DNA of 64,000 bases. Origin: an uncultured Alphaproteobacteria bacterium. GTDB taxonomy: Bacteria; Pseudomonadota; Alphaproteobacteria; VGEJ01. Where the stretch lies: the NCBI GenBank assembly GCA_913041535.1, contig CAJWJK010000001.1, positions 1 through 64,000 of the forward strand, written 5' to 3'. Below are positions 1-64,000 of this stretch, piece after piece (positions within the stretch are counted from its first letter, which is position 1; each line of letters opens with the position of its first letter). The notes below the pieces were generated by a model, which was given only the letters and a program-made list of their open reading frames with translations, made no database searches and was not told where the DNA came from. A program made the translations under genes and the position numbers.

Positions 1-344
1 CCCATTGCCGCTACAGCTTGGCCTTCCGAGGGTGTGATCTTGCCGTCTGCAACCGCGCGCAGAATTGTCTCGATAGCCCGCAAGGCATCCTTAGAGCCGC
101 GTAGGCGCTCCAAATCCAAAACGATCTCCCTGTCCCGCCTAGCCGGAAGTATGCGGCTCAAACAAAGCCTGAGGGCTGTGGGATCACCCGCCAGCGCCAT
201 GGTGACACACTTGCGCGTAATCGTCTCCGCTTCACCGTCAAGCAACGCTTCAGCCGCCAGGGTAGCCCGGTTTCTAGCTCCCGGTGGCCGACCGCGCGGA
301 TTGCCGCTTTGACCGGGTTTAAACCGCGTATCTCTCTCACCCAT
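1..344 (-). CDS. DUF5681-type protein, partial (runs off left edge)
   Basis: Open reading frame on the minus strand that starts with ATG at 344 and continues without a stop to the window edge, giving about 114 residues. The N-terminus contains RFKPGQSGNPRGRPPGARN, the hallmark of the DUF5681 family, which is commonly found beside small terminase or phage-like genes in integrated elements. The start overlaps the stop of the upstream ORF (337-705) by 8 nt, suggesting translational coupling. The family has no firmly established function; a DNA-packaging-associated role is inferred from family context. It belongs to the element that abuts tRNA-Thr. Confidence 0.75.
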   Translation of the reverse strand, partial: MGERDTRFKPGQSGNPRGRPPGARNRATLAAEALLDGEAETITRKCVTMALAGDPTALRLCLSRILPARRDREIVLDLERLRGSKDALRAIETILRAVADGKITPSEGQAVAAM

Positions 345-705
345 TCCTGCTGCCGATCTGTTGTTTCAGGTTATTGATCTTGTCGATCAATATTGGCATC
401 CCCCCCATCAAGTCAGTCCATTCGAGGCATTTGCGTTTCCAACTCAGGGGCCCCGATGAGATTGCCATCATCGCACCACCAGTCGTGGCTATTTGCTTAC
501 GCAATATGTGTTGTTTGCCAGTACTAAAAATCGCGCCCCCTACTGGAGATATATAAGGACTTCGTAATTCAGGGGTAGCCACAAATCTGCGAAATGGCTG
601 ATTCACTGTCGAATTAGCAGGCCCGAACCCAGAGCTAATTCCTCTTGCACCGATGAATGCAGGGGTTTGGTACCATTGCTTCCAGAGGTCTTTCGCAGTT
701 TCCAT
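337..705 (-). CDS. hypothetical protein of the integrated element
   Basis: A 122-residue ORF without a domain I recognise. It overlaps the 3' end of the upstream HTH gene (603-1163) by about 100 nt in another frame, and its stop overlaps the DUF5681 start by 8 nt. The large overlap leaves two readings: a separate, translationally coupled gene, or the out-of-frame C-terminal part of the upstream protein after a frameshift. The C-terminal third is basic, with a tryptophan-containing stretch. Coding status is uncertain. Confidence 0.35.
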   Translation of the reverse strand: METAKDLWKQWYQTPAFIGARGISSGFGPANSTVNQPFRRFVATPELRSPYISPVGGAIFSTGKQHILRKQIATTGGAMMAISSGPLSWKRKCLEWTDLMGGMPILIDKINNLKQQIGSRNG

Positions 706-1163
706 TTACGCTTTGCTTTCCTTTGTTTAGTCCTGTCCGCCTTCCACGATTTGACATCATCCTCAGTAATCCCCTTCCACTCGTTCGTCGGTGGGGCATA
801 CTCCCGATTTCCAATCCATGTAAGGCGATACGTTGACGGCTGATTGGTAAGATTGCGGCGTCCCCCCCGCTTCACTCGTATAAGCCCAAGAAACTCCGCT
901 TCGTTGATCGCCTCGCCTATGTGGCAAGGCGTCAGGCCATATGCTGCAAGTTGGCTGTGCGTTGCGATTAATCTGCCGTTTTCTGTTCCTGCATGGTTGC
1001 TATGCTCAATGAGCAGAAAGTCGATTAATTTTCTGGTGTTCGTACTCATGGCGCGCCATGCAGCACTGCTCAACAGCTCAGAGGTTTCCCAAACCCATGG
1101 CTCGTCTTTTGGAGGCCCGAGTACCTTGCGTTCGTGTTTAGTGGCGTGCCGTCGTACTTCCAC
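603..1163 (-). CDS. helix-turn-helix protein of an integrated element
   Basis: A 186-residue protein with an N-terminal WETSELLSSAAWRAMS segment, followed by a winged-helix-like region (residues about 40-115) containing the sequence GLTPCHIGEAINEAEFLGLI and ending RLTW. This matches a family of alphaproteobacterial integrated-element proteins with a replication-initiator-like winged helix. A lysine/arginine-rich segment follows (residues about 140-160). It lies between the AlpA-like regulator and the DUF5681 gene, all on the same strand and close together, consistent with one element operon. Function is unknown; DNA binding is inferred from the fold-like pattern and basic tail. Confidence 0.6.
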   Translation of the reverse strand: MEVRRHATKHERKVLGPPKDEPWVWETSELLSSAAWRAMSTNTRKLIDFLLIEHSNHAGTENGRLIATHSQLAAYGLTPCHIGEAINEAEFLGLIRVKRGGRRNLTNQPSTYRLTWIGNREYAPPTNEWKGITEDDVKSWKADRTKQRKAKRKWKLRKTSGSNGTKPLHSSVQEELALGSGLLIRQ

Positions 1164-1193
1164 TATCCCGTACCAATCCAGCTGGGACGCTAA

Positions 1194-1412
1194 TCACCCG
1201 TCCACATGCATTCGCGCCTCAACGGAACTTTTGAATGTCGGTGCTGAAGCAAGCCACTGTTCCAAATCGGATTGGCGGTAATACACGCGGCGTCCTACCT
1301 TGATGAAGGGAGGAGCATCGGGATGTCCGGCATACCGCCAATACTGGAGCGTCTTCACGGAAACTCCGTATTCAGAGGAAGTTTCGCCCTCACTCATTAA
1401 CTGCTGTGCCAT
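1194..1412 (-). CDS. AlpA/excisionase-like HTH regulator
   Basis: A 72-residue protein with the HTH_17 (AlpA/excisionase) pattern: an EYGVSVKTLQYWRYAG recognition region, then FIKVGRRVYYRQSDLEQWLA, the typical beta-hairpin wing and final helix. These small MerR-like proteins act as excision factors or regulators in integrated elements. An AGAGGG Shine-Dalgarno sequence sits about 8 nt upstream of the ATG. It is the first gene of the element next to the tRNA-Thr, reading away from the tRNA, so an excision or early-regulator role fits. No integrase is visible in the window. Confidence 0.75.
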   Translation of the reverse strand: MAQQLMSEGETSSEYGVSVKTLQYWRYAGHPDAPPFIKVGRRVYYRQSDLEQWLASAPTFKSSVEARMHVDG

Positions 1413-1524
1413 TCTGTTCGCCCTCTTACTGTGGAAAAGAGATCAAACCAGATGTGGCTAAGGAAAGGGTGGCCCAAAAAATGGAATTCCCTTACTGGAG
1501 AAACGCTAGAAATCTACGTTGAAA

Positions 1525-1544
1525 TGGTACCTATATGGTACCTA
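1525..1544. repeat. paired TGGTACCTA direct repeats
   Basis: TGGTACCTA occurs at 1525-1533 and again at 1536-1544, an 11-bp period equal to about one helical turn. Because GGTACC is itself palindromic, the pair is also an inverted repeat. It lies between the AlpA-like gene start and the tRNA-Thr 3' end, where an operator or integrase/excisionase arm sites would be expected. Function is inferred from position only. Confidence 0.4.
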
Positions 1545-1589
1545 ACCATAAGCATTCTGACTGGCAAGTCACCTAACCCATTGAAAAGG

Positions 1590-1664
<75 letters not shown>

Positions 1665-1733
1665 ATAGATCTATGTCCATTAACAAAGTTACTGTGCTGG
1701 TGCAAAACTGCCCTTTAGCTGCATAATCTTTAT

Positions 1734-3182
1734 TTAGGCTATCTCAGGTCTTCTCTTTTCACCAATCGCTGAGGTCTCTTCAGAAGTATCGTTCATTAGA
1801 CTATCTTTGCCACCATCTGCGGCTTTTTTCTGCGGAAGACGCTCGTCAAGTAGTCCAAGGTTGCTAACTAGATCTTGGATATTCACGAGAGGCGGCTGGC
1901 TGGGCTCAGAGCGCCAACGAAGTGTTCCCAATTTTTTGCAACCAGGACAAAGAGCTGAAAAGTTAGGTGCATATTCAGAACAATCAGAGCACCGCCATGA
2001 GGCTTGCGGAGGAAGCGTTGTCACTTTTGCTAGCCAATCGCGGGCATTTTCAGCATTTCCGGTGCTGCGTTCTAGGGTGGCCATAAGAAGTGCAGTGCGA
2101 GCCGATAGGTTTTCCGAGGTTAACTGAGATAATTGATCTCGAGCCACGCCCCATAGCTTTGCTGCAATGGCCGTTTCAGCCAATACAAGTCGGCTTTCTT
2201 CGTGCAAAGGGAATTGAGCTGCGAGTTTGGCGAACCTAGCAGCGCGGCTGGCAGGGGTCTCTTCTGGTTGGAGAGCGGCATAACTTTGTGCAAGCTCAGG
2301 ATGGGGAGCTGACCTCCAACTTTCTTCAATTAAACGGGAGGCGCGCCGCGCTTTTCCTGCTGCCGAGAGCAAACGGGCAGTAAGTGCGACTAGCGGAGCG
2401 AGATCGGGGGCAAGGGACCGCGCCTTTTCAGAGAGAGAAAGTGCTTCCCGGGACCGCCCGCTACGTTCGCTCTTAAGAGCTTTCTCGTAGACAATCAATG
2501 CCATGCCACGCTTTCCTAACGAACTTGAAATAGCACGCTGACGGACAGCCTCTTCCACAGCTCGTTGGGCGGCATCCCAATGACCGGTTGATGCTTCCAA
2601 GTCAATGAGTGCCGTCAGCACCCAGGGAGTTTTTGGTCGAAGCTTATGTGCGCTCCGAGCTAAATCGAGAGCAATATTCCTCTCGTCATTTCTTAATGCT
2701 TGGGCCATAAGGCCACGCAACCCTAGGAATTTTGTTTCTGAATGATTAAGCATTGCCCTAAAGGACTCTTCTGCTATCAACTCGTTTCCACTTAGCTGAG
2801 CAGCTTGAGCCGTCAACAGCAAGCTCGCTTGAGGTTCATCTAGAAGTGATTTAGCTTTGCGGGCTAATTTCTGAGCCGCTGATGAATCGCCAGCGGCAAC
2901 GGCAGCCATTCCCTCAGTTAGTGCAAGATAGCCACGCCGACGTCGATTTGCCTCACGTCTTGCACTTGAGAAAAGACGGCCGTGCAGAATAAGACGCAAT
3001 AGTCGATTAAGAATGCCAATTACAGTTATCAGTAGGATGATGAAGACCATAAGCACCCAAAGAGGAGATTCGGCGCGCCAACCTTGCCAGTCAAATACTA
3101 CAGATCCTGGCCTATCGGCGACCCATGCTGATCCTATTGCGACCGCAGCAATGAAGGAAAAAACAATAATTACGCGGATCAT
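1734..3182 (-). CDS. hemY: HemY-family membrane TPR protein
   Basis: A 482-residue inner-membrane protein of the HemY family (porphyrin-locus TPR protein, not protoporphyrinogen oxidase). Two membrane segments are visible (residues about 3-21 and 42-66), followed by a TPR-rich, alanine-rich soluble domain containing GYLALTEGMAAVAAGDSSAA. Near the C-terminus is a zinc-ribbon-like pair of motifs, CSDC and CPGC (cysteines about 398, 401, 412, 415), then a hydrophilic tail. It is the last gene of hemC-hemD-hemY; its ATG overlaps the hemD stop by 4 nt (ATGA). Its exact role is not settled; it probably scaffolds late tetrapyrrole enzymes. Confidence 0.88.
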   Translation of the reverse strand: MIRVIIVFSFIAAVAIGSAWVADRPGSVVFDWQGWRAESPLWVLMVFIILLITVIGILNRLLRLILHGRLFSSARREANRRRRGYLALTEGMAAVAAGDSSAAQKLARKAKSLLDEPQASLLLTAQAAQLSGNELIAEESFRAMLNHSETKFLGLRGLMAQALRNDERNIALDLARSAHKLRPKTPWVLTALIDLEASTGHWDAAQRAVEEAVRQRAISSSLGKRGMALIVYEKALKSERSGRSREALSLSEKARSLAPDLAPLVALTARLLSAAGKARRASRLIEESWRSAPHPELAQSYAALQPEETPASRAARFAKLAAQFPLHEESRLVLAETAIAAKLWGVARDQLSQLTSENLSARTALLMATLERSTGNAENARDWLAKVTTLPPQASWRCSDCSEYAPNFSALCPGCKKLGTLRWRSEPSQPPLVNIQDLVSNLGLLDERLPQKKAADGGKDSLMNDTSEETSAIGEKRRPEIA

Positions 3183-5194
3183 GGTTCTGGATTATCTCGT
3201 CCCAAAGCTTGGGCTAAAAGAGATTCCATTGCCTCATCAATGGCGATGCGCGCGCGCGCATCAATAAGCCATGTTTCAACTGTCTGTGCGGCCGCGTTAT
3301 CCAATTGAGAAAGCTCTATCGTTGCGGAGTTCAAGTCTCCGCTAGAAACAAATTTCTCCGCTCTTGCTACTATCGCATCGGGAGTCTTGCCAAGCACGTT
3401 ATCCAAGCGACGAATTCGTACCACACTGCTTAATCGACTCAGTGTAGAGTCAACCCAACCATCTTCTCTTTGTGAGTTAGCTGCCACAATGCTCATTGCT
3501 ATCTTTGAAAACCGATGCTGAAGTGAAGCGATTGTAGGGACTCCTAAATGAGAATATTTGAAGAGAGTATCAAGGACGTTTTTTGGTGTGGTATCAGGCG
3601 CTGTTGTCTCGATTGCTGACAACTCATCGTGGTAAGACGCATCCGTATTGAGCACTTCCCGTAACAGGTTCACGGCTAGAAGATGAGATACAGCCCGCGA
3701 TTCACTATCCATGGTCGCTTCAATAAGAGAAAGGCGTTCAAGAATTGAGGTCTGGACGTGATCTTGATTTGTAGCTGCTGTACTCACACTCTCAACTTGG
3801 TTGCCTAGTTTCGAAACCATGGATTCAAGGGACGCAATTTCAGCGTCAAAGTTTGAACCGGCTTTGGTATGAGTTTGTGGATCACTAGGTGTTTTTGTTC
3901 CAGAATTTTCTGAAGTCGTTCTGTATTTTCCGCTATCGTTTTGCACAGTTTTGGATGTATCGGATGAAAGCTCTACTGCGCCAATGCGAGTCGCGATGGT
4001 TTCAATGCGTTGCAGTATCTGTATCTGCTTAGAGTTAGAGGCGTTAACCTTGTCATCCAATATTCCGACTTGGTCAGCGAGGCGATCTAATTCTTGTTCG
4101 TTCTTCCCTATGGCATTTCTAAATTCTGCAAGAATTGCTTCGATGGCTAGAAATTTTGGGGCTGTCTGCGGTTCGTTTGCCTGGCGAGTTTCCTCTTCAA
4201 GGGTGAACACTCTGCTTTCAAGCATATGAATCTCGTTAGATTCATTCTGTTCCAACAAGTTGGGCACTACATTCGGCCACACGAATAACCAAATGCAAAG
4301 GCCCACAGAAATTGCGAACCCAAAAAATGATAGCATTAACGTCAAGGGATTATTGCGAGGTACTATTACTTTTGTATCGGCAGGCGTGGCATGACCATTA
4401 TTGGTGGTTGGTTCTTTATGGTTGGTAGCCGATCCGCTTTTTCTTATGGAAGATGATTGATTCGTTGGGCTCTCGGGTGACATTTTTCTCATATCTTTTA
4501 ATAACTCGATCAAGGACCGTTGGTCTGGATGCGACGCAACGTGTACAAGTTTCCATGGAAGTTCCTTGGCGGCATGAGCGATTGTTTGACTCTGACATAG
4601 CGCTTGGAGGTTTCTACACTTCTCGGTAAGACCTGCATTCTTAATAAGCCTGACAAAGTTCTCTGCAGTACGTTGAGAAAAAAATAGCACGGCATCCAGT
4701 GTTTCGTCTTGTATTGCCGCACCTGCTTGGCGGGATAATGACTGTGTTTCGGCCGCTTCGTACAAAGGTACGGTCGTAAGTTCAAATCCTGCTGCAGATA
4801 AAGTGGTAGAAGGATCCCCTGCAATGTGAGATCCAGCGGGGTGGAGAAGTGGTCCGCCATTAGGATTCAGTTGAGTTTTGATTTTGGAAACCAATGCTGC
4901 AACATTTCCATTAGCGTTAACCACCGTTTCAAATCCAAGATTAATGGCTGCGCGGGCAGACGAATTTCCTACGGTGTAGACCATTAAATCACGATTAGCC
5001 GTAGTATTAGCAAAGAGTTGTAAAGCCCGTGCGCTCGTGACAAATATCGCCTGATAGGCGTTTGGGTCAGGTATGGGTGTATCAAGAGGTCGAATCTCTA
5101 ACATTGGAGAAACAAGTGAACGTATTCCGTGTGCATTGAGTATGGATGCCAAACGATCGGCTTCAGGTTGCGGGCGGGTTATCAAAACTTGCAT
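3179..5194 (-). CDS. hemD: uroporphyrinogen-III synthase fused to mitofilin/HemX-like domain
   Basis: A 671-residue fusion. Residues 1 to about 235 form uroporphyrinogen-III synthase (starts MQVLITRPQPEADRLA; contains FVTSARAL and VLFFSQRTAENF), which closes hydroxymethylbilane into uroporphyrinogen III. A serine- and threonine-rich linker (about 238-280) leads to one transmembrane helix (about 284-306), then a long coiled coil and an alpha-helical mitofilin/HemX-like domain. In many alphaproteobacteria the mitofilin-like protein is a separate gene next to hemD. An internal ATG near residue 238 (MSPESP) could start a separate product. The start directly follows the hemC stop (TAAATG). Confidence 0.87.
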   Translation of the reverse strand: MQVLITRPQPEADRLASILNAHGIRSLVSPMLEIRPLDTPIPDPNAYQAIFVTSARALQLFANTTANRDLMVYTVGNSSARAAINLGFETVVNANGNVAALVSKIKTQLNPNGGPLLHPAGSHIAGDPSTTLSAAGFELTTVPLYEAAETQSLSRQAGAAIQDETLDAVLFFSQRTAENFVRLIKNAGLTEKCRNLQALCQSQTIAHAAKELPWKLVHVASHPDQRSLIELLKDMRKMSPESPTNQSSSIRKSGSATNHKEPTTNNGHATPADTKVIVPRNNPLTLMLSFFGFAISVGLCIWLFVWPNVVPNLLEQNESNEIHMLESRVFTLEEETRQANEPQTAPKFLAIEAILAEFRNAIGKNEQELDRLADQVGILDDKVNASNSKQIQILQRIETIATRIGAVELSSDTSKTVQNDSGKYRTTSENSGTKTPSDPQTHTKAGSNFDAEIASLESMVSKLGNQVESVSTAATNQDHVQTSILERLSLIEATMDSESRAVSHLLAVNLLREVLNTDASYHDELSAIETTAPDTTPKNVLDTLFKYSHLGVPTIASLQHRFSKIAMSIVAANSQREDGWVDSTLSRLSSVVRIRRLDNVLGKTPDAIVARAEKFVSSGDLNSATIELSQLDNAAAQTVETWLIDARARIAIDEAMESLLAQALGRDNPEP

Positions 5195-6130
5195 TTAGAC
5201 AACAGAGAAAAAATCAGAGCCGCCACGTTCACGTAATTCAGCTCCTAAGTCGTGCCCTAAATTGTATGCATCGGATGCTGTTCCGTTGCGTTCGCCATCG
5301 TGGCGGATACTCCCGTCTGGCTGAATGATAGTTGCACGTAGCCACAAATTGTTTTCCTTAAGTATTGCGAGTGCAGCGATGGGCGTTTGACAGGAACCAT
5401 CTAGTGATGAAAGAAGCGCTCGTTCGGCATGAACCTCTGCGGTTGAATGAGGATCATTAATGGCTTCCACTAGCATTTTCAATTCGGAGTCATCGTCTCT
5501 ACATCCTATCCCAATCGCTCCTTGGGCGGCTGATGGCGGCATCTCTTCAGCGGACAATACTGCGGTTGCTTCTTTAGCAAGGCCCAAGCGTTTGAGACCG
5601 GCATTAGCAAGAAGGGTTGCATCGACTTCTCCTCGCTCTAATTTGTTGAGTCGTGTGTGAATGTTACCGCGAAAGGGGATTACTTGCAGGTCGGGCCTTT
5701 GCCATAAAAGAAGAGCGCGTCGTCGTACAGAACTGGTGCCAACGACAGCGCCTGAACCAAGGGTGTTAATGCTTGAGGCTGTATGACTCAGAAAGGCGTC
5801 ACGTGGGTCATCTCGTTGGAGTATAGCGGCGATAGATAGTCTTGCCGATTGGGCAGTGGGGACATCTTTCATTGAATGAACTGCAAGGTCTATGGTTCCT
5901 GACAAGAGTGCTTCGTCAAGCTCCTTAGTGAACAAACCCTTTATTCCTTCATAACCAGAGAGATCTCCAGCTAGTTTATCACCACTAGTGGGTATTACTA
6001 CTAACTCACACAAATTCTGATTTATATCATGTGTATTACAGAGCTGCTGAATTACGAGCCCAGCCTGACTACGAGCAAGCGGACTTCCTCGTGTGCCAAC
6101 GCGTATATGTTTTTTATTAGCGACAAGCAT
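5195..6130 (-). CDS. hemC: porphobilinogen deaminase (hydroxymethylbilane synthase)
   Basis: A 311-residue enzyme that polymerises four porphobilinogens into hydroxymethylbilane. The sequence shows RVGTRGSPLARSQA at the N-terminus, DLAVHSMKDVP, VGTSSVRRRA, IPFRGNIHTRL, and the dipyrromethane-cofactor cysteine in DGSCQTPIA (about residue 247). Length is normal. It is the first gene of the hemC-hemD-hemY operon and is divergent from tsaD, a common alphaproteobacterial arrangement. Confidence 0.95.
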   Translation of the reverse strand: MLVANKKHIRVGTRGSPLARSQAGLVIQQLCNTHDINQNLCELVVIPTSGDKLAGDLSGYEGIKGLFTKELDEALLSGTIDLAVHSMKDVPTAQSARLSIAAILQRDDPRDAFLSHTASSINTLGSGAVVGTSSVRRRALLLWQRPDLQVIPFRGNIHTRLNKLERGEVDATLLANAGLKRLGLAKEATAVLSAEEMPPSAAQGAIGIGCRDDDSELKMLVEAINDPHSTAEVHAERALLSSLDGSCQTPIAALAILKENNLWLRATIIQPDGSIRHDGERNGTASDAYNLGHDLGAELRERGGSDFFSVV

Positions 6131-6144
6131 GTTTATTAGGTCAC

Positions 6145-6153
6145 TGTTATAAT
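6145..6153 (+). promoter_or_regulatory. candidate extended -10 promoter for tsaD
   Basis: TGTTATAAT lies in the 77-bp gap between the hemC and tsaD starts: an exact TATAAT with the extended-minus-10 TG one base upstream. No good -35 element is seen, which extended -10 promoters tolerate. It is about 55 nt before the tsaD ATG. Confidence 0.4.
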
Positions 6154-6207
6154 GGTTCAGGCTAGTCTACTTTACAACAGAACTTAGGGGCATTTGATTG
6201 ATCCTTA

Positions 6208-7263
6208 ATGATCATACTTGGTATTGAAACCAGCTGCGATGAAACGGCAGCGGCAGTGGTTACCTCTGAGAGGGTGATTCTTGCCAACATAGTCTACTCT
6301 CAAGTGAGGGACCATAGTCCCTACGGGGGAGTTGTCCCAGAGGTTGCTGCTCGTTCCCATGTTGAGCACCTCGATGGACTAATCAGTGAAGCCATCAATC
6401 AGGCAGGTGTGAAGTTTAGCACTCTAGACGGTGTGGCGGCTACAGCAGGACCAGGTCTACTGGGTGGGGTAATGGTAGGTTTGGTGACTGGAAAGACGAT
6501 AGCAGCTGTATCCAACGCTCCATTTCTGGCAATCAACCATCTTGAAGGACATGCACTCAGTATTCGTTTGGTGGACTCCGTCGAGTTCCCGTATTTATTG
6601 CTACTGGTTAGTGGAGGGCATTGCCAACTGCTTTTGGTAAATGCTGTTGGTAAATACAGAAGACTGGGCACCACCGTTGATGATGCCGTCGGAGAGGCTT
6701 TTGATAAGGCTGCTAAACTCTTGGGTTTGGGATACCCTGGGGGGCCAGCGATTGAAAGAGCCGCGCTCTCCGGCACAGCTGGGAACGTTGTTTTGCCGCG
6801 CCCTATGATGGGTCGGCCCAACTGTCATTTTTCTTTTTCAGGCCTTAAAACGGCGCTGTGGCAGGCTGTTAGCGATGCTTCACAACAACGAGGGGAATGT
6901 GACATTTCTGATTTTGCCGCAGAGTTTCAGGAGGCTGTTGGTGACGTGCTCGTAGATCGGTCAGCACATGCTGTAGAGCTTATTAAAAATGAGCAACAGA
7001 AAGTGCATCAGTTTGTTGTGGCTGGAGGTGTTGCGGCCAATACATATCTGCGCCGTCGGCTTCACACTTTTGCTGATGGCGTTGGTTTGACGTTTCATGC
7101 GCCTCCCTCAAGACTCTGCACGGATAACGGAGCTATGATCGCTTGGGCAGGAGTGGAGAGGTTAAGTCGTGGTTTAGTTGATTCACTGGATGTTTCCCCT
7201 CGCGCGCGCTGGCCGCTTGATCCAAATGCGAGTGCTGCAATAGGTTCCGGTGGGAAAGGATGA
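6208..7263 (+). CDS. tsaD: tRNA N6-threonylcarbamoyladenosine transferase TsaD
   Basis: A 351-residue protein with the ASKHA-fold features of TsaD (formerly Gcp): N-terminal ILGIETSCDETAAAVV, the metal-binding NHLEGH motif (histidines about 111 and 115), LLVSGGHCQL, VDDAVGEAFDKAAKLLGLGYPGG, and VVAGGVAANTYLR. It transfers threonylcarbamoyl to A37 of ANN-decoding tRNAs in the cytoplasm. It is divergent from hemC. In many alphaproteobacteria gpsA follows directly; here a glycosyltransferase gene does. Confidence 0.96.
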   Translation: MIILGIETSCDETAAAVVTSERVILANIVYSQVRDHSPYGGVVPEVAARSHVEHLDGLISEAINQAGVKFSTLDGVAATAGPGLLGGVMVGLVTGKTIAAVSNAPFLAINHLEGHALSIRLVDSVEFPYLLLLVSGGHCQLLLVNAVGKYRRLGTTVDDAVGEAFDKAAKLLGLGYPGGPAIERAALSGTAGNVVLPRPMMGRPNCHFSFSGLKTALWQAVSDASQQRGECDISDFAAEFQEAVGDVLVDRSAHAVELIKNEQQKVHQFVVAGGVAANTYLRRRLHTFADGVGLTFHAPPSRLCTDNGAMIAWAGVERLSRGLVDSLDVSPRARWPLDPNASAAIGSGGKG

Positions 7264-7363
7264 GATTATACTCTTGGCCATTAGAGGGTCTTATTTTCAG
7301 TGTCCGAAAATATTTGAAATATAATATTTTGCCGTAAATGGGTCGAGGTGCTTTAGGGTATTG

Positions 7364-8218
7364 ATGGGTCGTAATAACACCCCGTTAGTTTCGGTCATAA
7401 TTCCTGCGTTCGGGGCGAAACGTACGCTTGCTCGCACAGTATTGAGTCTTAAGGCTCAGACCTATTCTAATTGGCAAGCGATTGTGGTTTCGGATGATCG
7501 TTGTGATTATCGCAAGGTTCTTAATAGGGCTGGTATTGAAGACTCACGGTGTATATTCGCTAGTACTGGATCGGTAGCGTCTGGCCCTTCCTGCGCGCGG
7601 AACATTGGCCTCAAACTTGCTAATGGGACGCTAGTCGCTCCGTTAGATGCTGATGATGTATTTCTTCCTCAAAGATTTGCCACACTTGTTCCACTGGCGT
7701 TAAAGCATGGTGCTGCAACTGATAATGTTAGAGTTGTTGATGATTTTAGCGGAGAAATAATTTCATCAGCTTTTCGGATTGGTGATGGTGTGTGGCATCT
7801 CGATGCCACACACTTTCTGGCTATTTCTGTCCCACTGATGCCAGTTGTCCGTGTCGAGATCGCGGGTCGGTGGGAAGAAGGTTTAAAATTTGCTGAGGAT
7901 ATAATTTTTAACGTAAAAATATTTGATCATATTCCGTCGATAGCAACAGTTCGAACACCCCTTCGTGATTATCGCGTAAGGCAGGGCTCTCTTGCCCATT
8001 CTGAGGATTCTGCCGTACTTGCAGACACTTCTTATCGATATTTATTGGAATGCCTACAGAATAATCAACTGGGAATTAAACGTGCGTCGGTTAGGCGACG
8101 TCTCTTTGCAGCAATTATCAAAAAGTCTCGTATAAATGAGGAGTTTAAAACGGCCTATCGGCGAGGAATGTGCGATAACTTTCAGGCCTTTATTGCTGGA
8201 CGAGCTTCTGCCACATGA
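7364..8218 (+). CDS. family 2 glycosyltransferase
   Basis: About 284 residues with a GT-A fold signature: PLVSVIIPAFGAKRTLARTV at the N-terminus, QTYSNWQAIVVSDD, ARNIGLKLANGTLVAPLDADD (the DXD-type metal/nucleotide-sugar site) and FAEDIIFN further on. It would transfer a sugar to an unknown acceptor at the cytoplasmic face of the membrane. No transmembrane helix is evident. ATG at 7364 is preferred over the adjacent TTG at 7361. It interrupts the usual tsaD downstream order and looks AT-richer than tsaD, so it may be a later insertion. Substrate cannot be assigned. Confidence 0.8.
   Translation: MGRNNTPLVSVIIPAFGAKRTLARTVLSLKAQTYSNWQAIVVSDDRCDYRKVLNRAGIEDSRCIFASTGSVASGPSCARNIGLKLANGTLVAPLDADDVFLPQRFATLVPLALKHGAATDNVRVVDDFSGEIISSAFRIGDGVWHLDATHFLAISVPLMPVVRVEIAGRWEEGLKFAEDIIFNVKIFDHIPSIATVRTPLRDYRVRQGSLAHSEDSAVLADTSYRYLLECLQNNQLGIKRASVRRRLFAAIIKKSRINEEFKTAYRRGMCDNFQAFIAGRASAT
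7788..7813. repeat. perfect 12-bp inverted repeat inside the glycosyltransferase gene
   Basis: GTGTGTGGCATC (7788-7799) and GATGCCACACAC (7802-7813) are exact reverse complements separated by 2 nt. The palindrome lies wholly in coding sequence (codons for roughly GVWHLDATH). It would form a tight hairpin in the mRNA or a cruciform in DNA. Confidence 0.7.
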
Positions 8219-8434
8219 ACTTTATAGGCTGGTAGCCATTAAAGCAGTTTGTGCTTAACGATATGGCGGCTTTTGGGATAAAGGATGGTTTGTGATATTT
8301 TTATCGACTATGGATTTTTGAGAGCCTTTTTGGATCGCTCATGGGGCGCTTCTAGCACTGTTTTCAGCATATTGCTGCAGGTATTTTGAGTGTTCTCAGC
8401 TGAGTGTGTTGTTAATGAGGATAGGGGGCATAGG

Positions 8435-8848
8435 ATGGCATATTGGCTGTTGAAAACAGAGCCTAGCGAATGGTCTTGGAGTGACCAGGTAAAAGAGAAA
8501 CGCACGCATTGGGATGGTGTTCGTAATTATCAGGCTTCTGCCAATATGAAGGCAATGAAAGTTGGGGATCTGTGTTTTTTCTATCATTCAGTAAAGGCTA
8601 GGGAAATCGTTGGTATTGTTAAGGTTGTTAAGCGTTACTATCCTGATCATACCGATATCACTGGGCGTTTTGGAATGGTCGACGTGGAGACAGTCAAGGC
8701 GGTCAGTAAGCCGGTAAGTCTAAGTGAAATAAAGGCGGACCCAGTGTTCAACGATTTTCAACTCGTACGGCAATCTCGGTTGTCGGTAGTACCTGTCTCG
8801 TCTAAACATTGGGAGCGGCTTTGTAAGATGGCTGAGACAATACTCTGA
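8435..8848 (+). CDS. EVE-domain protein
   Basis: A 137-residue EVE (PUA-like) domain protein. It starts MAYWLLKTEPSEWSW and contains HWDGVRNYQASANMKAMKVGDLCFFYHS, GIVKVVKRYYPD, and the closing LVRQSRLSVVPVS, covering the whole family. EVE domains bind modified bases in DNA or RNA; the physiological target of the bacterial housekeeping form is not established. An upstream in-frame codon exists, but ATG at 8435, preceded by GGGGG/TAGG, matches the family N-terminus. The Rieske gene follows 11 nt downstream. Confidence 0.92.
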   Translation: MAYWLLKTEPSEWSWSDQVKEKRTHWDGVRNYQASANMKAMKVGDLCFFYHSVKAREIVGIVKVVKRYYPDHTDITGRFGMVDVETVKAVSKPVSLSEIKADPVFNDFQLVRQSRLSVVPVSSKHWERLCKMAETIL

Positions 8849-8859
8849 GGCTCGATTGG

Positions 8860-9195
8860 TTGCCGCTCCCTGGGTTCGTCCTTTGCAATGCTAACAGTGT
8901 TAAAATCGGCGAGGCTTTCGTTGTTGAGTTTCGTGAGGACTGGAGGCGATACGAAATCTTTGTTATGCGATATGGAAGTGGCTTTGTAGCGTACCATAAT
9001 GAATGTCCCCATTCTGCCAAGCCACTCGATTGGAGGGGCAGTTTTATGACTCGAGATAAAGAGTTCATACGGTGTGCCGGGCATGGTGCCAGGTTTCGCA
9101 TAGGTGATGGCTACTGTATAAAGGGACCTTGTATTGGTGCTAGACTTTCGCCAATCCCTATAGCTGTTGACGCTGGCGACGTTGTGCTGATTTGA
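8860..9195 (+). CDS. Rieske [2Fe-2S] domain protein
   Basis: A 111-residue single-domain Rieske protein. The cluster ligands are visible as CPH (in HNECPHSAKPLDW) and CAGH (in EFIRCAGHGARF), with the usual roughly 20-residue spacing. It starts with TTG at 8860 (no nearby ATG in frame) and has no signal peptide or membrane anchor. Such small soluble Rieske proteins act as ferredoxins or as electron donors to oxygenases. It is likely cotranscribed with the EVE gene; the partner is unknown. Confidence 0.85.
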   Translation: MPLPGFVLCNANSVKIGEAFVVEFREDWRRYEIFVMRYGSGFVAYHNECPHSAKPLDWRGSFMTRDKEFIRCAGHGARFRIGDGYCIKGPCIGARLSPIPIAVDAGDVVLI

Positions 9196-9649
9196 GGCTA
9201 GAAAGTTATTGACGGTGTTAGTGACTAGTGGCAGTAGGTAATCCTTCATGGTGAAAGCACTATCTGCTGTTGGAATCTGTGCACAGGCGCCTGTTTGAAT
9301 TATCTTGATGCCTGTCAGATTAAGATAAATTAGTTGGGTTAGTGGGTTTGGCTCCAGGGGCAGTTGTTGTGGAGAACTTTATAGCCACTATGACTAAGTA
9401 GTTACCGAGAAAATTTGTTTTTGCAGGCAGAAGTTCAATGTGTGCCTTTGATTTAAAGTAGAATAGCACTATATATATGGGTCCGCGTGCGGGTTGTTAG
9501 GCTTTTGGTATGGTTTGAAGCATTGGCAGCGATAAGTCGCAAGCGGTTGTCAATCGTTCGGCGTTGTTTTGTTAAAGAGAGTAACCAGTGTTGACGCCCA
9601 GTGGTTGCGATTTTGTGTTAGTTTTGAGGAGGTCTCGGATTAACCGAGC
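9196..9649. other. 454-bp gap with weak hairpins only
   Basis: No ORF with a recognisable product was found. Two inverted repeats are visible: TTATCTT (9300-9306) with AAGATAA (9322-9328), and CTCGG (9634-9638) with CCGAG (9644-9648) directly before the zinc-ribbon gene. A GAGGAGG purine tract lies at 9626-9632. Neither hairpin has the T-run of a typical terminator. An unannotated small RNA is possible, but nothing identifies one. Confidence 0.4.
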
Positions 9650-9658
9650 TTGAGAGTG

Positions 9659-9859
9659 ATGGCCGACAAAGTTAGTAGATATCGACGACACCATAGTAAA
9701 CCTATAGCTGATATGCCGGGTGATCGGCGCGAGCGGCCGTGCTTAATGTGCCGCAAGTCTTTTCTGAGTGAATGGATAGGCGAACGAATCTGCCGTGCGT
9801 GTAAGGGCTCTTCACGTTGGCGAGAAGGGGATCGCCTATTTCAGCGCGAGGAGCTCTGA
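9659..9859 (+). CDS. small zinc-ribbon hypothetical protein
   Basis: A 66-residue basic protein with RPCLMCRKSFLSEW and ERICRACKGSS: two CxxC knuckles about 20 residues apart, which would bind one zinc ion. It resembles a small alphaproteobacterial hypothetical family that I recognise by pattern only. ATG at 9659 is chosen, but TTG at 9650 (adding MRV) is equally possible. The strong GAGGAGG at 9626-9632 is 17 nt from the TTG, with a 5-bp hairpin between. Function is unknown; nucleic-acid binding is plausible. Confidence 0.7.
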   Translation: MADKVSRYRRHHSKPIADMPGDRRERPCLMCRKSFLSEWIGERICRACKGSSRWREGDRLFQREEL

Positions 9860-9897
9860 CCAGAACACGGACGTTATTGTCTGTTGAGTTGATAACG

Positions 9898-10263
9898 TCA
9901 GTCTAGTTTTGATTTTGCAGTTATGAGTTTTTCTAGGGCGTGAATATCGTCACGGGCGCTTGTTTGCGCCTTATGTTCGATGGTTCGATAGTGATCGAGA
10001 ATTGTTTGGCCCATAGCAGTAACTGTTGCTCCTCCTCCGCCACGTCCGCCAGAGTGACTTCTAACCACTGGTTGGTGAAAGTAACTGTTCATTGTGCTAA
10101 CTAAATTCCAGGCACGTCGATATGACATGTTCATGGAGCGGGCTGCTGCCGATATTGATCCTGTACAATCTATGGCTTCAAGAAGTGCCACTTTACCTGG
10201 TCCGATTGAACTAACGGAGTCTAGGACGACCCTAATGCGAAAGATACCAGAGCTGCCATTCAC
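9898..10263 (-). CDS. ModE-like regulator, N-terminal DNA-binding domain only
   Basis: A 121-residue LysR-type winged helix of the ModE N-terminal family: KVALLEAIDCTGSISAAARSMNMSYRRAWNLVSTMN, then VVRSHSGGRGGGGATVTAMGQTIL. Full-length ModE (about 260 residues) has two C-terminal molybdate-binding Mop/TOBE domains, which are absent here. It overlaps the end of mobA by 4 nt, ending the fdhD-mobA-modE operon. A ModE-type operator lies upstream of fdhD/moaA (11825-11846), so it probably regulates its own operon and moaA. How it would sense molybdate without Mop domains is unclear. Confidence 0.88.
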   Translation of the reverse strand: MNGSSGIFRIRVVLDSVSSIGPGKVALLEAIDCTGSISAAARSMNMSYRRAWNLVSTMNSYFHQPVVRSHSGGRGGGGATVTAMGQTILDHYRTIEHKAQTSARDDIHALEKLITAKSKLD

Positions 10264-10895
10264 GTCCTGGGTTCCTTTGTCAACATTGCACGTCCTTTTT
10301 CAAGGTCAGTAGAGATATTAACATTGAAGAAGGGATCGATGGGTTCAGTCGTGAAATCGACGTCACAAGTACGATAGCGGCTCGTCCAAACATCAATCTT
10401 TCGAATGCTTTCGATTGTTAGTGCTTGGCGTAGCCGTTTAGCAAGATGCACGGGCCACAGGCCAAAAACCGGATGCGGGCGCCCGCCGGAGGTGGCACGC
10501 GCAAGAACAGAATTAGTTTTATGTATGTTATCGATAAACTGATGAACTAAATTGTAAGGGAAAAATGGTGCATCAGTGGCGAATGTTGCGATCCAGTGTG
10601 CATCAGGCCGATAGCTGAGTGCCCATTCCATGCCGGTCAAAACACCAGCCAAAGGTCCGGCAAAGCCCGGGATAGCGTCGGATACAACTTGTAACCCAAA
10701 ATTATCGAAGCGATGAGGCTCGCCATTCGCATTCAAGATTAGGTCGGATACCTGAGGCTGTGCACGGTCAATAGCTCGGCCTAATAGTGTGGTATTACCA
10801 AAAAGTTGCAGGCACTTATCACCACCGCCCATACGCCGTGACAGTCCACCAGCAAGAAGCACGCCAACTACCATGCTTGAACTATTAGGGGGCAT
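10260..10895 (-). CDS. mobA: molybdenum cofactor guanylyltransferase MobA
   Basis: About 211 residues. The nucleotide-binding signature LLAGGLSRRMGGGDKC is near the N-terminus, with IATFATDAPFFP (metal-binding aspartate) and RPHPVFGLWP. MobA adds GMP to molybdopterin to make the bis-MGD cofactor in the cytoplasm. ATG at 10895 was chosen because an AAAGGAGG Shine-Dalgarno sequence sits 11 nt upstream; this start overlaps the end of fdhD by 11 nt. The downstream modE-like gene overlaps its stop. Confidence 0.92.
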   Translation of the reverse strand: MPPNSSSMVVGVLLAGGLSRRMGGGDKCLQLFGNTTLLGRAIDRAQPQVSDLILNANGEPHRFDNFGLQVVSDAIPGFAGPLAGVLTGMEWALSYRPDAHWIATFATDAPFFPYNLVHQFIDNIHKTNSVLARATSGGRPHPVFGLWPVHLAKRLRQALTIESIRKIDVWTSRYRTCDVDFTTEPIDPFFNVNISTDLEKGRAMLTKEPRT

Positions 10896-11766
10896 CTTCT
10901 GGGGCGCCTCCTTTACGTTGAACACGAGAACTTTCGTTTGGAATCTCTGAGGGATCAGAATCGAGGATGACACGGTGTTCACCAGCCACGACTGAGAAAC
11001 GTTTGCCTCGTGAGCGACCAATTAAGGTGAGACCCGTTTGCCTCGCCAATTCGACACCGGACGCGGTGAATCCTGATCGAGATACGAGAATAGGAATGTG
11101 CATCTGAACACATTTAATTACCATTTCACTCGTCAGTCGTCCGGTGGTGTAGAACATTTTGCCATTGGATGTAATGTTCTTGAGGAACATGTGACCAGCA
11201 ATCTTGTCAATTGCGTTGTGGCGCCCTACGTCTTCCATATAAATGAGTGGTCGGTCTTCACGACAAAGTACACATCCATGGATAGCACCGGCCTCAAGAT
11301 AGATACTGGGTTGCGCATTTATCTTCCGATTAAGCTCATAAAGCCATGAGGTGCGAACCACGGCGTTTGGGTCAAGTTGTATGCCCTCAAGTTTGTCCAT
11401 TATGTCACCAAAAAGTGTTCCTTGGGCACAACCAGATGTTAACGTTTTTTTCCGCAGTTTCTCTTCATAGTTGGTTCTACGTTGAGTTCGTACGACAACG
11501 GTTTCAATCTCATCGTCGTGGTCTATAGATTGAATTTCATCATCGGCGAGAAGCATGTTCTGATTCAGGAGATATCCGACTGCCAAACAATCAGGGTAAT
11601 CACCTATAGTCATCATCGTTACGATTTCTTGTCCATTAAGGAAAAGAGTCAGCGGTCTTTCCATTGGCACCGATAGAGAACTCTTTGAACCGGTATGATC
11701 CATTCCTTCTACCTGTTTAACGAGGCGAGGATTAGTTGGGTCCGGCGTTATTGAAAATTCATCCAT
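10885..11766 (-). CDS. fdhD: formate dehydrogenase accessory sulfurtransferase FdhD
   Basis: A 293-residue FdhD. It has PLTLFLNGQEIVTMMT, a conserved cysteine in TSGCAQGT (about residue 113), and EDVGRHNAIDKIAGHMF, TGRLTSEMVIKCV, and SRSGFTASGVELA. FdhD delivers sulfur to the molybdenum centre of formate dehydrogenases. No formate dehydrogenase is in the window, so it must lie elsewhere. It is first in fdhD-mobA-modE and divergent from moaA across the ModE-type operator. Confidence 0.94.
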   Translation of the reverse strand: MDEFSITPDPTNPRLVKQVEGMDHTGSKSSLSVPMERPLTLFLNGQEIVTMMTIGDYPDCLAVGYLLNQNMLLADDEIQSIDHDDEIETVVVRTQRRTNYEEKLRKKTLTSGCAQGTLFGDIMDKLEGIQLDPNAVVRTSWLYELNRKINAQPSIYLEAGAIHGCVLCREDRPLIYMEDVGRHNAIDKIAGHMFLKNITSNGKMFYTTGRLTSEMVIKCVQMHIPILVSRSGFTASGVELARQTGLTLIGRSRGKRFSVVAGEHRVILDSDPSEIPNESSRVQRKGGAPEDAP

Positions 11767-11824
11767 ATTTCAGCCTAGCCAAAGAGTGGGTTCGGGTTTT
11801 CACTAGATTCTTTCCTTCGAAAGG

Positions 11825-11846
11825 TTATATACTGCCGTATATAACG
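11825..11846. promoter_or_regulatory. ModE-type operator between fdhD and moaA
   Basis: GTTATATAC-TGCC-GTATATAAC is a perfect 9-bp inverted repeat with a 4-bp centre. Its TTATATA-N6-TATATAA core agrees with the known ModE consensus (TATATA and TATATAACG half sites with about 6 bp between). It sits in the 104-bp gap between the divergent fdhD and moaA starts, 24 nt before the moaA ATG. With a ModE-like gene in the fdhD operon, the match is strongly supported. Whether it represses or activates is not visible. Confidence 0.85.
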
Positions 11847-11870
11847 TGAACTGATGCCAGATACCACAGT

Positions 11871-12860
11871 ATGATTGATCCTTTTGGCCGACATGTAAGT
11901 TATCTTCGCGTCTCTGTGACTGACCGTTGTGATTTTCGCTGTATATATTGCATGTCAGAGCATATGTCTTTCCTGCCCAAGAGAGAACTGCTGACACTTG
12001 AAGAACTTGAGCGTCTCTGCAATGTCTTTATCCGCAAAGGTGTGCGAAAAATTCGGCTTACGGGTGGGGAACCACTGGTGCGTCGCGGTATCATGGAGTT
12101 GTTTCGTAACCTTGGTCGGCAGTTGGACAATGGTGGGCTCGACCAACTAACGCTAACTACTAATGGTAGTCAATTAGAACGCTACGCAGACGAGTTGTTT
12201 GAGTACGGCGTTCGTCGTGTCAATATATCACTTGATACGTTAGACCCGGTTAAGTTTCGTTCTATTACCCGTTGGGGTCACTTTGACAAGGTAATGGCAG
12301 GATTGGATGCAGCCGACAAGGCCGGTCTAAAGGTTAAGATCAATACTGTTGCCTTGAAAGATGGTAATGCTGACGAACTTGATGAATTGGTAAAGTGGTG
12401 CGGAGAAAAGGGTTATGACCTCACACTTATTGAGACTATGCCCCTTGGCGAGATTGATCAGGATCGCACTGACCAATACTTACCTTTGTCATTAGTCCGT
12501 GCTCGACTTGAAAAACGTTGGACTCTTGAGGAGAGTGATTATAGTTCGGGCGGCCCTGCTCGTTATGTAACGGTTCGAGAAACGGGCAATAGGCTTGGCT
12601 TTATCACTCCTCTAACACATAATTTCTGTGAAAGCTGTAATCGTGTACGGCTCACGTGTACGGGCACTCTCTACATGTGTTTGGGTCAAGAAGATGCTGC
12701 AGATCTTCGAACGCCGATGCGGCACAGTGAGGGCGATTTAGCTCTCGAGGAGGCTATTGATGAGGCAATTGGCCGCAAACCGAAAGGGCATGACTTTGTG
12801 ATTGACCGACATCAAAGCCGTCCTTCTCTTGCTCGTCATATGAGCGTGACTGGCGGATAA
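11871..12860 (+). CDS. moaA: GTP 3',8-cyclase MoaA
   Basis: A 329-residue radical-SAM enzyme that converts GTP into 3',8-cyclo-GTP, the first step of molybdenum cofactor synthesis. It has the N-terminal CX3CX2C cluster (cysteines about 20, 24, 27 in CDFRCIYC), [22 protein letters not shown], the second 4Fe-4S site ([16 protein letters not shown]), and the C-terminal GG (MSVTGG). Its promoter region carries a ModE-type operator. Confidence 0.97.
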
Positions 12861-12949
12861 ATAGTACTCGTAATCTGTGTCGTGTTGGTGCATATAGGTG
12901 TTTTCGCTATACTGAAACGCAGTGACCAATTTGTGAGAGTTTGCGTCAA

Positions 12950-13717
12950 ATGTCTGACCTTAGGGTGGCTTTTGTTGGATCAGCGGCACCGGCAGCACAG
13001 AAGGGTCTAGAGAAGCTCATTAGTAGGTATGGCTCCGTTGCGCCGAATAGAGCCGATGTGATTGTGGCACTTGGCGGTGATGGTTTTGTTCTTGAGACGC
13101 TGCACCGATACATGAGTTCTGGAAAGCCGGTCTACGGTATGAATAGAGGTACTGTGGGTTTCCTGATGAACGAGTATCGTGAGGCAGGTTTGCTTAAACG
13201 TTTGGCCAATGCGCAGCGCGTTACGCTATACCCGTTGCATATGAAAGCAACACAATCGTCTGGCAGAGTTCGAATTGCTCATGCAATCAACGAAGTATCC
13301 ATACTGCGTCAAACACGACAGGCAGCTAACATTCGCATCTCAATTGATGGGGTAGTGCGCATTAAAAAGCTGGTGTGTGATGGTGTTATTGTTGCTACGC
13401 CAGCTGGCAGTACTGCATACAATCTTTCGGCTCATGGACCAATTGTGCCCATGGGTGCAGACGTGTTGGCCCTGACACCCATCAGTGCATTTCGCCCGCG
13501 CCGTTGGCGAGGTGCTCTCCTTCCAAGTAGCAGTCATATAAGGCTTGATATCTCTGATGTTTCTAAGAGGCCAGTGAGCGCTGTAGCGGATCATGCAGAG
13601 GTTCGAAACGTTGGTCGAGTTGATATACGCGAGGATCGGGATAGGTATTTTTCGCTATTATATGATCCTGAGCACAATTTTGAGGAGCGAATTCTGAACG
13701 AGCAATTTACGCCGTGA
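12950..13717 (+). CDS. nadK: NAD kinase
   Basis: A 255-residue NAD kinase (ATP-NAD kinase fold). It has the catalytic GGDG motif in [22 protein letters not shown], the substrate-binding NEVS (AINEVSILR), and [22 protein letters not shown]. It phosphorylates NAD to NADP in the cytosol. ATG at 12950 is taken over an upstream TTG. Genes for NAD kinase and moaA are often near each other in alphaproteobacteria. Confidence 0.95.
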
Positions 13718-13746
13718 AAGAGGCGTTAGACAGCCACGTATCTTAA

Positions 13747-13789
13747 AACGCAATATGGGACAGTCAGGACTTCGGACCGACATTGCGTT
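13747..13789. terminator. hairpin after nadK
   Basis: AACGCAAT (13747-13754) pairs with ATTGCGTT (13782-13789). Inside, GTCAGG can pair with CCGAC, giving a larger imperfect stem. It lies about 30 nt after the nadK stop. There is no strong T-run, so termination is a guess. Confidence 0.35.
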
Positions 13790-13858
13790 ATTGCGGCGCG
13801 AGAATGTGAGCATTCAATTTCACTGATGTTGAGTTGAGCTCGGTTAGGCAAACCACTT

Positions 13859-14932
13859 TTGTCGAAAAAGCGCGAAGATATCCCACCAAAACAGCCGATC
13901 GCTATGGATCGATGGTCTGTGGTGAGGGGGCTGGCTATAGGTTCCGGAGGTGGCTTTATATTCAATCATTTCAACATGCCCCTTTCCTGGATGTTGGGGG
14001 CAATGTGCTTTACGACAGTTGCATCGCTTGCGGGACTCGGACTTCAAATACCAAGCTGGTTCCGAACTATTATGATTGCAGTTTTGGGCGTGATGTTAGG
14101 CAGTATGTTTTCGCCCGAGATTTTTGAAAATATACAGCGTTGGGGGTATGGACTTGCCACTCTTTTAGTCTATCTAGCAATCGTCTCTGCGTTAGGGGTG
14201 CTTTATTTTATTAGAGTGGCTGGCTTTGATCGAGTCACGTCGTACTTTTGTGCCATGCCTGGCGGATTGAGTGAGATGGTATTGGTAGGAGATGCGCTAG
14301 GAGGAGATGGCCGTACGATATCTCTGATACACGCTGTGCGTGTTCTGATTCTGGTTATGACTATCCCGGTTTTTTTTCGTTTTTTGGAAGGGGTGGATAT
14401 TCCCTCTAGTGCTCAGACCGGTAGTATTACGGGTCTTACCACACTTGCGGCAGTAGTAATGGTGCTTTGTGGCTTATCGGGATTTTTGTTAGCAAAATGG
14501 CTGAGGGTTCCAGCTGCCGCGTTAGTTGGTCCGATGGTTGTATCGGCAGCGGTCCATTTGGCTGGGATAACACATGCCCATCCCCCTTCGGAAGTTATAG
14601 CCATCGCTCAAGTAGGAGTGGGAGCTGCTATCGGCAGCCGCTTTTCTGGGGTTACCCTTGCTCAGGTATTTCGTATTCTTCGTTTGGGTTTTGGAAGTGC
14701 GGTTATGATGTTGGCGCTTACGATTGTTTTTGCTTGGAGCGCAGAAAAGCTTGGCGAGCTGGGGTTTTTCGTTATTGTACTATCTTTGGCACCAGGTGGT
14801 CTCGCAGAGATGAGCTTAATTGCGTTAGCACTCGGTGCAGATACAGTTTTTGTGTCGGTTATGCACATTGTCCGTATTGGCTTAATAATTACTCTTGCAC
14901 CTTTTGTATTTAGGTTATTACCCTCACGCTGA
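13859..14932 (+). CDS. AbrB-family membrane protein
   Basis: A 357-residue hydrophobic protein of the AbrB family (often named putative ammonia monooxygenase, a misnomer). About ten membrane helices arranged in two internal repeats are visible: LSWMLGAMCFT and FCAMPGGLSEMVLVGDALGGD in the first half, matched by AAALVGPMVVSAAVH and SLAPGGLAEMSLIALALGAD in the second. The repeated PGGLxEM motif marks this family. Transport is assumed; the substrate is unknown. It is encoded just before the molybdenum hydroxylase genes. The start is either TTG at 13859 or ATG at 13904. Confidence 0.88.
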   Translation: MSKKREDIPPKQPIAMDRWSVVRGLAIGSGGGFIFNHFNMPLSWMLGAMCFTTVASLAGLGLQIPSWFRTIMIAVLGVMLGSMFSPEIFENIQRWGYGLATLLVYLAIVSALGVLYFIRVAGFDRVTSYFCAMPGGLSEMVLVGDALGGDGRTISLIHAVRVLILVMTIPVFFRFLEGVDIPSSAQTGSITGLTTLAAVVMVLCGLSGFLLAKWLRVPAAALVGPMVVSAAVHLAGITHAHPPSEVIAIAQVGVGAAIGSRFSGVTLAQVFRILRLGFGSAVMMLALTIVFAWSAEKLGELGFFVIVLSLAPGGLAEMSLIALALGADTVFVSVMHIVRIGLIITLAPFVFRLLPSR

Positions 14933-15032
14933 TCAACAGGGGCTTGGCCTACAGCTAGTGGACCCGTAGTATTGCCTGAGCTTCTTGCTGTTGTGTGAAG
15001 CGGAAACTTTGGCCTAGGAGAATTAAGAATTC

Positions 15033-15893
15033 ATGCGCTACCTATCACCACATACAATCAACGAGGCAGTCGCCGCTTTGGCGGACTCGGATGGAGACGT
15101 AAAAATTCTCGCTGGAGGTACTGACCTGCTAGTCCAGTTGCGTGCGGGGATGAAGGCGCCGGGCCTAATGCTCGATGTTAAGCGATTGCCGGAACTGAGG
15201 TCAATTAACGTGGAAAAAAATTGCTTTCACATTGGCGCCGCTGTTTCGGGTGCTGAAATGGGGGAGCATGAGTCCTTAAAAGGTAGTTGGCCCGGTGTGG
15301 TAGAGGCCATGGAACTAATAGGTTCAACACAGATCCAGGGACGAGCCACGCCTGGAGGAAACCTCTGCAATGCTTCTCCAGCTGCAGACTCTGTGCCAGC
15401 AATGGTAGCTGCCGGTGCAATATGCACTGTTGTTGGTTCGGAGGGATCTCGAGATCTTGCAGTTGAGGATGTTGGCATTTCGCCAGGTCAGACATCTCTC
15501 GGGCGCGATGAATTTGTGGTTGATTTTCGACTCCCTGAGCGACCACCACACTCAGGAGATGCCTATCTCCGTTTTATACCAAGGACTGAGATGGATATTG
15601 CGGTGGTGGGGGCTGGTGTCAATGTTGTTCTTGGCGATGACGGGGTATGCGTTGATGCTCGTGTTTCTCTTGGGGCAGTAGCACCCAGGGTGTTGCTGGT
15701 TCCGGACGCCGCTAATGAATTGATAGGGCGAAAGCTCAACGACGAGGTTTTGGAAAAGTTGGATGCTGCGTGTAGAGCTGCGTGCCGGCCTATAGATGAT
15801 AAACGTGGGACGGTTGAATATCGCACTCAAGTATCGGGGGTTCTAGCCCGTCGAGCCGCTGTAATTGCATTTGAACGGGCGGGTGAAAAGTAA
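15033..15893 (+). CDS. molybdenum hydroxylase FAD subunit (CoxM/XdhB type)
   Basis: A 286-residue FAD-binding subunit of the xanthine-dehydrogenase family. It has ILAGGTDLLVQLRAG for FAD, STQIQGRATPGGNLCNASPAAD, and the C-terminal CO-dehydrogenase flavoprotein domain. It passes electrons from the 2Fe-2S clusters to an acceptor. Its stop overlaps the start of the small subunit gene by 1 nt (TAATG), giving an M-S-L operon order. No Tat signal is seen; cytoplasmic. Confidence 0.93.
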   Translation: MRYLSPHTINEAVAALADSDGDVKILAGGTDLLVQLRAGMKAPGLMLDVKRLPELRSINVEKNCFHIGAAVSGAEMGEHESLKGSWPGVVEAMELIGSTQIQGRATPGGNLCNASPAADSVPAMVAAGAICTVVGSEGSRDLAVEDVGISPGQTSLGRDEFVVDFRLPERPPHSGDAYLRFIPRTEMDIAVVGAGVNVVLGDDGVCVDARVSLGAVAPRVLLVPDAANELIGRKLNDEVLEKLDAACRAACRPIDDKRGTVEYRTQVSGVLARRAAVIAFERAGEK

Positions 15894-16375
15894 TGGTCAA
15901 AACTCATGTAAATATGACAGTTAATGGTGAAGCAGTTGAGTTTCTTTGTGAAACAAAAGCTACTTTGCTTGACGTGTTAAGGGATGAGCTTGATTTAACG
16001 GGTAGCAAAGAGGGTTGTTCCTCAGGGGATTGTGGTGCCTGTAGCGTCATACTTGATGACCGATTGGTTTGTGCATGCTTAGTTTTAGGTGCTGAAGCTG
16101 ACGGTGGTAACGTCGAGACTATTGAGGGCATGGCCGATGCTGATCAACTGCATCCTTTACAACAGAAATTTCTAGAGGAAGCTGCTTTGCAGTGCGGGAT
16201 TTGTACACCTGGCTTCTTAGTTGCTGCAAAAGCGCTTCTCGAACGTAACTCGAATCCTACCGAGACAGAGGTGCGCTACTGGTTGGCCGGTAATCTTTGT
16301 AGGTGCACGGGGTATGACAAAATTGTCCGTGCGGTTATGGATACTGCGGAAGAGATGAAGGGAGTTTCAAAATGA
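15893..16375 (+). CDS. molybdenum hydroxylase 2Fe-2S subunit (CoxS type)
   Basis: 160 residues. The plant-type 2Fe-2S cluster is in GCSSGDCGACSVILD (cysteines about 42, 47, 50 and 60/62). The second cluster has CGICTPGF and CRCTGY (cysteines about 101, 104, 136, 138). It transfers electrons from the molybdenum site to FAD. It overlaps the FAD subunit gene by 1 nt and the large subunit gene by 4 nt (ATGA). Confidence 0.97.
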   Translation: MVKTHVNMTVNGEAVEFLCETKATLLDVLRDELDLTGSKEGCSSGDCGACSVILDDRLVCACLVLGAEADGGNVETIEGMADADQLHPLQQKFLEEAALQCGICTPGFLVAAKALLERNSNPTETEVRYWLAGNLCRCTGYDKIVRAVMDTAEEMKGVSK

Positions 16376-18639
16376 CCACGAATGGAAATGGACTTAGGTG
16401 GGTTGGCAAGCGTCCCGTTCGACCTGATGGAGTTGACAAGGTTACTGGACGAGCACAGTTTGGTGCGGACTTTACGTTGCCGGGTATGATTGTTGGTAAG
16501 GTGCTTAGAAGTCCTCATGCCCATGCTAATATTCGCTCCATTAAAACAGAGAAGGCTCAGGCGCTTCCAGGCGTAAAGGCTGTGATCACTGCGGCAGACT
16601 TTCCTGAATTGCCGTCAGAGATCGAACAGGCGGGCGAGGTGGTGCTTAACTTTAGGGATATGTCTCGTAATGTAATGGCACGCCAAAAAGCTTTGTATGA
16701 CGGTCATGCAGTGGCTGCGGTTGCTGCTACGTCGATAGAGATTGCTGAGCGGGCGCTTGATCTGATTGAAGTCGATTATGAGGTTTTACCACATGTAATC
16801 GACGTGGTTGAGGCAATGGAAGCCGACGCGCCGTTATTGCACGATGATCTATATACAATGGGAGTTGAGCCCACTCCTGATAAGCCATCGAATGTTGCCA
16901 AGAGAGTGGAATTTTCTATAGGTGATTTGAACGCTGGGTTTGAAATGGCAGAGGTGGTCGTAGAGCGTGAGTTTACGACTAAACCTGTTCATCAGGGCTA
17001 CATTGAACCTCATGCGGCTGTGGCTTCTGCATCCGAAGATGGTTTGTGTCATATTTGGTGCACAACACAGGGCCAGTTTATGGTTCGGTATTACGTTTCC
17101 AGGTTACTTGGTCTCGAGGTGTCCAAATTGCGCGTCACTCCATCAGAGATTGGTGGGGGGTTTGGAGGAAAAACGGTTGTTTATCTAGAGCCTGTAGCGT
17201 TGGCGTTATCTATGAAATGTCATCGGCCCGTAAAGATGGTTATGAGTCGAGAGGAAGTGTTTAGGGCTAGTGGTCCAACTTCGGGAGCCCATGTTTGGGT
17301 TAAGATGGGCGCTACTAAAGACGGGCGGATTACTGCTGGTGAGGCAGTGCTCAAGTATCAGGCGGGAGCTGTGCCCGGAGCACCAATCGGACCGGGCTGC
17401 ATGTGTGCATTTGCTCCCTACGATCTTGATAACGTCAAGGTGGTGGGTTTTGATGTTGTAACCAATCGACCTAAAGTTGCGGCATATCGGGCTCCAGGTG
17501 CTCCAATTTCCGAATTTGGTGTGGAGTCGGTAGTGGATGAGTTGGCCAAAAAACTTGGAATGGATGCTATTGCTTTCCGCGAAAAGAATGCTGCGCGTGA
17601 AGGGACGCACGCGGCATATGGGCCCACGTTTGGGGAAATTGGATATACAGAGACTCTCCGAGTTGCTAAAGAACATCCACACTATCAAGCGCCATTAGGC
17701 CCTAATCAGGGACGTGGTGTCGCCTCGGGTTTCTGGTTTAACATTGGCGGCGCATCGACTGCTGCTTTGAACGTTAATGAGGATGGGACTACAACATTAA
17801 TCTCTGGATGCCCTGATATTGGCGGGTCGCGTGCATCTCTGAGCATGATGGCCGCTGAGGTGCTGGGCATTGATGTTGAGCAGGTGCGCCCAACTATCGC
17901 AGATACTGGCTCTATCGGTTATAGCTTTCTGACAGGGGGCAGTCGTGTAACTTTTGCTACAGGAATGGCGGTTATCGAGGCGGCTAATGATGTGGTGCGT
18001 CAGCTGAGGGAGCGCGCTGCAAAAATTTGGGAAATCGATGTGGAAGCGGTGGTATGGGAAAATGGCGAGGCCAAACCGTCAGGAAGCAATGCGGGAGATT
18101 TTGAGCCTCTGTCACTCTCCTCAATTGCTGCAACAGCCGGTAAAACGGGTGGACCAATTACCGGTCATGTTTCTCTGAATGCACAGGGTGCTGGTCCGGC
18201 TTTTGGGACTCACATCTGCGATGTTGAGGTGGATCGCGAGACTGGACGTGTAACGGTCCTTCGATATACAGCAATTCAGGATGCTGGAAAGGCAATCCAT
18301 CCATCGTATGTAGAAGGACAGATTCAGGGCGGTGCTGTGCAAGGCATAGGTTGGGCGTTGAATGAGGAATACATTTATGATGAGGATGGGCGGTTGGAAA
18401 ACCCTGGATTCCTCGACTATCGCATTCCGGTCGCGTCGGATGTACCTATGATTGATGCAGTAATTGTTGAAGTGCCCAATCCTAAGCACCCTTATGGAGT
18501 GCGAGGAGTTGGTGAGGTTCCTATATGCCCACCAATGTCAGCGGTCGCAAATGCGGTTGCAAATGCTACAGGTTTGCGAATGGCTGATTTACCGATATCG
18601 CCACCTAAATTGTTGGCAGCTATTACGAATGGTGGATAA
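16372..18639 (+). CDS. molybdenum hydroxylase large subunit (xanthine dehydrogenase family)
   Basis: A 755-residue molybdopterin-binding subunit. It has GGGFGGKTVVYLEPVALALS, AAYRAPGAPISEFGVESVVDELA (not the AYXCSFR loop of form I CO dehydrogenase), and a C-terminal GVRGVGEVPI with the conserved active-site glutamate. It hydroxylates an aromatic or heterocyclic carbon using water as oxygen source. The substrate cannot be read from sequence. It is followed 2 nt later by the MoaD-like gene and by a second large-subunit gene at 19076. Confidence 0.95.
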   Translation: MTTNGNGLRWVGKRPVRPDGVDKVTGRAQFGADFTLPGMIVGKVLRSPHAHANIRSIKTEKAQALPGVKAVITAADFPELPSEIEQAGEVVLNFRDMSRNVMARQKALYDGHAVAAVAATSIEIAERALDLIEVDYEVLPHVIDVVEAMEADAPLLHDDLYTMGVEPTPDKPSNVAKRVEFSIGDLNAGFEMAEVVVEREFTTKPVHQGYIEPHAAVASASEDGLCHIWCTTQGQFMVRYYVSRLLGLEVSKLRVTPSEIGGGFGGKTVVYLEPVALALSMKCHRPVKMVMSREEVFRASGPTSGAHVWVKMGATKDGRITAGEAVLKYQAGAVPGAPIGPGCMCAFAPYDLDNVKVVGFDVVTNRPKVAAYRAPGAPISEFGVESVVDELAKKLGMDAIAFREKNAAREGTHAAYGPTFGEIGYTETLRVAKEHPHYQAPLGPNQGRGVASGFWFNIGGASTAALNVNEDGTTTLISGCPDIGGSRASLSMMAAEVLGIDVEQVRPTIADTGSIGYSFLTGGSRVTFATGMAVIEAANDVVRQLRERAAKIWEIDVEAVVWENGEAKPSGSNAGDFEPLSLSSIAATAGKTGGPITGHVSLNAQGAGPAFGTHICDVEVDRETGRVTVLRYTAIQDAGKAIHPSYVEGQIQGGAVQGIGWALNEEYIYDEDGRLENPGFLDYRIPVASDVPMIDAVIVEVPNPKHPYGVRGVGEVPICPPMSAVANAVANATGLRMADLPISPPKLLAAITNGG

Positions 18640-18641
18640 GG

Positions 18642-18890
18642 GTGGCCAAAGTGTTGCTGACCAGCGGGGTTAGCCAACAGTTCACAGATGGTCAGACTGA
18701 GATTGATATTCAGGCTACTACCTATCGCCAGCTTCTTCGTGAGCTTGACAAACTATATCCGGGGTTGGGCCGTGAACTCAGTATAGACACAGCGGTAGCG
18801 ATTGATGGCGAGATATATCAAGAGCCGTATCTGGAGTCGATTAGTGCTGGCAGTGAGATCTACTTTTTGCCGCGGATAGGCGGTGGATAA
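18642..18890 (+). CDS. MoaD/ThiS-like ubiquitin-fold protein
   Basis: 82 residues, GTG start, with a C-terminal di-glycine (IGGG) typical of MoaD/ThiS sulfur carriers and small ubiquitin-like modifiers; TYRQLLRELDKLYPGL and YQEPYLESISAGSEIYFLP fit the beta-grasp fold. MoaD carries sulfur to molybdopterin. It is unusual inside a hydroxylase operon and may be a dedicated sulfur carrier or maturation factor for this enzyme (inference). Confidence 0.88.
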   Translation: MAKVLLTSGVSQQFTDGQTEIDIQATTYRQLLRELDKLYPGLGRELSIDTAVAIDGEIYQEPYLESISAGSEIYFLPRIGGG

Positions 18891-19075
18891 GTTGGTTTTA
18901 ATTGTAATCCGTACTGTCTCGATGGAAAGGTGAAAGTCGAATTTCTAGCTGTCGTAGGTTGGAGCCGTATCAGAATTTGTGTGTCAGTCGCGGAAAGCTT
19001 GGGAGATTTGTTGTTGTCAGTGGGCACGTCTATTGAGTCGGGTAATATCATTATCGCTGAAATTGGAGCTGTGAG

Positions 19076-21403
19076 ATAGCCAAGTTCGGAATTGGCCAGT
19101 CGGTCCTGCGCAATGAGGATGAGAGATTTCTCACGGGTGCTGGCAAATACATTGATGACTTAACATTACAAGGTCAAACATACGCGTATGTTCTTCGCTC
19201 ACCACATTCTCACGCAGTTATCAGAAGCATAGAGACGGAGGTAGCAGCTGCTTCGCCTGGCGTTCTAGCAGTACTAACAGGCGGTATGTATCGTGCTGCT
19301 GGGCACAGGCCAATACCATGTCCTGGGAAGGTAAATAACGTGGATGGAAGCCCAAGTGTGGATCCGCCTCGGTGGCCGCTAGCAATTGATCGGGTTCGAC
19401 ATGTGGGTGATGGTGTAGCTGTTATTGTTGCTGAATCTATGGAGGAAGCTCTTGATGCTGCGGAGCGTGTAAGCATTGTCTATGAACCAGTACCTGCAGT
19501 GGTGGGGACAGGGTCAGCACTTGATAGTGTTGAACGATTAGTTTGGGAGGAAGCTCCTCAAAACCTTGCTTTTCATTGGGAACTTGGGAATGAGGCTCTG
19601 ACTAATGATGCTTTTTTGACCGCGCCTCACATAATACGCTTGGATGTTATTAACAATCGTTTAGTAGTAAATCCGATAGAGACACGGGGTGCAGCGGCCA
19701 CATATGTTGATGGGCGCTACTGTCTCCATGTTGCCAGTCAAGGCGTTCACCTTATACGTGATATGCTGTGCGATGATGTGATAAACGTTCCTCGAGACAA
19801 TCTTCGGGTAATCACTCTGGATGTGGGAGGCGGATTTGGTGTCAAATACTTCGTTTATCCGGAGTACGCGCTACTGCTTTGGGCTACAAGAATTGTGGGC
19901 AGACCCGTAAAGTGGATTGCAAGTCGATCAGAAAGTTTCCTGAGTGATGTTCAGGCGCGTGATCACGTGACTCATTTGGAATTGGCGTTAGACGAAGAGG
20001 CGCGTTTTGTTGGGCTGCGGGCGTCGAGCATTGCTAATATGGGAGCCTATCTCTCCAATTGGGCACCGCATATCCCTACGGAAGCCAGTGCTGCAATATA
20101 CTCCAGTGTGTATTCTATACCTACAATTCACGTTAAGGTTCGTGGGGTTTTTACCAATACAGTTCCCGTTGACGCCTATCGCGGTGCAGGTCAGCCGGAA
20201 GCAATATACGCACTCGAGAGAATAATTGGTAAGGCTGCTCGGGAGCTAGGATTAACCGATACGGAGATTAGACGTCGAAATTATATTTCCTCTGAAAGGA
20301 TGCCCTATCGGACAGCTCTTACGCACACGTATGATTCAGGCGATTTTATGTCTAATATGGAAAAGGCATTACAGATTGCAGAAGTTGGCACTTTTGAAAG
20401 CCGTCGTGCTGAGGCACATGCTGAGAATTATCTGCTTGGTTTAGGCATTGCACCTTATATCGAAGCCACCGACGGGGTTCCTGATGGTGAAGTAGACATC
20501 ACAGTCTCTGGAGACGGCAAGGTAACTATCATAAGTGGTTGGCAGTCCACTGGCCAAGGACATGAAACGGCTTTCTCGCAGATGGTAGCGCAACAGCTCG
20601 GCGTGGCAATTGGGGCAATAGAGGTTATTCAGGGAGATTCGCAAAAAGTTTTTAGCGGTCGTGGCACTGGTGGTTCTAGATCTCTGGTGTTCGCAACTTC
20701 GGCGCTAGTTGCGGCTTCAGCCTCAATTATTGAGAAAGGGACGGTAATTGCCTCAGATTTGTTAGAGGTTGCTGAAAATGATGTGAGTTATTCCGAGGGG
20801 TCATTTCAAGTCGTTGGGACAGACGTCAAGCTTGAGTTGTTTGAGGTTGCTTTGGAGGCTGAGCGTCGGAGTGGAGGGAAGTTGGCTGCAAATGGTGTTT
20901 TTGTTCCTGATCAGTCGGGTGCCTACCCGGATGCTGGCACTTCGTTTCCCAACGGGTGCCATGTTTGTGAATTGTCAATTGACATGGAGACGGGACAGCC
21001 AAAGATAATACGTTACGTTGCAGTTAATGATTTTGGCATTCTCGTTAATCCAATGTTGGTTTTAGGGCAGGTTCACGGTGGTGTTGCTCAGGGCATTGGG
21101 CAGGCATTTTGTGAAAATACGGTTTACGATGATACTGGGCAACTGCTTACGGGGTCATTTATGGATTATTGTATACCGCGTGCTGATGATCTTCCGTCGG
21201 TCTCTGTATCATTTAATGAGCTGCCTTCTCCAGCGCATCCTCTTGGTATTAAGGGGTGCGGGGAATCTGGCGCTATAGTTGGTCCTGTAGCGGTTATGAA
21301 TGCAGCTCTGGATGCGCTTTCACTAGTCGGCGTTGATGACATTGAAATGCCTTTATCTTCCGAGCGAATATGGCGGGCTATTCAATCTGCTAAGGCATTA
21401 TGA
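19076..21403 (+). CDS. second molybdenum hydroxylase large subunit, abnormal start codon
   Basis: Frame open from 19061 to 21403 encodes a full-length xanthine-dehydrogenase-type large subunit of about 775 residues: KFGIGQSVLRNEDERFLTGA, LRSPHSHA, GGGFGVKYFVYPEYALLLW, VDAYRGAGQPEAIYALERI, and GIKGCGESGAIVGP (active-site glutamate). The expected MAKFGIGQ start reads ATA GCC AAG: the initiator is ATA, with GGAG 7 nt upstream, and no ATG, GTG or TTG precedes it before the in-frame TGA at 19058. The first internal ATG (19286) would lose about 70 conserved residues. This is either a non-standard start, a point mutation or a sequence error. It has no own FAD or Fe-S subunit and may share those at 15033-16375. 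Confidence 0.88.
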   Translation: MAKFGIGQSVLRNEDERFLTGAGKYIDDLTLQGQTYAYVLRSPHSHAVIRSIETEVAAASPGVLAVLTGGMYRAAGHRPIPCPGKVNNVDGSPSVDPPRWPLAIDRVRHVGDGVAVIVAESMEEALDAAERVSIVYEPVPAVVGTGSALDSVERLVWEEAPQNLAFHWELGNEALTNDAFLTAPHIIRLDVINNRLVVNPIETRGAAATYVDGRYCLHVASQGVHLIRDMLCDDVINVPRDNLRVITLDVGGGFGVKYFVYPEYALLLWATRIVGRPVKWIASRSESFLSDVQARDHVTHLELALDEEARFVGLRASSIANMGAYLSNWAPHIPTEASAAIYSSVYSIPTIHVKVRGVFTNTVPVDAYRGAGQPEAIYALERIIGKAARELGLTDTEIRRRNYISSERMPYRTALTHTYDSGDFMSNMEKALQIAEVGTFESRRAEAHAENYLLGLGIAPYIEATDGVPDGEVDITVSGDGKVTIISGWQSTGQGHETAFSQMVAQQLGVAIGAIEVIQGDSQKVFSGRGTGGSRSLVFATSALVAASASIIEKGTVIASDLLEVAENDVSYSEGSFQVVGTDVKLELFEVALEAERRSGGKLAANGVFVPDQSGAYPDAGTSFPNGCHVCELSIDMETGQPKIIRYVAVNDFGILVNPMLVLGQVHGGVAQGIGQAFCENTVYDDTGQLLTGSFMDYCIPRADDLPSVSVSFNELPSPAHPLGIKGCGESGAIVGPVAVMNAALDALSLVGVDDIEMPLSSERIWRAIQSAKAL

Positions 21404-21416
21404 TGAGCATACAAGT

Positions 21417-21860
21417 ATGGCCAATATGAGTGTTCGCGGAATCGATCATATAGTGCTGAGGGTTCGGGACATTGCCAAATCGATTGCATGGTATGAGTGT
21501 GTCCTTGGTGCCAAGCAGGAGCGATACGTTAGTGATATTAATCTACATCAGTTACGTTTGGGTGCTGCTCTCATTGATCTTATGCCAGTATGTAGTGACC
21601 AGACAGAAAACGATAAAGTCGTAGTGACGAAGCCTACGACCAACATGGACCATTTCTGTGTGTTACTTGATTGTTTTGACGAAAAGAGTGTCCGTGATCA
21701 TTTGAAACGCTGCGGTGTTCAGTCTGGAAGTGTTGAAAGGCGGTATGGGGCACTCGGTTACGGTCCATCAATGTACATCACCGACCCTGACGGCAATATT
21801 GTTGAACTTAAGGGTCCGCCAGAACTAGAGCCGAACAGGCCCGCTGGGAACTTTACGTAA
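21417..21860 (+). CDS. VOC-superfamily protein (glyoxalase/extradiol dioxygenase-like)
   Basis: 147 residues forming two VOC half-repeats: GIDHIVLRVRDIAKSIAWYE in the first, MDHFCVLLDCF in the second, and a terminal metal-ligand region TDPDGNIVELKGP. The histidines and glutamate that bind metal in this superfamily are present. ATG at 21417 is 14 nt after the large-subunit stop, suggesting cotranscription. Members can be dioxygenases, isomerases or lyases; which one cannot be told. Confidence 0.88.
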   Translation: MANMSVRGIDHIVLRVRDIAKSIAWYECVLGAKQERYVSDINLHQLRLGAALIDLMPVCSDQTENDKVVVTKPTTNMDHFCVLLDCFDEKSVRDHLKRCGVQSGSVERRYGALGYGPSMYITDPDGNIVELKGPPELEPNRPAGNFT

Positions 21861-21926
21861 CGATACCGAAACAACGGTTTTCTCTAGAATCGTAGACACT
21901 AATTTGGGCTAGGAAGGGTGCAATCG

Positions 21927-22286
21927 ATGTCTACCTTTGAACTTATAGATGTTGCAAGTGTAAGGGGGTACCACGCTCACGTGTACTACGACGACGACTC
22001 CTATGCGACGGCAGCTCTTATTAGAGAGCAACTTTCGGAGCGCTTCTCGGTAAAACTGGGGCGCTGGCGTGATAGTCCAGTTGGGCCTCATCCGTGTGCA
22101 ATGTATCAAGTTGCTTTTAGACCTGACCTATTCGCCGCCATCGTGCCGTGGCTCATGCTCAATCGGACAGGATTAACAGTTCTGGTTCATCCCGAAACTG
22201 GTAACGATTTTCTAGATCATTCCGAGCGTTCGTTGTGGATTGGCACAGAGCTTAAACTTAACCTTGACATGTTTGCAGGGAATTGA
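21927..22286 (+). CDS. DOPA 4,5-dioxygenase family protein
   Basis: 119 residues: GYHAHVYYDDDSYATAALIREQL, RDSPVGPHPCAMYQVAF, PWLMLNRTGLTVLVHPETG and a final DHSERSLWIGTELKLNLD. The three conserved histidine regions (HAH, GPHP, LVHP) match the small DOPA 4,5-dioxygenase family, extradiol ring-cleaving enzymes acting on catechols. AGGAAGG precedes the ATG at 21927. In this context it may act on a hydroxylated ring, but many bacterial members are uncharacterised. Confidence 0.9.
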   Translation: MSTFELIDVASVRGYHAHVYYDDDSYATAALIREQLSERFSVKLGRWRDSPVGPHPCAMYQVAFRPDLFAAIVPWLMLNRTGLTVLVHPETGNDFLDHSERSLWIGTELKLNLDMFAGN

Positions 22287-22320
22287 GGTCCTGCCGGAGT
22301 CAATAGTGCTTAATTGGAAA

Positions 22321-22845
22321 CTAATCCTTCGGTGGCCCTCCGAAGGTGCCAATCTTAGTCTGTAACCCTAGTTTTTTAAACGCGGCTACAATCAAGTCAA
22401 TATCTTCTTGACTTGATTGTGCCCCACTGACACCTATGCCTCCAATGACTGTTTTATTAACGATGATGGGATAGCCTCCTCCAAGAAAAGTGTAATCTTC
22501 AAGTGCTGCTACTCCCATCAGCCCTTGTTCGTCACCTTTAAGCAGGTTGTATACGCTATGTGTGGGGGATTGAAACCCGGCGGCACTGCGGGCTTTGGTT
22601 ATGGCTAAGCCAACACTACGAACATGCGAGTCATCTGCCCTTCGGAATGCCTTTAACACGCCGCTTTCGTCGCAAACAGCAATTACAGTGTTACGTCCAA
22701 GCTTAGCTGATTCGGTCCAGGTGGCTTGTATCAGTTCTTCTGCAAATGCTATTGAAATTGTTTTCTTTGGTACCGTACGCTCACGGGCCGTAACTGCGCG
22801 TGTAGCAGTCTTCTTATTCTTTCTAGTAGTGACACCCCTTGCCAT
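22321..22845 (-). CDS. GlcG/HbpS-like (DUF336) protein
   Basis: A 174-residue protein with the GlcG/HbpS heme-degrading/PduO-C-like domain from residue about 30: AEELIQATWTESAKLG, VCDESGVLKAFRRADDS, TKARSAAGFQSPT, GLMGVAALEDYTFLGGGYPI, GGIGVSGAQSSQEDIDLI. The N-terminal 27 residues are lysine- and arginine-rich without a signal peptide, unlike most members. It is on the minus strand, convergent with the preceding gene. GlcG-like proteins occur beside catabolic oxidases; the function here is unknown. Confidence 0.85.
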   Translation of the reverse strand: MARGVTTRKNKKTATRAVTARERTVPKKTISIAFAEELIQATWTESAKLGRNTVIAVCDESGVLKAFRRADDSHVRSVGLAITKARSAAGFQSPTHSVYNLLKGDEQGLMGVAALEDYTFLGGGYPIIVNKTVIGGIGVSGAQSSQEDIDLIVAAFKKLGLQTKIGTFGGPPKD

Positions 22846-22986
22846 AGCTTTACTCTCCTAACTTGGCCGATATTGCCTGCTGTATGATTTTCAAAGCTAA
22901 TTCCTAATGGTGCAGCTAGGTGTCTGTAAGCGCAAGACATCAAGTACACGCTTTTCGGTTACTGATTGACAATGTAGGCTACGTCT

Positions 22987-23301
22987 ATGAGGAATGATCA
23001 AGACGAGCGGCCCTTGGCACGCCCAAGTGTACAGGTTGATAATGAACGCACTCGCGTTACAGAGTGGCGATTTCCACCAGGGGCTGCTACAGGGTGGCAT
23101 CGCCACGAGTATGACTACGTCGTGGTGCCGATGACGTCAGGTACTTTAATGATGTGTAATTCTAACGGCGAGTCAGAGGCACTTTTAGAAAGTGGAAAAG
23201 CCTATAATAGACAGGCTGGCGTGGAACATGACGTCATAAATCCAAATGATTTCGAATTTGTCTTCGTTGAAGTGGAGATCAAAGCATATGGCCTTGACTA
23301 G
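22987..23301 (+). CDS. cupin-domain protein
   Basis: A 104-residue single cupin barrel: RVTEWRFPPGAATGWHRHEYDYVVVPMTSG with the HxH...E metal-binding motif 1, and QAGVEHDVINPNDFEFVFVEVE forming motif 2 with histidine. It may be a metal-dependent dioxygenase, isomerase or binding protein. It is divergent from the GlcG-like gene and precedes the amidohydrolase array. Confidence 0.85.
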   Translation: MRNDQDERPLARPSVQVDNERTRVTEWRFPPGAATGWHRHEYDYVVVPMTSGTLMMCNSNGESEALLESGKAYNRQAGVEHDVINPNDFEFVFVEVEIKAYGLD

Positions 23302-23399
23302 GTTTCCTATTTTCAATCATCAGTTTGTTGCTCTTGAGAAGGTAGAGGCTAAACAGTATTGTTGCATTAGGGTAATGATGTGGTCGGAGGATATAATCC

Positions 23400-24698
23400 A
23401 TGGCTAACAAGCTTTTCACAAATCTTGTGATATTTGATGGCAGCGGAAAGAAACCGTATGTCGGTGAGGTTTTGGTTCAGGGCAATCGAATCAAGACTGT
23501 CTCTCGTGGCAGCAATAAGATTAATAGAGAGGGAGCGGATGTAGTTGATGCCGACGGTGCGACGTTGATGCCGGGTATGATCAACTGTCACAGCCACATT
23601 GGCTATCCTGACTCAGAGGGCCTAACCGATATCGGAGATTTGCCCCCTGAGGAGCATATCCTTAATGCGCGAGCAAATGCTGGAACTGTTTTAGATCATG
23701 GATTCACATCAGTGGTGAGCGCAGCGTGTGCAAAGCCAAGACTCGATATAGTTCTTCGTAATGAGATCAATGCTGGACTTTCCCCTGGACCTAGGATGCG
23801 GGCAGCGAGTCCGCAGTTAATTGGTACCGGTGGTAATGGGGATGCTAGACAGCTGCACATGCACCATCAGTCCTTTGAGATGATATGTGATGGCCCTGTA
23901 GAGATGCGACGTACTGTACGCGAATTGATTCGCGAGGGCGTTGATCTGATAAAAATATCTAATTCTGGTGATACTCTTGGAATGTGGCCGAACGGTCAGA
24001 GTGGCTACGAAACAATGGCCGAAGATGAAGTGGCTGCAGCGGCTGAGGTTGCCCATTCGAGAGGTAAATGGCTCGCAGCACATGCTCGGGCAACTGGGTC
24101 TATAGAACTCTGTTTAAAATATGGCATTCAAATAATTCATCATGCAACTTTTGCTACGACAAAGCTGCTTGATAAGCTTGAGGAAAAGAAATCTAAACAT
24201 TGGGTCTGCCCAGCTGTTGGGATACTTTATGTATGTGCTTATGAGGCAGATGATTGGGAGATGCTTGGTTGCGATACAGCAATGATCAGTAATGTAGAAG
24301 CGGAACTCCAGACTGCGCACATAACGATGCAAAAGATGCTCAAGCGGGGAATTCGAATTCTACCTTTTGGTGATTATGGATTTGCATTTAATCCACATGG
24401 TGCCGATGCTCGTGAACTAGAGCATATGGTTAATCTGCTTGGTTTTAAGCCTATTGAAACGCTTGTTGCGGCGACCAAGTGGGGTGGTGAGGCTTTTGCT
24501 ATGGGAGGTTCAGTGGAAGTTGGTGAAATTAAAGCTGGATATCTTGCTGACATGCTGTTGGTAGATGGTGATCCGACAAAGGATCTCACACTTCTTCAGG
24601 ATCGGGATAATATTCTTATGGTCATGAAAGATGGCCAGTATCACAGGTCGTTAACGCGACGGCGTGCTTCTGGGCGTCGTGCCGCGGCCGCGGAGTAG
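23400..24698 (+). CDS. metal-dependent amidohydrolase, array copy 1
   Basis: A 432-residue amidohydrolase-superfamily enzyme (imidazolonepropionase/prolidase-like branch). Metal-site residues seen are H64 and H66 (NCHSHIGY), K185 (LIKIS, candidate carboxylated lysine), H228 (AAHARA), H247/H248 (IIHHAT) and D325 (PFGDYG). Its beta-sandwich ends are LFTNLVIFDGSGKKPYVGEVL and YLADMLLVDGDPTKDLTLL. It hydrolyses an amide or cyclic amide of unknown identity. The last 15 residues are arginine-rich (TRRRASGRRAAAAE). First of four tandem paralogs. Confidence 0.92.
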   Translation: MANKLFTNLVIFDGSGKKPYVGEVLVQGNRIKTVSRGSNKINREGADVVDADGATLMPGMINCHSHIGYPDSEGLTDIGDLPPEEHILNARANAGTVLDHGFTSVVSAACAKPRLDIVLRNEINAGLSPGPRMRAASPQLIGTGGNGDARQLHMHHQSFEMICDGPVEMRRTVRELIREGVDLIKISNSGDTLGMWPNGQSGYETMAEDEVAAAAEVAHSRGKWLAAHARATGSIELCLKYGIQIIHHATFATTKLLDKLEEKKSKHWVCPAVGILYVCAYEADDWEMLGCDTAMISNVEAELQTAHITMQKMLKRGIRILPFGDYGFAFNPHGADARELEHMVNLLGFKPIETLVAATKWGGEAFAMGGSVEVGEIKAGYLADMLLVDGDPTKDLTLLQDRDNILMVMKDGQYHRSLTRRRASGRRAAAAE

Positions 24699-24761
24699 TA
24701 TGCACTTGGTGACTGGGAGGCAGATGGGCTGTCTTGTTTACGGAACATGGGAGGCAATCTA

Positions 24762-26051
24762 ATGGCAAATAAGTTGTTCACGAACGTTTCTATTTTTAAC
24801 GGTACCGGAAAGAAGCCGTTTGCTGGCGAGGTTCTCGTCCAGGGGAATCGTATAAAAAAGGTTGTTCGGGGTAATAATAAAATTGAACGGCAAGGCAATG
24901 ACGTAATTGACGGTTATGGGTCATTCCTTATGCCTGGTCTGGTGAATTGCCATAGTCACACCACGTATCTTGATACGTCCACCCTGGCGGAAGTTGGAGA
25001 TATTCCGCCGGAAGAGGCAACGTTGCAGGCCGCGCACAATGCCCGAGTTCAACTTGATAACGGTATGACTGCGGTGGTTAGCGCTGCGGCAGCGAAGCCG
25101 AGAATGGACATTGTTCTTCGTAATGAAATTAATTCTGGGAGAATTCCTGGTCCTCGAATGAAGGCATGTACACCTCAATTGATTTCGACCGGTGGTCCGT
25201 GGGATGCGCGTCAGATGCATATGCACCATGAATCTTTTGAAATCACATGTGATGGGCCGATAGAGTTTCGTCGCGCCACCCGTGAGATGATTCGTGAGGG
25301 TGTTGATATCGTTAAGTTAGCGATCTCTGGCGACAATAATGCTCATCCCCATGCCGCTGAAGATATGACAACTTGGTCCGAGGATGAGATAGCAGCAGTG
25401 ATGGAGGTTGCTCAGTCGCGCGGAGTATGGGCTTGTTCCCATGCGCGGGGCGATGATTCGATTCGTTTGTCGATTAAGTATGGAATTCAGATAATTCATC
25501 ACGCTACTTTTCCGAGTAAAAAGACTCTTGATTCCTTGGAGAAGCGAAAACATAAGCACTATATTTGTCCTGCATTCGGAGCCATTTATACGGCGTTATA
25601 TGAAGCGTCAGATTGGGGTATGACTCAAGAATTTATCGAGACTGCAGGCTTTGCCCGTGAACTTGAGGTTGGTTGCAAAACCATGAAGGAAATGCACAAG
25701 AGGGGCATTAAAGTTATGCCCTATGGCGATTATGGCGTGGCGTGGAATCCGCATGGCACGGATAATCGCGATCTTGAGCATTTTGTGAACCTGGTCGGCT
25801 TTTCCCCGGCGGAAACTCTGATGATGGCGACTATGTTTGGTGGTGAGTGTTTTGCCTTTGGAGGAACTCCTGAAATAGGTCAGATTAAAGAAGGATACCT
25901 TGCTGATCTTCTTATGATAGATGGCGATCCTCTTGCTGATATCACTATCATGCAGGACAAGGATAATTTCTTAATGATTATGAAAGATGGTGAGTATCAT
26001 AAAGCACCACCCCGTCGCCGGCGTGGACAACAGCGTGTAGCGGCGGAATAG
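24762..26051 (+). CDS. metal-dependent amidohydrolase, array copy 2
   Basis: 429 residues, closely similar to copy 1: NCHSHTTYLD, VDIVKLAISGDN, ACSHARGDDS, IQIIHHATFPSKK, MPYGDYGVAWNPHGT and YLADLLMIDGDPLADITIM. All putative metal ligands are kept. ATG at 24762 is preferred because GGGAGG lies 7 nt upstream; an ATG at 24747 is also in frame. The C-terminus is again basic (PPRRRRGQQRVAAE). The intergenic gap to copy 1 is 63 nt, so the array is likely one operon. Confidence 0.92.
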   Translation: MANKLFTNVSIFNGTGKKPFAGEVLVQGNRIKKVVRGNNKIERQGNDVIDGYGSFLMPGLVNCHSHTTYLDTSTLAEVGDIPPEEATLQAAHNARVQLDNGMTAVVSAAAAKPRMDIVLRNEINSGRIPGPRMKACTPQLISTGGPWDARQMHMHHESFEITCDGPIEFRRATREMIREGVDIVKLAISGDNNAHPHAAEDMTTWSEDEIAAVMEVAQSRGVWACSHARGDDSIRLSIKYGIQIIHHATFPSKKTLDSLEKRKHKHYICPAFGAIYTALYEASDWGMTQEFIETAGFARELEVGCKTMKEMHKRGIKVMPYGDYGVAWNPHGTDNRDLEHFVNLVGFSPAETLMMATMFGGECFAFGGTPEIGQIKEGYLADLLMIDGDPLADITIMQDKDNFLMIMKDGEYHKAPPRRRRGQQRVAAE

Positions 26052-26105
26052 GCTTGTTTGTGAAAAAATTATACTATGTAAACTTAGCGTAGTAGTGGAC
26101 CTTCT

Positions 26106-27404
26106 ATGATGAAAAACCAGCTTTATACAAATGTGTCAGTATTCGATGGAGTTAGTAAAGGCACATATCTAGGCGAGGTGCTTATCCAAGGCAATCGAAT
26201 AAAAGCGGTAGTAAAGGGGAAGAATCAGATATCCAAAGAGGGTGCCGAGGTTATCGATGGTCAAGGCTCCACTTTGATGCCTGGCCTAGTAAATTGCCAC
26301 GGTCATATAAGCTACCCAAATCTTGGAGGTTCACTTAGTGATATAGGAGATATTCCTCCTGAGGAACATATGCTCCTGACAGTCCACAATGCTAAGACCA
26401 TGATTGATTATGGGTTCACCGCTGTGGTCAGTGCAGCGGCAGCTAAGCCAAGGCTTGACATAGTGTTAAGAAATGAGATTGAGGCGGGTCGTGTTCCTGG
26501 TCCAAGATTGCGTGCGTGCACGCCCCAGTTCAATACCACGGCGGGGCCATGGGATGCTCGTCAATTACACATGGATCACGCTACATTCGACGAAATAGCA
26601 GACGGGCCGATAGAATTTAGACGTAAGGTCCGAATGTACATTCGTGAAGGTGTGGATATGGTCAAGCTCTCCATTTCTGGAGATAATTTTTCTCGGGAGT
26701 TTGCGGGGGAGCAAGACACCACAATAAGCGAAGATGAAATTGCTGCTGCCACTGAGGTTGCACATTCGCGGGGCGTGAGGCTTTGTTCGCATTCTCGAAG
26801 TGATCAGTCAGTTTTACTCAGCATGAAATATGGTATTGAGATTATTCATCATGCTACCCATATTTCAGACCGAACCGTTGAGAAGTTGGGTAGGAAAAGC
26901 AGCAAGTTTTTTGTTTGCCCGGCTCTAGGAATAACGTACGCAACTGCATACGAGGCTCAAGACTGGGGTGTAGATGCAGACTATGTTGAGACTCGGTATC
27001 TGGTTCGTGAGTTTGAGTTGGGGTGCAAAATAGCTCGGAAATTAGTGGCTGCTGGTGTCAAGGTTTTGCCATTCGGTGACTACGGTGTAGCATGGAACCC
27101 GCTTGGCACTGATTCGCGAGATCTTGAGCACTTTGTTAACCAGGTTGGGTTTAGTCCAGCACAGACTTTAACAATGGCGACTAAATGGGGCGGAGAGTGC
27201 TATGCTGGTGTTGGCAACACCGTTGAGATTGGCGAAGTGAAGGAGGATTACCTTGCAGACCTTATTATGATTGACGGTGATCCACTTTCGGATATTACTT
27301 TGTTTCAAGACCAGGATAACTTTTTAATGATTATGAAGAATGGTGAGTATCATAAAAAACCGCGCAATCGCCGCATATCGCGGAAACAGAGGCAGGTGCG
27401 GTAA
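26106..27404 (+). CDS. metal-dependent amidohydrolase, array copy 3
   Basis: About 432 residues, the most divergent of the array: NCHGHISYPN (HGH instead of HSH), DMVKLSISGDN, LCSHSRSDQS, IEIIHHATHISD, LPFGDYGVAWNPLGTDSRD and YLADLIMIDGDPLSDITLF. Metal ligands are retained. The start is ATG 26106 or 26109. The C-terminal tail is lysine- and arginine-rich without the AAE ending (NRRISRKQRQVR). Divergence suggests a different substrate. Confidence 0.92.
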   Translation: MMKNQLYTNVSVFDGVSKGTYLGEVLIQGNRIKAVVKGKNQISKEGAEVIDGQGSTLMPGLVNCHGHISYPNLGGSLSDIGDIPPEEHMLLTVHNAKTMIDYGFTAVVSAAAAKPRLDIVLRNEIEAGRVPGPRLRACTPQFNTTAGPWDARQLHMDHATFDEIADGPIEFRRKVRMYIREGVDMVKLSISGDNFSREFAGEQDTTISEDEIAAATEVAHSRGVRLCSHSRSDQSVLLSMKYGIEIIHHATHISDRTVEKLGRKSSKFFVCPALGITYATAYEAQDWGVDADYVETRYLVREFELGCKIARKLVAAGVKVLPFGDYGVAWNPLGTDSRDLEHFVNQVGFSPAQTLTMATKWGGECYAGVGNTVEIGEVKEDYLADLIMIDGDPLSDITLFQDQDNFLMIMKNGEYHKKPRNRRISRKQRQVR

Positions 27405-27483
27405 AATATTTCGGGTTTGGGATTCTAATTCCCAACCGGTAGTTGCGGGTCATTGAAATCCGCATGAGGAAGGAGAACTACTA

Positions 27484-28776
27484 ATGTCAAATCAGCTTTT
27501 TACGAACGTTTCGATTTTTGATGGCAGCGGGAAAAAGCCGTTTGCTGGCGAGGTTTTGGTGCAAGGGAATCGCATCAAGAAGGTTGCGCGTGGTAAGACG
27601 AAGATTCGCCGTAATGGCGCAAAGGTAATTGATTGTGGCGGTGCCACGTTATTGCCAGGGTTCGTTGACTGTCATGCACATCTGGCATATTGCGATACCG
27701 CTACTTTGTTTGCTTTGGGCGATATTCCGCCAGAAGAGAATCAGCTTCTCGCAATGCACAACGCTAAGCTTTATATGGATCATGGTATAACTGCTGCTGT
27801 CAGTGCTGCTTCGAGCAAGCCTCGCACTGATATCGTTCTTCGGAATGAAATTAATTCAGGCCGTATTCCCGGTCCGCGACTGCGTGCGAGCACGCCGCAA
27901 TTTGTGACTACTGGTGGTCCATGGGACGCAAATCAAATGCACATGGAGCATGGGTCCTTTGAGATTGTAGCTGACGGTCCTGTGGAATTCCGCAAAAAGG
28001 TGCGGGAAATGATCCGTGAAGGGGTCGATATCGTAAAACTTGCTATTTCAGGAGACGCTTTTATTGAGCATACACCTGAGCACGCACACTCCTATAGTGA
28101 AGACGAGATTGCTGCTGCATGTGAGGTTGCGCATTCGCGCGGAAAACGGCTCGCTGCGCATTGCCGAGCTGATGCGTCGATACGTGCTGCCATTAAGCAT
28201 GGGATAACCTTTATTCATCATGCGGAACATGCGACAACTAGAACGCTTGACTTGCTTGAGAAAAACAAAAGTAAGCATTACGTTTGCCCGGCGATTGGTA
28301 TCATCTACGCTACTCTATATGAGGGGAGCGATTGGGGTGTTGATCACGAATACGCTGTAGCGCATCGGTTTGATAAGACACTTCAAATTGCGGCGAAGAC
28401 AACAAAAGAGATGTTCAAAAGAGGAATCAAGGTTATGCCATATGGTGATTATGGATTTGCCTGGAATCCTCAGGGGACAAATAATCGGGACCTTGAGCAT
28501 TTCGTTAATCTTATTGGTTTTACTCCAGCACAAACGCTGATGATGGCAACTAAGTGGGGGGGTGAAGCTTGGGCAGGCAGCGATCCTGTTGAAATGGGAG
28601 AGGTTAAGGAAGGCTATCTTGCAGACTTGATTGTGATCGATGGTGATCCAATTAAGGATATAACGCTGTTTCAGGATGCCGATAACTTCCTTATGGTTAT
28701 GAAAAACGGTGAGTATTATAAGGCGCCACAGCGGCGTCGTTCGGGGTCTCGCCGTCAGGTTGTTGCTGCAGAATAA
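27484..28776 (+). CDS. metal-dependent amidohydrolase, array copy 4
   Basis: 430 residues: DCHAHLAYCD (HAH), DIVKLAISGDAF, LAAHCRADAS, ITFIHHAEHATTR, MPYGDYGFAWNPQGT, YLADLIVIDGDPIKDITLF. An AAGGAGA ribosome-binding site is 7-8 nt upstream of ATG 27484. The first 30 residues are nearly identical to copies 1 and 2 (KKPFAGEVLVQGNRIKKV). The tail is basic (QRRRSGSRRQVVAAE). It is the last array gene, followed by a terminator-like hairpin. Confidence 0.92.
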   Translation: MSNQLFTNVSIFDGSGKKPFAGEVLVQGNRIKKVARGKTKIRRNGAKVIDCGGATLLPGFVDCHAHLAYCDTATLFALGDIPPEENQLLAMHNAKLYMDHGITAAVSAASSKPRTDIVLRNEINSGRIPGPRLRASTPQFVTTGGPWDANQMHMEHGSFEIVADGPVEFRKKVREMIREGVDIVKLAISGDAFIEHTPEHAHSYSEDEIAAACEVAHSRGKRLAAHCRADASIRAAIKHGITFIHHAEHATTRTLDLLEKNKSKHYVCPAIGIIYATLYEGSDWGVDHEYAVAHRFDKTLQIAAKTTKEMFKRGIKVMPYGDYGFAWNPQGTNNRDLEHFVNLIGFTPAQTLMMATKWGGEAWAGSDPVEMGEVKEGYLADLIVIDGDPIKDITLFQDADNFLMVMKNGEYYKAPQRRRSGSRRQVVAAE

Positions 28777-28790
28777 TTTCTGGCTATTGC

Positions 28791-28825
28791 GAAGGGGCGT
28801 TTCTGTATTTGCAGTGACGCCCTTC
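28791..28825 (+). terminator. putative terminator after amidohydrolase array
   Basis: GAAGGGGCGT (28791-28800) pairs with ACGCCCTTC (28817-28825), with one bulged G and a 16-nt loop, followed by GTTTATCT. It starts 15 nt after the stop of array copy 4. The T-run is short, so a weak terminator is likely. Confidence 0.55.
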
Positions 28826-29012
28826 GTTTATCTAAATCACGTGTCAGCCGTTGAGATAATGGGGCTTAGAATGTGTATATGACTTGTAGCACTGAATCCT
28901 GAGAAGGCGTTGAGTTGTTTGTGGGTTAGTTTGCAGGCGATAGCTGTTATCGGATGTAGCTACAATGGCGTCTCTGCTACGAAACGATGAGTAAAAACCT
29001 AGGAGAGGCATT

Positions 29013-29783
29013 ATGCGATCGATCGCAGGAAAAGTTGTCTGGGTCACCGGGGCAGGAACAGGGATTGGTCGTGCTGGGGCGCTATCGTTAGGTGGTTCAG
29101 GAGCAGAGCTTGCTCTGTCTGGTCGACGCGAGGAAAAACTAAACGAAACGGCGTCACAGGTGGAAAAGTTAGGAGGAAGGGCTTTAGTTGAGCCTCTGGA
29201 TGTTTCGGATGAAGCTGCGGTGGGTCAAGTAATTGAGCATATTTTAAAGCGTTTTGGTCGGATCGATATCCTTGTTCATAGTGCCGGCATAAATGTTCCT
29301 AATCGTACCTGGCGTGATTTGACGTCCGAAGCGTGGAACCGGGTTATAGATGTAGACTTGTCTGGGGCGTTCCACTGCGCGCATGGGGTGCTACCTATTA
29401 TGAGGAAACAGAGAGAAGGCCTAATCATAAACGTCGCATCGTGGGCAAGTCGTTATGTAAGCTACCTCAGCGGGCCCTGTTATACGGCTGCCAAGCACGG
29501 TATGTTAGCGTTAAGCCATAGTATAAATATTGAAGAAGGGCGTTACGGCATCAGATGTTGTGCGCTATGCCCAGGAGAGGTTGCGACTCCGTTGCTTGAG
29601 CAGCGACCAAAACCAGTCCCAAAGCAAGATACGGATCGGATGATCCAATGTGATGATATGGGGGAATTGATCTGCTTCGTTGCAAGTATGCACGAACGAG
29701 TATGTCTAAATGAAGTGCTTGTTTCTCCCACTTGGAACCGCAGTTATCAGGGCCATCCGGATACTCTGCCACCCAGGGACTAG
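29013..29783 (+). CDS. short-chain dehydrogenase/reductase
   Basis: A 256-residue classical SDR: VTGAGTGIGRAGALSL (TGxxxGIG cofactor motif), ALSGRREEKL (R suggests NADP preference, weak), LVHSAGIN (variant of NNAG), INVASWAS catalytic serine, and CYTAAKHG with Y and K of YxxxK. The substrate is unknown. GGAGAGG precedes the ATG. It starts a new transcription unit after the array terminator. Confidence 0.9.
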   Translation: MRSIAGKVVWVTGAGTGIGRAGALSLGGSGAELALSGRREEKLNETASQVEKLGGRALVEPLDVSDEAAVGQVIEHILKRFGRIDILVHSAGINVPNRTWRDLTSEAWNRVIDVDLSGAFHCAHGVLPIMRKQREGLIINVASWASRYVSYLSGPCYTAAKHGMLALSHSINIEEGRYGIRCCALCPGEVATPLLEQRPKPVPKQDTDRMIQCDDMGELICFVASMHERVCLNEVLVSPTWNRSYQGHPDTLPPRD

Positions 29784-29872
29784 AATAGAACGGTAGCATT
29801 AAGATAGAGATTTAGGCAGGGTGTCGGCGGCAGCCTAGCTTTGGATTAGTTGTGTGTGAAGGAGAGGGCTTG

Positions 29873-30799
29873 ATGACTTTGCGAGCAAATGAGCGAGTAG
29901 TTTATTTCAATGGGGAAATAATGCCCGAAAGCAAAGTTACAATATCGTTTCGTGACCGAAGTTTTCGTTATGGAGACGGTGCTTTTGATACGACTCGCAC
30001 TTTTGGACATCAAATTTTTAAGCTTAAGCCGCATATTGATAGATTCTTCAAAACCCTAAAGTACCTGGACCTTGATCCTGGCTTAAGTTCTCGACAGCTC
30101 ATGACTATAACTGAAGATGTTCTTGAGCGTAATCTTCACCTGCTTGATCAAGAGGATGATTATTGGGTGACTCAAAGGGTATCACGTGGTGTTGAAATTC
30201 CGGGCGGCGATGTGCATGAAGAAGGTGGAACTGTAGTTATCGTAGAGTGTACACCACTTCCATTTAAAGCCCGCGCGAGCTATTTTCGCGATGGTATAGA
30301 AGTTGGAGTACCATCCATCCGTCGCGCTGCACCCGATTCTATAAACCCAAGAGCAAAAACCCATAATTACCTTAATCTTCTTCTGGGCCATCAGGAGATT
30401 AGAAGATATAACCCCAAGGGTTGGGCGATTTTGCTTGATCATAACGGCAATCTTTGTGAGGGGGTAGGATCGAATCTTTTTGTCATTGAGGATGGTGTTA
30501 TTGCCACGCCACAAGACTTATTCGTCCTGTGTGGAATAAGTCGTGAAACTGTAATTGAACTTGCAAAGCAAAAAGGAATGCGCGTAGTCAAGAGGGATAT
30601 TGATTTGTACGATGCTTACAATGCTGATGAAATGTTTATTACATCAACAAGTTTTTGCATATGCCCAGTAAAGAGCATTAATGGCACAATAATTGGTAGC
30701 GGAGAGATTCCTGGGCCAATGACAACGAAACTCATTGAAGCATATAAAGAGCTAGTGGATTATGATTTTGTTGCGCAATACTTGAGATATTTGGACTGA
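29873..30799 (+). CDS. class IV aminotransferase (BCAT-like)
   Basis: A 308-residue fold-type IV PLP enzyme: VYFNGEIMPESKVTISFRDRSF, RYGDGAFDTTRTFG, the PLP-lysine region NPRAKTHNYLN, and LCEGVGSNLFVIEDGVI plus MFITSTSFCICPV. The group includes branched-chain and D-amino-acid aminotransferases and aminodeoxychorismate lyase; the substrate is unknown. ATG at 29873 follows AAGGAGAGG. A paralog of the same class is at 53999. Confidence 0.88.
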   Translation: MTLRANERVVYFNGEIMPESKVTISFRDRSFRYGDGAFDTTRTFGHQIFKLKPHIDRFFKTLKYLDLDPGLSSRQLMTITEDVLERNLHLLDQEDDYWVTQRVSRGVEIPGGDVHEEGGTVVIVECTPLPFKARASYFRDGIEVGVPSIRRAAPDSINPRAKTHNYLNLLLGHQEIRRYNPKGWAILLDHNGNLCEGVGSNLFVIEDGVIATPQDLFVLCGISRETVIELAKQKGMRVVKRDIDLYDAYNADEMFITSTSFCICPVKSINGTIIGSGEIPGPMTTKLIEAYKELVDYDFVAQYLRYLD

Positions 30800-30825
30800 G
30801 GATATTAAGAAAAGTGAGAAAAACC

Positions 30826-32133
30826 ATGGCTCTGCCCAATATTACGTTGGAAGCGGCTTTGGATGAAGCAGAGAAATCTTACATTACTTCAAACCCGGTA
30901 AGTAATACAAAATGGCGCAGTGCCTGTAAGGCTTTGCCAGGGGGGAATACCCGAAGTGTACTGTTCTTTGATCCATTTCCTGTTGTTATGGCACGCGCTG
31001 AAGGTGCGCGCCTCTGGGACTTAGATGGGCATAGGTATACAGATTTTCTGGGCGATTTTACCGCTGGACTCTACGGTCATTCCAATCCTGTTATCCAAGA
31101 TGCTGTCCGCAATGCTTTGAATGATGGAGTGTCTTTAGGTGCATCCAATATTTACGAGGAGCAGTTGGCACATGCGGTATGTGAGCGGTTCCCTTCGTTA
31201 GATTTGGTTCGCTTTACCAATTCGGGAACGGAAGCTAATTTGATGGCTGTATTAGCAGCAAGAGCAATTACCGGCCGTGACAAGGTTTTAGCGTTTGAAC
31301 GGGGCTACCACGGTGGCGTATTTGTGTTTAAGAAGGGTAATTCCCCCATCAATTTGCCAATTGACTGGGTAATGGCAAAGTATAACCAGGTAGAGGACAC
31401 ACTGGCAGTTATTGACGAGAACTCTACTGAATTAGCTGCTATTTTGGTTGAACCAATGATGGGCGCGGGGGGCTGTATTCCAGCAGATGGCGCCTTTATC
31501 GAATCTCTACGGGAACGTGCGAATAGATATGGGATCATACTTATCTTTGATGAAGTGATGACTTCCCGACTCGCCCCTGGAGGTTTGCAAGAGGTCTTTG
31601 GTGTCAATCCGGATATGACCACTTTGGGAAAATACATTGGTGGGGGCATGACGATTGGTGCATTTGGTGGGCGGCGTAGCATAATGGAAGAGTTCGATCT
31701 ACGGAAAGATGGGGCGCTATTCCACTCCGGTACGTATAACAATAACGTGCTTTCCATGGCGGCGGGAACAGCTGGCCTAACAAAGGTTTATACTCCCAGG
31801 GCTGCCAACGAACTGAATTCACGGGGGGATCATTTGCGCAAGCATCTGAACGCTCTGGCGGCTGATAGCCCTGTGCCGATGCAGGTAACAGGCCAAGGTT
31901 CAATGATGAATGTCCATTTCAGCACTACTTCTGTTATGCGACCCGAAGATGTTGATGATTGTGACGAAAATGCACTAAAACTATTTCATCTTGATATGTT
32001 GGCACGGGGAAAATACTTACCGCGCAGGGGTTTTATGAGCCTCTCGCTGCCGATTACAGACGAAGATATTGAGGAATTTGTTGCTGATGTTGAGGATTTT
32101 TTGGAAACTCGCGCATCTGTTCTCGGAATCTGA
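30826..32133 (+). CDS. class III aminotransferase (glutamate-1-semialdehyde aminomutase-like)
   Basis: About 435 residues. It has PGGNTRSVLFFDPFP near the N-terminus (typical of HemL-like members), RFTNSGTEANLMAVLAARA, FERGYHGG, IIFDEVMTSRLAPGG-like text (ILIFDEVMT) and the PLP lysine in TTLGKYIGGG. HemL converts glutamate-1-semialdehyde to ALA, but many HemL-like enzymes act on other omega-amino acids, and the context here is catabolic. ATG 30826 or GTG 30814 may be the start. It lies 27 nt after the class IV gene. Confidence 0.9.
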   Translation: MALPNITLEAALDEAEKSYITSNPVSNTKWRSACKALPGGNTRSVLFFDPFPVVMARAEGARLWDLDGHRYTDFLGDFTAGLYGHSNPVIQDAVRNALNDGVSLGASNIYEEQLAHAVCERFPSLDLVRFTNSGTEANLMAVLAARAITGRDKVLAFERGYHGGVFVFKKGNSPINLPIDWVMAKYNQVEDTLAVIDENSTELAAILVEPMMGAGGCIPADGAFIESLRERANRYGIILIFDEVMTSRLAPGGLQEVFGVNPDMTTLGKYIGGGMTIGAFGGRRSIMEEFDLRKDGALFHSGTYNNNVLSMAAGTAGLTKVYTPRAANELNSRGDHLRKHLNALAADSPVPMQVTGQGSMMNVHFSTTSVMRPEDVDDCDENALKLFHLDMLARGKYLPRRGFMSLSLPITDEDIEEFVADVEDFLETRASVLGI

Positions 32134-32136
32134 TGA

Positions 32137-32883
32137 ATGGCACCAGTTGTTTTGATCACAGGCGCTAGTCGGGGTATCGGGGCAGCTACCGCGGTTAAAG
32201 CTGCTTACGCTGGTTACGATGTCTGCATCAACTATTTAAATAGTGCTGATTCTGCAACTGCTGTGGCATCTAAAATTGAGGCACTGGGACGCCGTGCCCT
32301 TACGGTCCAAGCTGATACTGCAAAAGAGGACGATATTATTCGATTATTTGAAACAGTGGATCGTGATTTAGGTCGTCTTGACGCTTTGGTCAATAATGCT
32401 GGCATTACTGGAACAGGGTGTTTAATTGAAGACCTTTCGGGGTCCGATCTGAAGCGTGTTTTGATGACCAACCTTGCGGGTCCATTTATGTGTGCGCGTG
32501 AGGCTGTGAGTCGTATGGCGTTTAAGCACGGTGGTTCAGGGGGTGCGATTGTAAACATGTCCTCTGCTGCTGCAAAACTGGGTAGCCCGTTTGAATTTAT
32601 CCATTATGCGGCTTCTAAAGGTGGAATTGAAAGTCTAACAGTAGGCTTGGCGAAAGAGGTAGCGGCAGAGGGAATTAGGGTAAATGCCGTTCGCCCTGGC
32701 ATGATCAATACTGAAATACACGCGAGTGCTGGAATGCCTGATCGCTGTGAACGTATTGCTCCTACTGTGCCTATGAAGCGGGTCGGCACCCCAGAGGAGG
32801 TAGCTGATACAGTATTGTTCTTGCTGTCTGAGAAATCGTCATATGTTACGGGAACGATAGTTGATGTTTCAGGGGGTCGTTAA
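32137..32883 (+). CDS. short-chain dehydrogenase/reductase
   Basis: A 248-residue classical SDR starting 3 nt after the aminotransferase stop: LITGASRGIGAATAVKA, VNNAGITG, IVNMSSAAAKLG, HYAASKGGIESLT (YxxxK) and NAVRPGMI. Probably an NAD(P)-dependent reductase of unknown substrate, cotranscribed with the two upstream PLP genes. Confidence 0.92.
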   Translation: MAPVVLITGASRGIGAATAVKAAYAGYDVCINYLNSADSATAVASKIEALGRRALTVQADTAKEDDIIRLFETVDRDLGRLDALVNNAGITGTGCLIEDLSGSDLKRVLMTNLAGPFMCAREAVSRMAFKHGGSGGAIVNMSSAAAKLGSPFEFIHYAASKGGIESLTVGLAKEVAAEGIRVNAVRPGMINTEIHASAGMPDRCERIAPTVPMKRVGTPEEVADTVLFLLSEKSSYVTGTIVDVSGGR

Positions 32884-32956
32884 ATGATTCGTGCTAGATT
32901 TGGTGCGTGGTTCCAAGGTTGGTGGAGGCTACTGTGATTTGTAGAAGGAATCCGAA

Positions 32957-33937
32957 ATGAGAAACGTAGTTGTTACCTTTGATGCTCGACCTGAATCTCG
33001 TGAGGCGATTTTAGATGTGTTGAGCAGCGTGGCCAATGTTCATTATTTAACCGATCTTGATTCGACGGATCGATCCGATGTGCTGAGTCATGCAGATGCC
33101 CTCATTAGCCTTAACCCAGCTGGCGATCTAGCTGAGGGGGAGCTTGATCTAATATCTGGAGCTAAGCTTGTGCAGCTAATCGCTGCGGGCGTGGATTTTA
33201 TTCCCTTTCAGCAGTTGCCCGATAACTTGCTGGTTGCGTCGAATGCTGGGGGATGGTCAGAGCCAATAGCGGAGCATGCAGTTGCCATGGCGCTATCTGC
33301 AGCTAAGCGTCTATCTATACGACAAGCTGCTTTGGCAAAGGGTGATTTCAACCAAAATGGCCTTAATCTTACTCTAAAAGGTGGAGTGTTTGGTGTTGTT
33401 GGTTATGGGGGAATTGGCCGTGCTACTGGTCGTCTAATGCGTGGCCTTGGGATGAAAATTCATGCGGTAAATCGTTCAGGTTGTACAGAGGATGAGGTAG
33501 ACTTCGTTGGAAACTCCAGTTCCCTTCATTCGGTTTTGGAGAGAGCGGACGTTGTGCTTGTTTCAACGCCATTGACTAAAAGCACAGAAGGTTTGATTGG
33601 TGAATCCGAGTTAAGTGCAATGAAAGAAACTGCTATCCTGATCAATGTAGCGCGAGGCGAGATCATTGATGAAGGAGCATTGTACAAGCATCTCACTTTG
33701 AACCCGAACTTTACGGCATGTATAGATGCTTGGTGGGTCGAGCCGGTTAGGCATGGGGAGTTTCGTATGGACTATCCATTTCTTGAACTTCCAAATGTTA
33801 TTGGGTCTCCCCATAATTCATTTTCAATTCCGGGTGCTTTCTTTAATGCGGTGGGTCAGGCAGCAGAAAACGTTAAAAGGCTGTTGGACGGTGGTACGGT
33901 TGAAAATATTGTGCCTACTGGCGACATGTTTCGTTAG
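32957..33937 (+). CDS. D-isomer specific 2-hydroxyacid dehydrogenase
   Basis: 326 residues: GVVGYGGIGRATGRLMRGLG (NAD Rossmann motif), INVARGEIIDEGAL (catalytic arginine), DAWWVEPVR (glutamate) and GSPHNSFS (histidine), the catalytic triad of the family. It interconverts a 2-oxoacid and D-2-hydroxyacid with NAD(H). GAAGG lies before the ATG. A divergently coded FAD/Fe-S D-2-hydroxyacid oxidase lies at 34273-37143. Confidence 0.92.
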   Translation: MRNVVVTFDARPESREAILDVLSSVANVHYLTDLDSTDRSDVLSHADALISLNPAGDLAEGELDLISGAKLVQLIAAGVDFIPFQQLPDNLLVASNAGGWSEPIAEHAVAMALSAAKRLSIRQAALAKGDFNQNGLNLTLKGGVFGVVGYGGIGRATGRLMRGLGMKIHAVNRSGCTEDEVDFVGNSSSLHSVLERADVVLVSTPLTKSTEGLIGESELSAMKETAILINVARGEIIDEGALYKHLTLNPNFTACIDAWWVEPVRHGEFRMDYPFLELPNVIGSPHNSFSIPGAFFNAVGQAAENVKRLLDGGTVENIVPTGDMFR

Positions 33938-34057
33938 TTGATGTGGAGAAAATTGCTGAACCGAAAGGTTATGCTACTTGTACGTCACATTGATATTTAG
34001 TTTCATAACTGCTTGTAGAGATAGTCGTTGTAATTATATAGGGCAGTGCTCATTCGT

Positions 34058-34086
34058 TTGACAGTCGTGATACGCGACTGTAGCCT
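34058..34086 (+). promoter_or_regulatory. candidate rpmJ promoter with overlapping palindrome
   Basis: TTGACA (34058-34063) is followed after 17 nt by TAGCCT (34081-34086), a consensus -35 with a poor -10. The spacer holds a perfect 7-bp inverted repeat ACAGTCG (34061-34067) and CGACTGT (34075-34081), a possible operator. It lies 34 nt before the rpmJ ATG. Confidence 0.35.
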
Positions 34087-34119
34087 CTCGACTTCGTTAC
34101 TAAACCCGCCCATGGTGTC

Positions 34120-34245
34120 ATGAAAGTACTGAATTCACTGAAGTCAGCTAAACGCCGTCATCGCGACAATCGCGTGGTACGTCGTCGGGGGCGCGTTTAC
34201 GTCATCAATAAGACACGACGTAGGTTTAAAGCTCGCCAAGGCTAG
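34120..34245 (+). CDS. rpmJ: 50S ribosomal protein L36 (zinc-free form)
   Basis: 41 residues beginning [20 protein letters not shown] and ending with [17 protein letters not shown], the complete L36 length. The zinc-binding cysteines found in C+ forms are absent (RHRDNRVV), so this is the C-minus type normal for many alphaproteobacteria. It is a stand-alone gene between the hydroxyacid dehydrogenase and an opposing FAD oxidase. Confidence 0.97.
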
Positions 34246-34272
34246 TGGCGGTTTGTATTTCGGCAGGAAGTA

Positions 34273-37143
34273 CTAGTTTACATCTAAAGCCATTTCTAGC
34301 ATTCGTATGCTGTGCGTGGCTACGCGCTTAGTTGAGTGATTGATCTGTTGGCGGCAGCTAAAGCCATCAGCGATGACGTGACAGTCTGGTGTTGCCTCTC
34401 TTATGCTAGGGAGAGGTCCCAAATCGCCAATTCTCATAGAAATATCGAAGTGCTCTCTTTCGTATCCAAAGGATCCTGCCATACCGCAGCATCCCGGCCT
34501 TGCGGTTTTGATAGAAAGCTCTGGAATCAGATTAAGGACCTGTTTCAAGGCTCCTAATGTGTTGAAAGCTCTCTGGTGGCAATGCGCATGTAGAAGAGCA
34601 TTCCTTTCAGGCAGGCGCTTCAGTGGAAGTGATAAACTTCCATTCCCGATTTGCTGCGAAAAGAATTCTTCAAATAGCACAACCTGATCAGAAAGTTGTT
34701 CAGAATCTTTACCGGGGACGAGGTGATGAAATTCATCTCTAAGAGTTAAGAGACAGGCGGGTTCTAGTCCAACTATTGGAATATTACGAACTACGTATGG
34801 CCGAAGTGCCAAAAGCGTTCGCTTTGCTTCTGACCGTGCCTTGTCAACAAGTCCAGCTGAAAGGTATGTTCGTCCGCAGCATAAAGGCTGCTGATTATCA
34901 TCGTGTCCGATAGCTACATCATAGCCGCCAGCGCGAAGAACATTTATTGCTGACGTGATGTTTTCGGGCTCAAAGTAGCGATTAAACGTATCAATAAAGA
35001 AGCACACGTCTGCTTCATGGCCAACTCCAAAGTCACGCCACATTTTGGCATTGCCCCGCCAGCGAGGAAGTGGGCGGTGCGGAGTCAATCGAAGCAGAGA
35101 AGAAAGTGTATTAGTAACTCCGGGCACATAGTAACTAATCTCTAGCAGTGGAGAGAGCAATTCCATCCATTGAGAGTATAGTGGGATATGGGCAAATAGT
35201 TTGTCACGTAGAGTAGTTCCGTGTTGTTCGCGATAGTGATGAAGGAACTCTGTTTTCATCCGTGTCATATCAACGCCAGTGGGACACTCAAATCGACAAC
35301 CTTTGCAACCAATGCATAGCTCAAGAACGTCGAAGAGCTCGGGGGAGGTCAAATTTTTGTCACCAAGCTGACCCGATAGTGCAAGCCGTAAAGCATTAGC
35401 TCTTCCACGGGTTGAATGCTTTTCGTCACGGGTAACTTGAAACGATGGGCACATCATTCCGTTACTCTTTCGACAAGCACCATTGTTGTTACACATTTCC
35501 ACGGCGCTAGAGAAACTTTGCGAATCAGTCCAGTCAGTGGCTGTATTCGGGAAGTCTGATGTATAGCCTGGTTGGTAGCGAAAGAGAGTTCGATCATCCA
35601 TGAGTGGCGGGTGGACAATTTTTCCTGGGTTTAGAAGGTGGTCTGGATCAAAAATATTTTTGACATCTTCGAAAGCTCTGACGATGCTGGATCCGAACAT
35701 GGTCTCATGAAATTCTGAGCGAACTAAACCATCACCATGTTCGCCTGAGTGTGATCCCTTGTAATCTTGGACGATGGAGAGCGTCTCCTCTGCAATGGAA
35801 CGCATTTTACGAACGTCTTCATTATTCTTCATGTTGAGGATTGGCCGTACATGGAGGCAACCAACCGAAGCGTGTGCATACCATGTACCGGTAGTGCCGT
35901 GCCGTTTGAATAAGTCATTAAGTTTTCTTGTGTATTCTGGCAGATCATCAAGGGAAACCGCACAATCCTCAATAAAGGATATCGGCTTTCCATCTCCCTT
36001 CATTGACATCATTATGTTAAGACCAGCTTTGCGTACCTCCCATATTTTCTGGATAAAAAGTTTATCTGTAGCCTCAACCACTGGTCCAGCGTCATGTTGG
36101 TGACTCAATAGGCTGCTAAGTTCTCTAAGTTTTCCCTTTAACGTAGTGAAGTTCTCGCCAGAGAATTCAACGAGTAGGATAGCTTCTGGTGTGCCAAGAA
36201 TAGCGTCAGCCAACGTTTGGTGGTAAGCAGGAATCTTTTGGGCGAGTTTAATCATAGTGTGGTCAACTAGCTCTACGGCGTCTGGATTTAGTGCAACTAT
36301 ATGTTTGGTGGCTGACATGGCCGCGTAAAGCGTCGGAAAATGAGCAATGCCTAGAACGCGATGTGATGGAATAGGCTGCAGTGCTAGAGACAAGTTTCGG
36401 AATATGGCCAGTGTGCCTTCAGACCCAACTAGCATGCGTGCCATGTTGTGACCGTTCGAATCAATGGAATCCAAATTGTAGCCGCCAACTCGCCGCAACA
36501 GGGACGGAAATTTGTTAACGATCTCAGTTTGTTTTCGCCCTGCTAAATCTCTTAATCGAAGGACCAGATCACGATAGCGGATCTGCTCAATGTCTGAAAT
36601 ATCCCTTGGCACATCTGAAAAACGCACTTCAGTTCCATCGGATAGAAACCCGTCGATTCTCGTTACATTGTGGACCATGTTGCCGTAGCGAATTGAGCGG
36701 GCACCACAACTATTATTGCCAGCCATCCCTCCAATCGTTGCACGGCTGGCAGTCGATGGATCTATTGGGAAAAAAAGCCCGTGTGGCTTTAAGTATGCGT
36801 TGAGTGTGTCTAGCACCATGCCCGGTTCTGCCGTTACAGTGTGCTCATTAAGATTAAGCTCAATAAGGCGATTAAGGTATTTGGTATAGTCAAGAATGAT
36901 GGCATTGCCCACTGCTTGACCACCCTGAGAAGTGCCAGCACCACGAGCCAAAATTGGAACGCCATATTCGCTACATATCTCGATTGAAGTGCGTACATCG
37001 GCGTCATTTTTTGGAACGACGACTCCAATTGGCATGATCTGATATATGGAAGAATCGGTGCTATAAAGGCCTCGACTCATAGAATCGAACATCACATCTC
37101 CGCTAATTTCGCGACGTAGACGGTCTGCAATACTTGACATCAC
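34273..37143 (-). CDS. FAD-linked D-2-hydroxyacid oxidase with Fe-S/CCG domains
   Basis: 956 residues. It has an N-terminal PCMH-type FAD domain (GVVVPKNDADVRTSIE, ARGAGTSQGGQAVGN, GGMAGNNSCGARS), an FAD-oxidase C domain (SGEHGDGLVRSEF), and a 4Fe-4S ferredoxin module (CNNNGACRKSNGMMCPSF and LCIGCKGCRFECP, about residue 640). Two CCG motifs of the GlpC/HdrD type follow (CCGRTYLSAG, CCGMAGSFGYE). The domain order resembles YdiJ-type GlcD-GlpC fusions. It would oxidise a D-2-hydroxyacid and pass electrons to the quinone pool. It is translationally coupled to the DMT transporter gene. Confidence 0.92.
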   Translation of the reverse strand: MMSSIADRLRREISGDVMFDSMSRGLYSTDSSIYQIMPIGVVVPKNDADVRTSIEICSEYGVPILARGAGTSQGGQAVGNAIILDYTKYLNRLIELNLNEHTVTAEPGMVLDTLNAYLKPHGLFFPIDPSTASRATIGGMAGNNSCGARSIRYGNMVHNVTRIDGFLSDGTEVRFSDVPRDISDIEQIRYRDLVLRLRDLAGRKQTEIVNKFPSLLRRVGGYNLDSIDSNGHNMARMLVGSEGTLAIFRNLSLALQPIPSHRVLGIAHFPTLYAAMSATKHIVALNPDAVELVDHTMIKLAQKIPAYHQTLADAILGTPEAILLVEFSGENFTTLKGKLRELSSLLSHQHDAGPVVEATDKLFIQKIWEVRKAGLNIMMSMKGDGKPISFIEDCAVSLDDLPEYTRKLNDLFKRHGTTGTWYAHASVGCLHVRPILNMKNNEDVRKMRSIAEETLSIVQDYKGSHSGEHGDGLVRSEFHETMFGSSIVRAFEDVKNIFDPDHLLNPGKIVHPPLMDDRTLFRYQPGYTSDFPNTATDWTDSQSFSSAVEMCNNNGACRKSNGMMCPSFQVTRDEKHSTRGRANALRLALSGQLGDKNLTSPELFDVLELCIGCKGCRFECPTGVDMTRMKTEFLHHYREQHGTTLRDKLFAHIPLYSQWMELLSPLLEISYYVPGVTNTLSSLLRLTPHRPLPRWRGNAKMWRDFGVGHEADVCFFIDTFNRYFEPENITSAINVLRAGGYDVAIGHDDNQQPLCCGRTYLSAGLVDKARSEAKRTLLALRPYVVRNIPIVGLEPACLLTLRDEFHHLVPGKDSEQLSDQVVLFEEFFSQQIGNGSLSLPLKRLPERNALLHAHCHQRAFNTLGALKQVLNLIPELSIKTARPGCCGMAGSFGYEREHFDISMRIGDLGPLPSIREATPDCHVIADGFSCRQQINHSTKRVATHSIRMLEMALDVN

Positions 37144-38054
37144 TACCTCGCAGTCTGTGTATTATGCGCTGACGGCAACACTATAGAAGCAATTCCCGTG
37201 ACTATAAGTGCCAAGGCGCAAAGCTCTATCCAGCCTACGGATTCTCCGAGAATAATTGCTCCGCTTGCAACACCAATCATGGGTACTAGGAGCAGGCAGT
37301 TTGCTGCGACTCCAGCGGGAAGATATTCCAGTACTTTAAACCAGCCCCAGTAACAGAGGACAAAGGATATTATTATCATGTACAGCAGGGCCAAAGACGA
37401 CCAGAGGTTCGGCATGTTGAGATCTTGTGCTTCAAATGTGATGGCTCCAATGTAGATCGGGATACCTCCTATAACTAACTGCCAACCAGCTAGCACTAAA
37501 GCAGATTGTGAGAAGCGGAAGTATTTTACCAATACCGTTCCGAGGCCCCAGGAAGTAGCAGCAACTAACATCAACAATGTGCCGATCGGTGAATATTGTA
37601 ATGAGTGCAGGTCTGTACCTAAAAGACAAATGAGTCCAGAAAGACCAAGTACGAGACCCATGACCTTATAATGTGTAATGTTTTCTTTGAGCAGAATAGC
37701 ACCGAAGAGAACAGCCCATAGTGGCATGGTGAAGCCAACTATTGCGGCGCGCCCAGATGATAATAATGAAACACCGTAGACTGATAGCATGTTCCAAATA
37801 GTAACGTTAAAAACGGATAGAATTACCAAGGGAATAAATTGACTGCGAGATATTCGTACTGTGGCACCAGATATCAAAGCTATTATTAGTAGTAGGAGGC
37901 CACCTACTCCTACGCATAGTGCACGAAATGTCCAAAGGGGAATTTCTGTTAGAGCAAACTTAAATATTGGCCAGCTAACACCCCAGCCAAGGCTTACGGC
38001 TAACATTAGAATTAGACCTATTAAAGGAGCGTTGCGGGTCAATATAATTCCCAA
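37143..38054 (-). CDS. DMT-superfamily transporter (EamA)
   Basis: A 303-residue membrane protein with about ten predicted helices in two EamA repeats (LAVSLGWGVSWPIFKFALTE near the start; SWGLGTVLVKYFRFS in the second). EamA proteins usually export small metabolites or amino-acid derivatives. Its stop abuts the start of the FAD-oxidase gene (37143), so both are likely one minus-strand operon; it could export or import the oxidase's substrate. Confidence 0.9.
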   Translation of the reverse strand: MGIILTRNAPLIGLILMLAVSLGWGVSWPIFKFALTEIPLWTFRALCVGVGGLLLLIIALISGATVRISRSQFIPLVILSVFNVTIWNMLSVYGVSLLSSGRAAIVGFTMPLWAVLFGAILLKENITHYKVMGLVLGLSGLICLLGTDLHSLQYSPIGTLLMLVAATSWGLGTVLVKYFRFSQSALVLAGWQLVIGGIPIYIGAITFEAQDLNMPNLWSSLALLYMIIISFVLCYWGWFKVLEYLPAGVAANCLLLVPMIGVASGAIILGESVGWIELCALALIVTGIASIVLPSAHNTQTAR

Positions 38055-38214
38055 TTAAAGAGATACACAGAAATTTATAACGTCGTACAATAAGAGTTGA
38101 ATCCTACCGATTGTACTGTCAAGTTGGGTTTGGTCGATACATGGCATGGATTTTCTTTCCTGGTCCGTAGATACTCTGTTAGTGAAACGTTGAAAATGGT
38201 GGAGGCGTACTTTG

Positions 38215-39300
38215 ATGGAGTTGGGTTTCTTTACTATGCCGTTACACCCGCCAGGCCGTAATTATAGAGATACTCTCAGGGAGGATCGTGAGGCAATTTT
38301 GTTCGCAGAGGAACTTGGGTTTACTGAGGCATTTGTTGGGGAACACTTAACCGATAGTGCTGAGACAATTACATCCTGCCTCATGTTTATTGCCAGTTTG
38401 GTCCACGATACAGAAACAATTAAACTCGGCTCTGGTACGGTAAATCTACCAAATTCTCATCCAGCCCAAGTGGCTGCTCAGGTTGCTATGCTGGACAACT
38501 TACTTGAAGGTCGTTTTCTGTTTGGCATAAGCCCTGGTGGTTTGCCCTCAGACTGGGAAATTTTTGAAACCCTAGATAAAGATCGACGTGCTATGTTCTC
38601 TGAAGCAATTGACATGATAATTGCTTTATGGACAAAACCTGCTCCATATAACCTTAGCGGCTGCTTCTGGAATATCACTACCGAACGCACATTATGGGAA
38701 GAAATTGGTCAAGGTGTAATGCTGACGCCGTTTCAAAAACCACATCCCCCTATAGTGGTGACCGCGGTTGAGCCCTATTCCAAGAGCGTAATGTCAGCAG
38801 CAGAACGGGGATGGTCTCCGATCTCAGCAAATTTTCTTCTACCTAAGTGGGTAGAAACTCATTGGACTATGTATACCAAAGGATGCGAAAAGGCAGGGGT
38901 AACCGCAGATAGTGCAAATTGGCGTGTGGCAAAGAGTATTTTTGTATCCGATGATGAGCGAGTGGCGCGAGATTATGGTCGCGGAAAGGATGGGCCCCAT
39001 CACTTTTACTATAATCAACTTTCGAGGAAACTGATTCGTGCTGGTCGAAGTAATCTATTTAAAGAAAATTCGGATTGTTCAGACCATTCAATTACTACAG
39101 AGGGAATAGTTGATGCAGTGGTGGTTTGTGGCACGGTAAACCACGTAGTGGATCAACTTCTCGAGTTTAGGGAGCAAGTAGGGGACTTCGGTACTCTTAT
39201 GTATGCAGGTCATGACTGGGTTGATCCTATTCTTGCGCGCCGTTCCATGGATCTGATGGCCACTGAGGTATTGCCGCGGATAAACTCGGCGATTAATTGA
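38215..39300 (+). CDS. LLM-class flavin-dependent oxidoreductase
   Basis: About 361 residues, a bacterial luciferase-like monooxygenase (TIM barrel): MELGFFTMPLHPPGRNY, AEELGFTEAFVGEHLTD, LGSGTVNLPNSHPAQVAAQVAMLD, GRFLFGISPGGLPSDWEIF and IVVTAVEPYSKSVMSAAERGWSP. It uses FMNH2 or F420 and O2. The start at ATG 38215 follows GGTGGAGG. The substrate is unknown; similar proteins occur in degradation clusters. Confidence 0.9.
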   Translation: MELGFFTMPLHPPGRNYRDTLREDREAILFAEELGFTEAFVGEHLTDSAETITSCLMFIASLVHDTETIKLGSGTVNLPNSHPAQVAAQVAMLDNLLEGRFLFGISPGGLPSDWEIFETLDKDRRAMFSEAIDMIIALWTKPAPYNLSGCFWNITTERTLWEEIGQGVMLTPFQKPHPPIVVTAVEPYSKSVMSAAERGWSPISANFLLPKWVETHWTMYTKGCEKAGVTADSANWRVAKSIFVSDDERVARDYGRGKDGPHHFYYNQLSRKLIRAGRSNLFKENSDCSDHSITTEGIVDAVVVCGTVNHVVDQLLEFREQVGDFGTLMYAGHDWVDPILARRSMDLMATEVLPRINSAIN

Positions 39301-39412
39301 ATCTATGGACAAACGCTGAGAGACGGTCGTGTAAATGGGTCAAGACACCTTATTTGGTTCCATAAATTTTGCATTGGACTACCAAGGTCTCACGAAATAT
39401 TCTTGTGTGCAG

Positions 39413-39440
39413 TTGACTTAGGGGTTGGTACGTATATCGT
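39413..39440 (+). promoter_or_regulatory. candidate rpmG promoter
   Basis: TTGACT (39413-39418) and TATCGT (39435-39440) with a 16-nt spacer lie 31 nt before the rpmG ATG. A GGAGG ribosome-binding site precedes the start codon. Confidence 0.4.
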
Positions 39441-39471
39441 GCCTCCCGCGAGGGTCCTATGGAGGTTAGCC

Positions 39472-39639
39472 ATGGCTAAAGCAGCTGTTGTTAAGATAAA
39501 GTTAGTAAGCAGCGCCGGTACCGGATTTTATTATGTTACAAAGAAGAATCCCCGTACCCAGACGGAGAAGCTAACTTTTAGAAAGTATGATCCGGTAGTT
39601 CGCAAACACGTCGAATTCAACGAAGCACGAATTAAATAG
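39472..39639 (+). CDS. rpmG: 50S ribosomal protein L33 (zinc-free form)
   Basis: 55 residues: [55 protein letters not shown]. No CxxC pairs, so it is the C-minus L33 expected in alphaproteobacteria. ATG 39472 with GGAGG upstream is the family start. The SDR gene at 39649 follows 9 nt after the stop. Confidence 0.97.
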
Positions 39640-39648
39640 CTGGTATCA

Positions 39649-40395
39649 ATGGAAAAGGTCGCCATTGTTACGGGTGCGGGGAGTGGTATTGGCCGTGCCG
39701 TGTGCCGTGCTCTTTTGACGGATGGCTACGCTGTAGCTGCTGCGGGTCGTCGTGTCGAGGCGCTTAATGAAACGTTAACGGCAAGTAAAACTGACGCAAG
39801 ATGTATTGCTGTAGAAACGGACGTTAGTGATGCCTTATCGGTTAGAGGTTTATTTGATCAAACTACTGATAGGTTTGGCCGGCTTGACCTTTTGTTCAAT
39901 AATGCGGGCACGTCGGCTCCTGGTATGCCAATTGAAGAGTTGACCTATGAGCAATGGTCCTCAGTTATTGATACCAATCTAACAGGCACTTTTTTGTGTA
40001 TTCAACAAGCATTTAGAGTGATGAAGACACAAGCCCCAAGGGGTGGGCGCATTATTAATAATGGCTCTATATCGGCTCATGCGCCACGCCCAAACTCGGC
40101 GCCGTATACAGCCAGTAAGCACGCTATTACTGGGCTAACTCGTTCAGCGGCATTGGATGGTCGGGCCTTCGACATTAATTGCGGGCAAATAGATATTGGT
40201 AATGCTGAAAGTAAGATGACTGCGCGCATGAAAGATGGAGTGCCCCAGGCCGACGGGTCTGTGGTGCCTGAGCCAACGATGGATGTTGATAACGTTGCAC
40301 GTGCAGTACTTTACATGGCCAGTCTGCCTCTTGATGCGAATGTTCAGTTTATGACAGTCATGGCATCCAAGATGCCGTTCATTGGCCGCGGTTGA
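39649..40395 (+). CDS. short-chain dehydrogenase/reductase
   Basis: A 248-residue SDR with [55 protein letters not shown] (S and YxxxK). It is unusually close (9 nt) to rpmG, implying readthrough from the rpmG promoter. Substrate unknown. Confidence 0.92.
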
Positions 40396-40697
40396 CCAAT
40401 CAAGAATTTTGTTTGGTAACGGACGATTTTGGGGTCAAGCTCGCATTTGATAGGTTGTCTGGCGTTTGCAATGTTTGATCTCGACAGAGTATCCAGTCGG
40501 GGATGTATTGTGGGTAGCACAACAGTTAACGGTATCATTCGCTAAAAGTGTTATTGTATTCTTATACCAGCCTGACCTTGTACTCATTTTTGTTGTTCCA
40601 GTGTGGTATTAGAGATCGTGGTGGGACAACCTTTTGATCGCAGCTAAATAATGGCAGGTACTTAGGGATCAGATGGCATCTGACTTTTGGTAATTGG
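40396..40697. other. 302-bp gap with small palindrome
   Basis: No convincing ORF. A perfect hairpin TCAGAT-GGC-ATCTGA (40669-40683) sits just before the ThDP-enzyme start, followed by CTTTT; it could be an operator or a weak attenuator. No riboswitch class is recognised. Confidence 0.35.
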
Positions 40698-42305
40698 ATG
40701 GCTACCCAGGAAAAACTCGCAAAAGTTATTGTCGATGCATTCAGGCAAAGGGGGGTGCGACGACTGTTTGGCGTTCCTGGAGGTGGTTCGTCACTTGATC
40801 TCATCGATGCTGCAGCTAAAAGCGATATGGACTTTATTCTATGTAGAACAGAAACATCTGCGGCAATTATGGCTTCTGTAGCGGGGGAATTGAGTGGAAA
40901 ACCTGGCGGAGCCCTAGCCGGTATTGGCCCAGGAGCCGCTAGTATGGTGAATGGTGTTGCCTACGCATTTCTGGAGTGTGCTCCTCTGATTGCCATTACA
41001 GATTCCCGAGATCAACAACCTAACACAATTCATCAGGGGATTGATCAGGGTGCGATATTTGCACCTCTCACTAAGGCTTCTGAGAGATTATCCGAGAATA
41101 GTAGCGGGGGTCGCATTAATGAAATGTTTGACATTGCCTTGTCACATCCCAGGGGCCCTGTTCACTTTGATATGACTAGCAAGGCAGCATCTGCAATGGT
41201 AGATGTTTCAAGAAACTCCGAATCTATTGATGGCAGAGGCTCTCGGGCTGGTGCCCTTATTGAAGTAGCTAGTGCTTTAGAGGGTGCTCAGCGACCGGTA
41301 ATAATCGTTGGCTTGGAAGCAAGGACGGATGAGTGTGCTAGGGGAATTATCAATATATCTGAAAAACTTAATGCCCCAGTTCTTGTGACGTATAAGGCTA
41401 AGGGTGTGGTGCCTGATGAGCATCCTCTTTTCACGGGAGTATTTACCGGGGCACGGACCGAGGCGAGGACCTTAGGACAGGCGGATGTAATTCTGTTCTA
41501 CGGTGTTGATGCTGTCGAAATAATTCCTGGAAACTGGGGGTACTCTGGTGACTTAGTGACGATTAATGAGGGCCCGTATCGTGCGATGCCCTGTGAGCCT
41601 CGATATATCGCATGGGGAGACCTTGATTGTCTCACGCAGAGGTTGAATGGCGCATTGGAAAAAACGGCGAGCAAATGGTCGTATAAGGAGGTGGCCAAAT
41701 TACGATCTGATATGCGCACTGAGTCATCGATGAAAGATGCCAAAATGATCAATACTGCAAACGTCGTTGAGACAGTGCAAGATATAGCTACGGAAAACTA
41801 CCGAATCTCTGTTGATTCTGGGGCGCATATGTTTTCAGCGATGGGCTTATGGAAGGCGAAAAGGCCACATGATGTTTTGAAGTCCAATGGACTATCGACT
41901 ATGGGTTTCGCCGTGCCTGCTGCAATAGCATCATCTCTGGAAGAGCCCAATCGACCGATAATTGCGTTTACTGGAGACGCTGGCCTAATGATGTGTCTTT
42001 CTGAGTTGTCTACTGCAGTACGCTTGGGATGCAATATAACAGTTATAGTTCTTAATGATGCGGCATTATCTCTTATTGATATCAAACAACAAAGACAGCA
42101 ACGGCAAAGTGTGGGTGTCCGTTACCCGAATACAAATTTTTCTCGTACTGCGGAAGGCATGGGGTGTAGGTCATGGCGTGTAGATTCTATCAATGGTTTA
42201 GTGCACGCATTTAAAGCTTCGATAAACGTGGAGGGGCCATCGTTAATTGATGTGACGGTAGATCCAACAGGGTACGCAGATCAGCTTGGGGTTTTGCGCG
42301 GTTAG
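40698..42305 (+). CDS. thiamine-diphosphate-dependent enzyme (acetolactate synthase-like)
   Basis: A 535-residue three-domain ThDP enzyme: the N-terminal Pyr domain with GVRRLFGVPGGGSSLDLID and the catalytic glutamate in FILCRTETSAAIMA; a central domain; and the C-terminal PP domain with FTGDAGLMMCLSELSTAVRLG, ending LNDAALSLI (ThDP motif GDG...NN variant GDA...ND). This family covers acetolactate synthases, decarboxylases and sulfopyruvate-type enzymes; the substrate is unknown. The HIBADH-like gene follows 31 nt after its stop. Confidence 0.88.
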   Translation: MATQEKLAKVIVDAFRQRGVRRLFGVPGGGSSLDLIDAAAKSDMDFILCRTETSAAIMASVAGELSGKPGGALAGIGPGAASMVNGVAYAFLECAPLIAITDSRDQQPNTIHQGIDQGAIFAPLTKASERLSENSSGGRINEMFDIALSHPRGPVHFDMTSKAASAMVDVSRNSESIDGRGSRAGALIEVASALEGAQRPVIIVGLEARTDECARGIINISEKLNAPVLVTYKAKGVVPDEHPLFTGVFTGARTEARTLGQADVILFYGVDAVEIIPGNWGYSGDLVTINEGPYRAMPCEPRYIAWGDLDCLTQRLNGALEKTASKWSYKEVAKLRSDMRTESSMKDAKMINTANVVETVQDIATENYRISVDSGAHMFSAMGLWKAKRPHDVLKSNGLSTMGFAVPAAIASSLEEPNRPIIAFTGDAGLMMCLSELSTAVRLGCNITVIVLNDAALSLIDIKQQRQQRQSVGVRYPNTNFSRTAEGMGCRSWRVDSINGLVHAFKASINVEGPSLIDVTVDPTGYADQLGVLRG

Positions 42306-42336
42306 GGAACATTCGTTACGCGAAAGGCATAGGGTC

Positions 42337-43248
42337 ATGGGAGAAAGACTAACATTTATTGGAGTAGGAGCGATGGGGGGACCTTTAGCTCGCCATCTAG
42401 CACAATCGGGAGCGAACTTGACGGTATACGATATTGACGTTGCGGCAGTTACAGAACTTGAACAATATGGGGCACAAGTAGCTCAATCAATATGTGAGGC
42501 GGTAGCGAAGGCAGATATCGTTTTTTGCTGTTTACCGACGTCTCGTGAAGTGAGACAGGTTATTCTAGCGGATGGTGGTGTTCTGACTCATGCGGAAAAG
42601 GGGACTTTGATCGTAGATACAAGTACTGTTGACCCCGAGACAACAGATGAGGTGTCAGCCGCATGTCTTGAAAATGGATATGGTTTTTCCGATGCTCCGA
42701 TTGGCCGTACTGTTGATCGAGCCGAAGTAGGGGAGGCATTGTTCATGGTCGGTGCGACTGATAACGACTACGGAAGATTAAGGCCGATCTTAGGGACCAT
42801 GGGTTCGACGGTGCACCACTGCGGTGGCCCAGGTGCAGGAATAAGGACCAAGTTGGTCAACAATTTCTTAGCCATTGCGACGGCCCAGGTGTCAGCGGAG
42901 GCACTGAGTCTAGGTTTTGCCATGGGTCTTGATGTAGAAGGTATGCTAAAGGTAGTACTAGACACCACAGCAACTAACGGCCATCTTGCAAGACTCTGGC
43001 CCGTGAAGGTTCTTTCTGGTGATACAGAACCCGGATTCACTATTGAACTTGCGTACAAGGACATGTGTCTTGTGACGGATGCAGCGCGGCAGTCGGGAGT
43101 GCCTGTTCTGATGGGAGGTGTTGCGAGGGAATGCTTAAATCTTGCTCGTCGAAGAGCGGATTTTGGCGGAAGGGACTTCTCTGCGCTGCTGGATGTGGTT
43201 GGAGAGATGTCTGGCCTTTCACACTTGAGAGCTAAGGATATCCAATAA
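42337..43248 (+). CDS. beta-hydroxyacid dehydrogenase (HIBADH/YihU family)
   Basis: 303 residues: LTFIGVGAMGGPLARHLAQSG (NAD-binding GxGxMG), ADIVFCCLPTSREV, DAPIGRT (substrate-binding region), GAGIRTKLVNNF (catalytic lysine) and later FTIELAYKDM. It oxidises or reduces a beta-hydroxyacid; sulfolactaldehyde or 2-hydroxy-3-oxopropionate reductase activity is possible. ATG 42337 was chosen over an upstream in-frame ATG that lies in the previous gene. Confidence 0.9.
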   Translation: MGERLTFIGVGAMGGPLARHLAQSGANLTVYDIDVAAVTELEQYGAQVAQSICEAVAKADIVFCCLPTSREVRQVILADGGVLTHAEKGTLIVDTSTVDPETTDEVSAACLENGYGFSDAPIGRTVDRAEVGEALFMVGATDNDYGRLRPILGTMGSTVHHCGGPGAGIRTKLVNNFLAIATAQVSAEALSLGFAMGLDVEGMLKVVLDTTATNGHLARLWPVKVLSGDTEPGFTIELAYKDMCLVTDAARQSGVPVLMGGVARECLNLARRRADFGGRDFSALLDVVGEMSGLSHLRAKDIQ

Positions 43249-43300
43249 CACCACAGAGACATTGCATTATTTTACTGGTTATTAATTTAGGAGATTGTCG

Positions 43301-44626
43301 ATGAGTACCTCTACTAGTTCGGAACATCGGAACTTTGAAGATGTGGTTGATCAAAGCGATCGCCTCGTACCCTACAACCTGCGCCAAAGTGGACCAACCG
43401 CTGTGGAACTACTGATTTCAACTCGTGTACGAAAGTCCCCCTATTGGCATCTTTCGATGAGACACGGATGTTGGCGAGCAACCATATATAACCGAATGTA
43501 TCATCCTCGAGGATATGTAAGACCCGAAGATGGCGGCGCTATGGTTGAATATGACGCTATCGTTAATCACGTAACAATGTGGAACGTCGCTGTCGAGCGT
43601 CAGGTTCAGGTTAAAGGACCTGATGCAGAGGCATTTGTCGATTATGTCATTACGCGTGATGCTACTCTTATTAAGCCGATGACAGGTCGTTACGTTATCC
43701 TTTGTAATCAGCGTGGCGGAATCTTAAACGATCCTGTTCTATTGCGTCCTGCTGTGGATGAATTTTGGTTTAGCCTTGCTGACTCGGATACCATGTTATG
43801 GCTTCAAGGGGTTAATGCTGGAAAGCACTTCGATGTTGAGATTGGTGAGATAGACGTATCGCCAGTACAAATTCAAGGGCCAAAATCCGAGGCGTTGATG
43901 GCTGATTTAGTTGGTTCTAGCATTCATGCAGTTCCACCCTATGGCATGCTGGCTGCAAAAATTGGGGGTCGTGAGTGTATAATTTCTCAGAGCGGGTTTT
44001 CTGGCGAAAAAGGCTATGAAATTTATCTGCGTGATGCCACGTTGTATGCTGAGGATATGTGGGACGCAGTAGTAGAGGCTGGCGAGAAGCACAATTTAAT
44101 GGTTATTGCCCCTGCTCATCATCGGAGAATCGCTGCCGGTATTCTATCATGGGGCCAGGATATGGATTGGGAACATGTTCCTTTTCAAGTAAATCTTGGC
44201 TACCAGGTTCCACGTAGGAAGACTGCTGATTATATTGGGAAAGAAGCCCTAGAGAGAATTCGGGATCAGGTGGAATCCGGGAATCCTCCTTTTAAGCAAA
44301 CTCTGGTAGGACTTGTTCTGGGTGGAAAACCGATTGATGAATACGCTCCCGATTTCTGGCTGATCGGAGATAAAGAAGGACAGCCTCTTGGTTTTGTTAC
44401 TTCGCCATGGTTTTCTCCCGAACTGGAAACCAATATTGCCATGGGTTTTGTTCCACCTTCATGTTCGGCAGTTGGCACCAAACTGACAGTACATCTCCCA
44501 GAGAAATATGCGGACACCCCAGAACACCCGGTATCTGCTGAGATCGTTGAAATGCCGTTTCGTCCGTCGGCTAATCCGAGCGCAAGAGAATTAGCAAAGT
44601 CAAAGGGGCGCGATTACACGTTCTGA
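43301..44626 (+). CDS. GcvT-family (DmdA/LigM-like) aminomethyltransferase or demethylase
   Basis: 441 residues, longer than glycine cleavage T protein (about 365). It has RVRKSPYWHLSMRHGCWRA, a folate-binding core with RDATLIKPMTGRYVILCNQ, GILNDPVL, YGMLAAKIGG, SGFSGEKGYEIYLRD, and a C-terminal GcvT barrel domain (LGGKPIDEY). Members of this branch include DMSP demethylase DmdA and vanillate-type O-demethylases, which pass methyl to tetrahydrofolate. The AGGAG ribosome-binding site is directly upstream. The methyl donor is unknown. Confidence 0.82.
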   Translation: MSTSTSSEHRNFEDVVDQSDRLVPYNLRQSGPTAVELLISTRVRKSPYWHLSMRHGCWRATIYNRMYHPRGYVRPEDGGAMVEYDAIVNHVTMWNVAVERQVQVKGPDAEAFVDYVITRDATLIKPMTGRYVILCNQRGGILNDPVLLRPAVDEFWFSLADSDTMLWLQGVNAGKHFDVEIGEIDVSPVQIQGPKSEALMADLVGSSIHAVPPYGMLAAKIGGRECIISQSGFSGEKGYEIYLRDATLYAEDMWDAVVEAGEKHNLMVIAPAHHRRIAAGILSWGQDMDWEHVPFQVNLGYQVPRRKTADYIGKEALERIRDQVESGNPPFKQTLVGLVLGGKPIDEYAPDFWLIGDKEGQPLGFVTSPWFSPELETNIAMGFVPPSCSAVGTKLTVHLPEKYADTPEHPVSAEIVEMPFRPSANPSARELAKSKGRDYTF

Positions 44627-44691
44627 TGTTGGCAGAGAAATGCATTGCTATCAGGTAAAGGTGTGTCTGCACAAAGTGTTCGGAGGATACT

Positions 44692-44970
44692 ATGAAGTAT
44701 ATTTACTATGGTACGATGGGTTCGGATTGGGCAACACGTACCGAAGACCGTTGGAAGATTGTAGCGCCTAAACTTCAAGAGTTAGGTATCGTTATCGAAG
44801 CGTTGTACTATACACAGGGAGAATTTGACTTCGTTGAAGTTGTCGAGTGCGATGACCCACAGGCGGTACTGGCTTATTCGATTTGGATGGCCAAGGAGGG
44901 GATTGCTCGTACGCGGACCATGCCGGCTTTTCCAAAAGAGAATTTTGATGATGCATGTAAGAAGATATAG
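44692..44970 (+). CDS. GYD-domain protein
   Basis: A 92-residue alpha/beta protein of the GYD family: KYIYYGTMGSDWATRTEDRW, LQELGIVIEALYYTQGEFD, FVEVVECDDPQAVLAYSIW. Function is unknown. CGGAGGAT precedes the ATG; it follows the GcvT-like gene by 65 nt in the same direction. Confidence 0.8.
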   Translation: MKYIYYGTMGSDWATRTEDRWKIVAPKLQELGIVIEALYYTQGEFDFVEVVECDDPQAVLAYSIWMAKEGIARTRTMPAFPKENFDDACKKI

Positions 44971-45116
44971 AGGTTCTGTGCTGCGTTAAACTTGGCGTGT
45001 GATGAGGTTCAAAACAGAAGGTGAGCCGCCACGTATGTCGGGCATCGTGGATTTGATCGTTTCTAGATAAGGGTGGTTTCTGATATTTTTCATTCTTGGC
45101 CGGAGCAACTATTCTG

Positions 45117-45986
45117 ATGCGAGAGGAGCCCCGTCAGAGCACTTGCCTCATCACTGGAGCTAGCTCAGGCATTGGTCGGGAAGCAGCACTTAGTTTGGCT
45201 GCGCAAGGCTTAAAGGTGCTGTTGGTTTGCCGAAATCGTGACCGTGGAGAGGCAGTTCTAGCTGAGATTGAAAAGTTGAACGGGCCAGGGCGGGCATGTC
45301 TCTTCATTGCTGACCTCTCGTCACAATCAGAAGTGCGCCAGCTTGCATTGGATGTGCAAAGCCAAATAGGTGGACTAAATATAATTATTAACAATGCTGG
45401 TTTAGTAACTAGTCGTCGTAAGATTACAGCGGAAGGTATGGAGATGATCCTCGCCGTCAATCACTTAGCACCTTTTTTATTGACTAGGCTGCTCTTCAAA
45501 CAGCTAATGCCGTCGGCACGGATCATCAACGTAACGTCGAGTGCGCATCGGGCGGGACGAATTAATCTTGCGGACCTCCATGGCGAGGGACATTGGAACG
45601 TGTATAAAGCTTACGCGCAATCGAAACTTGCCAATGTGCTGTTCACTTACGAATTATCACGGCGCCTTGGGAACACAGGTATAACGGCAAACTGTGTACA
45701 TCCAGGAATTGTGGCTACGAGAATTTTCAATAACACGCCGTTATTAGCACGCCTAATAATCCTGCCGATGACAGTATTATTTGTCTCACCTAGGAAGGGT
45801 GCGCAAGGTTTAGTTAATCTCGCATTATCAAATAAGCTGGAAGGTGTGACCGGAGCCTACTTTGATCGAACATGTAGATCAGAGTCTTCCCGACGTTCAT
45901 ACGATTCGGAGCTTGCTATCAAATTATGGGACCAAAGCGAAAGACTCACCGGAATCGACGCTGTGGCCAGCAGAGATTATATCTGA
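45117..45986 (+). CDS. SDR, retinol-dehydrogenase-like
   Basis: About 289 residues: STCLITGASSGIGREAALSLA, LLVCRNRDRGEAVL, IINNAGLVTSRR, INVTSSAHRAG, YKAYAQSKLANVLFT (YxxxK) and NCVHPGIVATRIF. The pattern fits the RDH/WW-domain-oxidoreductase-like SDRs, often with broad carbonyl substrates. ATG 45117 was chosen; the downstream gene begins just after it. Confidence 0.9.
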   Translation: MREEPRQSTCLITGASSGIGREAALSLAAQGLKVLLVCRNRDRGEAVLAEIEKLNGPGRACLFIADLSSQSEVRQLALDVQSQIGGLNIIINNAGLVTSRRKITAEGMEMILAVNHLAPFLLTRLLFKQLMPSARIINVTSSAHRAGRINLADLHGEGHWNVYKAYAQSKLANVLFTYELSRRLGNTGITANCVHPGIVATRIFNNTPLLARLIILPMTVLFVSPRKGAQGLVNLALSNKLEGVTGAYFDRTCRSESSRRSYDSELAIKLWDQSERLTGIDAVASRDYI

Positions 45987-46002
45987 CAATGGGACATTTA
46001 TT

Positions 46003-47310
46003 GTGAATCTTTCAAGCTCGTTAAGGCAGCGCTCTGCTGACGCTCGTCCGATAGGTATAGGTTTAATTGGTGCAGGTAAATTTGGGACTATGTTTCTAGC
46101 ACAGGTCCAGAAGACTCCTGGTTTAAGGTTGGTTGGTATTGCCGACATCTTACCGGAGAAGATACAAGGTGCTTTGGATAAGGTTCACTGGACCGATGAC
46201 ATTCCTCTAAAGACGAGTGAGGTAGAGTTACTTGTAAAAACCGCTGGAGTTGAAGTTGTGGTTGAGGCCACAGGGGATCCCATTGCGGGAGCTAAGCATG
46301 CGCTCGCATGTTTTGAGGCCAAGCGACACCTGGTTATGGTTAATGTAGAGTGCGACGCTTTGGTGGGACCTATCTTGGCTAGACGCGCACAGAAGGCGGG
46401 CGTCATTTACTCACTAGCGTACGGTGATCAACCGGCGTTGATCTGTGAGTTGGTCGATTGGGCAGAAACTTGTGGATTTGAGGTTGTTTGCGCTGGGAAG
46501 GGGACTAAGTATCTTCCGAGTTATCATTTTTCAACTCCAGATTCAGTTTGGCAGCACTACGGCTTGGACGCGGAACAGGTTAAGGCTGGTGACTTTAATC
46601 CTCGGATGTTTAATTCGTTCATCGATGGCACGAAGTCGGCAATAGAAATGGCTGCAGTTGCTAACGCAACTGGGCTTAAGCCTCCATCGGCAGGCCTTGG
46701 CTTTCCGCCATGTGGCATAGATGATATATCAGCTAAATTGATTCCGGATAAGGCAGGTGGCATCTTGGAGTTTCCAGGTACGGTAGAGGTGGTTTCCAGC
46801 CTCCGTCGTGACGAGACACCTGTAGTGAACGATCTCCGATGGGGAATATACGTAACTTTTTCAGCGTCTGGGGATTACTCTCGTCGTTGTTTTAAAGAGT
46901 ATGGTTTGAAAACAGATCTGACGGGTGAGTTCGCTAGTTTATACCGACCATTTCATCTAATTGGGATGGAGCTCGGTATAAGCGTAGCTTCTGTTGCACT
47001 TCGGGGTGAGCCCACAGGAATACCTAAAAGTTTTCTTGCCGATGTTGTAGCGATAGCTAAGCGGGACCTCCATGCTGGGGATATCCTCGATGGGGAGGGT
47101 GGTTACACTATATATGGACAATTAACTTCAGCAGAGTTAGCCATTAGCGAAGGCGCACTGCCGATTGGCCTCGCTAGTGGTTTAAGGCTTACACAACGAG
47201 TACACCAGGGCAGTATTGTTAGATGGACGAATGTTGAAGCGCCTGACACGTCACTGGCCCTTGAGCTAAGACATGAGATGGAGAAGAGTTTTTTAGGTGG
47301 TTATATTTAG
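46003..47310 (+). CDS. NAD(P)-dependent oxidoreductase with SAF domain
   Basis: About 435 residues from GTG at 46003 (an upstream ATG at 45862 would overlap the SDR by 125 nt and lacks family homology). It has IGIGLIGAGKFGTMFLAQV (Rossmann), VVVEATGDP, VNVECDALVGPILARRA, DQPALICELVDWAETCG and a C-terminal SAF domain (LHAGDILDGEGGYTIYGQL). It resembles homoserine-dehydrogenase-like SAF oxidoreductases, with unassigned substrate. A terminator follows. Confidence 0.85.
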   Translation: MNLSSSLRQRSADARPIGIGLIGAGKFGTMFLAQVQKTPGLRLVGIADILPEKIQGALDKVHWTDDIPLKTSEVELLVKTAGVEVVVEATGDPIAGAKHALACFEAKRHLVMVNVECDALVGPILARRAQKAGVIYSLAYGDQPALICELVDWAETCGFEVVCAGKGTKYLPSYHFSTPDSVWQHYGLDAEQVKAGDFNPRMFNSFIDGTKSAIEMAAVANATGLKPPSAGLGFPPCGIDDISAKLIPDKAGGILEFPGTVEVVSSLRRDETPVVNDLRWGIYVTFSASGDYSRRCFKEYGLKTDLTGEFASLYRPFHLIGMELGISVASVALRGEPTGIPKSFLADVVAIAKRDLHAGDILDGEGGYTIYGQLTSAELAISEGALPIGLASGLRLTQRVHQGSIVRWTNVEAPDTSLALELRHEMEKSFLGGYI

Positions 47311-47372
47311 CACTGTAGGGATCAAACTAGGCGTGATCTGAGAATACTGGCAATTGGTCGTCTCGACTGATA

Positions 47373-47411
47373 AAGAAACATGATTCCTATTTGTTTCTTC
47401 TCCTCTTTTTT
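47373..47411 (+). terminator. rho-independent terminator
   Basis: AAGAAACA (47373-47380) pairs with TGTTTCTT (47392-47399) over an 11-nt loop, then CTCCTCTTTTTT. It lies 63 nt after the SAF-oxidoreductase stop. The stem is AT-rich, but the T-run is clear. Confidence 0.55.
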
Positions 47412-47445
47412 CTATGAGACATTTATTCATGGTTTTCTATCAAGC

Positions 47446-48345
47446 CTATTTATCTTGGGAAGTCCACCACGGCATAATTCGACCTCCGAGTGACTTTCCA
47501 GTCAATTGCTCGGCTGTAGCAATTGCTAACAAAAGTCTATCGAAATTGATATCGGTTTTGTACCCAGATTGATTAAGCATAAATACTAGATCCTCTGTTG
47601 CGAGATTTCCGGCTGCGCCAGGAGCGAAGGGGCATCCGCCAAGCCCGCCAATGGAAGAATCAAACCGACGTATTCCTTCCTGAAGAGCGATCCATGCCAA
47701 TACAAGGCCCATTGCTCGGGTGTCGTGAAAGTGAGCGCTAAAGCGTTCTGGTCCCCATCGTTGTGTGACGGCTGAAAACAGTTTCTGGCAGTGAGCGGGG
47801 TTGCTTGCGCCAGTGGTATCTGCAATGCCAACCTCATCTGTTCCGGCCGCCAGCAAACGTTCAGTTAAGTCTAATACTTGATTCACTGGTATGATTCCTT
47901 CGTAAGGACATACAAAGGATCCAGAAATATACGTACGAACGCGCACTCCATCGACTTGGGCAAGTGCAATAACTTTCTCACTAATGGAAACCGCTTCAGA
48001 AAAAGTCATATTGATATTGCGTTGATTAAATGTTTCTGTGGTTGCAACTACAAGCGCTACTCGCTTGGCGCCTGCCTCGCGTGCGCGCTCATAACCCTTA
48101 ATATTTGGCACGAGTGCTGAGAAATCGACATCTGACAGATCAGGAAGATTGGAGAACAGTCTATCGGCATCTGACATCTGTGGGACAGCCTTATGTGACA
48201 CAAAGCTTGTCACTTCGATTTCTTTCAACCCCGCATCAATGAATGACCGGCATAGTGCTAGTTTTCCGTCACTAGAAATGAATGTATCTAGGTTCTGTAG
48301 TCCGTCGCGAAGCCCAACCTCATTTATGAAAACTTTTTCGGACAT
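47446..48345 (-). CDS. hydroxymethylglutaryl-CoA lyase-like
   Basis: About 299 residues: FINEVGLRDGLQNLDTFI, IEVTSFVSHKAVPQM, VALVVATTETFNQRNINM, GSFVCPYEG, IADTTGASNPAH, SAHFHDTRAMG and the active-site signature SSIGGLGGCPFAPGAAGNLATEDLV. The TIM-barrel lyase splits HMG-CoA or a similar 3-hydroxy acyl-CoA. It shares a minus-strand unit with the CoA-transferase gene (48368-49564). Confidence 0.92.
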   Translation of the reverse strand: MSEKVFINEVGLRDGLQNLDTFISSDGKLALCRSFIDAGLKEIEVTSFVSHKAVPQMSDADRLFSNLPDLSDVDFSALVPNIKGYERAREAGAKRVALVVATTETFNQRNINMTFSEAVSISEKVIALAQVDGVRVRTYISGSFVCPYEGIIPVNQVLDLTERLLAAGTDEVGIADTTGASNPAHCQKLFSAVTQRWGPERFSAHFHDTRAMGLVLAWIALQEGIRRFDSSIGGLGGCPFAPGAAGNLATEDLVFMLNQSGYKTDINFDRLLLAIATAEQLTGKSLGGRIMPWWTSQDK

Positions 48346-48367
48346 GGCGCTATACAAAATTCGACGT

Positions 48368-49564
48368 TTAGCTAATTGCTTGAGAAGTGCGCAGTTTGGC
48401 AAGTTGTTCCGCACTAAGATTTAGTAACTCAGTGAGTATCGCATCAGTGTGTTGTCCACAGAGCGGAGGTGAAGAAAAGGTTTCTTCGTGTGTATCACTT
48501 AGCTTTATTGGGTTTCCTGGCATACGGATAATACCTCCATCCGGGTGACGGACCTCCACCACCATATTACGGAAAAGAATTTGCTCGTCAGATAGTGCAT
48601 GCGATAAATCGTTGACGGGCCCGTGTGGAATTCGGGCCATCTTAAACTTCTCCATCCAGTTCTCGCAGGTGTCTGTCAATAAGTTTTCACAGATCACTTT
48701 GTCAATAAACTCTCGATGTTTCCACCTGCCGGGCTGACCAGAGAAGTCGGGGTTTTCCAATCTTTGTTCGCCCAATACTTTCACCAATGAGCTCCAGGAT
48801 TCATCAGTAATAATAGCGATGATTATATGTCGTGTTTTTGTCGAATACGCGTTATATGGGACATGCAGAAAATGCTGGTTTCCCAGTGCTCCTGGTCCTT
48901 CGCCAGATAAAAGAAACATCCCTGCCATATAATTCAGAAATGAAATCTGACCGTCAAGCATGGCTATATCCACATGTTGTCCCCGACCAGTCTGCTCTCG
49001 GGCGTGGAGTGCTGCAAGGACACCAATGGCTCCAAGAAGACCACCGCCAATATCGCCGATAGGTATTCCAGCCCGAACGGGACTGCTATCGTCGGTGCCG
49101 GTTATGGACATGCCTCCACCTCCGGCTTGGACCACTAGATCAAAGGCGGTGCGGTCACATCCAGGGCCTGTATGTCCGAAACCTGTTACTGAGCACGTAA
49201 TAATTCGCGAATTTATAGCAGATAAATGTGAGTAATCGATTTTGAGGCGTTTTGTAACTCCAGCGCTGAAATTATCAAATATGACGTCAGCCTTGGCCAC
49301 TAGGTCATAGAAAAGAGAAATTCCTTCTTTTTTCTTAAGGTCTATACAAATGCTCTCCTTGTTGCGGTTAAGAACTAAGGAATAGGCGCCCATACCGTTA
49401 TGAGAGTGCTTTGGGTCATTCGCGAGAAGGTTGCGCGTCAGATCACCACCGGGAGGTTCAATCTTTATTGTTCGAGCGCCCAAGTCTGCTAACAACATCG
49501 CTCCGTAGGGTCCGGCAAGTACGTGCGTAAGATCAAGAACAGTAATGTTGGATAGTGCTTTCAT
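48368..49564 (-). CDS. class III CoA-transferase (CaiB/BaiF family)
   Basis: 398 residues: ITVLDLTHVLAGPYGAMLLADLGA, IKIEPPGGDLTRN, RNKESICIDLKKKEG, DVIFDNFSAGVTKRL, and TGFGHTGPGCDRTAFDLVVQA with the catalytic aspartate. It transfers CoA between acids; the usual donor is succinyl-CoA or formyl-CoA. It is upstream of the HMG-CoA lyase gene, suggesting an activation-then-cleavage pair. Confidence 0.94.
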   Translation of the reverse strand: MKALSNITVLDLTHVLAGPYGAMLLADLGARTIKIEPPGGDLTRNLLANDPKHSHNGMGAYSLVLNRNKESICIDLKKKEGISLFYDLVAKADVIFDNFSAGVTKRLKIDYSHLSAINSRIITCSVTGFGHTGPGCDRTAFDLVVQAGGGGMSITGTDDSSPVRAGIPIGDIGGGLLGAIGVLAALHAREQTGRGQHVDIAMLDGQISFLNYMAGMFLLSGEGPGALGNQHFLHVPYNAYSTKTRHIIIAIITDESWSSLVKVLGEQRLENPDFSGQPGRWKHREFIDKVICENLLTDTCENWMEKFKMARIPHGPVNDLSHALSDEQILFRNMVVEVRHPDGGIIRMPGNPIKLSDTHEETFSSPPLCGQHTDAILTELLNLSAEQLAKLRTSQAIS

Positions 49565-49615
49565 TTCATGTCGTAGTTCATAGAGAATAGGAATTGGGCA
49601 TGTTCTATCGTAAGG

Positions 49616-49846
49616 ATGGAGAATCGACGAAGCAAACAGCCTAACTTTGTAGTACCTTTCTTGAGGTATGTTTTTGAGAGGTCACACATTTTAGGATTAG
49701 CAAAAGGAAGGGTTCTTTACCGCTGGTTGGCCGTATTTCTGATGTATCCACCTAAGGGATTGATCCTGCTTGTGACCGTTGTAGATGACGAGAATACGAT
49801 GTACAGATTATTTGACGAGACTCAGCAAAAAAGACTAGTGGCGTAA
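49616..49846 (+). CDS. short hypothetical ORF
   Basis: A 76-residue ORF with a hydrophobic segment (VLYRWLAVFLMYPPKGLILLV). No family is recognised, and the Shine-Dalgarno-like AAGG is too near the ATG. It lies alone in the gap between the CoA-transferase and acyl-CoA dehydrogenase genes. It may be non-coding. Confidence 0.2.
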   Translation: MENRRSKQPNFVVPFLRYVFERSHILGLAKGRVLYRWLAVFLMYPPKGLILLVTVVDDENTMYRLFDETQQKRLVA

Positions 49847-49894
49847 CGTTTGAAATAATTGAGAGGGGCCTTTACTCATCTGTGAAAGGATTGT

Positions 49895-51070
49895 CTAGGT
49901 CGGATTTCGAGCAATCAACTGACGGGAGATAATCAATCGCTGGATCTCATTTGTCCCCTCGCCAATACATAGTAGCGGTGCATCACGGAAGTAACGCTCG
50001 ATATCATATTCGGTTGAATAGCCATATGCACCATGAATCCGCATCGCATCCTCAGCGTTAGCCAGTGCTGCTTCAGATGCGTGTAATTTAGCCATGCCTG
50101 CTTCTAGATCACAGCGCTCACCAGAATCATATATTCGAGCTGCTTGTTCCGTGAGCAGTCGAGCTGCTTCATAACGTGTTGCCATGTCGGCAAGCTTTAT
50201 TTGTATGGCTTGATGTTGACATATTGGCTTTCCAAACGTTTTACGCACTTGAGAGTATGCCACTGAGTCCTTCAACGCGGCATTAGCAATTCCTACTCCT
50301 CGAGCGGCCACATTAATGCGACCAAGCTCAAGGCCTCCTACTGCCTGTTGAAACCCTTGTCCTTCCTCTCCACCAATTAGTCGGTCTGCAGAGACGCGGT
50401 AGTCCTGAAAAGATAACTCGGCTGTGTCGATGCTTTTATATCCTAGCTTTCTGAGTTGACCGCATACCTCAAAACCCGGTCCTTTCTCTGCCAATATCAT
50501 CGCCATTCCTTTATGGGCGGGGTGCGCATTAGGATTGGTTTTGACGAGAACTGCAAAACAGCTTCCGTGAACGCCGTTGGTGGTCCACATCTTGGAGCCA
50601 TTGACAATATAGTCACCATCAATTCGATTTGCATGGGTACGAATGCCTTGTAGATCGGTGCCGGCGTCCGGTTCTGTTAGTGACAACGCTCCTCGTAGTT
50701 CGCCAGTAGCAAAACGTGGCAAGAAATGCTGTTTTTGCTCGTTGGTTCCAAAGCGCTCCACGATTGCAGACATTATCAAATGAGAATTGATAACACCGGT
50801 AAGTGACATCCAAACCTCAGCAATGCGTGTGATAATCTGAGCATATGTTTCGACCCTTAGTCCAAGTCCTCCATACTCTCTGCCTATTGTGGAGCCAAAT
50901 AGGCCAAGTTCCCTCATTTGCTCGACAATCTCATGTGGATAGTCATCAGCATGATCAAATTTTTTGACATGAGGGCGCACATCACGTTCCAACCATCGAT
51001 CAATGCTATGAAGCATCTGCGCTTCATCTTCGGCACTGAACTCGTTGCGAGTATCGTTCTGTTTATTCAT
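49895..51070 (-). CDS. acyl-CoA dehydrogenase
   Basis: 391 residues: FGSTIGREYGGLGLRVETYA, LRGALSLTEPDAGTDLQGIRT, GSKMWTTNGVHGS, and CIGEGTNEIQRLIISRQL, with the catalytic glutamate (about residue 371) in GEGTNEIQ. It dehydrogenates an acyl-CoA using FAD. It overlaps the upstream MaoC gene by 4 nt, so it is translationally coupled. Substrate chain length is not deducible. Confidence 0.95.
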   Translation of the reverse strand: MNKQNDTRNEFSAEDEAQMLHSIDRWLERDVRPHVKKFDHADDYPHEIVEQMRELGLFGSTIGREYGGLGLRVETYAQIITRIAEVWMSLTGVINSHLIMSAIVERFGTNEQKQHFLPRFATGELRGALSLTEPDAGTDLQGIRTHANRIDGDYIVNGSKMWTTNGVHGSCFAVLVKTNPNAHPAHKGMAMILAEKGPGFEVCGQLRKLGYKSIDTAELSFQDYRVSADRLIGGEEGQGFQQAVGGLELGRINVAARGVGIANAALKDSVAYSQVRKTFGKPICQHQAIQIKLADMATRYEAARLLTEQAARIYDSGERCDLEAGMAKLHASEAALANAEDAMRIHGAYGYSTEYDIERYFRDAPLLCIGEGTNEIQRLIISRQLIARNPT

Positions 51071-51603
51071 GTGCTTTTCTCGTTTGATTGGTCCATTAGG
51101 TCATCCACTCCAAAACCACGTTTCGGCACCAATGCTGAGCGTTCAAAGCTCATCACTATTTCTCCCCCTTGTTTTCGTCCAAGAGTTTTTACGCTCACGA
51201 TTCCCTGTTGAGGGCGCGAACGGGATTCTCGCAATGATATAACTTCAGATTCACCGTATAGGGTATCCCCAACAAACAGTGGTGAAGGAATCTTTATGTC
51301 TGACCAGCCAAGGTTAGCAATCGCTTTCTGACTGATATCAGAAACACTCATGCCCATCAGAATAGATAGTGTTAGCGTGCTAACCACTAAGCGTTGGCCA
51401 AATTCACTGTTTTGAGCGTACTCAGCATCAAAATGGATTGGGTGTGTATTCATAGTTAACAGTGTAAACCAGGTGTTATCGCTTTCGGTGATTGTGCGAG
51501 CAGGTCTATGTTCGTATATGGCTCCCACTTCAAAGTCTTCAAAATACCTCCCAGCATCTTCGCGGAATCGACCAGCACTAATCTCTTTGGCTATGGCTAC
51601 CAT
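51067..51603 (-). CDS. MaoC-like acyl-CoA dehydratase
   Basis: A 178-residue hotdog-fold protein: GRYFEDFEVGAIYEHRPART and the catalytic hydratase motif NTHPIHFDAEYAQNSEFG (N-x-HP-x-H-x-D). It hydrates a 2-enoyl-CoA, here probably the product of the adjacent acyl-CoA dehydrogenase. The start codon ATG at 51603 is preceded by weak SD. It shares a 4-nt overlap (ATGA) with the next gene. Confidence 0.93.
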   Translation of the reverse strand: MVAIAKEISAGRFREDAGRYFEDFEVGAIYEHRPARTITESDNTWFTLLTMNTHPIHFDAEYAQNSEFGQRLVVSTLTLSILMGMSVSDISQKAIANLGWSDIKIPSPLFVGDTLYGESEVISLRESRSRPQQGIVSVKTLGRKQGGEIVMSFERSALVPKRGFGVDDLMDQSNEKST

Positions 51604-51848
51604 GGTTAATCTGACTCAACGAAGCTGATGGTGACGTTTAGAAATAAAGATAAATGATTCATCGTTTAATGTCTCCTCTTTAGCCATCAACAAATATAGA
51701 ACTGTTAAAGAATCCAACAATAAGTCTTTTTTGAGGCTTGTATCTCAAACTTAATATGTTTAGGTAGTTTGACCAGCAACCTAACAAAATAATTTGATTT
51801 AATGAGATAATATGTTCTTGATGGCATGGAAACTCTGTCGGGTTGTAA

Positions 51849-52358
51849 ATGATTAGACGCATTGTTGTCGGCGTTGCAATTATGCTGTGGATTGCTATTG
51901 GTCTAGTAGCAATTCTATTCCTTACCGAGGTAGGAGGGCGTGTAATGGCGCGAATCTTTCCAATCGGGGAGGTTGAGGTCGTTGATTTCCCTAGGTTAGT
52001 CCTTCGCCCTACATCAAATCAATACCTCGTTTGTCCAACTGATCTATGCTCGGCAGTGCCTGACTTTACATCAAAAGAATTTGAGGTTTCTGCTGCCATG
52101 CTACAAAAACAATGGCAGGCAATAATGGATTTAGACTCATCCATAACACTATTAATAAGTAGTCAGAAGAAAGCACAGCTGGATTATGTATATCGAACAC
52201 CATACTGGCAATTTCCCGACATAATAACGGTGCGTTTCATTGCACTTGGCCCTAGCAGATCAACGCTTGCGATTTATAGTCGATCTGTTTACGGCCGTGA
52301 CGACCTTGGAGCTAACAAGGCGCGCGTGCAGAAATGGCTTCACGCTATGGGCCAATGA
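51849..52358 (+). CDS. DUF1499 protein
   Basis: 169 residues, one N-terminal transmembrane segment (residues about 4-27), then a DUF1499 domain: SNQYLVCPTDLC, LQKQWQAIMDLDSSITLL and YVYRTPYWQFPDIITVRFI, with SRSVYGRDDLGANKARVQKW at the end. Function is unknown. It lies between MaoC and a convergent Rieske gene. Confidence 0.88.
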   Translation: MIRRIVVGVAIMLWIAIGLVAILFLTEVGGRVMARIFPIGEVEVVDFPRLVLRPTSNQYLVCPTDLCSAVPDFTSKEFEVSAAMLQKQWQAIMDLDSSITLLISSQKKAQLDYVYRTPYWQFPDIITVRFIALGPSRSTLAIYSRSVYGRDDLGANKARVQKWLHAMGQ

Positions 52359-52412
52359 GTGCCAAATATGTTGCTGGTTTGGAAATGCGGGAATTTACTG
52401 TTCATTCCAATT

Positions 52413-52724
52413 TTAATCCCCAAATTCAACATAGATCTCACCATTGATAATGGTTACTGGGTAGGTTCTAAGAGGCGTTTCTGCTGGGGGCTCGACGGCT
52501 TCGCCTGTTGCTACGTCAAAGCATCCTGCATGCAGTGGGCATTCCACAATGCCATCCTCAAACTCTCCTGTAGACAATGATGCTTCTTCGTGAGTGCAAG
52601 TATCATCTGTAACGTGGAAGGTTCCACCAATATTGAATACCGCGACTGGTGGCCGATTGTCCAAGTCTATACGTAGTGCTTTATTTTCAGATACTGCGGT
52701 GGTGTGGCAAAGAAATTGAGGCAT
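52413..52724 (-). CDS. Rieske-type ferredoxin
   Basis: A 103-residue soluble Rieske protein with CTHEEASL and CPLHAGCFDVATGEA as cluster ligands (CxH...CxxH). This form (bipyridine-like naphthalene-dioxygenase ferredoxin type) commonly supplies electrons to aromatic-ring dioxygenases. The partner reductase and oxygenase are not adjacent. Confidence 0.9.
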   Translation of the reverse strand: MPQFLCHTTAVSENKALRIDLDNRPPVAVFNIGGTFHVTDDTCTHEEASLSTGEFEDGIVECPLHAGCFDVATGEAVEPPAETPLRTYPVTIINGEIYVEFGD

Positions 52725-53039
52725 AGGTAATTGTCTCCAAATTTATGCGTGTATATTTCAAAATAAAGTCTTTCTGTTTCGTGATTTGCGTAATATGAAG
52801 GAGGCACAGCGTCATAACAAAGTGATATCGATAATTTTGAGGGCTTCGTTACACTATTCTCAAACTATACAGGGTTAAGTGGTCTTATCTCAAAACCATT
52901 TCTGCAGTCACATCCGAGGCTTAATGGAAGCGTGATACAGTCATAAAAAAGGTGGAAGAGAGCTAGGATTACTTGAGAATACTTTCCAGTTCGTTCGCGT
53001 GTTTTTTTGAGTCAGAAATGGTTATTTGGGGCTAATATT

Positions 53040-54002
53040 ATGAGCAGTATAGAACACTTTCGAACCCTTTACCCACCAATAGAACCCTACGCTACTGGAA
53101 ATTTATCGGTTGGTGACGGTCATCATGTTTATTTTGAGCAATGCGGGAATCCTTCGGGAAAACCTGTGGTGTTTATCCATGGCGGACCAGGAGGCGGTGC
53201 TCAATCGGATAACCGACGTCTTTTTGATCCCAAAATTTACCGGATAATACTGTTTGATCAGCGTGGTTGCGGGCGCAGTCGGCCTCACGCGTCTCTTGAA
53301 CACAATACCACTTGGCACTTAGTCAATGACATGGAAATGCTTAGATCAGAACTATCCCTAGATCGTTGGCAGGTCTTTGGTGGTTCGTGGGGAAGTACCC
53401 TTTCATTGGCGTATGCACAGAAGTATCCAGAAAGAGTTAGTGAATTGATTCTTCGTGGAATATTCCTCTTGCGACGCAAGGAGCTTGAGTGGTTTTATCA
53501 AGAAGGTGCTAGTTCAATTTTTCCTGATGCCTGGGAAAGGTTTCTGGCACCGATACCGTTAACTGAACGTGGTGATATGATAGCCGCATACTATAAGCAA
53601 CTTACTTCGGAAGATAACGAAGTAAGAAAAGTGGCTGCTAGAGCATGGGCGGGTTGGGAAGGCCGAACTCTTTCGTTACTACCGGATGAGAAGAGAGTGT
53701 CGCGTTTTGAGAGTGATGATTTTTCAATCGCATTTGCGCGGATAGAGTGCCATTACTTTATTAATGGTGGGTTTTTTGAGAGGGATGGGCAGCTTCTACA
53801 TAACATAGATCAGATTCGTCATATTCCCGCTGTATTGGTGCAGGGTCGTTACGATGTATGTACGCCAATGATGTCGGCCTGGGATCTTCATAGGGCCTGG
53901 CCAGAAGCCGATTTACGTATCGTGGATGATGCCGGTCATGCTGCTAGCGAGCCTGGTATTGTCAACGAGCTAGTAAATGCAACCGATTCATACAAATTCT
54001 AG
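53040..54002 (+). CDS. pip: proline iminopeptidase
   Basis: 320 residues: VVFIHGGPGGGAQSDNRRLFDP, ILFDQRGCGRSRPHASLEHNTTW, the nucleophile region VFGGSWGSTLSLAYAQKYPE (GxSxG), and the DDAGHAA histidine. Typical alpha/beta hydrolase cleaving N-terminal proline. Its stop overlaps the convergent class IV aminotransferase end by 4 nt. Confidence 0.92.
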   Translation: MSSIEHFRTLYPPIEPYATGNLSVGDGHHVYFEQCGNPSGKPVVFIHGGPGGGAQSDNRRLFDPKIYRIILFDQRGCGRSRPHASLEHNTTWHLVNDMEMLRSELSLDRWQVFGGSWGSTLSLAYAQKYPERVSELILRGIFLLRRKELEWFYQEGASSIFPDAWERFLAPIPLTERGDMIAAYYKQLTSEDNEVRKVAARAWAGWEGRTLSLLPDEKRVSRFESDDFSIAFARIECHYFINGGFFERDGQLLHNIDQIRHIPAVLVQGRYDVCTPMMSAWDLHRAWPEADLRIVDDAGHAASEPGIVNELVNATDSYKF

Positions 54003-54952
54003 CTATAGTTCACTGCTGTGCCGTGCCACCCGGATTCCCGTTTTTGCCAGTAGAGTTTCCTCAATTGCTCTGTTAGAGGCCCTGGTCGTCCGTTGGCAAT
54101 TGGTTTGCCGTCAAGAATTGTAACGGGCATTATGCCGCCTGCTGAGCTAGAAATAAATATTTCGTCTGCGCTTGATGCCATGTCCTTCGTAACAGTGCTG
54201 GTTTGGCAGTGAGTACCAACCTCAGTGCACAATTCAATTACTGTACGGCGGGTAATGCCTTCGAGCACACCGCGATCGGGAGTAATCACTGATCCAGAAT
54301 TGACTGCAAAGAGGTTAAACCCAGGGCCTTCAGTAATATTACCGTCAAAATCAACCAGTACGACCGTTTCCCCCCCCTGGTCGTACGCCTCCATAAGAGC
54401 TCTTTCCATATCAAGCCACGAAAAGTTCTTGAAATTAGGATTCACAGATTCGGGAGGGATACGAGGAATATGACTGACGATCATATTGAGACCTCTCTCC
54501 TGCACTTCCGGAGTAGCTATCCATACATAAGGAACCGCGTAGGCGTGAAATTGACATTGAGCAAGACGAGGATCGCGGCTTCCGGGTGGTGGACGACCGC
54601 GTGTTAATATTGCTTGGACATAAGCGTCTTGGATTTGAGATCGTGCTACAACAGCCATTAAAATCTCGCGTACCTCATCAGCAGTATATGGACAGGATAA
54701 TCGAAGGCCTGAGGCAGACGTCAAAAATCTGTTGATGTGATCATCAAGGCGAAAAAATTTTCCGTGCCAGGTAGTTACTGTATCGTAGCAGCTGTCGTTT
54801 CTAAGAAAACCCCAATCCAGTATAGATATTTTGGCTTCAGCTATAGGGCCAAATATGCCATCAATAAAAAATACGCCCTTATTCGAGTCACAGATTTCGG
54901 TCGATTGTGCTAGTTCAAGAAAGCTATTTCTTGGTAAGGCAGGGTTTTTCAT
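53999..54952 (-). CDS. class IV aminotransferase (BCAT/D-amino acid-like)
   Basis: 317 residues: GVFFIDGIFGPIAEAKISILDWGFLRNDSCYDTVTT-type N-terminus (SILDWGFLR), ILTRGRPPPGSRDPR, the PLP lysine region NPNFKNFSWLD and GNITEGPGFNLFAVNSG. A paralog of the gene at 29873. Class IV aminotransferases act on branched-chain, D-amino or amino acid analogues; the substrate is not clear. Confidence 0.87.
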   Translation of the reverse strand: MKNPALPRNSFLELAQSTEICDSNKGVFFIDGIFGPIAEAKISILDWGFLRNDSCYDTVTTWHGKFFRLDDHINRFLTSASGLRLSCPYTADEVREILMAVVARSQIQDAYVQAILTRGRPPPGSRDPRLAQCQFHAYAVPYVWIATPEVQERGLNMIVSHIPRIPPESVNPNFKNFSWLDMERALMEAYDQGGETVVLVDFDGNITEGPGFNLFAVNSGSVITPDRGVLEGITRRTVIELCTEVGTHCQTSTVTKDMASSADEIFISSSAGGIMPVTILDGKPIANGRPGPLTEQLRKLYWQKRESGWHGTAVNYS

Positions 54953-55192
54953 TGCAACTCTCTATATAGTCTAAAATGATTAAAATTTATTGAACAAGAC
55001 AATTGGGTCGGTCGACCTTATCGTGTTGATGGTTATACTGTACAAGGCACGAGAATTACGCGCTAAAGAGATTAACTCTGGAGTTGTTAGTACCGTCTTA
55101 GAGGATGAAATTGTACCTTAGTGTGCTGTGTTACACGAGAAAAAACTGGAATGGAGAAGGTGCTCAGAACAATCCATACTGGACGCTAATTG

Positions 55193-56221
55193 ATGATAAC
55201 GGCGGAACAAGAGGAACTCATGCGAGAACAGATACGACATCACCGGTGTAGCGATCGGTCGCCGACACTTGAGTTTGATAGTCTCACCGTTGAATTTAAA
55301 TCTAGGCGTGGTACGGCGCGTGTGGTTGATCGTGTGAGTCTTCAGGTGTGGCCTGGTGAGATAGTAGGTCTAATTGGTGAGTCTGGTAGCGGTAAAACAA
55401 TAAGCGCTATGTCAGCGCTTGGTTTGGCACCCCGTGGCGCGAGTGTTACTGAAGGTGATGTGCGCTTAAGTGGCGAATCGCTTATTTCCATGTCAGAGGC
55501 TGACCTACGCAAAGTGCGAGGAGATAGACTTTCTCTTATTCCTCAAGACGCGATGCGAGCGTTAAACCCTGTCTTGCGCATTGACAAGCAAGTTGGCGAG
55601 CCATACGTCATTCATCGTGGTTCTAACTGGTCGTCAGCACGCTCTCGCGTAGTTGACCTTCTAGCGGACGTTCATATTCCATCCCCAGCTGATCGATCCG
55701 TAGAGTACCCGCATCAATATTCAGGCGGCATGCAGCAGCGCGCAATGATTGCTATGGGACTCGCTCTTGAGCCAGAATTGTTGATAGCAGATGAGCCAAC
55801 AACGGCGCTGGATGTCACGGTTCAAGCGCAGGTATTGCAGCTCCTTCGGGAGATTCGAGAGAATCATGGAACGGCAATATTGTTTATAACTCATGACCTT
55901 GGTGTCATTGCTGAGCTTTGTGACTGGGTTTACGTGATCTATGCGGGTGCAATAATGGAGCAAGGATCAGTGGAACAAATTTTTGACCACCCTAGGCATC
56001 CATATACGGATGCTCTGCTCAAGTCCACACCAACTGTACATACAGTCCAAGATGAACTCATGTCTATTCCAGGCCAAATCCCATCGCCATTCTCTTTGCC
56101 ATCTGGGTGCCGTTTTGCTGACCGATGTGATCGTCGTTTTGATAAATGTTCGAAGGAACCCAGCATGCATGCCGTTTCACCAGATCATATGGCTAGGTGT
56201 TGGCTAGAGGTAGGGGAATGA
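55193..56221 (+). CDS. oligopeptide ABC transporter ATP-binding protein (DppD/OppD-like)
   Basis: About 342 residues: Walker A GLIGESGSGKT, SLIPQDAMRALNPVLRI, signature YSGGMQQRAMIAMGLA, Walker B ELLIADEPTTALDV, and the Opp C-terminal zinc/Fe-S-like cysteine stretch (CRFADRCDRRFDKC). It powers uptake of peptides or related solutes. Paired with the gene at 56218. No permease or binding-protein gene is nearby. Confidence 0.94.
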   Translation: MITAEQEELMREQIRHHRCSDRSPTLEFDSLTVEFKSRRGTARVVDRVSLQVWPGEIVGLIGESGSGKTISAMSALGLAPRGASVTEGDVRLSGESLISMSEADLRKVRGDRLSLIPQDAMRALNPVLRIDKQVGEPYVIHRGSNWSSARSRVVDLLADVHIPSPADRSVEYPHQYSGGMQQRAMIAMGLALEPELLIADEPTTALDVTVQAQVLQLLREIRENHGTAILFITHDLGVIAELCDWVYVIYAGAIMEQGSVEQIFDHPRHPYTDALLKSTPTVHTVQDELMSIPGQIPSPFSLPSGCRFADRCDRRFDKCSKEPSMHAVSPDHMARCWLEVGE

Positions 56222-57039
56222 CCTCACCTTTGGTAGAAGTTCAATCTCTATCGAAAAGTTTCACGGGTTCAGGGCCCTTCTGGCGTCGCCGTGATGTGAG
56301 GGCCTTGGTCAACGTCGACCTTGAAATACGGGCTGGAGAGACGGTGGGAATTGTTGGGGAATCAGGCTCGGGAAAATCTACTCTTCTCAGAATTATATTG
56401 AGACTGATGCGGCCAACAAGCGGAAGAGTTCTAATAGAGGGTCACGATATCAATTTGTTGGCAAGAAGAGATCTGAGACTGATGCGGCGAAGTGTTCAAG
56501 CAGTGTTCCAAGATCCTACTGCCTCATTTAATCCCCGCCAAAGTATTGGTGCCGCTCTCGCCGCACCTCTGGAAGTGCATGGCGTTGGTAACAGTGTATC
56601 CCGTGCTGAGAAAGTACAGGAGACGCTCGATCTGGTAGGCCTTAACGGCTCGTTTGTAGAGCGTTACCCTCACCAGCTAAGTGGCGGGCAACGACAGCGT
56701 GCCTCCATTGCTCGTGCTATTATGCTGAGACCAAAGTTGTTGCTAGCGGATGAACCTACATCGGCCCTTGATGTATCAGTTCAGGCGCAGATACTTAATC
56801 TGTTCAAAAAGACTAAAAGTGAACTAGGTTTAACCTGCTTGTTCGTTAGTCATAATCTTGGCGTTATTAGGTATGTTAGTGACAAAGTAGCGGTTATGTA
56901 TCAGGGTCAGATTGTTGAGTGGGGGGATAGTGAGGCTGTGTTCTCTAATCCTCGGCACGAATATACTCAGACACTACTGGCGGCAGTGCCAGAGGCTAAC
57001 CCACACAATCGATCAAAAGGCCCTTCCCTTGTTTCATAG
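56218..57039 (+). CDS. oligopeptide ABC transporter ATP-binding protein (DppF/OppF-like)
   Basis: 273 residues: Walker A GIVGESGSGKSTLLRI, the OppF motif VFQDPTASFNPR, signature LSGGQRQRASIARAIML, and Walker B KLLLADEPTSALDV. The ATG overlaps the stop of the DppD-like gene (ATGA). The pair forms a heterodimeric ATPase, presumably assembling with permeases encoded elsewhere. Confidence 0.94.
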   Translation: MTSPLVEVQSLSKSFTGSGPFWRRRDVRALVNVDLEIRAGETVGIVGESGSGKSTLLRIILRLMRPTSGRVLIEGHDINLLARRDLRLMRRSVQAVFQDPTASFNPRQSIGAALAAPLEVHGVGNSVSRAEKVQETLDLVGLNGSFVERYPHQLSGGQRQRASIARAIMLRPKLLLADEPTSALDVSVQAQILNLFKKTKSELGLTCLFVSHNLGVIRYVSDKVAVMYQGQIVEWGDSEAVFSNPRHEYTQTLLAAVPEANPHNRSKGPSLVS

Positions 57040-57147
57040 CTCTTGCTTAGAGGAATTTATCAGTGGTTGATCTGTATGGTTTCCGAAGCCAATCTTTAAT
57101 CAGAATGTATAGGTCAAATGCAGTTGGGGTTTTGTAAATCTTATTTT

Positions 57148-58191
57148 CTACTCGTTAAGAGTAGCTTTTAGCTCATTTGCTGCCAGCTCAATGTCAGCTC
57201 GAGCAACATCAAGGTGAGTAACGGCGCGCATTCGCATCGGTGCGGAAACTCCAATGCGGATACCGCGTTGACGTAAACGGTTCGCAATATCTATACCACT
57301 CATACCAGTCGCCGATACGTCGAAGAAAACGAGGTTCGTTTCGATTCGGTCAAGTTCGAGTTTGATGCCTGGTAAATCGCCAATGAGCGATGCAAAGTAA
57401 CGTGCATTCTCGTGATCTTCAGTAAGGCGGTCGACATTGTGCTCAAGCGCGAAGATACACGCAGCAGCGATTATGCCTGCTTGTCGCATTGCTCCTCCAA
57501 ATTGCTGCTTACAACGCCATGCTTCAGCAATAAACTCTGACGAACCGACTAGGACAGCGCCGACCGGTGCCCCCAAGCCTTTTGAGAAATCTATCCAAGC
57601 TGAGTCAAATGGCGCGGCGTACTCAGTTGCTGTAATGCGTGTTTCCACCACCGCATTTAGTAATCGGGCTCCATCCATATGCATATATAGCTTGCTATCT
57701 TTCGCAGCCTTTTCAATATCTTGGATCTGTTCCAGTGGCCAGATGGTACCCCCGCCCTGATTGCTCGTTTGCTCAATCGAAACTAACCGAGACCTTGGTC
57801 TATGATTGGTTAAAGGCTGCCGCACTGCTGTCCGCACTTGCTCCGCGCTGAACTGACCCCGAGGGCCATCAAGCGAGTGCAGCATGAGACCGGACAGCGC
57901 GGCTGGGGCTCCGGTTTCTGCATGGACTGCATGGGCGGTTCGGTGAAGGATAATTTCATCACCTTGTCGGCACCAAACCCTGTATGCAATTTCATTACAC
58001 ATGGATCCAGATGGTGCATATAAACCTGCTTCCTTTCCCATGAGGTCTGCAACCATTTCACATAGGCGATTAACAGTAGGGTCCTCTCCTGCTTGTTCAT
58101 TGCCAACTTCTGCGTCAGCGCATGCCTGCCTCATGGCCGCAGATGGACGGGTATTCGTATCGCTGTATAGGTCTACACGGAATTTATCCAA
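57148..58191 (-). CDS. low-specificity threonine aldolase
   Basis: 347 residues: DLYSDTNTRPSAAMRQACADAEVG, ALFAPSGSMCNEIA-like AGLYAPSGSMCNEIAYRVW, LVSIEQTSNQGGGTIWPLE, HMDGARLLNAVV, and the PLP-lysine region IDFSKGLGAPVGAVLVGS. Cleaves threonine/allo-threonine or other beta-hydroxy amino acids to glycine and an aldehyde. It reads toward the ABC genes. Confidence 0.93.
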   Translation of the reverse strand: MDKFRVDLYSDTNTRPSAAMRQACADAEVGNEQAGEDPTVNRLCEMVADLMGKEAGLYAPSGSMCNEIAYRVWCRQGDEIILHRTAHAVHAETGAPAALSGLMLHSLDGPRGQFSAEQVRTAVRQPLTNHRPRSRLVSIEQTSNQGGGTIWPLEQIQDIEKAAKDSKLYMHMDGARLLNAVVETRITATEYAAPFDSAWIDFSKGLGAPVGAVLVGSSEFIAEAWRCKQQFGGAMRQAGIIAAACIFALEHNVDRLTEDHENARYFASLIGDLPGIKLELDRIETNLVFFDVSATGMSGIDIANRLRQRGIRIGVSAPMRMRAVTHLDVARADIELAANELKATLNE

Positions 58192-58395
58192 GTTCTTGCT
58201 CCTTGGTTAGTTATGGTAATCCTCTCACATTCCTCTCCGTGTGACCATCTGGCGTTTAGTTAAAGTGTCGAGGAGAAAATGTGCAGGAATTTGCCTCGAC
58301 CTGTACAGAAATATCTGAGTTATAGCGTGTAACGTTAGTAACAGTTCAAATGCTAGACTCACTATAGAACAGCTATACCGAGCTAGTCCAAATAA

Positions 58396-58554
58396 CTAGA
58401 GGCAACCAATTAGAAGGCTTGCGGAGTCTAGGTAGATTAGTGAGTAAGTCGAAATCAGGTACTTCAAGGCACTCACTGCTTCATTCGTAAAAGCAGATGC
58501 GATTAAAATAGTCGTTAGGAGGGATGCCCCTACAATCGTCATTCGGTCGGTCAT
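58396..58554 (-). pseudogene. possible BCCT-transporter N-terminal remnant
   Basis: A 52-codon minus-strand ORF (ATG 58552-58554, TAG at 58396) with a hydrophobic pattern ending LKYLISTYSLIYLDSASLL. It resembles the first membrane region of betaine/choline/carnitine transporters, where a related W-Y-L pattern precedes a longer protein. It stops after one segment and no remainder was found, so it is best read as a fragment or coincidence. It lies in the 390-bp gap between threonine aldolase and the lipoprotein gene; the rest of the gap holds nothing I recognise. Confidence 0.28.
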
Positions 58555-58582
58555 AGATTCGAGGATAGCATGATTCTAAGTA

Positions 58583-58738
58583 TCAGCGCTCAAAAATTAC
58601 AAATTCTCCATCCTTACCTGACAATAGACCGGGGCCCTCTGAGACCTCTTCATGAGATGAATAGTCAGTGGTGTTAGCTGTGCACGCAAGAAGGCATCCA
58701 CCGATAATTAGAGCGCTTATAAAGCGCCCTAATATCAT
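58583..58738 (-). CDS. small lipoprotein
   Basis: 51 residues from ATG at 58738: a hydrophobic signal segment ending in the lipobox LLAC (MILGRFISALIIGGCLLAC), then a short acidic tail with GPGLLSGKDGEFVIFER. The GPGL/GKDGEF ending resembles a small alphaproteobacterial lipoprotein family. It lies 25 nt downstream of the porin gene, likely cotranscribed. A longer upstream start (58951) runs through the porin in another frame and is rejected. Probably outer-membrane anchored. Confidence 0.7.
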   Translation of the reverse strand: MILGRFISALIIGGCLLACTANTTDYSSHEEVSEGPGLLSGKDGEFVIFER

Positions 58739-58763
58739 CGGTGTATGCCAACACACTTTAGTT

Positions 58764-60062
58764 TCAGAATTTAATCCTAGTACCCGTAAACACAATATCA
58801 ATATCGTTAAAGTTGGTTCCCGGTCGCTTGAGTTCGTAGTTACGGTATGATCCATAAAACTCTGCACCCCAGTCGCTAATCTTCTGAACGAAAGCAATAC
58901 CGTGCGTTGTCGCTTCGTCATTAGCAGCATCAGCATCGTCGTAGCGGCCATAGTCTACAGAAAAGCTGGAGCTTCCAATAGAAAATATTTTGGTTTGGTA
59001 TCCAATTTTACCGTATGTGAAGGACCGTTCATTACTTGAGTCGTCGTCTTCACCCTTACCTGACGCGGCTGTTACGCTCAGTCCGTTTTTTAGTTTCGCA
59101 GAAATAGAGCCTGACAGTACCTCTTCGGGGAAGGTGGCCGTACCAGACTTATTGGCATAACCAAGTTTTCCTCGCAGTTTTGTGCTGCCCAATGTCCCGC
59201 CATAGGAGGCAGCAAGGTCCCATTCTCCACCATCCACGATAGACGTGTGCAGTTTGAACCCTCCAAAGCTCGGAGTATCATAGCGGATTCTATCGTCGCG
59301 ACTTAATCCGTCTAGGTTATCAAAAACATCTTTGATCCTGGTATCGGGATTTCCGGTACCAGTTGGCGTTGTGTCACCTGATACCACAAAACCTAGGCCG
59401 CCGGCTGGGCCATCCGGCGCTGAGGCAGCACCCGCTAACCCTGTTCCGGATTGATCAATCTCCGAGCTGCCGTCACTTGCTGTGCTTCCCTGTCCAAGGG
59501 AAATTTTGCCCATGGATTTATTATCAACAAAGACCTCAAGCTTCCGTTCGGTGAAACTATTGCTTCCAATTGTTGCGGTGTTGTCAAACTGGTCAACATC
59601 ACCGGAGGAATTGGATTCAAACTGCAGCTCAATCGTTGTGCCGAGTTTAGTATTCTTGGTCGCCTTTACGGAACCTTTGAAACCGACTCGGGTCGAGGAT
59701 GTGTCGGCATCGACGAACCGAACATCTTTTTCTCCACCGTCATCATAGAATAGGAAAGCTCTATTTACCTGACCGTAGAAACTGGCTTTAACTTTTGAAC
59801 CCCGTGACCTCACAATATCTTTCGGAATTTCTGCTGGTGCGGGTTCTGGTTTCAGGGCCACGTCTGAGAGTTCTTTGCTTAAACGGTCGAGCAACCGGTT
59901 TTGCGCCTCAATTTGAGCCTGCTGCTTAGCCAGCAATGATTCGAGCTCCAGAAGACGTTCAGTTGTGCTATCTGCAAGCGTCGCGGTTGACATGAGAACA
60001 GGAACGGCTGCAAACATCGCGGCCCGGCTCGCAACATAACGCAACCTTAATATACTTCGCAT
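58764..60062 (-). CDS. porin with N-terminal coiled coil
   Basis: 432 residues with a signal peptide (about 1-30, ending at TLADS). A short coiled coil (ERLLELESLLAKQQAQIEAQNRLLDRL) is followed by an outer-membrane beta-barrel rich in alternating aromatic/polar strands (KVKASFYGQVNRAFLFYDD) and a terminal phenylalanine (TGTRIKF). Trimeric alphaproteobacterial porin type. TAGGAG lies upstream of the ATG. It sits downstream of the ferric-iron binding protein, separated by a strong stem-loop. Confidence 0.88.
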   Translation of the reverse strand: MRSILRLRYVASRAAMFAAVPVLMSTATLADSTTERLLELESLLAKQQAQIEAQNRLLDRLSKELSDVALKPEPAPAEIPKDIVRSRGSKVKASFYGQVNRAFLFYDDGGEKDVRFVDADTSSTRVGFKGSVKATKNTKLGTTIELQFESNSSGDVDQFDNTATIGSNSFTERKLEVFVDNKSMGKISLGQGSTASDGSSEIDQSGTGLAGAASAPDGPAGGLGFVVSGDTTPTGTGNPDTRIKDVFDNLDGLSRDDRIRYDTPSFGGFKLHTSIVDGGEWDLAASYGGTLGSTKLRGKLGYANKSGTATFPEEVLSGSISAKLKNGLSVTAASGKGEDDDSSNERSFTYGKIGYQTKIFSIGSSSFSVDYGRYDDADAANDEATTHGIAFVQKISDWGAEFYGSYRNYELKRPGTNFNDIDIVFTGTRIKF

Positions 60063-60172
60063 TGGTTTTGACTCCTAGGTTTGAGTTTAATGTTCACTGC
60101 TAATATTTGTCCGATGTAGTCGTTTTATGACACTAACTTTAAATATCTGTTAAACCGTTGGCTGGGTCGCTG

Positions 60173-60221
60173 GCGCTACATGCTGAGGAGGAAGGTATGA
60201 AGAAGATTCAGCATGTAGCGC
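60173..60221. repeat. 14-bp perfect inverted repeat between afuA-like gene and porin
   Basis: GCGCTACATGCTGA (60173-60186) is exactly complementary to TCAGCATGTAGCGC (60208-60221), with a 21-nt loop, 9 nt beyond the iron-binding-protein stop (60231). Neither strand has a long T-run. It could be a terminator or an mRNA-stabilising 3' hairpin, with porin expressed separately. The plus-strand loop carries GGAGG and an ATG (60197) that begins a 33-codon ORF. Confidence 0.75.
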
Positions 60222-60230
60222 GTTCCGCGA

Positions 60231-61268
60231 CTAATTATCGAATCCGACTTTATCGACAAGCATTGTTGCTGCCGGGCTTTGGGCAGCAACATCAATGAGT
60301 CTCATCGAATCAGCTTTAAAACCACCCCAAGATTCGACCTCCGGATGCCACGGAATACCATCCTTTACCGGATATTCGAGGTTATCTCTTGCGTAGATTT
60401 CCTGTGCTTCGTCACTAGTCAGGAACTCAAGAAAGGCAATGGCGTTGCTAATATTTGTCGCGCTCTTGGTAACTGACACGCCGCTAATATTTACATGGGT
60501 CCCGTGAGTATCTTGATTGGGAAAGAAGATTGCTGCGGCGTCAGCCCACGCCTGCTGATCTGGGTTCACTTTCATCTTTCCCATATAGTAGGTATTCCCA
60601 ACGCTTAGGTCGCAAAGTCCTTCCGCTATAGCCTTAACCTGAGCGCGGTCATTACCTTGAGGTTTGCGCGCTAGATTGGCCCGCAGCCCTTTCAGCCACA
60701 CCTCGGTTGCTGCTTCGCCATGATGATTAATCATGGAGGAGATCAGGGACCGATTGTATATGTTGTGCCCGGAACGTATGCAGATACGCCCCTTCCATTT
60801 TGGGTTCGCTAAATCCAGATACGTTGAGAGTTCGCCAGGATCCACGCGATCAACTGAGTAATATATCGCGCGAGCACGGGTGGTCAGGCCGAACCACATC
60901 CCGTTAGGGTCCCTATACTGTGCGGGGATATTTGCTTCCAGCACGTCAGACGATACAGACTGTACCAAGCCAGCGTCTGTTAAAGCCTTCAAACGGGCAA
61001 TATCGACTGTCATCACAATGTCGGCCGGGCTGTTCATGCCTTCTGCTTCTAGGCGTTCAAGAAGCCCCTTTTTAAGAAAGACGCTGTTGACCACGATTCC
61101 AGTGCGGGCCTGAAAGCGATCAGTCAGGGGTTCGAGAAGGTGAGGTTTTCGATAGGAATATATGTTGAGCTCGTTACTTTTTGCTTGAGTGTTAAGAAAA
61201 GCAAGCAGCATAAATGCCAAAAGCATTAATCCTGCGACGGGTAACATATAATTTGGTACGTACTTCAT
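60231..61268 (-). CDS. ferric-iron ABC transporter substrate-binding protein
   Basis: 345 residues with an N-terminal hydrophobic segment (signal/anchor, about 8-28). It is a periplasmic binding protein of the FutA/FbpA/AfuA type: ELNIYSYRKPHLLEPLTDRF, FQARTGIVVNSVF, DIVMTVDIARLKAL, GLTTRARAIYYS, NTYYMGKM (paired tyrosines as in iron-binding sites). It binds ferric iron for import; permease and ATPase are not adjacent. It is divergent from fur and preceded by a Fur box. Confidence 0.93.
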   Translation of the reverse strand: MKYVPNYMLPVAGLMLLAFMLLAFLNTQAKSNELNIYSYRKPHLLEPLTDRFQARTGIVVNSVFLKKGLLERLEAEGMNSPADIVMTVDIARLKALTDAGLVQSVSSDVLEANIPAQYRDPNGMWFGLTTRARAIYYSVDRVDPGELSTYLDLANPKWKGRICIRSGHNIYNRSLISSMINHHGEAATEVWLKGLRANLARKPQGNDRAQVKAIAEGLCDLSVGNTYYMGKMKVNPDQQAWADAAAIFFPNQDTHGTHVNISGVSVTKSATNISNAIAFLEFLTSDEAQEIYARDNLEYPVKDGIPWHPEVESWGGFKADSMRLIDVAAQSPAATMLVDKVGFDN

Positions 61269-61323
61269 AATTTGTGGGCCTATGTTGGTAGATTATTTGC
61301 TGATATGCGAATGAGTCGCAGTA

Positions 61324-61352
61324 TCAATACAGTGAATGATAATCATTCGCAA
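61324..61352 (-). promoter_or_regulatory. candidate promoter of the iron-binding protein gene
   Basis: On the minus strand, -35 TTGCGA (61352-61347) and -10 TATTGA (61329-61324) are separated by 17 nt. The Fur box lies in and beside the spacer, so bound Fur would block RNA polymerase. The -10 is imperfect. Confidence 0.4.
61334..61348. promoter_or_regulatory. Fur box (7-1-7 palindrome)
   Basis: GAATGAT-A-ATCATTC is a perfect 7-1-7 inverted repeat, matching the core of the Fur consensus (TGATAATnATTATCA spacing). It lies in the gap between the divergent iron-binding-protein gene and fur. A half-site GCGAATGA occurs about 25 nt to the left (61308). It would confer iron-repressed expression of the binding protein and possibly autoregulation of fur. 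Confidence 0.85.
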
Positions 61353-61462
61353 GTAAAAAATTTATAGATCACTCTCGCAATTATGCTACTAGAGACGTTA
61401 TGCTGTTATGGGAACCCTAACCTTGGTCAGTATGTCGACAAGAGAAGTTTGCTGGAACTATT

Positions 61463-61870
61463 ATGACCTCTAGAATAGAGAAGCTTTGTGAGGAGAGAAG
61501 TATTCTCCTGACTGAACAGCGGCGGATCGTGGCTCGCGTGCTTTCAGAATCCAGTGACCACCCAAGCGTTAAGGAGCTTTACAGCCGTGCTGCGGCTATT
61601 GATGCAAGTCTCAGCATCGCGACTGTATATCGTACTTTACGACTATTCGAGGAGGCAGGAATACTTGAAAGACACGCGTTCGATGGTCGTGAATCGCGCT
61701 ACGAGGAAGCGTCTACGGATCATCATGACCATCTTATTGATATTGATACCGGGGTGGTGGTGGAGTTTCAGAATGAAGAAATAGAGAATCTTCAAGAGGA
61801 AATAGCAACGCGCCTCGGTTTTGAGTTGGTTGGACATCGTTTAGAGCTTTATGGTCGGAAAATTAAATAG
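61463..61870 (+). CDS. fur: Fur-family ferric uptake regulator
   Basis: 135 residues: LTEQRRIVARVLSESSDHPSV, ELYSRAAAIDASLSIATVYRTLRLF (recognition helix), RYEEASTDHHDHLIDIDTG (metal-binding HHDH), and a C-terminal domain without the CxxC pairs of E. coli Fur. It is a Fur/Mur-like transcription repressor using Fe2+ or Mn2+. Its divergent position and Fur box favour iron control. Confidence 0.93.
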   Translation: MTSRIEKLCEERSILLTEQRRIVARVLSESSDHPSVKELYSRAAAIDASLSIATVYRTLRLFEEAGILERHAFDGRESRYEEASTDHHDHLIDIDTGVVVEFQNEEIENLQEEIATRLGFELVGHRLELYGRKIK

Positions 61871-61951
61871 CTAACGTACTCCTAGGACAGTGAGGCGTGG
61901 GGTGCTGCTGGGTGATAGTTTTATCCTGGCCGGAATGAATGGTGGGCTCTC

Positions 61952-63067
61952 ATGGTTGTTTCGACACGGCCCCTTTGGGGCCAGATAAGCTTGGATGCTT
62001 TACGACACAATATGTCAGAGGTTTCGCGTTTAGCAGGGCCTGGTGTGCACATTATGCCGGCCATAAAGGCTAATGCGTATGGTCACGGTGTTATAAACGT
62101 TGCACGCGTATTGGCTGACTCGGATCCTTTAGCCTTGGTGACAGGGAACATTGATGAGGCAATAGAGGTACGTAGGTCTGGAATAAGGACACCTATCGTC
62201 ATGTTGAGTCATTGCCCTCCGACAGAACTTGTGGATGTGGCGGAAGCTGGTTTTATACCTACCATCGTTGATCTTGCTGGCGCGGAAGCTCTGAGTACGC
62301 CTAACGGTCAACCTCGGGACATTTATATAAAGGTTGATTGTGGTCTTCGTCGTCTTGGTGTGTCCTTGGATGCATTGGCAGCGTTTGTTAAGCAGGTGGT
62401 GGTTATGCCCGGAATCAGCGTCGTGGGCATTTATACCCATGTACCTTTCCACGATAACTCTGGAGCCCAATGGTCTCGTGCCAGAATTAAGGCATTTGAT
62501 GATGTGCTGAAAAATTTAGCGGCTGAGGGTGTCGTTATCCCAGTTACACAGTCCAAATCTAGTGCCAACTTGTTGGCACGGCATCAGGATATGAGTAATG
62601 CAGTGTGTGTTGGTCACTTATTGTACGGACTGCCGTGTACGGATGCGGATGTTGGCAATGCATCAATGTTTAGGCCAGTGTTGCGGTCAATAAAGAGCCG
62701 TATTATCCATATTAATTGTCAGACTGGCATTTCAAATGGGCCAAGCCCTTACATGAGTCGTAATTCAACTCTAACTGGGGTTGTTCCAGTTGGGTTGAAT
62801 GATGGTTTAAGAAATCCTAAAGAGAGCTGCACTATGGAGATGCTGGTTCGTGGATGTCGTGTTCCGGTACTGGGTGTATCGCTTGAACATTGTGTACTCG
62901 ATCTTAATGGTGTGGTGTCGGAGGTTGGTGATGAGGTTACCATTGTTGGTGTAGATGGAGAGGAAATTATCGGCTTGTCTGATCTGGCTATGTGGCATGG
63001 GTGTAGCGAGAGAGAAGTTATGATGTTGTTTTCGGGCCGTGTCTCTATGTCTGAAGAAAGCACGTGA
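61952..63067 (+). CDS. alr: alanine racemase
   Basis: 371 residues: WGQISLDALRHNMSEV, the PLP lysine in MPAIKANAYGHGVINVARVL (about residue 39), YIKVDCGLRRLGVS, GIYTHVPFHDN and a C-terminal beta-domain with VPVGLNDGLRNPKES and GDEVTIVGVDG. It makes D-alanine for peptidoglycan, or for catabolism; the family also includes broad-specificity racemases. The catalytic tyrosine region near residue 270 differs from the consensus (NGPSPYMSRNSTL), so a related amino-acid racemase is possible. Confidence 0.85.
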   Translation: MVVSTRPLWGQISLDALRHNMSEVSRLAGPGVHIMPAIKANAYGHGVINVARVLADSDPLALVTGNIDEAIEVRRSGIRTPIVMLSHCPPTELVDVAEAGFIPTIVDLAGAEALSTPNGQPRDIYIKVDCGLRRLGVSLDALAAFVKQVVVMPGISVVGIYTHVPFHDNSGAQWSRARIKAFDDVLKNLAAEGVVIPVTQSKSSANLLARHQDMSNAVCVGHLLYGLPCTDADVGNASMFRPVLRSIKSRIIHINCQTGISNGPSPYMSRNSTLTGVVPVGLNDGLRNPKESCTMEMLVRGCRVPVLGVSLEHCVLDLNGVVSEVGDEVTIVGVDGEEIIGLSDLAMWHGCSEREVMMLFSGRVSMSEEST

Positions 63068-63137
63068 AAGCGCTTTAGAAGTATACATATGACTCTTTTT
63101 CTATAGCGCTATGATATTATTTTGATAAGGAGTTAGC

Positions 63138-63731
63138 GTGGTTACACTTGGAAATAATGACTGGCTTTCTTGCAATCAATCTCGGAAGCGTTTGCTGGAA
63201 ATTGTTAGAGAGAGGTCTCTTATAAAAGCAGAGCCAGGTAAAACCCTTGATTTGGCCTCTGGGGCTACGAGTTCTTTCTATTTCGATATAAAGAAAACAA
63301 TGTACTGCCCGGAAGGAGTTAAACTCGTTGCCGATCTAATCTTATCCTTAATAGAAAAAGAAGGATTGGCTGCAGATGCAATAGGCGGGCTTGAGGTTGG
63401 GGCAATTCCAGTTGCCACTGCAGTAACTGTTCGTAGTTGTGAACGGAAGAATCAGATAGCGGGCTTTCATGTTCGTAAAGCACCGAAGCAGCATGGCACA
63501 CGCAGAACTATAGAGGGTTATCTGGAGCAAGGGTGCAGCGCCATTATTGTCGAGGATGTAACTACCACAGGAACGTCAGCAATACATGCAATAGAAGCGG
63601 TGAGAGCGCACGGGTGTCAGGTGGAGCATGCTATTACTGTCGTTGATCGCGGCGAAGGAGCATCCACAAACTTATCTAGAATTGGAGTCCAATTGTTTTC
63701 TCTGTTAGGAATAGACGACTTTGATCTTTGA
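63138..63731 (+). CDS. pyrE: orotate phosphoribosyltransferase
   Basis: 197 residues, GTG start with AAGGAG upstream. Motifs: SGATSSFYFDIKKTMYCPEG, GGLEVGAIPVATAV, HVRKAPKQHGTRRTIEG, and the PRPP-binding VEDVTTTGTSAIHAIEAVRA. It makes OMP from orotate and PRPP in pyrimidine synthesis. Follows alr by 70 nt. Confidence 0.94.
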   Translation: MVTLGNNDWLSCNQSRKRLLEIVRERSLIKAEPGKTLDLASGATSSFYFDIKKTMYCPEGVKLVADLILSLIEKEGLAADAIGGLEVGAIPVATAVTVRSCERKNQIAGFHVRKAPKQHGTRRTIEGYLEQGCSAIIVEDVTTTGTSAIHAIEAVRAHGCQVEHAITVVDRGEGASTNLSRIGVQLFSLLGIDDFDL

Positions 63732-63889
63732 CCTATGGGCTTCGTCTTTTTCGGCGTTCACAATACAGATTGCCAAAGGTAAGTACGAGAATTTCATTAT
63801 TGCGTCTTTGGTCTGAGACTTCTATTTGCTGACCTCTAGCTCGCATGTTCTTCTTTTGGCTGTCAATCGTATGGAATGTTTGGTGCTTA

Positions 63890-64000
63890 ATGCCAATAAG
63901 AATTCAGAAACATTTTTGTGTGCTGATGAGGTATAACGCGTGGTGTAACCAACGAATTTACTCAGCAGTTGAATCACTTTCAGATGATATATATAGGGCT
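63890..64000 (+). CDS. DinB-family protein, partial (runs off right edge)
   Basis: The reading frame is open to the edge from ATG 63890 (37 codons). It reads RIQKHFCVLMRYNAWCNQR and then IYSAVESLSDDIYRA, the conserved N-terminus of DinB-like four-helix proteins (usually with LARYNAWANxRLY). DinB-like proteins bind metal through three histidines, not seen in this fragment. Also possible start ATG at 63926. Confidence 0.72.
   Translation, partial: MPIRIQKHFCVLMRYNAWCNQRIYSAVESLSDDIYRA

Follow-up and report, generated by a model that had tools for sequence, protein, structure and literature searches.

Four diverged tandem amidohydrolase genes from an uncharacterised cog1228 branch in an alphaproteobacterial genome

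A stretch of 64,000 nucleotides from an uncultured Alphaproteobacteria bacterium (in the following, the window) contains four intact, co-oriented amidohydrolase genes, A to D, of 430–434 codons on the forward strand. Judged by its sequence, this array is real, old, functional-looking and unusual; its products are enzymes of a known rather than a new kind, and within the cog1228/"Xaa-Pro dipeptidase" amidohydrolases they form a branch that is uncharacterised.

Array layout and genomic neighbourhood

The array and its surroundings were compared with a sister genome (G001), which belongs to another genus and was the one other genome of the order compared. The relevant features of the window are:

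15033..18639, forward strand: molybdenum hydroxylase medium, small and large subunit 1 (assigned from ORFs and sequences; large-subunit domains)
19061..21403, forward strand: molybdenum hydroxylase large subunit 2 (MoCoBD domains; sister homologs 47–57%)
21333..21860, forward strand: VOC/glyoxalase-fold protein (PF00903; 51% in the sister genome)
21918..22286, forward strand: DOPA 4,5-dioxygenase-like protein (PF08883; 55% in the sister genome)
22321..22845, reverse strand: HbpS/GlcG-like protein (PF03928; 73% in the sister genome)
22987..23301, forward strand: cupin (Cupin_2; same place in the sister genome, 56%)
23400..24698, forward strand: amidohydrolase paralog A (432 aa; HSH; NG in place of the PW of TGGPW; orthologous to sister array gene 1, support 100/100)
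24747..26051, forward strand: amidohydrolase paralog B (434 aa as called; HSH; best match sister array gene 2, ortholog support weak, 74/93)
26106..27404, forward strand: amidohydrolase paralog C (432 aa; HGH; orthologous to sister array gene 4, support 97/86)
27484..28776, forward strand: amidohydrolase paralog D (430 aa; HAH; orthologous to sister array gene 3, support 98/92)
29013..32883, forward strand: SDR, class IV aminotransferase, class III aminotransferase and SDR, downstream of the array
32957..33937, forward strand: D-2-hydroxyacid dehydrogenase (44% homolog on the sister contig L105)

In agreement with the first-pass annotation, which had described four head-to-tail genes of about 430 codons with short gaps, the intergenic distances amount to 48, 54 and 79 nt (A/B, B/C and C/D, respectively), and the genes stand in register with a repeat period of approximately 1350–1370 nt. 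For paralog B, position 24762 (MANKLFTN...) is the more likely start than 24747, based on the GGGAGG Shine-Dalgarno sequence present there and on the agreement with the N-termini of the other copies. Promoter and terminator scans at the array yielded scores not above those of shuffled sequence; its operon status is therefore read solely from gene spacing and orientation. The pairwise identities among A–D are 54–65% at the protein level, 57–63% at the DNA level and 34–41% at third codon positions, low values that exclude near-identical allelic or assembly copies; a sliding comparison for gene conversion revealed no stretch between the paralogs that stands out.

The first-pass annotation had placed the array beside a molybdenum hydroxylase, which is correct as to the region; the large subunit, however, ends at position 21403, and the genes for the VOC, DOPA-dioxygenase-like, HbpS-like and cupin proteins intervene. 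The frame of large subunit 2 is open from 19061, with no canonical start before 19286. The same upstream neighbours (molybdenum hydroxylase large subunits, VOC, DOPA-dioxygenase-like protein, HbpS, cupin) are present in the sister genome, where the corresponding block comprises three tandem large subunits (47–57% to those of the window), and the D-2-hydroxyacid dehydrogenase gene, located downstream of the array in the window, lies within the upstream block; as the sister contig ends after its array, the comparison of neighbours covers the array and its upstream side. A search for molybdenum hydroxylase genes near other members of the subfamily found none, the coupling being seen only in the genome of the window and the sister genome, and a literature search for amidohydrolases associated with molybdenum hydroxylases or with UPF0261 proteins returned nothing relevant.

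Age and recurrence of the tandem arrangement

The sister genome, which was assembled independently, harbors a four-gene array as well (L105, 10038–15434). In a tree of 44 sequences (support listed above as value pairs), A grouped with sister gene 1, D with gene 3, C with gene 4 and, weakly, B with gene 2, and a clade restricted to the four window copies was rejected (AU test, p = 6.5e-6). Since A, C and D each pair with a sister ortholog and the window-only clade is rejected, at least most of the array duplications are, according to the tree, older than the split of the two genera. By orthology the gene order reads A-B-C-D in the window versus A-B-D-C in the sister genome, which indicates a rearrangement of the array since that split. 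The repeated tandem duplication proposed in the first-pass annotation is thus borne out by diverged copies and by an array common to both genera, and the homolog tree suggested there as a check points to old rather than recent duplications.

These results bear on two alternative explanations. An assembly artefact or a recent local amplification, for which no supporting point was found, is practically eliminated: it is refuted by the strong divergence of A–D and by the same array in the second genome, and the AU test against a window-only clade likewise contradicts it. The allelic or assembly duplicates named as a refutation by the earlier annotation fall with the third-position identities and the second assembly. 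That A–D are redundant and kept for dosage is also quite improbable. All copies share the metal ligands and a similar length, and about a third of the positions are invariant over the arrays of both genomes; copies retained for dosage would, however, be expected to be similar or homogenised, whereas the observed copies are strongly diverged, carry no sign of conversion and have been separate lineages since before the split of the genera.

Beyond the array, the genome of the window encodes a further intact relative (C1:302475–303764, 51%) and a frameshifted one (C2:63851–65105) that falls inside the array clade, and three dispersed relatives accompany the array of the sister genome. In a class-wide sample, 40 of 385 genomes contained a relative at E <= 1e-60; with the four best candidates per genome scored, no tandem array was found in this sample outside the two genera. 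Six genomes of a phylum sample (399 genomes) had a match, none with a further array. In one order, genomes have up to four copies; most of these are scattered, and a single pair of divergent neighbours was seen. A literature search on tandem amidohydrolases yielded nothing relevant.

A fixed tandem arrangement of the same subfamily nevertheless exists in one family, whose assignment to the Burkholderiales rests on Variovorax genes nesting in it in the tree. The first-pass annotation had not recognised a four-copy array of this kind from elsewhere; no other one was found in the genomes searched, but tandem fixation as such has this parallel. A relative was present in 31 of 301 genomes of this family, 18 of which contain two adjacent co-oriented copies, with members 1 and 2 in constant order; a nineteenth genome has both at contig ends. 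When the single-copy genomes were added to the tree, no lone gene of either pair clade was found, the two apparent exceptions being contig ends of one genome. Members 1 and 2 share 60% identity (means of 83% and 80% inside their own clades) and keep all metal ligands, the one exception being a single sequence with R at position 66. The pair and the array fall into distinct clades (SH-aLRT 100 and 97), which indicates that tandem fixation took place at least twice, independently, in this subfamily.

The pair resides in an operon of the order FAH, alpha/beta hydrolase, amidohydrolase 1, amidohydrolase 2, LivH, LivM, binding protein, LivG, ABC/UPF0261 fusion and PEP_hydrolase (e.g. on plasmid CP063167 of Variovorax paradoxus VAI-C, L155). 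It resembles the array in subfamily, signature and the adjacent, co-oriented position of paralogs of approximately 60% identity, but differs in having two copies instead of four, a separate duplication and other neighbours. Azospirillum and others have a matching gene order in which a single amidohydrolase is present along with a GntR-type regulator, and a core of GntR, FAH, alpha/beta hydrolase and amidohydrolase is found in Cupriavidus CH34 (pMOL30) and Pantoea. Given its recurrence, the tandem repetition of these genes is probably of functional importance.

Family placement and active-site signature

All copies matched PF01979 across the whole domain (B: 81.2 bits versus a gathering score of 25), and a six-frame search recovered the four loci with 74.5–77.4 bits; by Pfam score and ligand set, A–D are assigned to the amidohydrolase superfamily, binuclear subtype I. 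The best NCBIfam model, NF051886 (Xaa-Pro dipeptidase), gave 182–213 bits, below its curated cut-off of 500, which places the copies outside that family. Models of hydantoinase, dihydropyrimidinase and allantoinase reached 18–27 bits over about 50 N-terminal residues only (cut-offs 358–393), and membership in these families was dismissed. The lactam and hydantoin substrates considered in the first-pass annotation consequently find no specific support, the closest solved relatives being carboxypeptidases, prolidases and ochratoxinase. A search for a solved or named member of the subfamily found none, the annotation reading only "amidohydrolase family protein", and a search of the genome contigs with a single array protein returned only relatives that reached about 30% at most across the full length.

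The alignment confirmed the complete set of metal ligands (HxH, K, H, H, D) in all four copies, i.e. H64, H66, K185, H226, H246 and D322 (numbering of D). The middle residue of the HxH motif varies as originally described (HSH, HSH, HGH and HAH in A, B, C and D, respectively), but its reading as a sign of specialisation was not sustained: it also differs between orthologs (window/sister: S/A in B, A/G in D) and was dropped as a specificity marker. Only 19 positions are constant inside all four ortholog pairs and yet different between copies, which makes the direct evidence of distinct specificities slim. Specialisation of the copies is plausible.

The array and its relatives share the signature TGG[P/L/N]xxD...SGD...HxR...GDYG together with [H/Y/F]H, and the array contains the residues invariant in this HxR/GDYG subfamily as defined here (R228, D148, D182, S189, G321-D322). 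Characterised cog1228 members read TGGH, HAHG and EH instead (TGGH and HAHG in 3mtw, 3be7, 9l2t and 9kov; TGGH in 2qs8), so that the TGGH and HAHG histidines, which bind carboxylate and carbonyl in the carboxypeptidase/ochratoxinase branch, are replaced in the array. The arginine carboxypeptidases Cc2672 (PDB 3mtw) and Sgx9359b (3be7/3dug) and the Xaa-Pro/hydrophobic dipeptidases (2qs8, 3mkv) align over the full length and agree in fold class and the six metal ligands, but are distant (about 114–124 bits, phmmer) and deviate in all three pocket motifs. Ochratoxinase/ADH3-type amidohydrolases (4c5y, 8ihq, 9l2t) have the superfamily branch and metal site in common with the array, and to our knowledge no tandem arrangement of them has been described. 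An AlphaFold model of D was poor (mean pLDDT 59.5).

Docking to ochratoxinase placed the substrate carboxylate near His191, His287 and His289 (PMC11342369). His287 is a metal ligand, and the carboxylate-binding His289, two residues on, aligns with Arg228 of the array, an arginine shared by all sequences of the array and the pair and by 39 of 40 others; His191 would correspond to the histidine of the TGGH motif. The invariant arginine at the His289 position suggests that the substrate still bears a carboxylate but is differently seated. A different reaction on the amidohydrolase fold, e.g. that of a decarboxylase, an isomerase or a dinuclear monooxygenase as in PtmU3/AibH, is rather improbable for A–D. 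In its favour, the pocket signature is unlike that of every characterised cog1228 hydrolase aligned and the neighbours are mostly redox and C–C cleavage enzymes; against it, the full hydrolase metal set including the bridging lysine is kept in the array, the pairs and the relatives.

Proposed function and persistence of four copies

We consider A–D, with roughly an even chance of being correct, to be amide hydrolases of a catabolic cluster whose four copies were kept for different substrates, stereoisomers or steps; the catabolic reading draws on the relatives, whose operons are of a catabolic type and include genes for FAH, an alpha/beta hydrolase and Liv-type ABC uptake. In this scheme, each enzyme would contain a carboxylated lysine and two divalent metals, as predicted from the ligand set, and hydrolyse an amide bond of a carboxylate-bearing organic substrate, the carboxylate being held by the invariant arginine in place of the carboxylate-binding histidine of the characterised branch. 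The molybdenum hydroxylase(s) and the ring-cleavage-type proteins would first modify the substrate, the amidohydrolases would then cut the amide bond of the modified compound, and the dehydrogenases and aminotransferases would use the resulting pieces. Divided specificity would be the most likely reason for the presence of four copies, with mixed oligomers as the main alternative.

According to the latter explanation, which is the less likely one, the paralogs would be subunits of one mixed oligomer, a homo-oligomer having become a hetero-oligomer through tandem duplication; the pair of the Burkholderiales would supply two kinds of subunit and the array as many as four, some of them possibly structural. 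Both pair members always occur together and in constant order, in the 18 genomes and the one with contig ends; this strict pairing may also be explained by selection on a two-step operon. A heteromeric precedent, AibH1H2, belongs to a different family of the amidohydrolase superfamily than the array. It consists of two superfamily paralogs acting as a heterodimer (PMC12141560). In contrast to the predicted hydrolases of the array, it is a Mn/Fe hydroxylase. Ochratoxinase forms a homo-octamer of D4 symmetry (PMC11342369), and several solved relatives contain eight chains per entry. The presence of all metal ligands in all copies, however, leaves no obvious structural subunit, and the array order differs between the genera. 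The more specific reading, in which A–D are four different active subunits of one hetero-octamer-type amidohydrolase, is improbable; if true, this enzyme would represent the extreme of a trend seen in the Burkholderiales as an obligate pair of two subunits, a multi-specific hydrolase derived from a repeatedly duplicated homo-octamer subunit.

The main added value of the array and the pair lies in a recurrent, fixed tandem arrangement within a widespread, uncharacterised subfamily, which may thus offer a direct test of how duplicated oligomeric enzymes persist, by division of substrates or by mixed oligomers. The enzymes of the array would furthermore extend the catabolic activities of a bacterial order that has been sampled poorly.

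Molybdenum-related genes and the Mo-hydroxylase large subunits

The region around the Mo-hydroxylase genes has the appearance of a molybdenum-enzyme locus, as MobA-like, FdhD and MoaA genes lie a short way upstream of them:

window 10260-12860: MobA-like, FdhD and MoaA genes, shortly upstream of the Mo-hydroxylase genes
window 18642-18890: small ORF with a GTG start and the C-terminus ...PRIGGG, between the two Mo-hydroxylase large subunits

The product of the small ORF looks like a ubiquitin-like protein of the MoaD/ThiS type. The N-terminal sequence of large subunit 2 is conserved and in frame from window 19061; none of the start codons ATG, GTG or TTG is present for it upstream of 19286, and either a damaged 5' end or an unusual start codon would account for this stretch. 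In the sister genome (another genus of the same order), the third tandem large subunit (L105 4841-6821) lies in two frames with a break near 5940-5997, possibly a frameshift.

Subfamily amidohydrolases at other loci

The window's own genome carries an additional array-clade amidohydrolase copy (G000:C2:63851-65105, corresponding to L110 9851-11105), in which a single frameshift is located at approximately codon 253, the frames being open elsewhere; a Liv-type binding protein and permease are encoded about 7 kb downstream. In unrelated genomes, a DUF1636 protein recurrently adjoins single amidohydrolases of the array's subfamily:

L109 10887-11468: DUF1636 protein
L140 7301-7753: DUF1636 protein
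L156 8498-8893: DUF1636 protein

Constant components of the paired amidohydrolase operon (L155, on a Variovorax paradoxus plasmid, and the Burkholderiales pair loci) are a fusion protein that joins an ABC ATPase with UPF0261 (Tm-1-like), and a PEP_hydrolase-like protein (L155 16052-19166).

Other genes of the window

Further catabolic-looking functions are encoded at:

window 40698-51070: TPP enzyme, HIBADH, GcvT-like protein, DRL oxidoreductase, HMG-CoA-lyase-like protein, CaiB and acyl-CoA dehydrogenase
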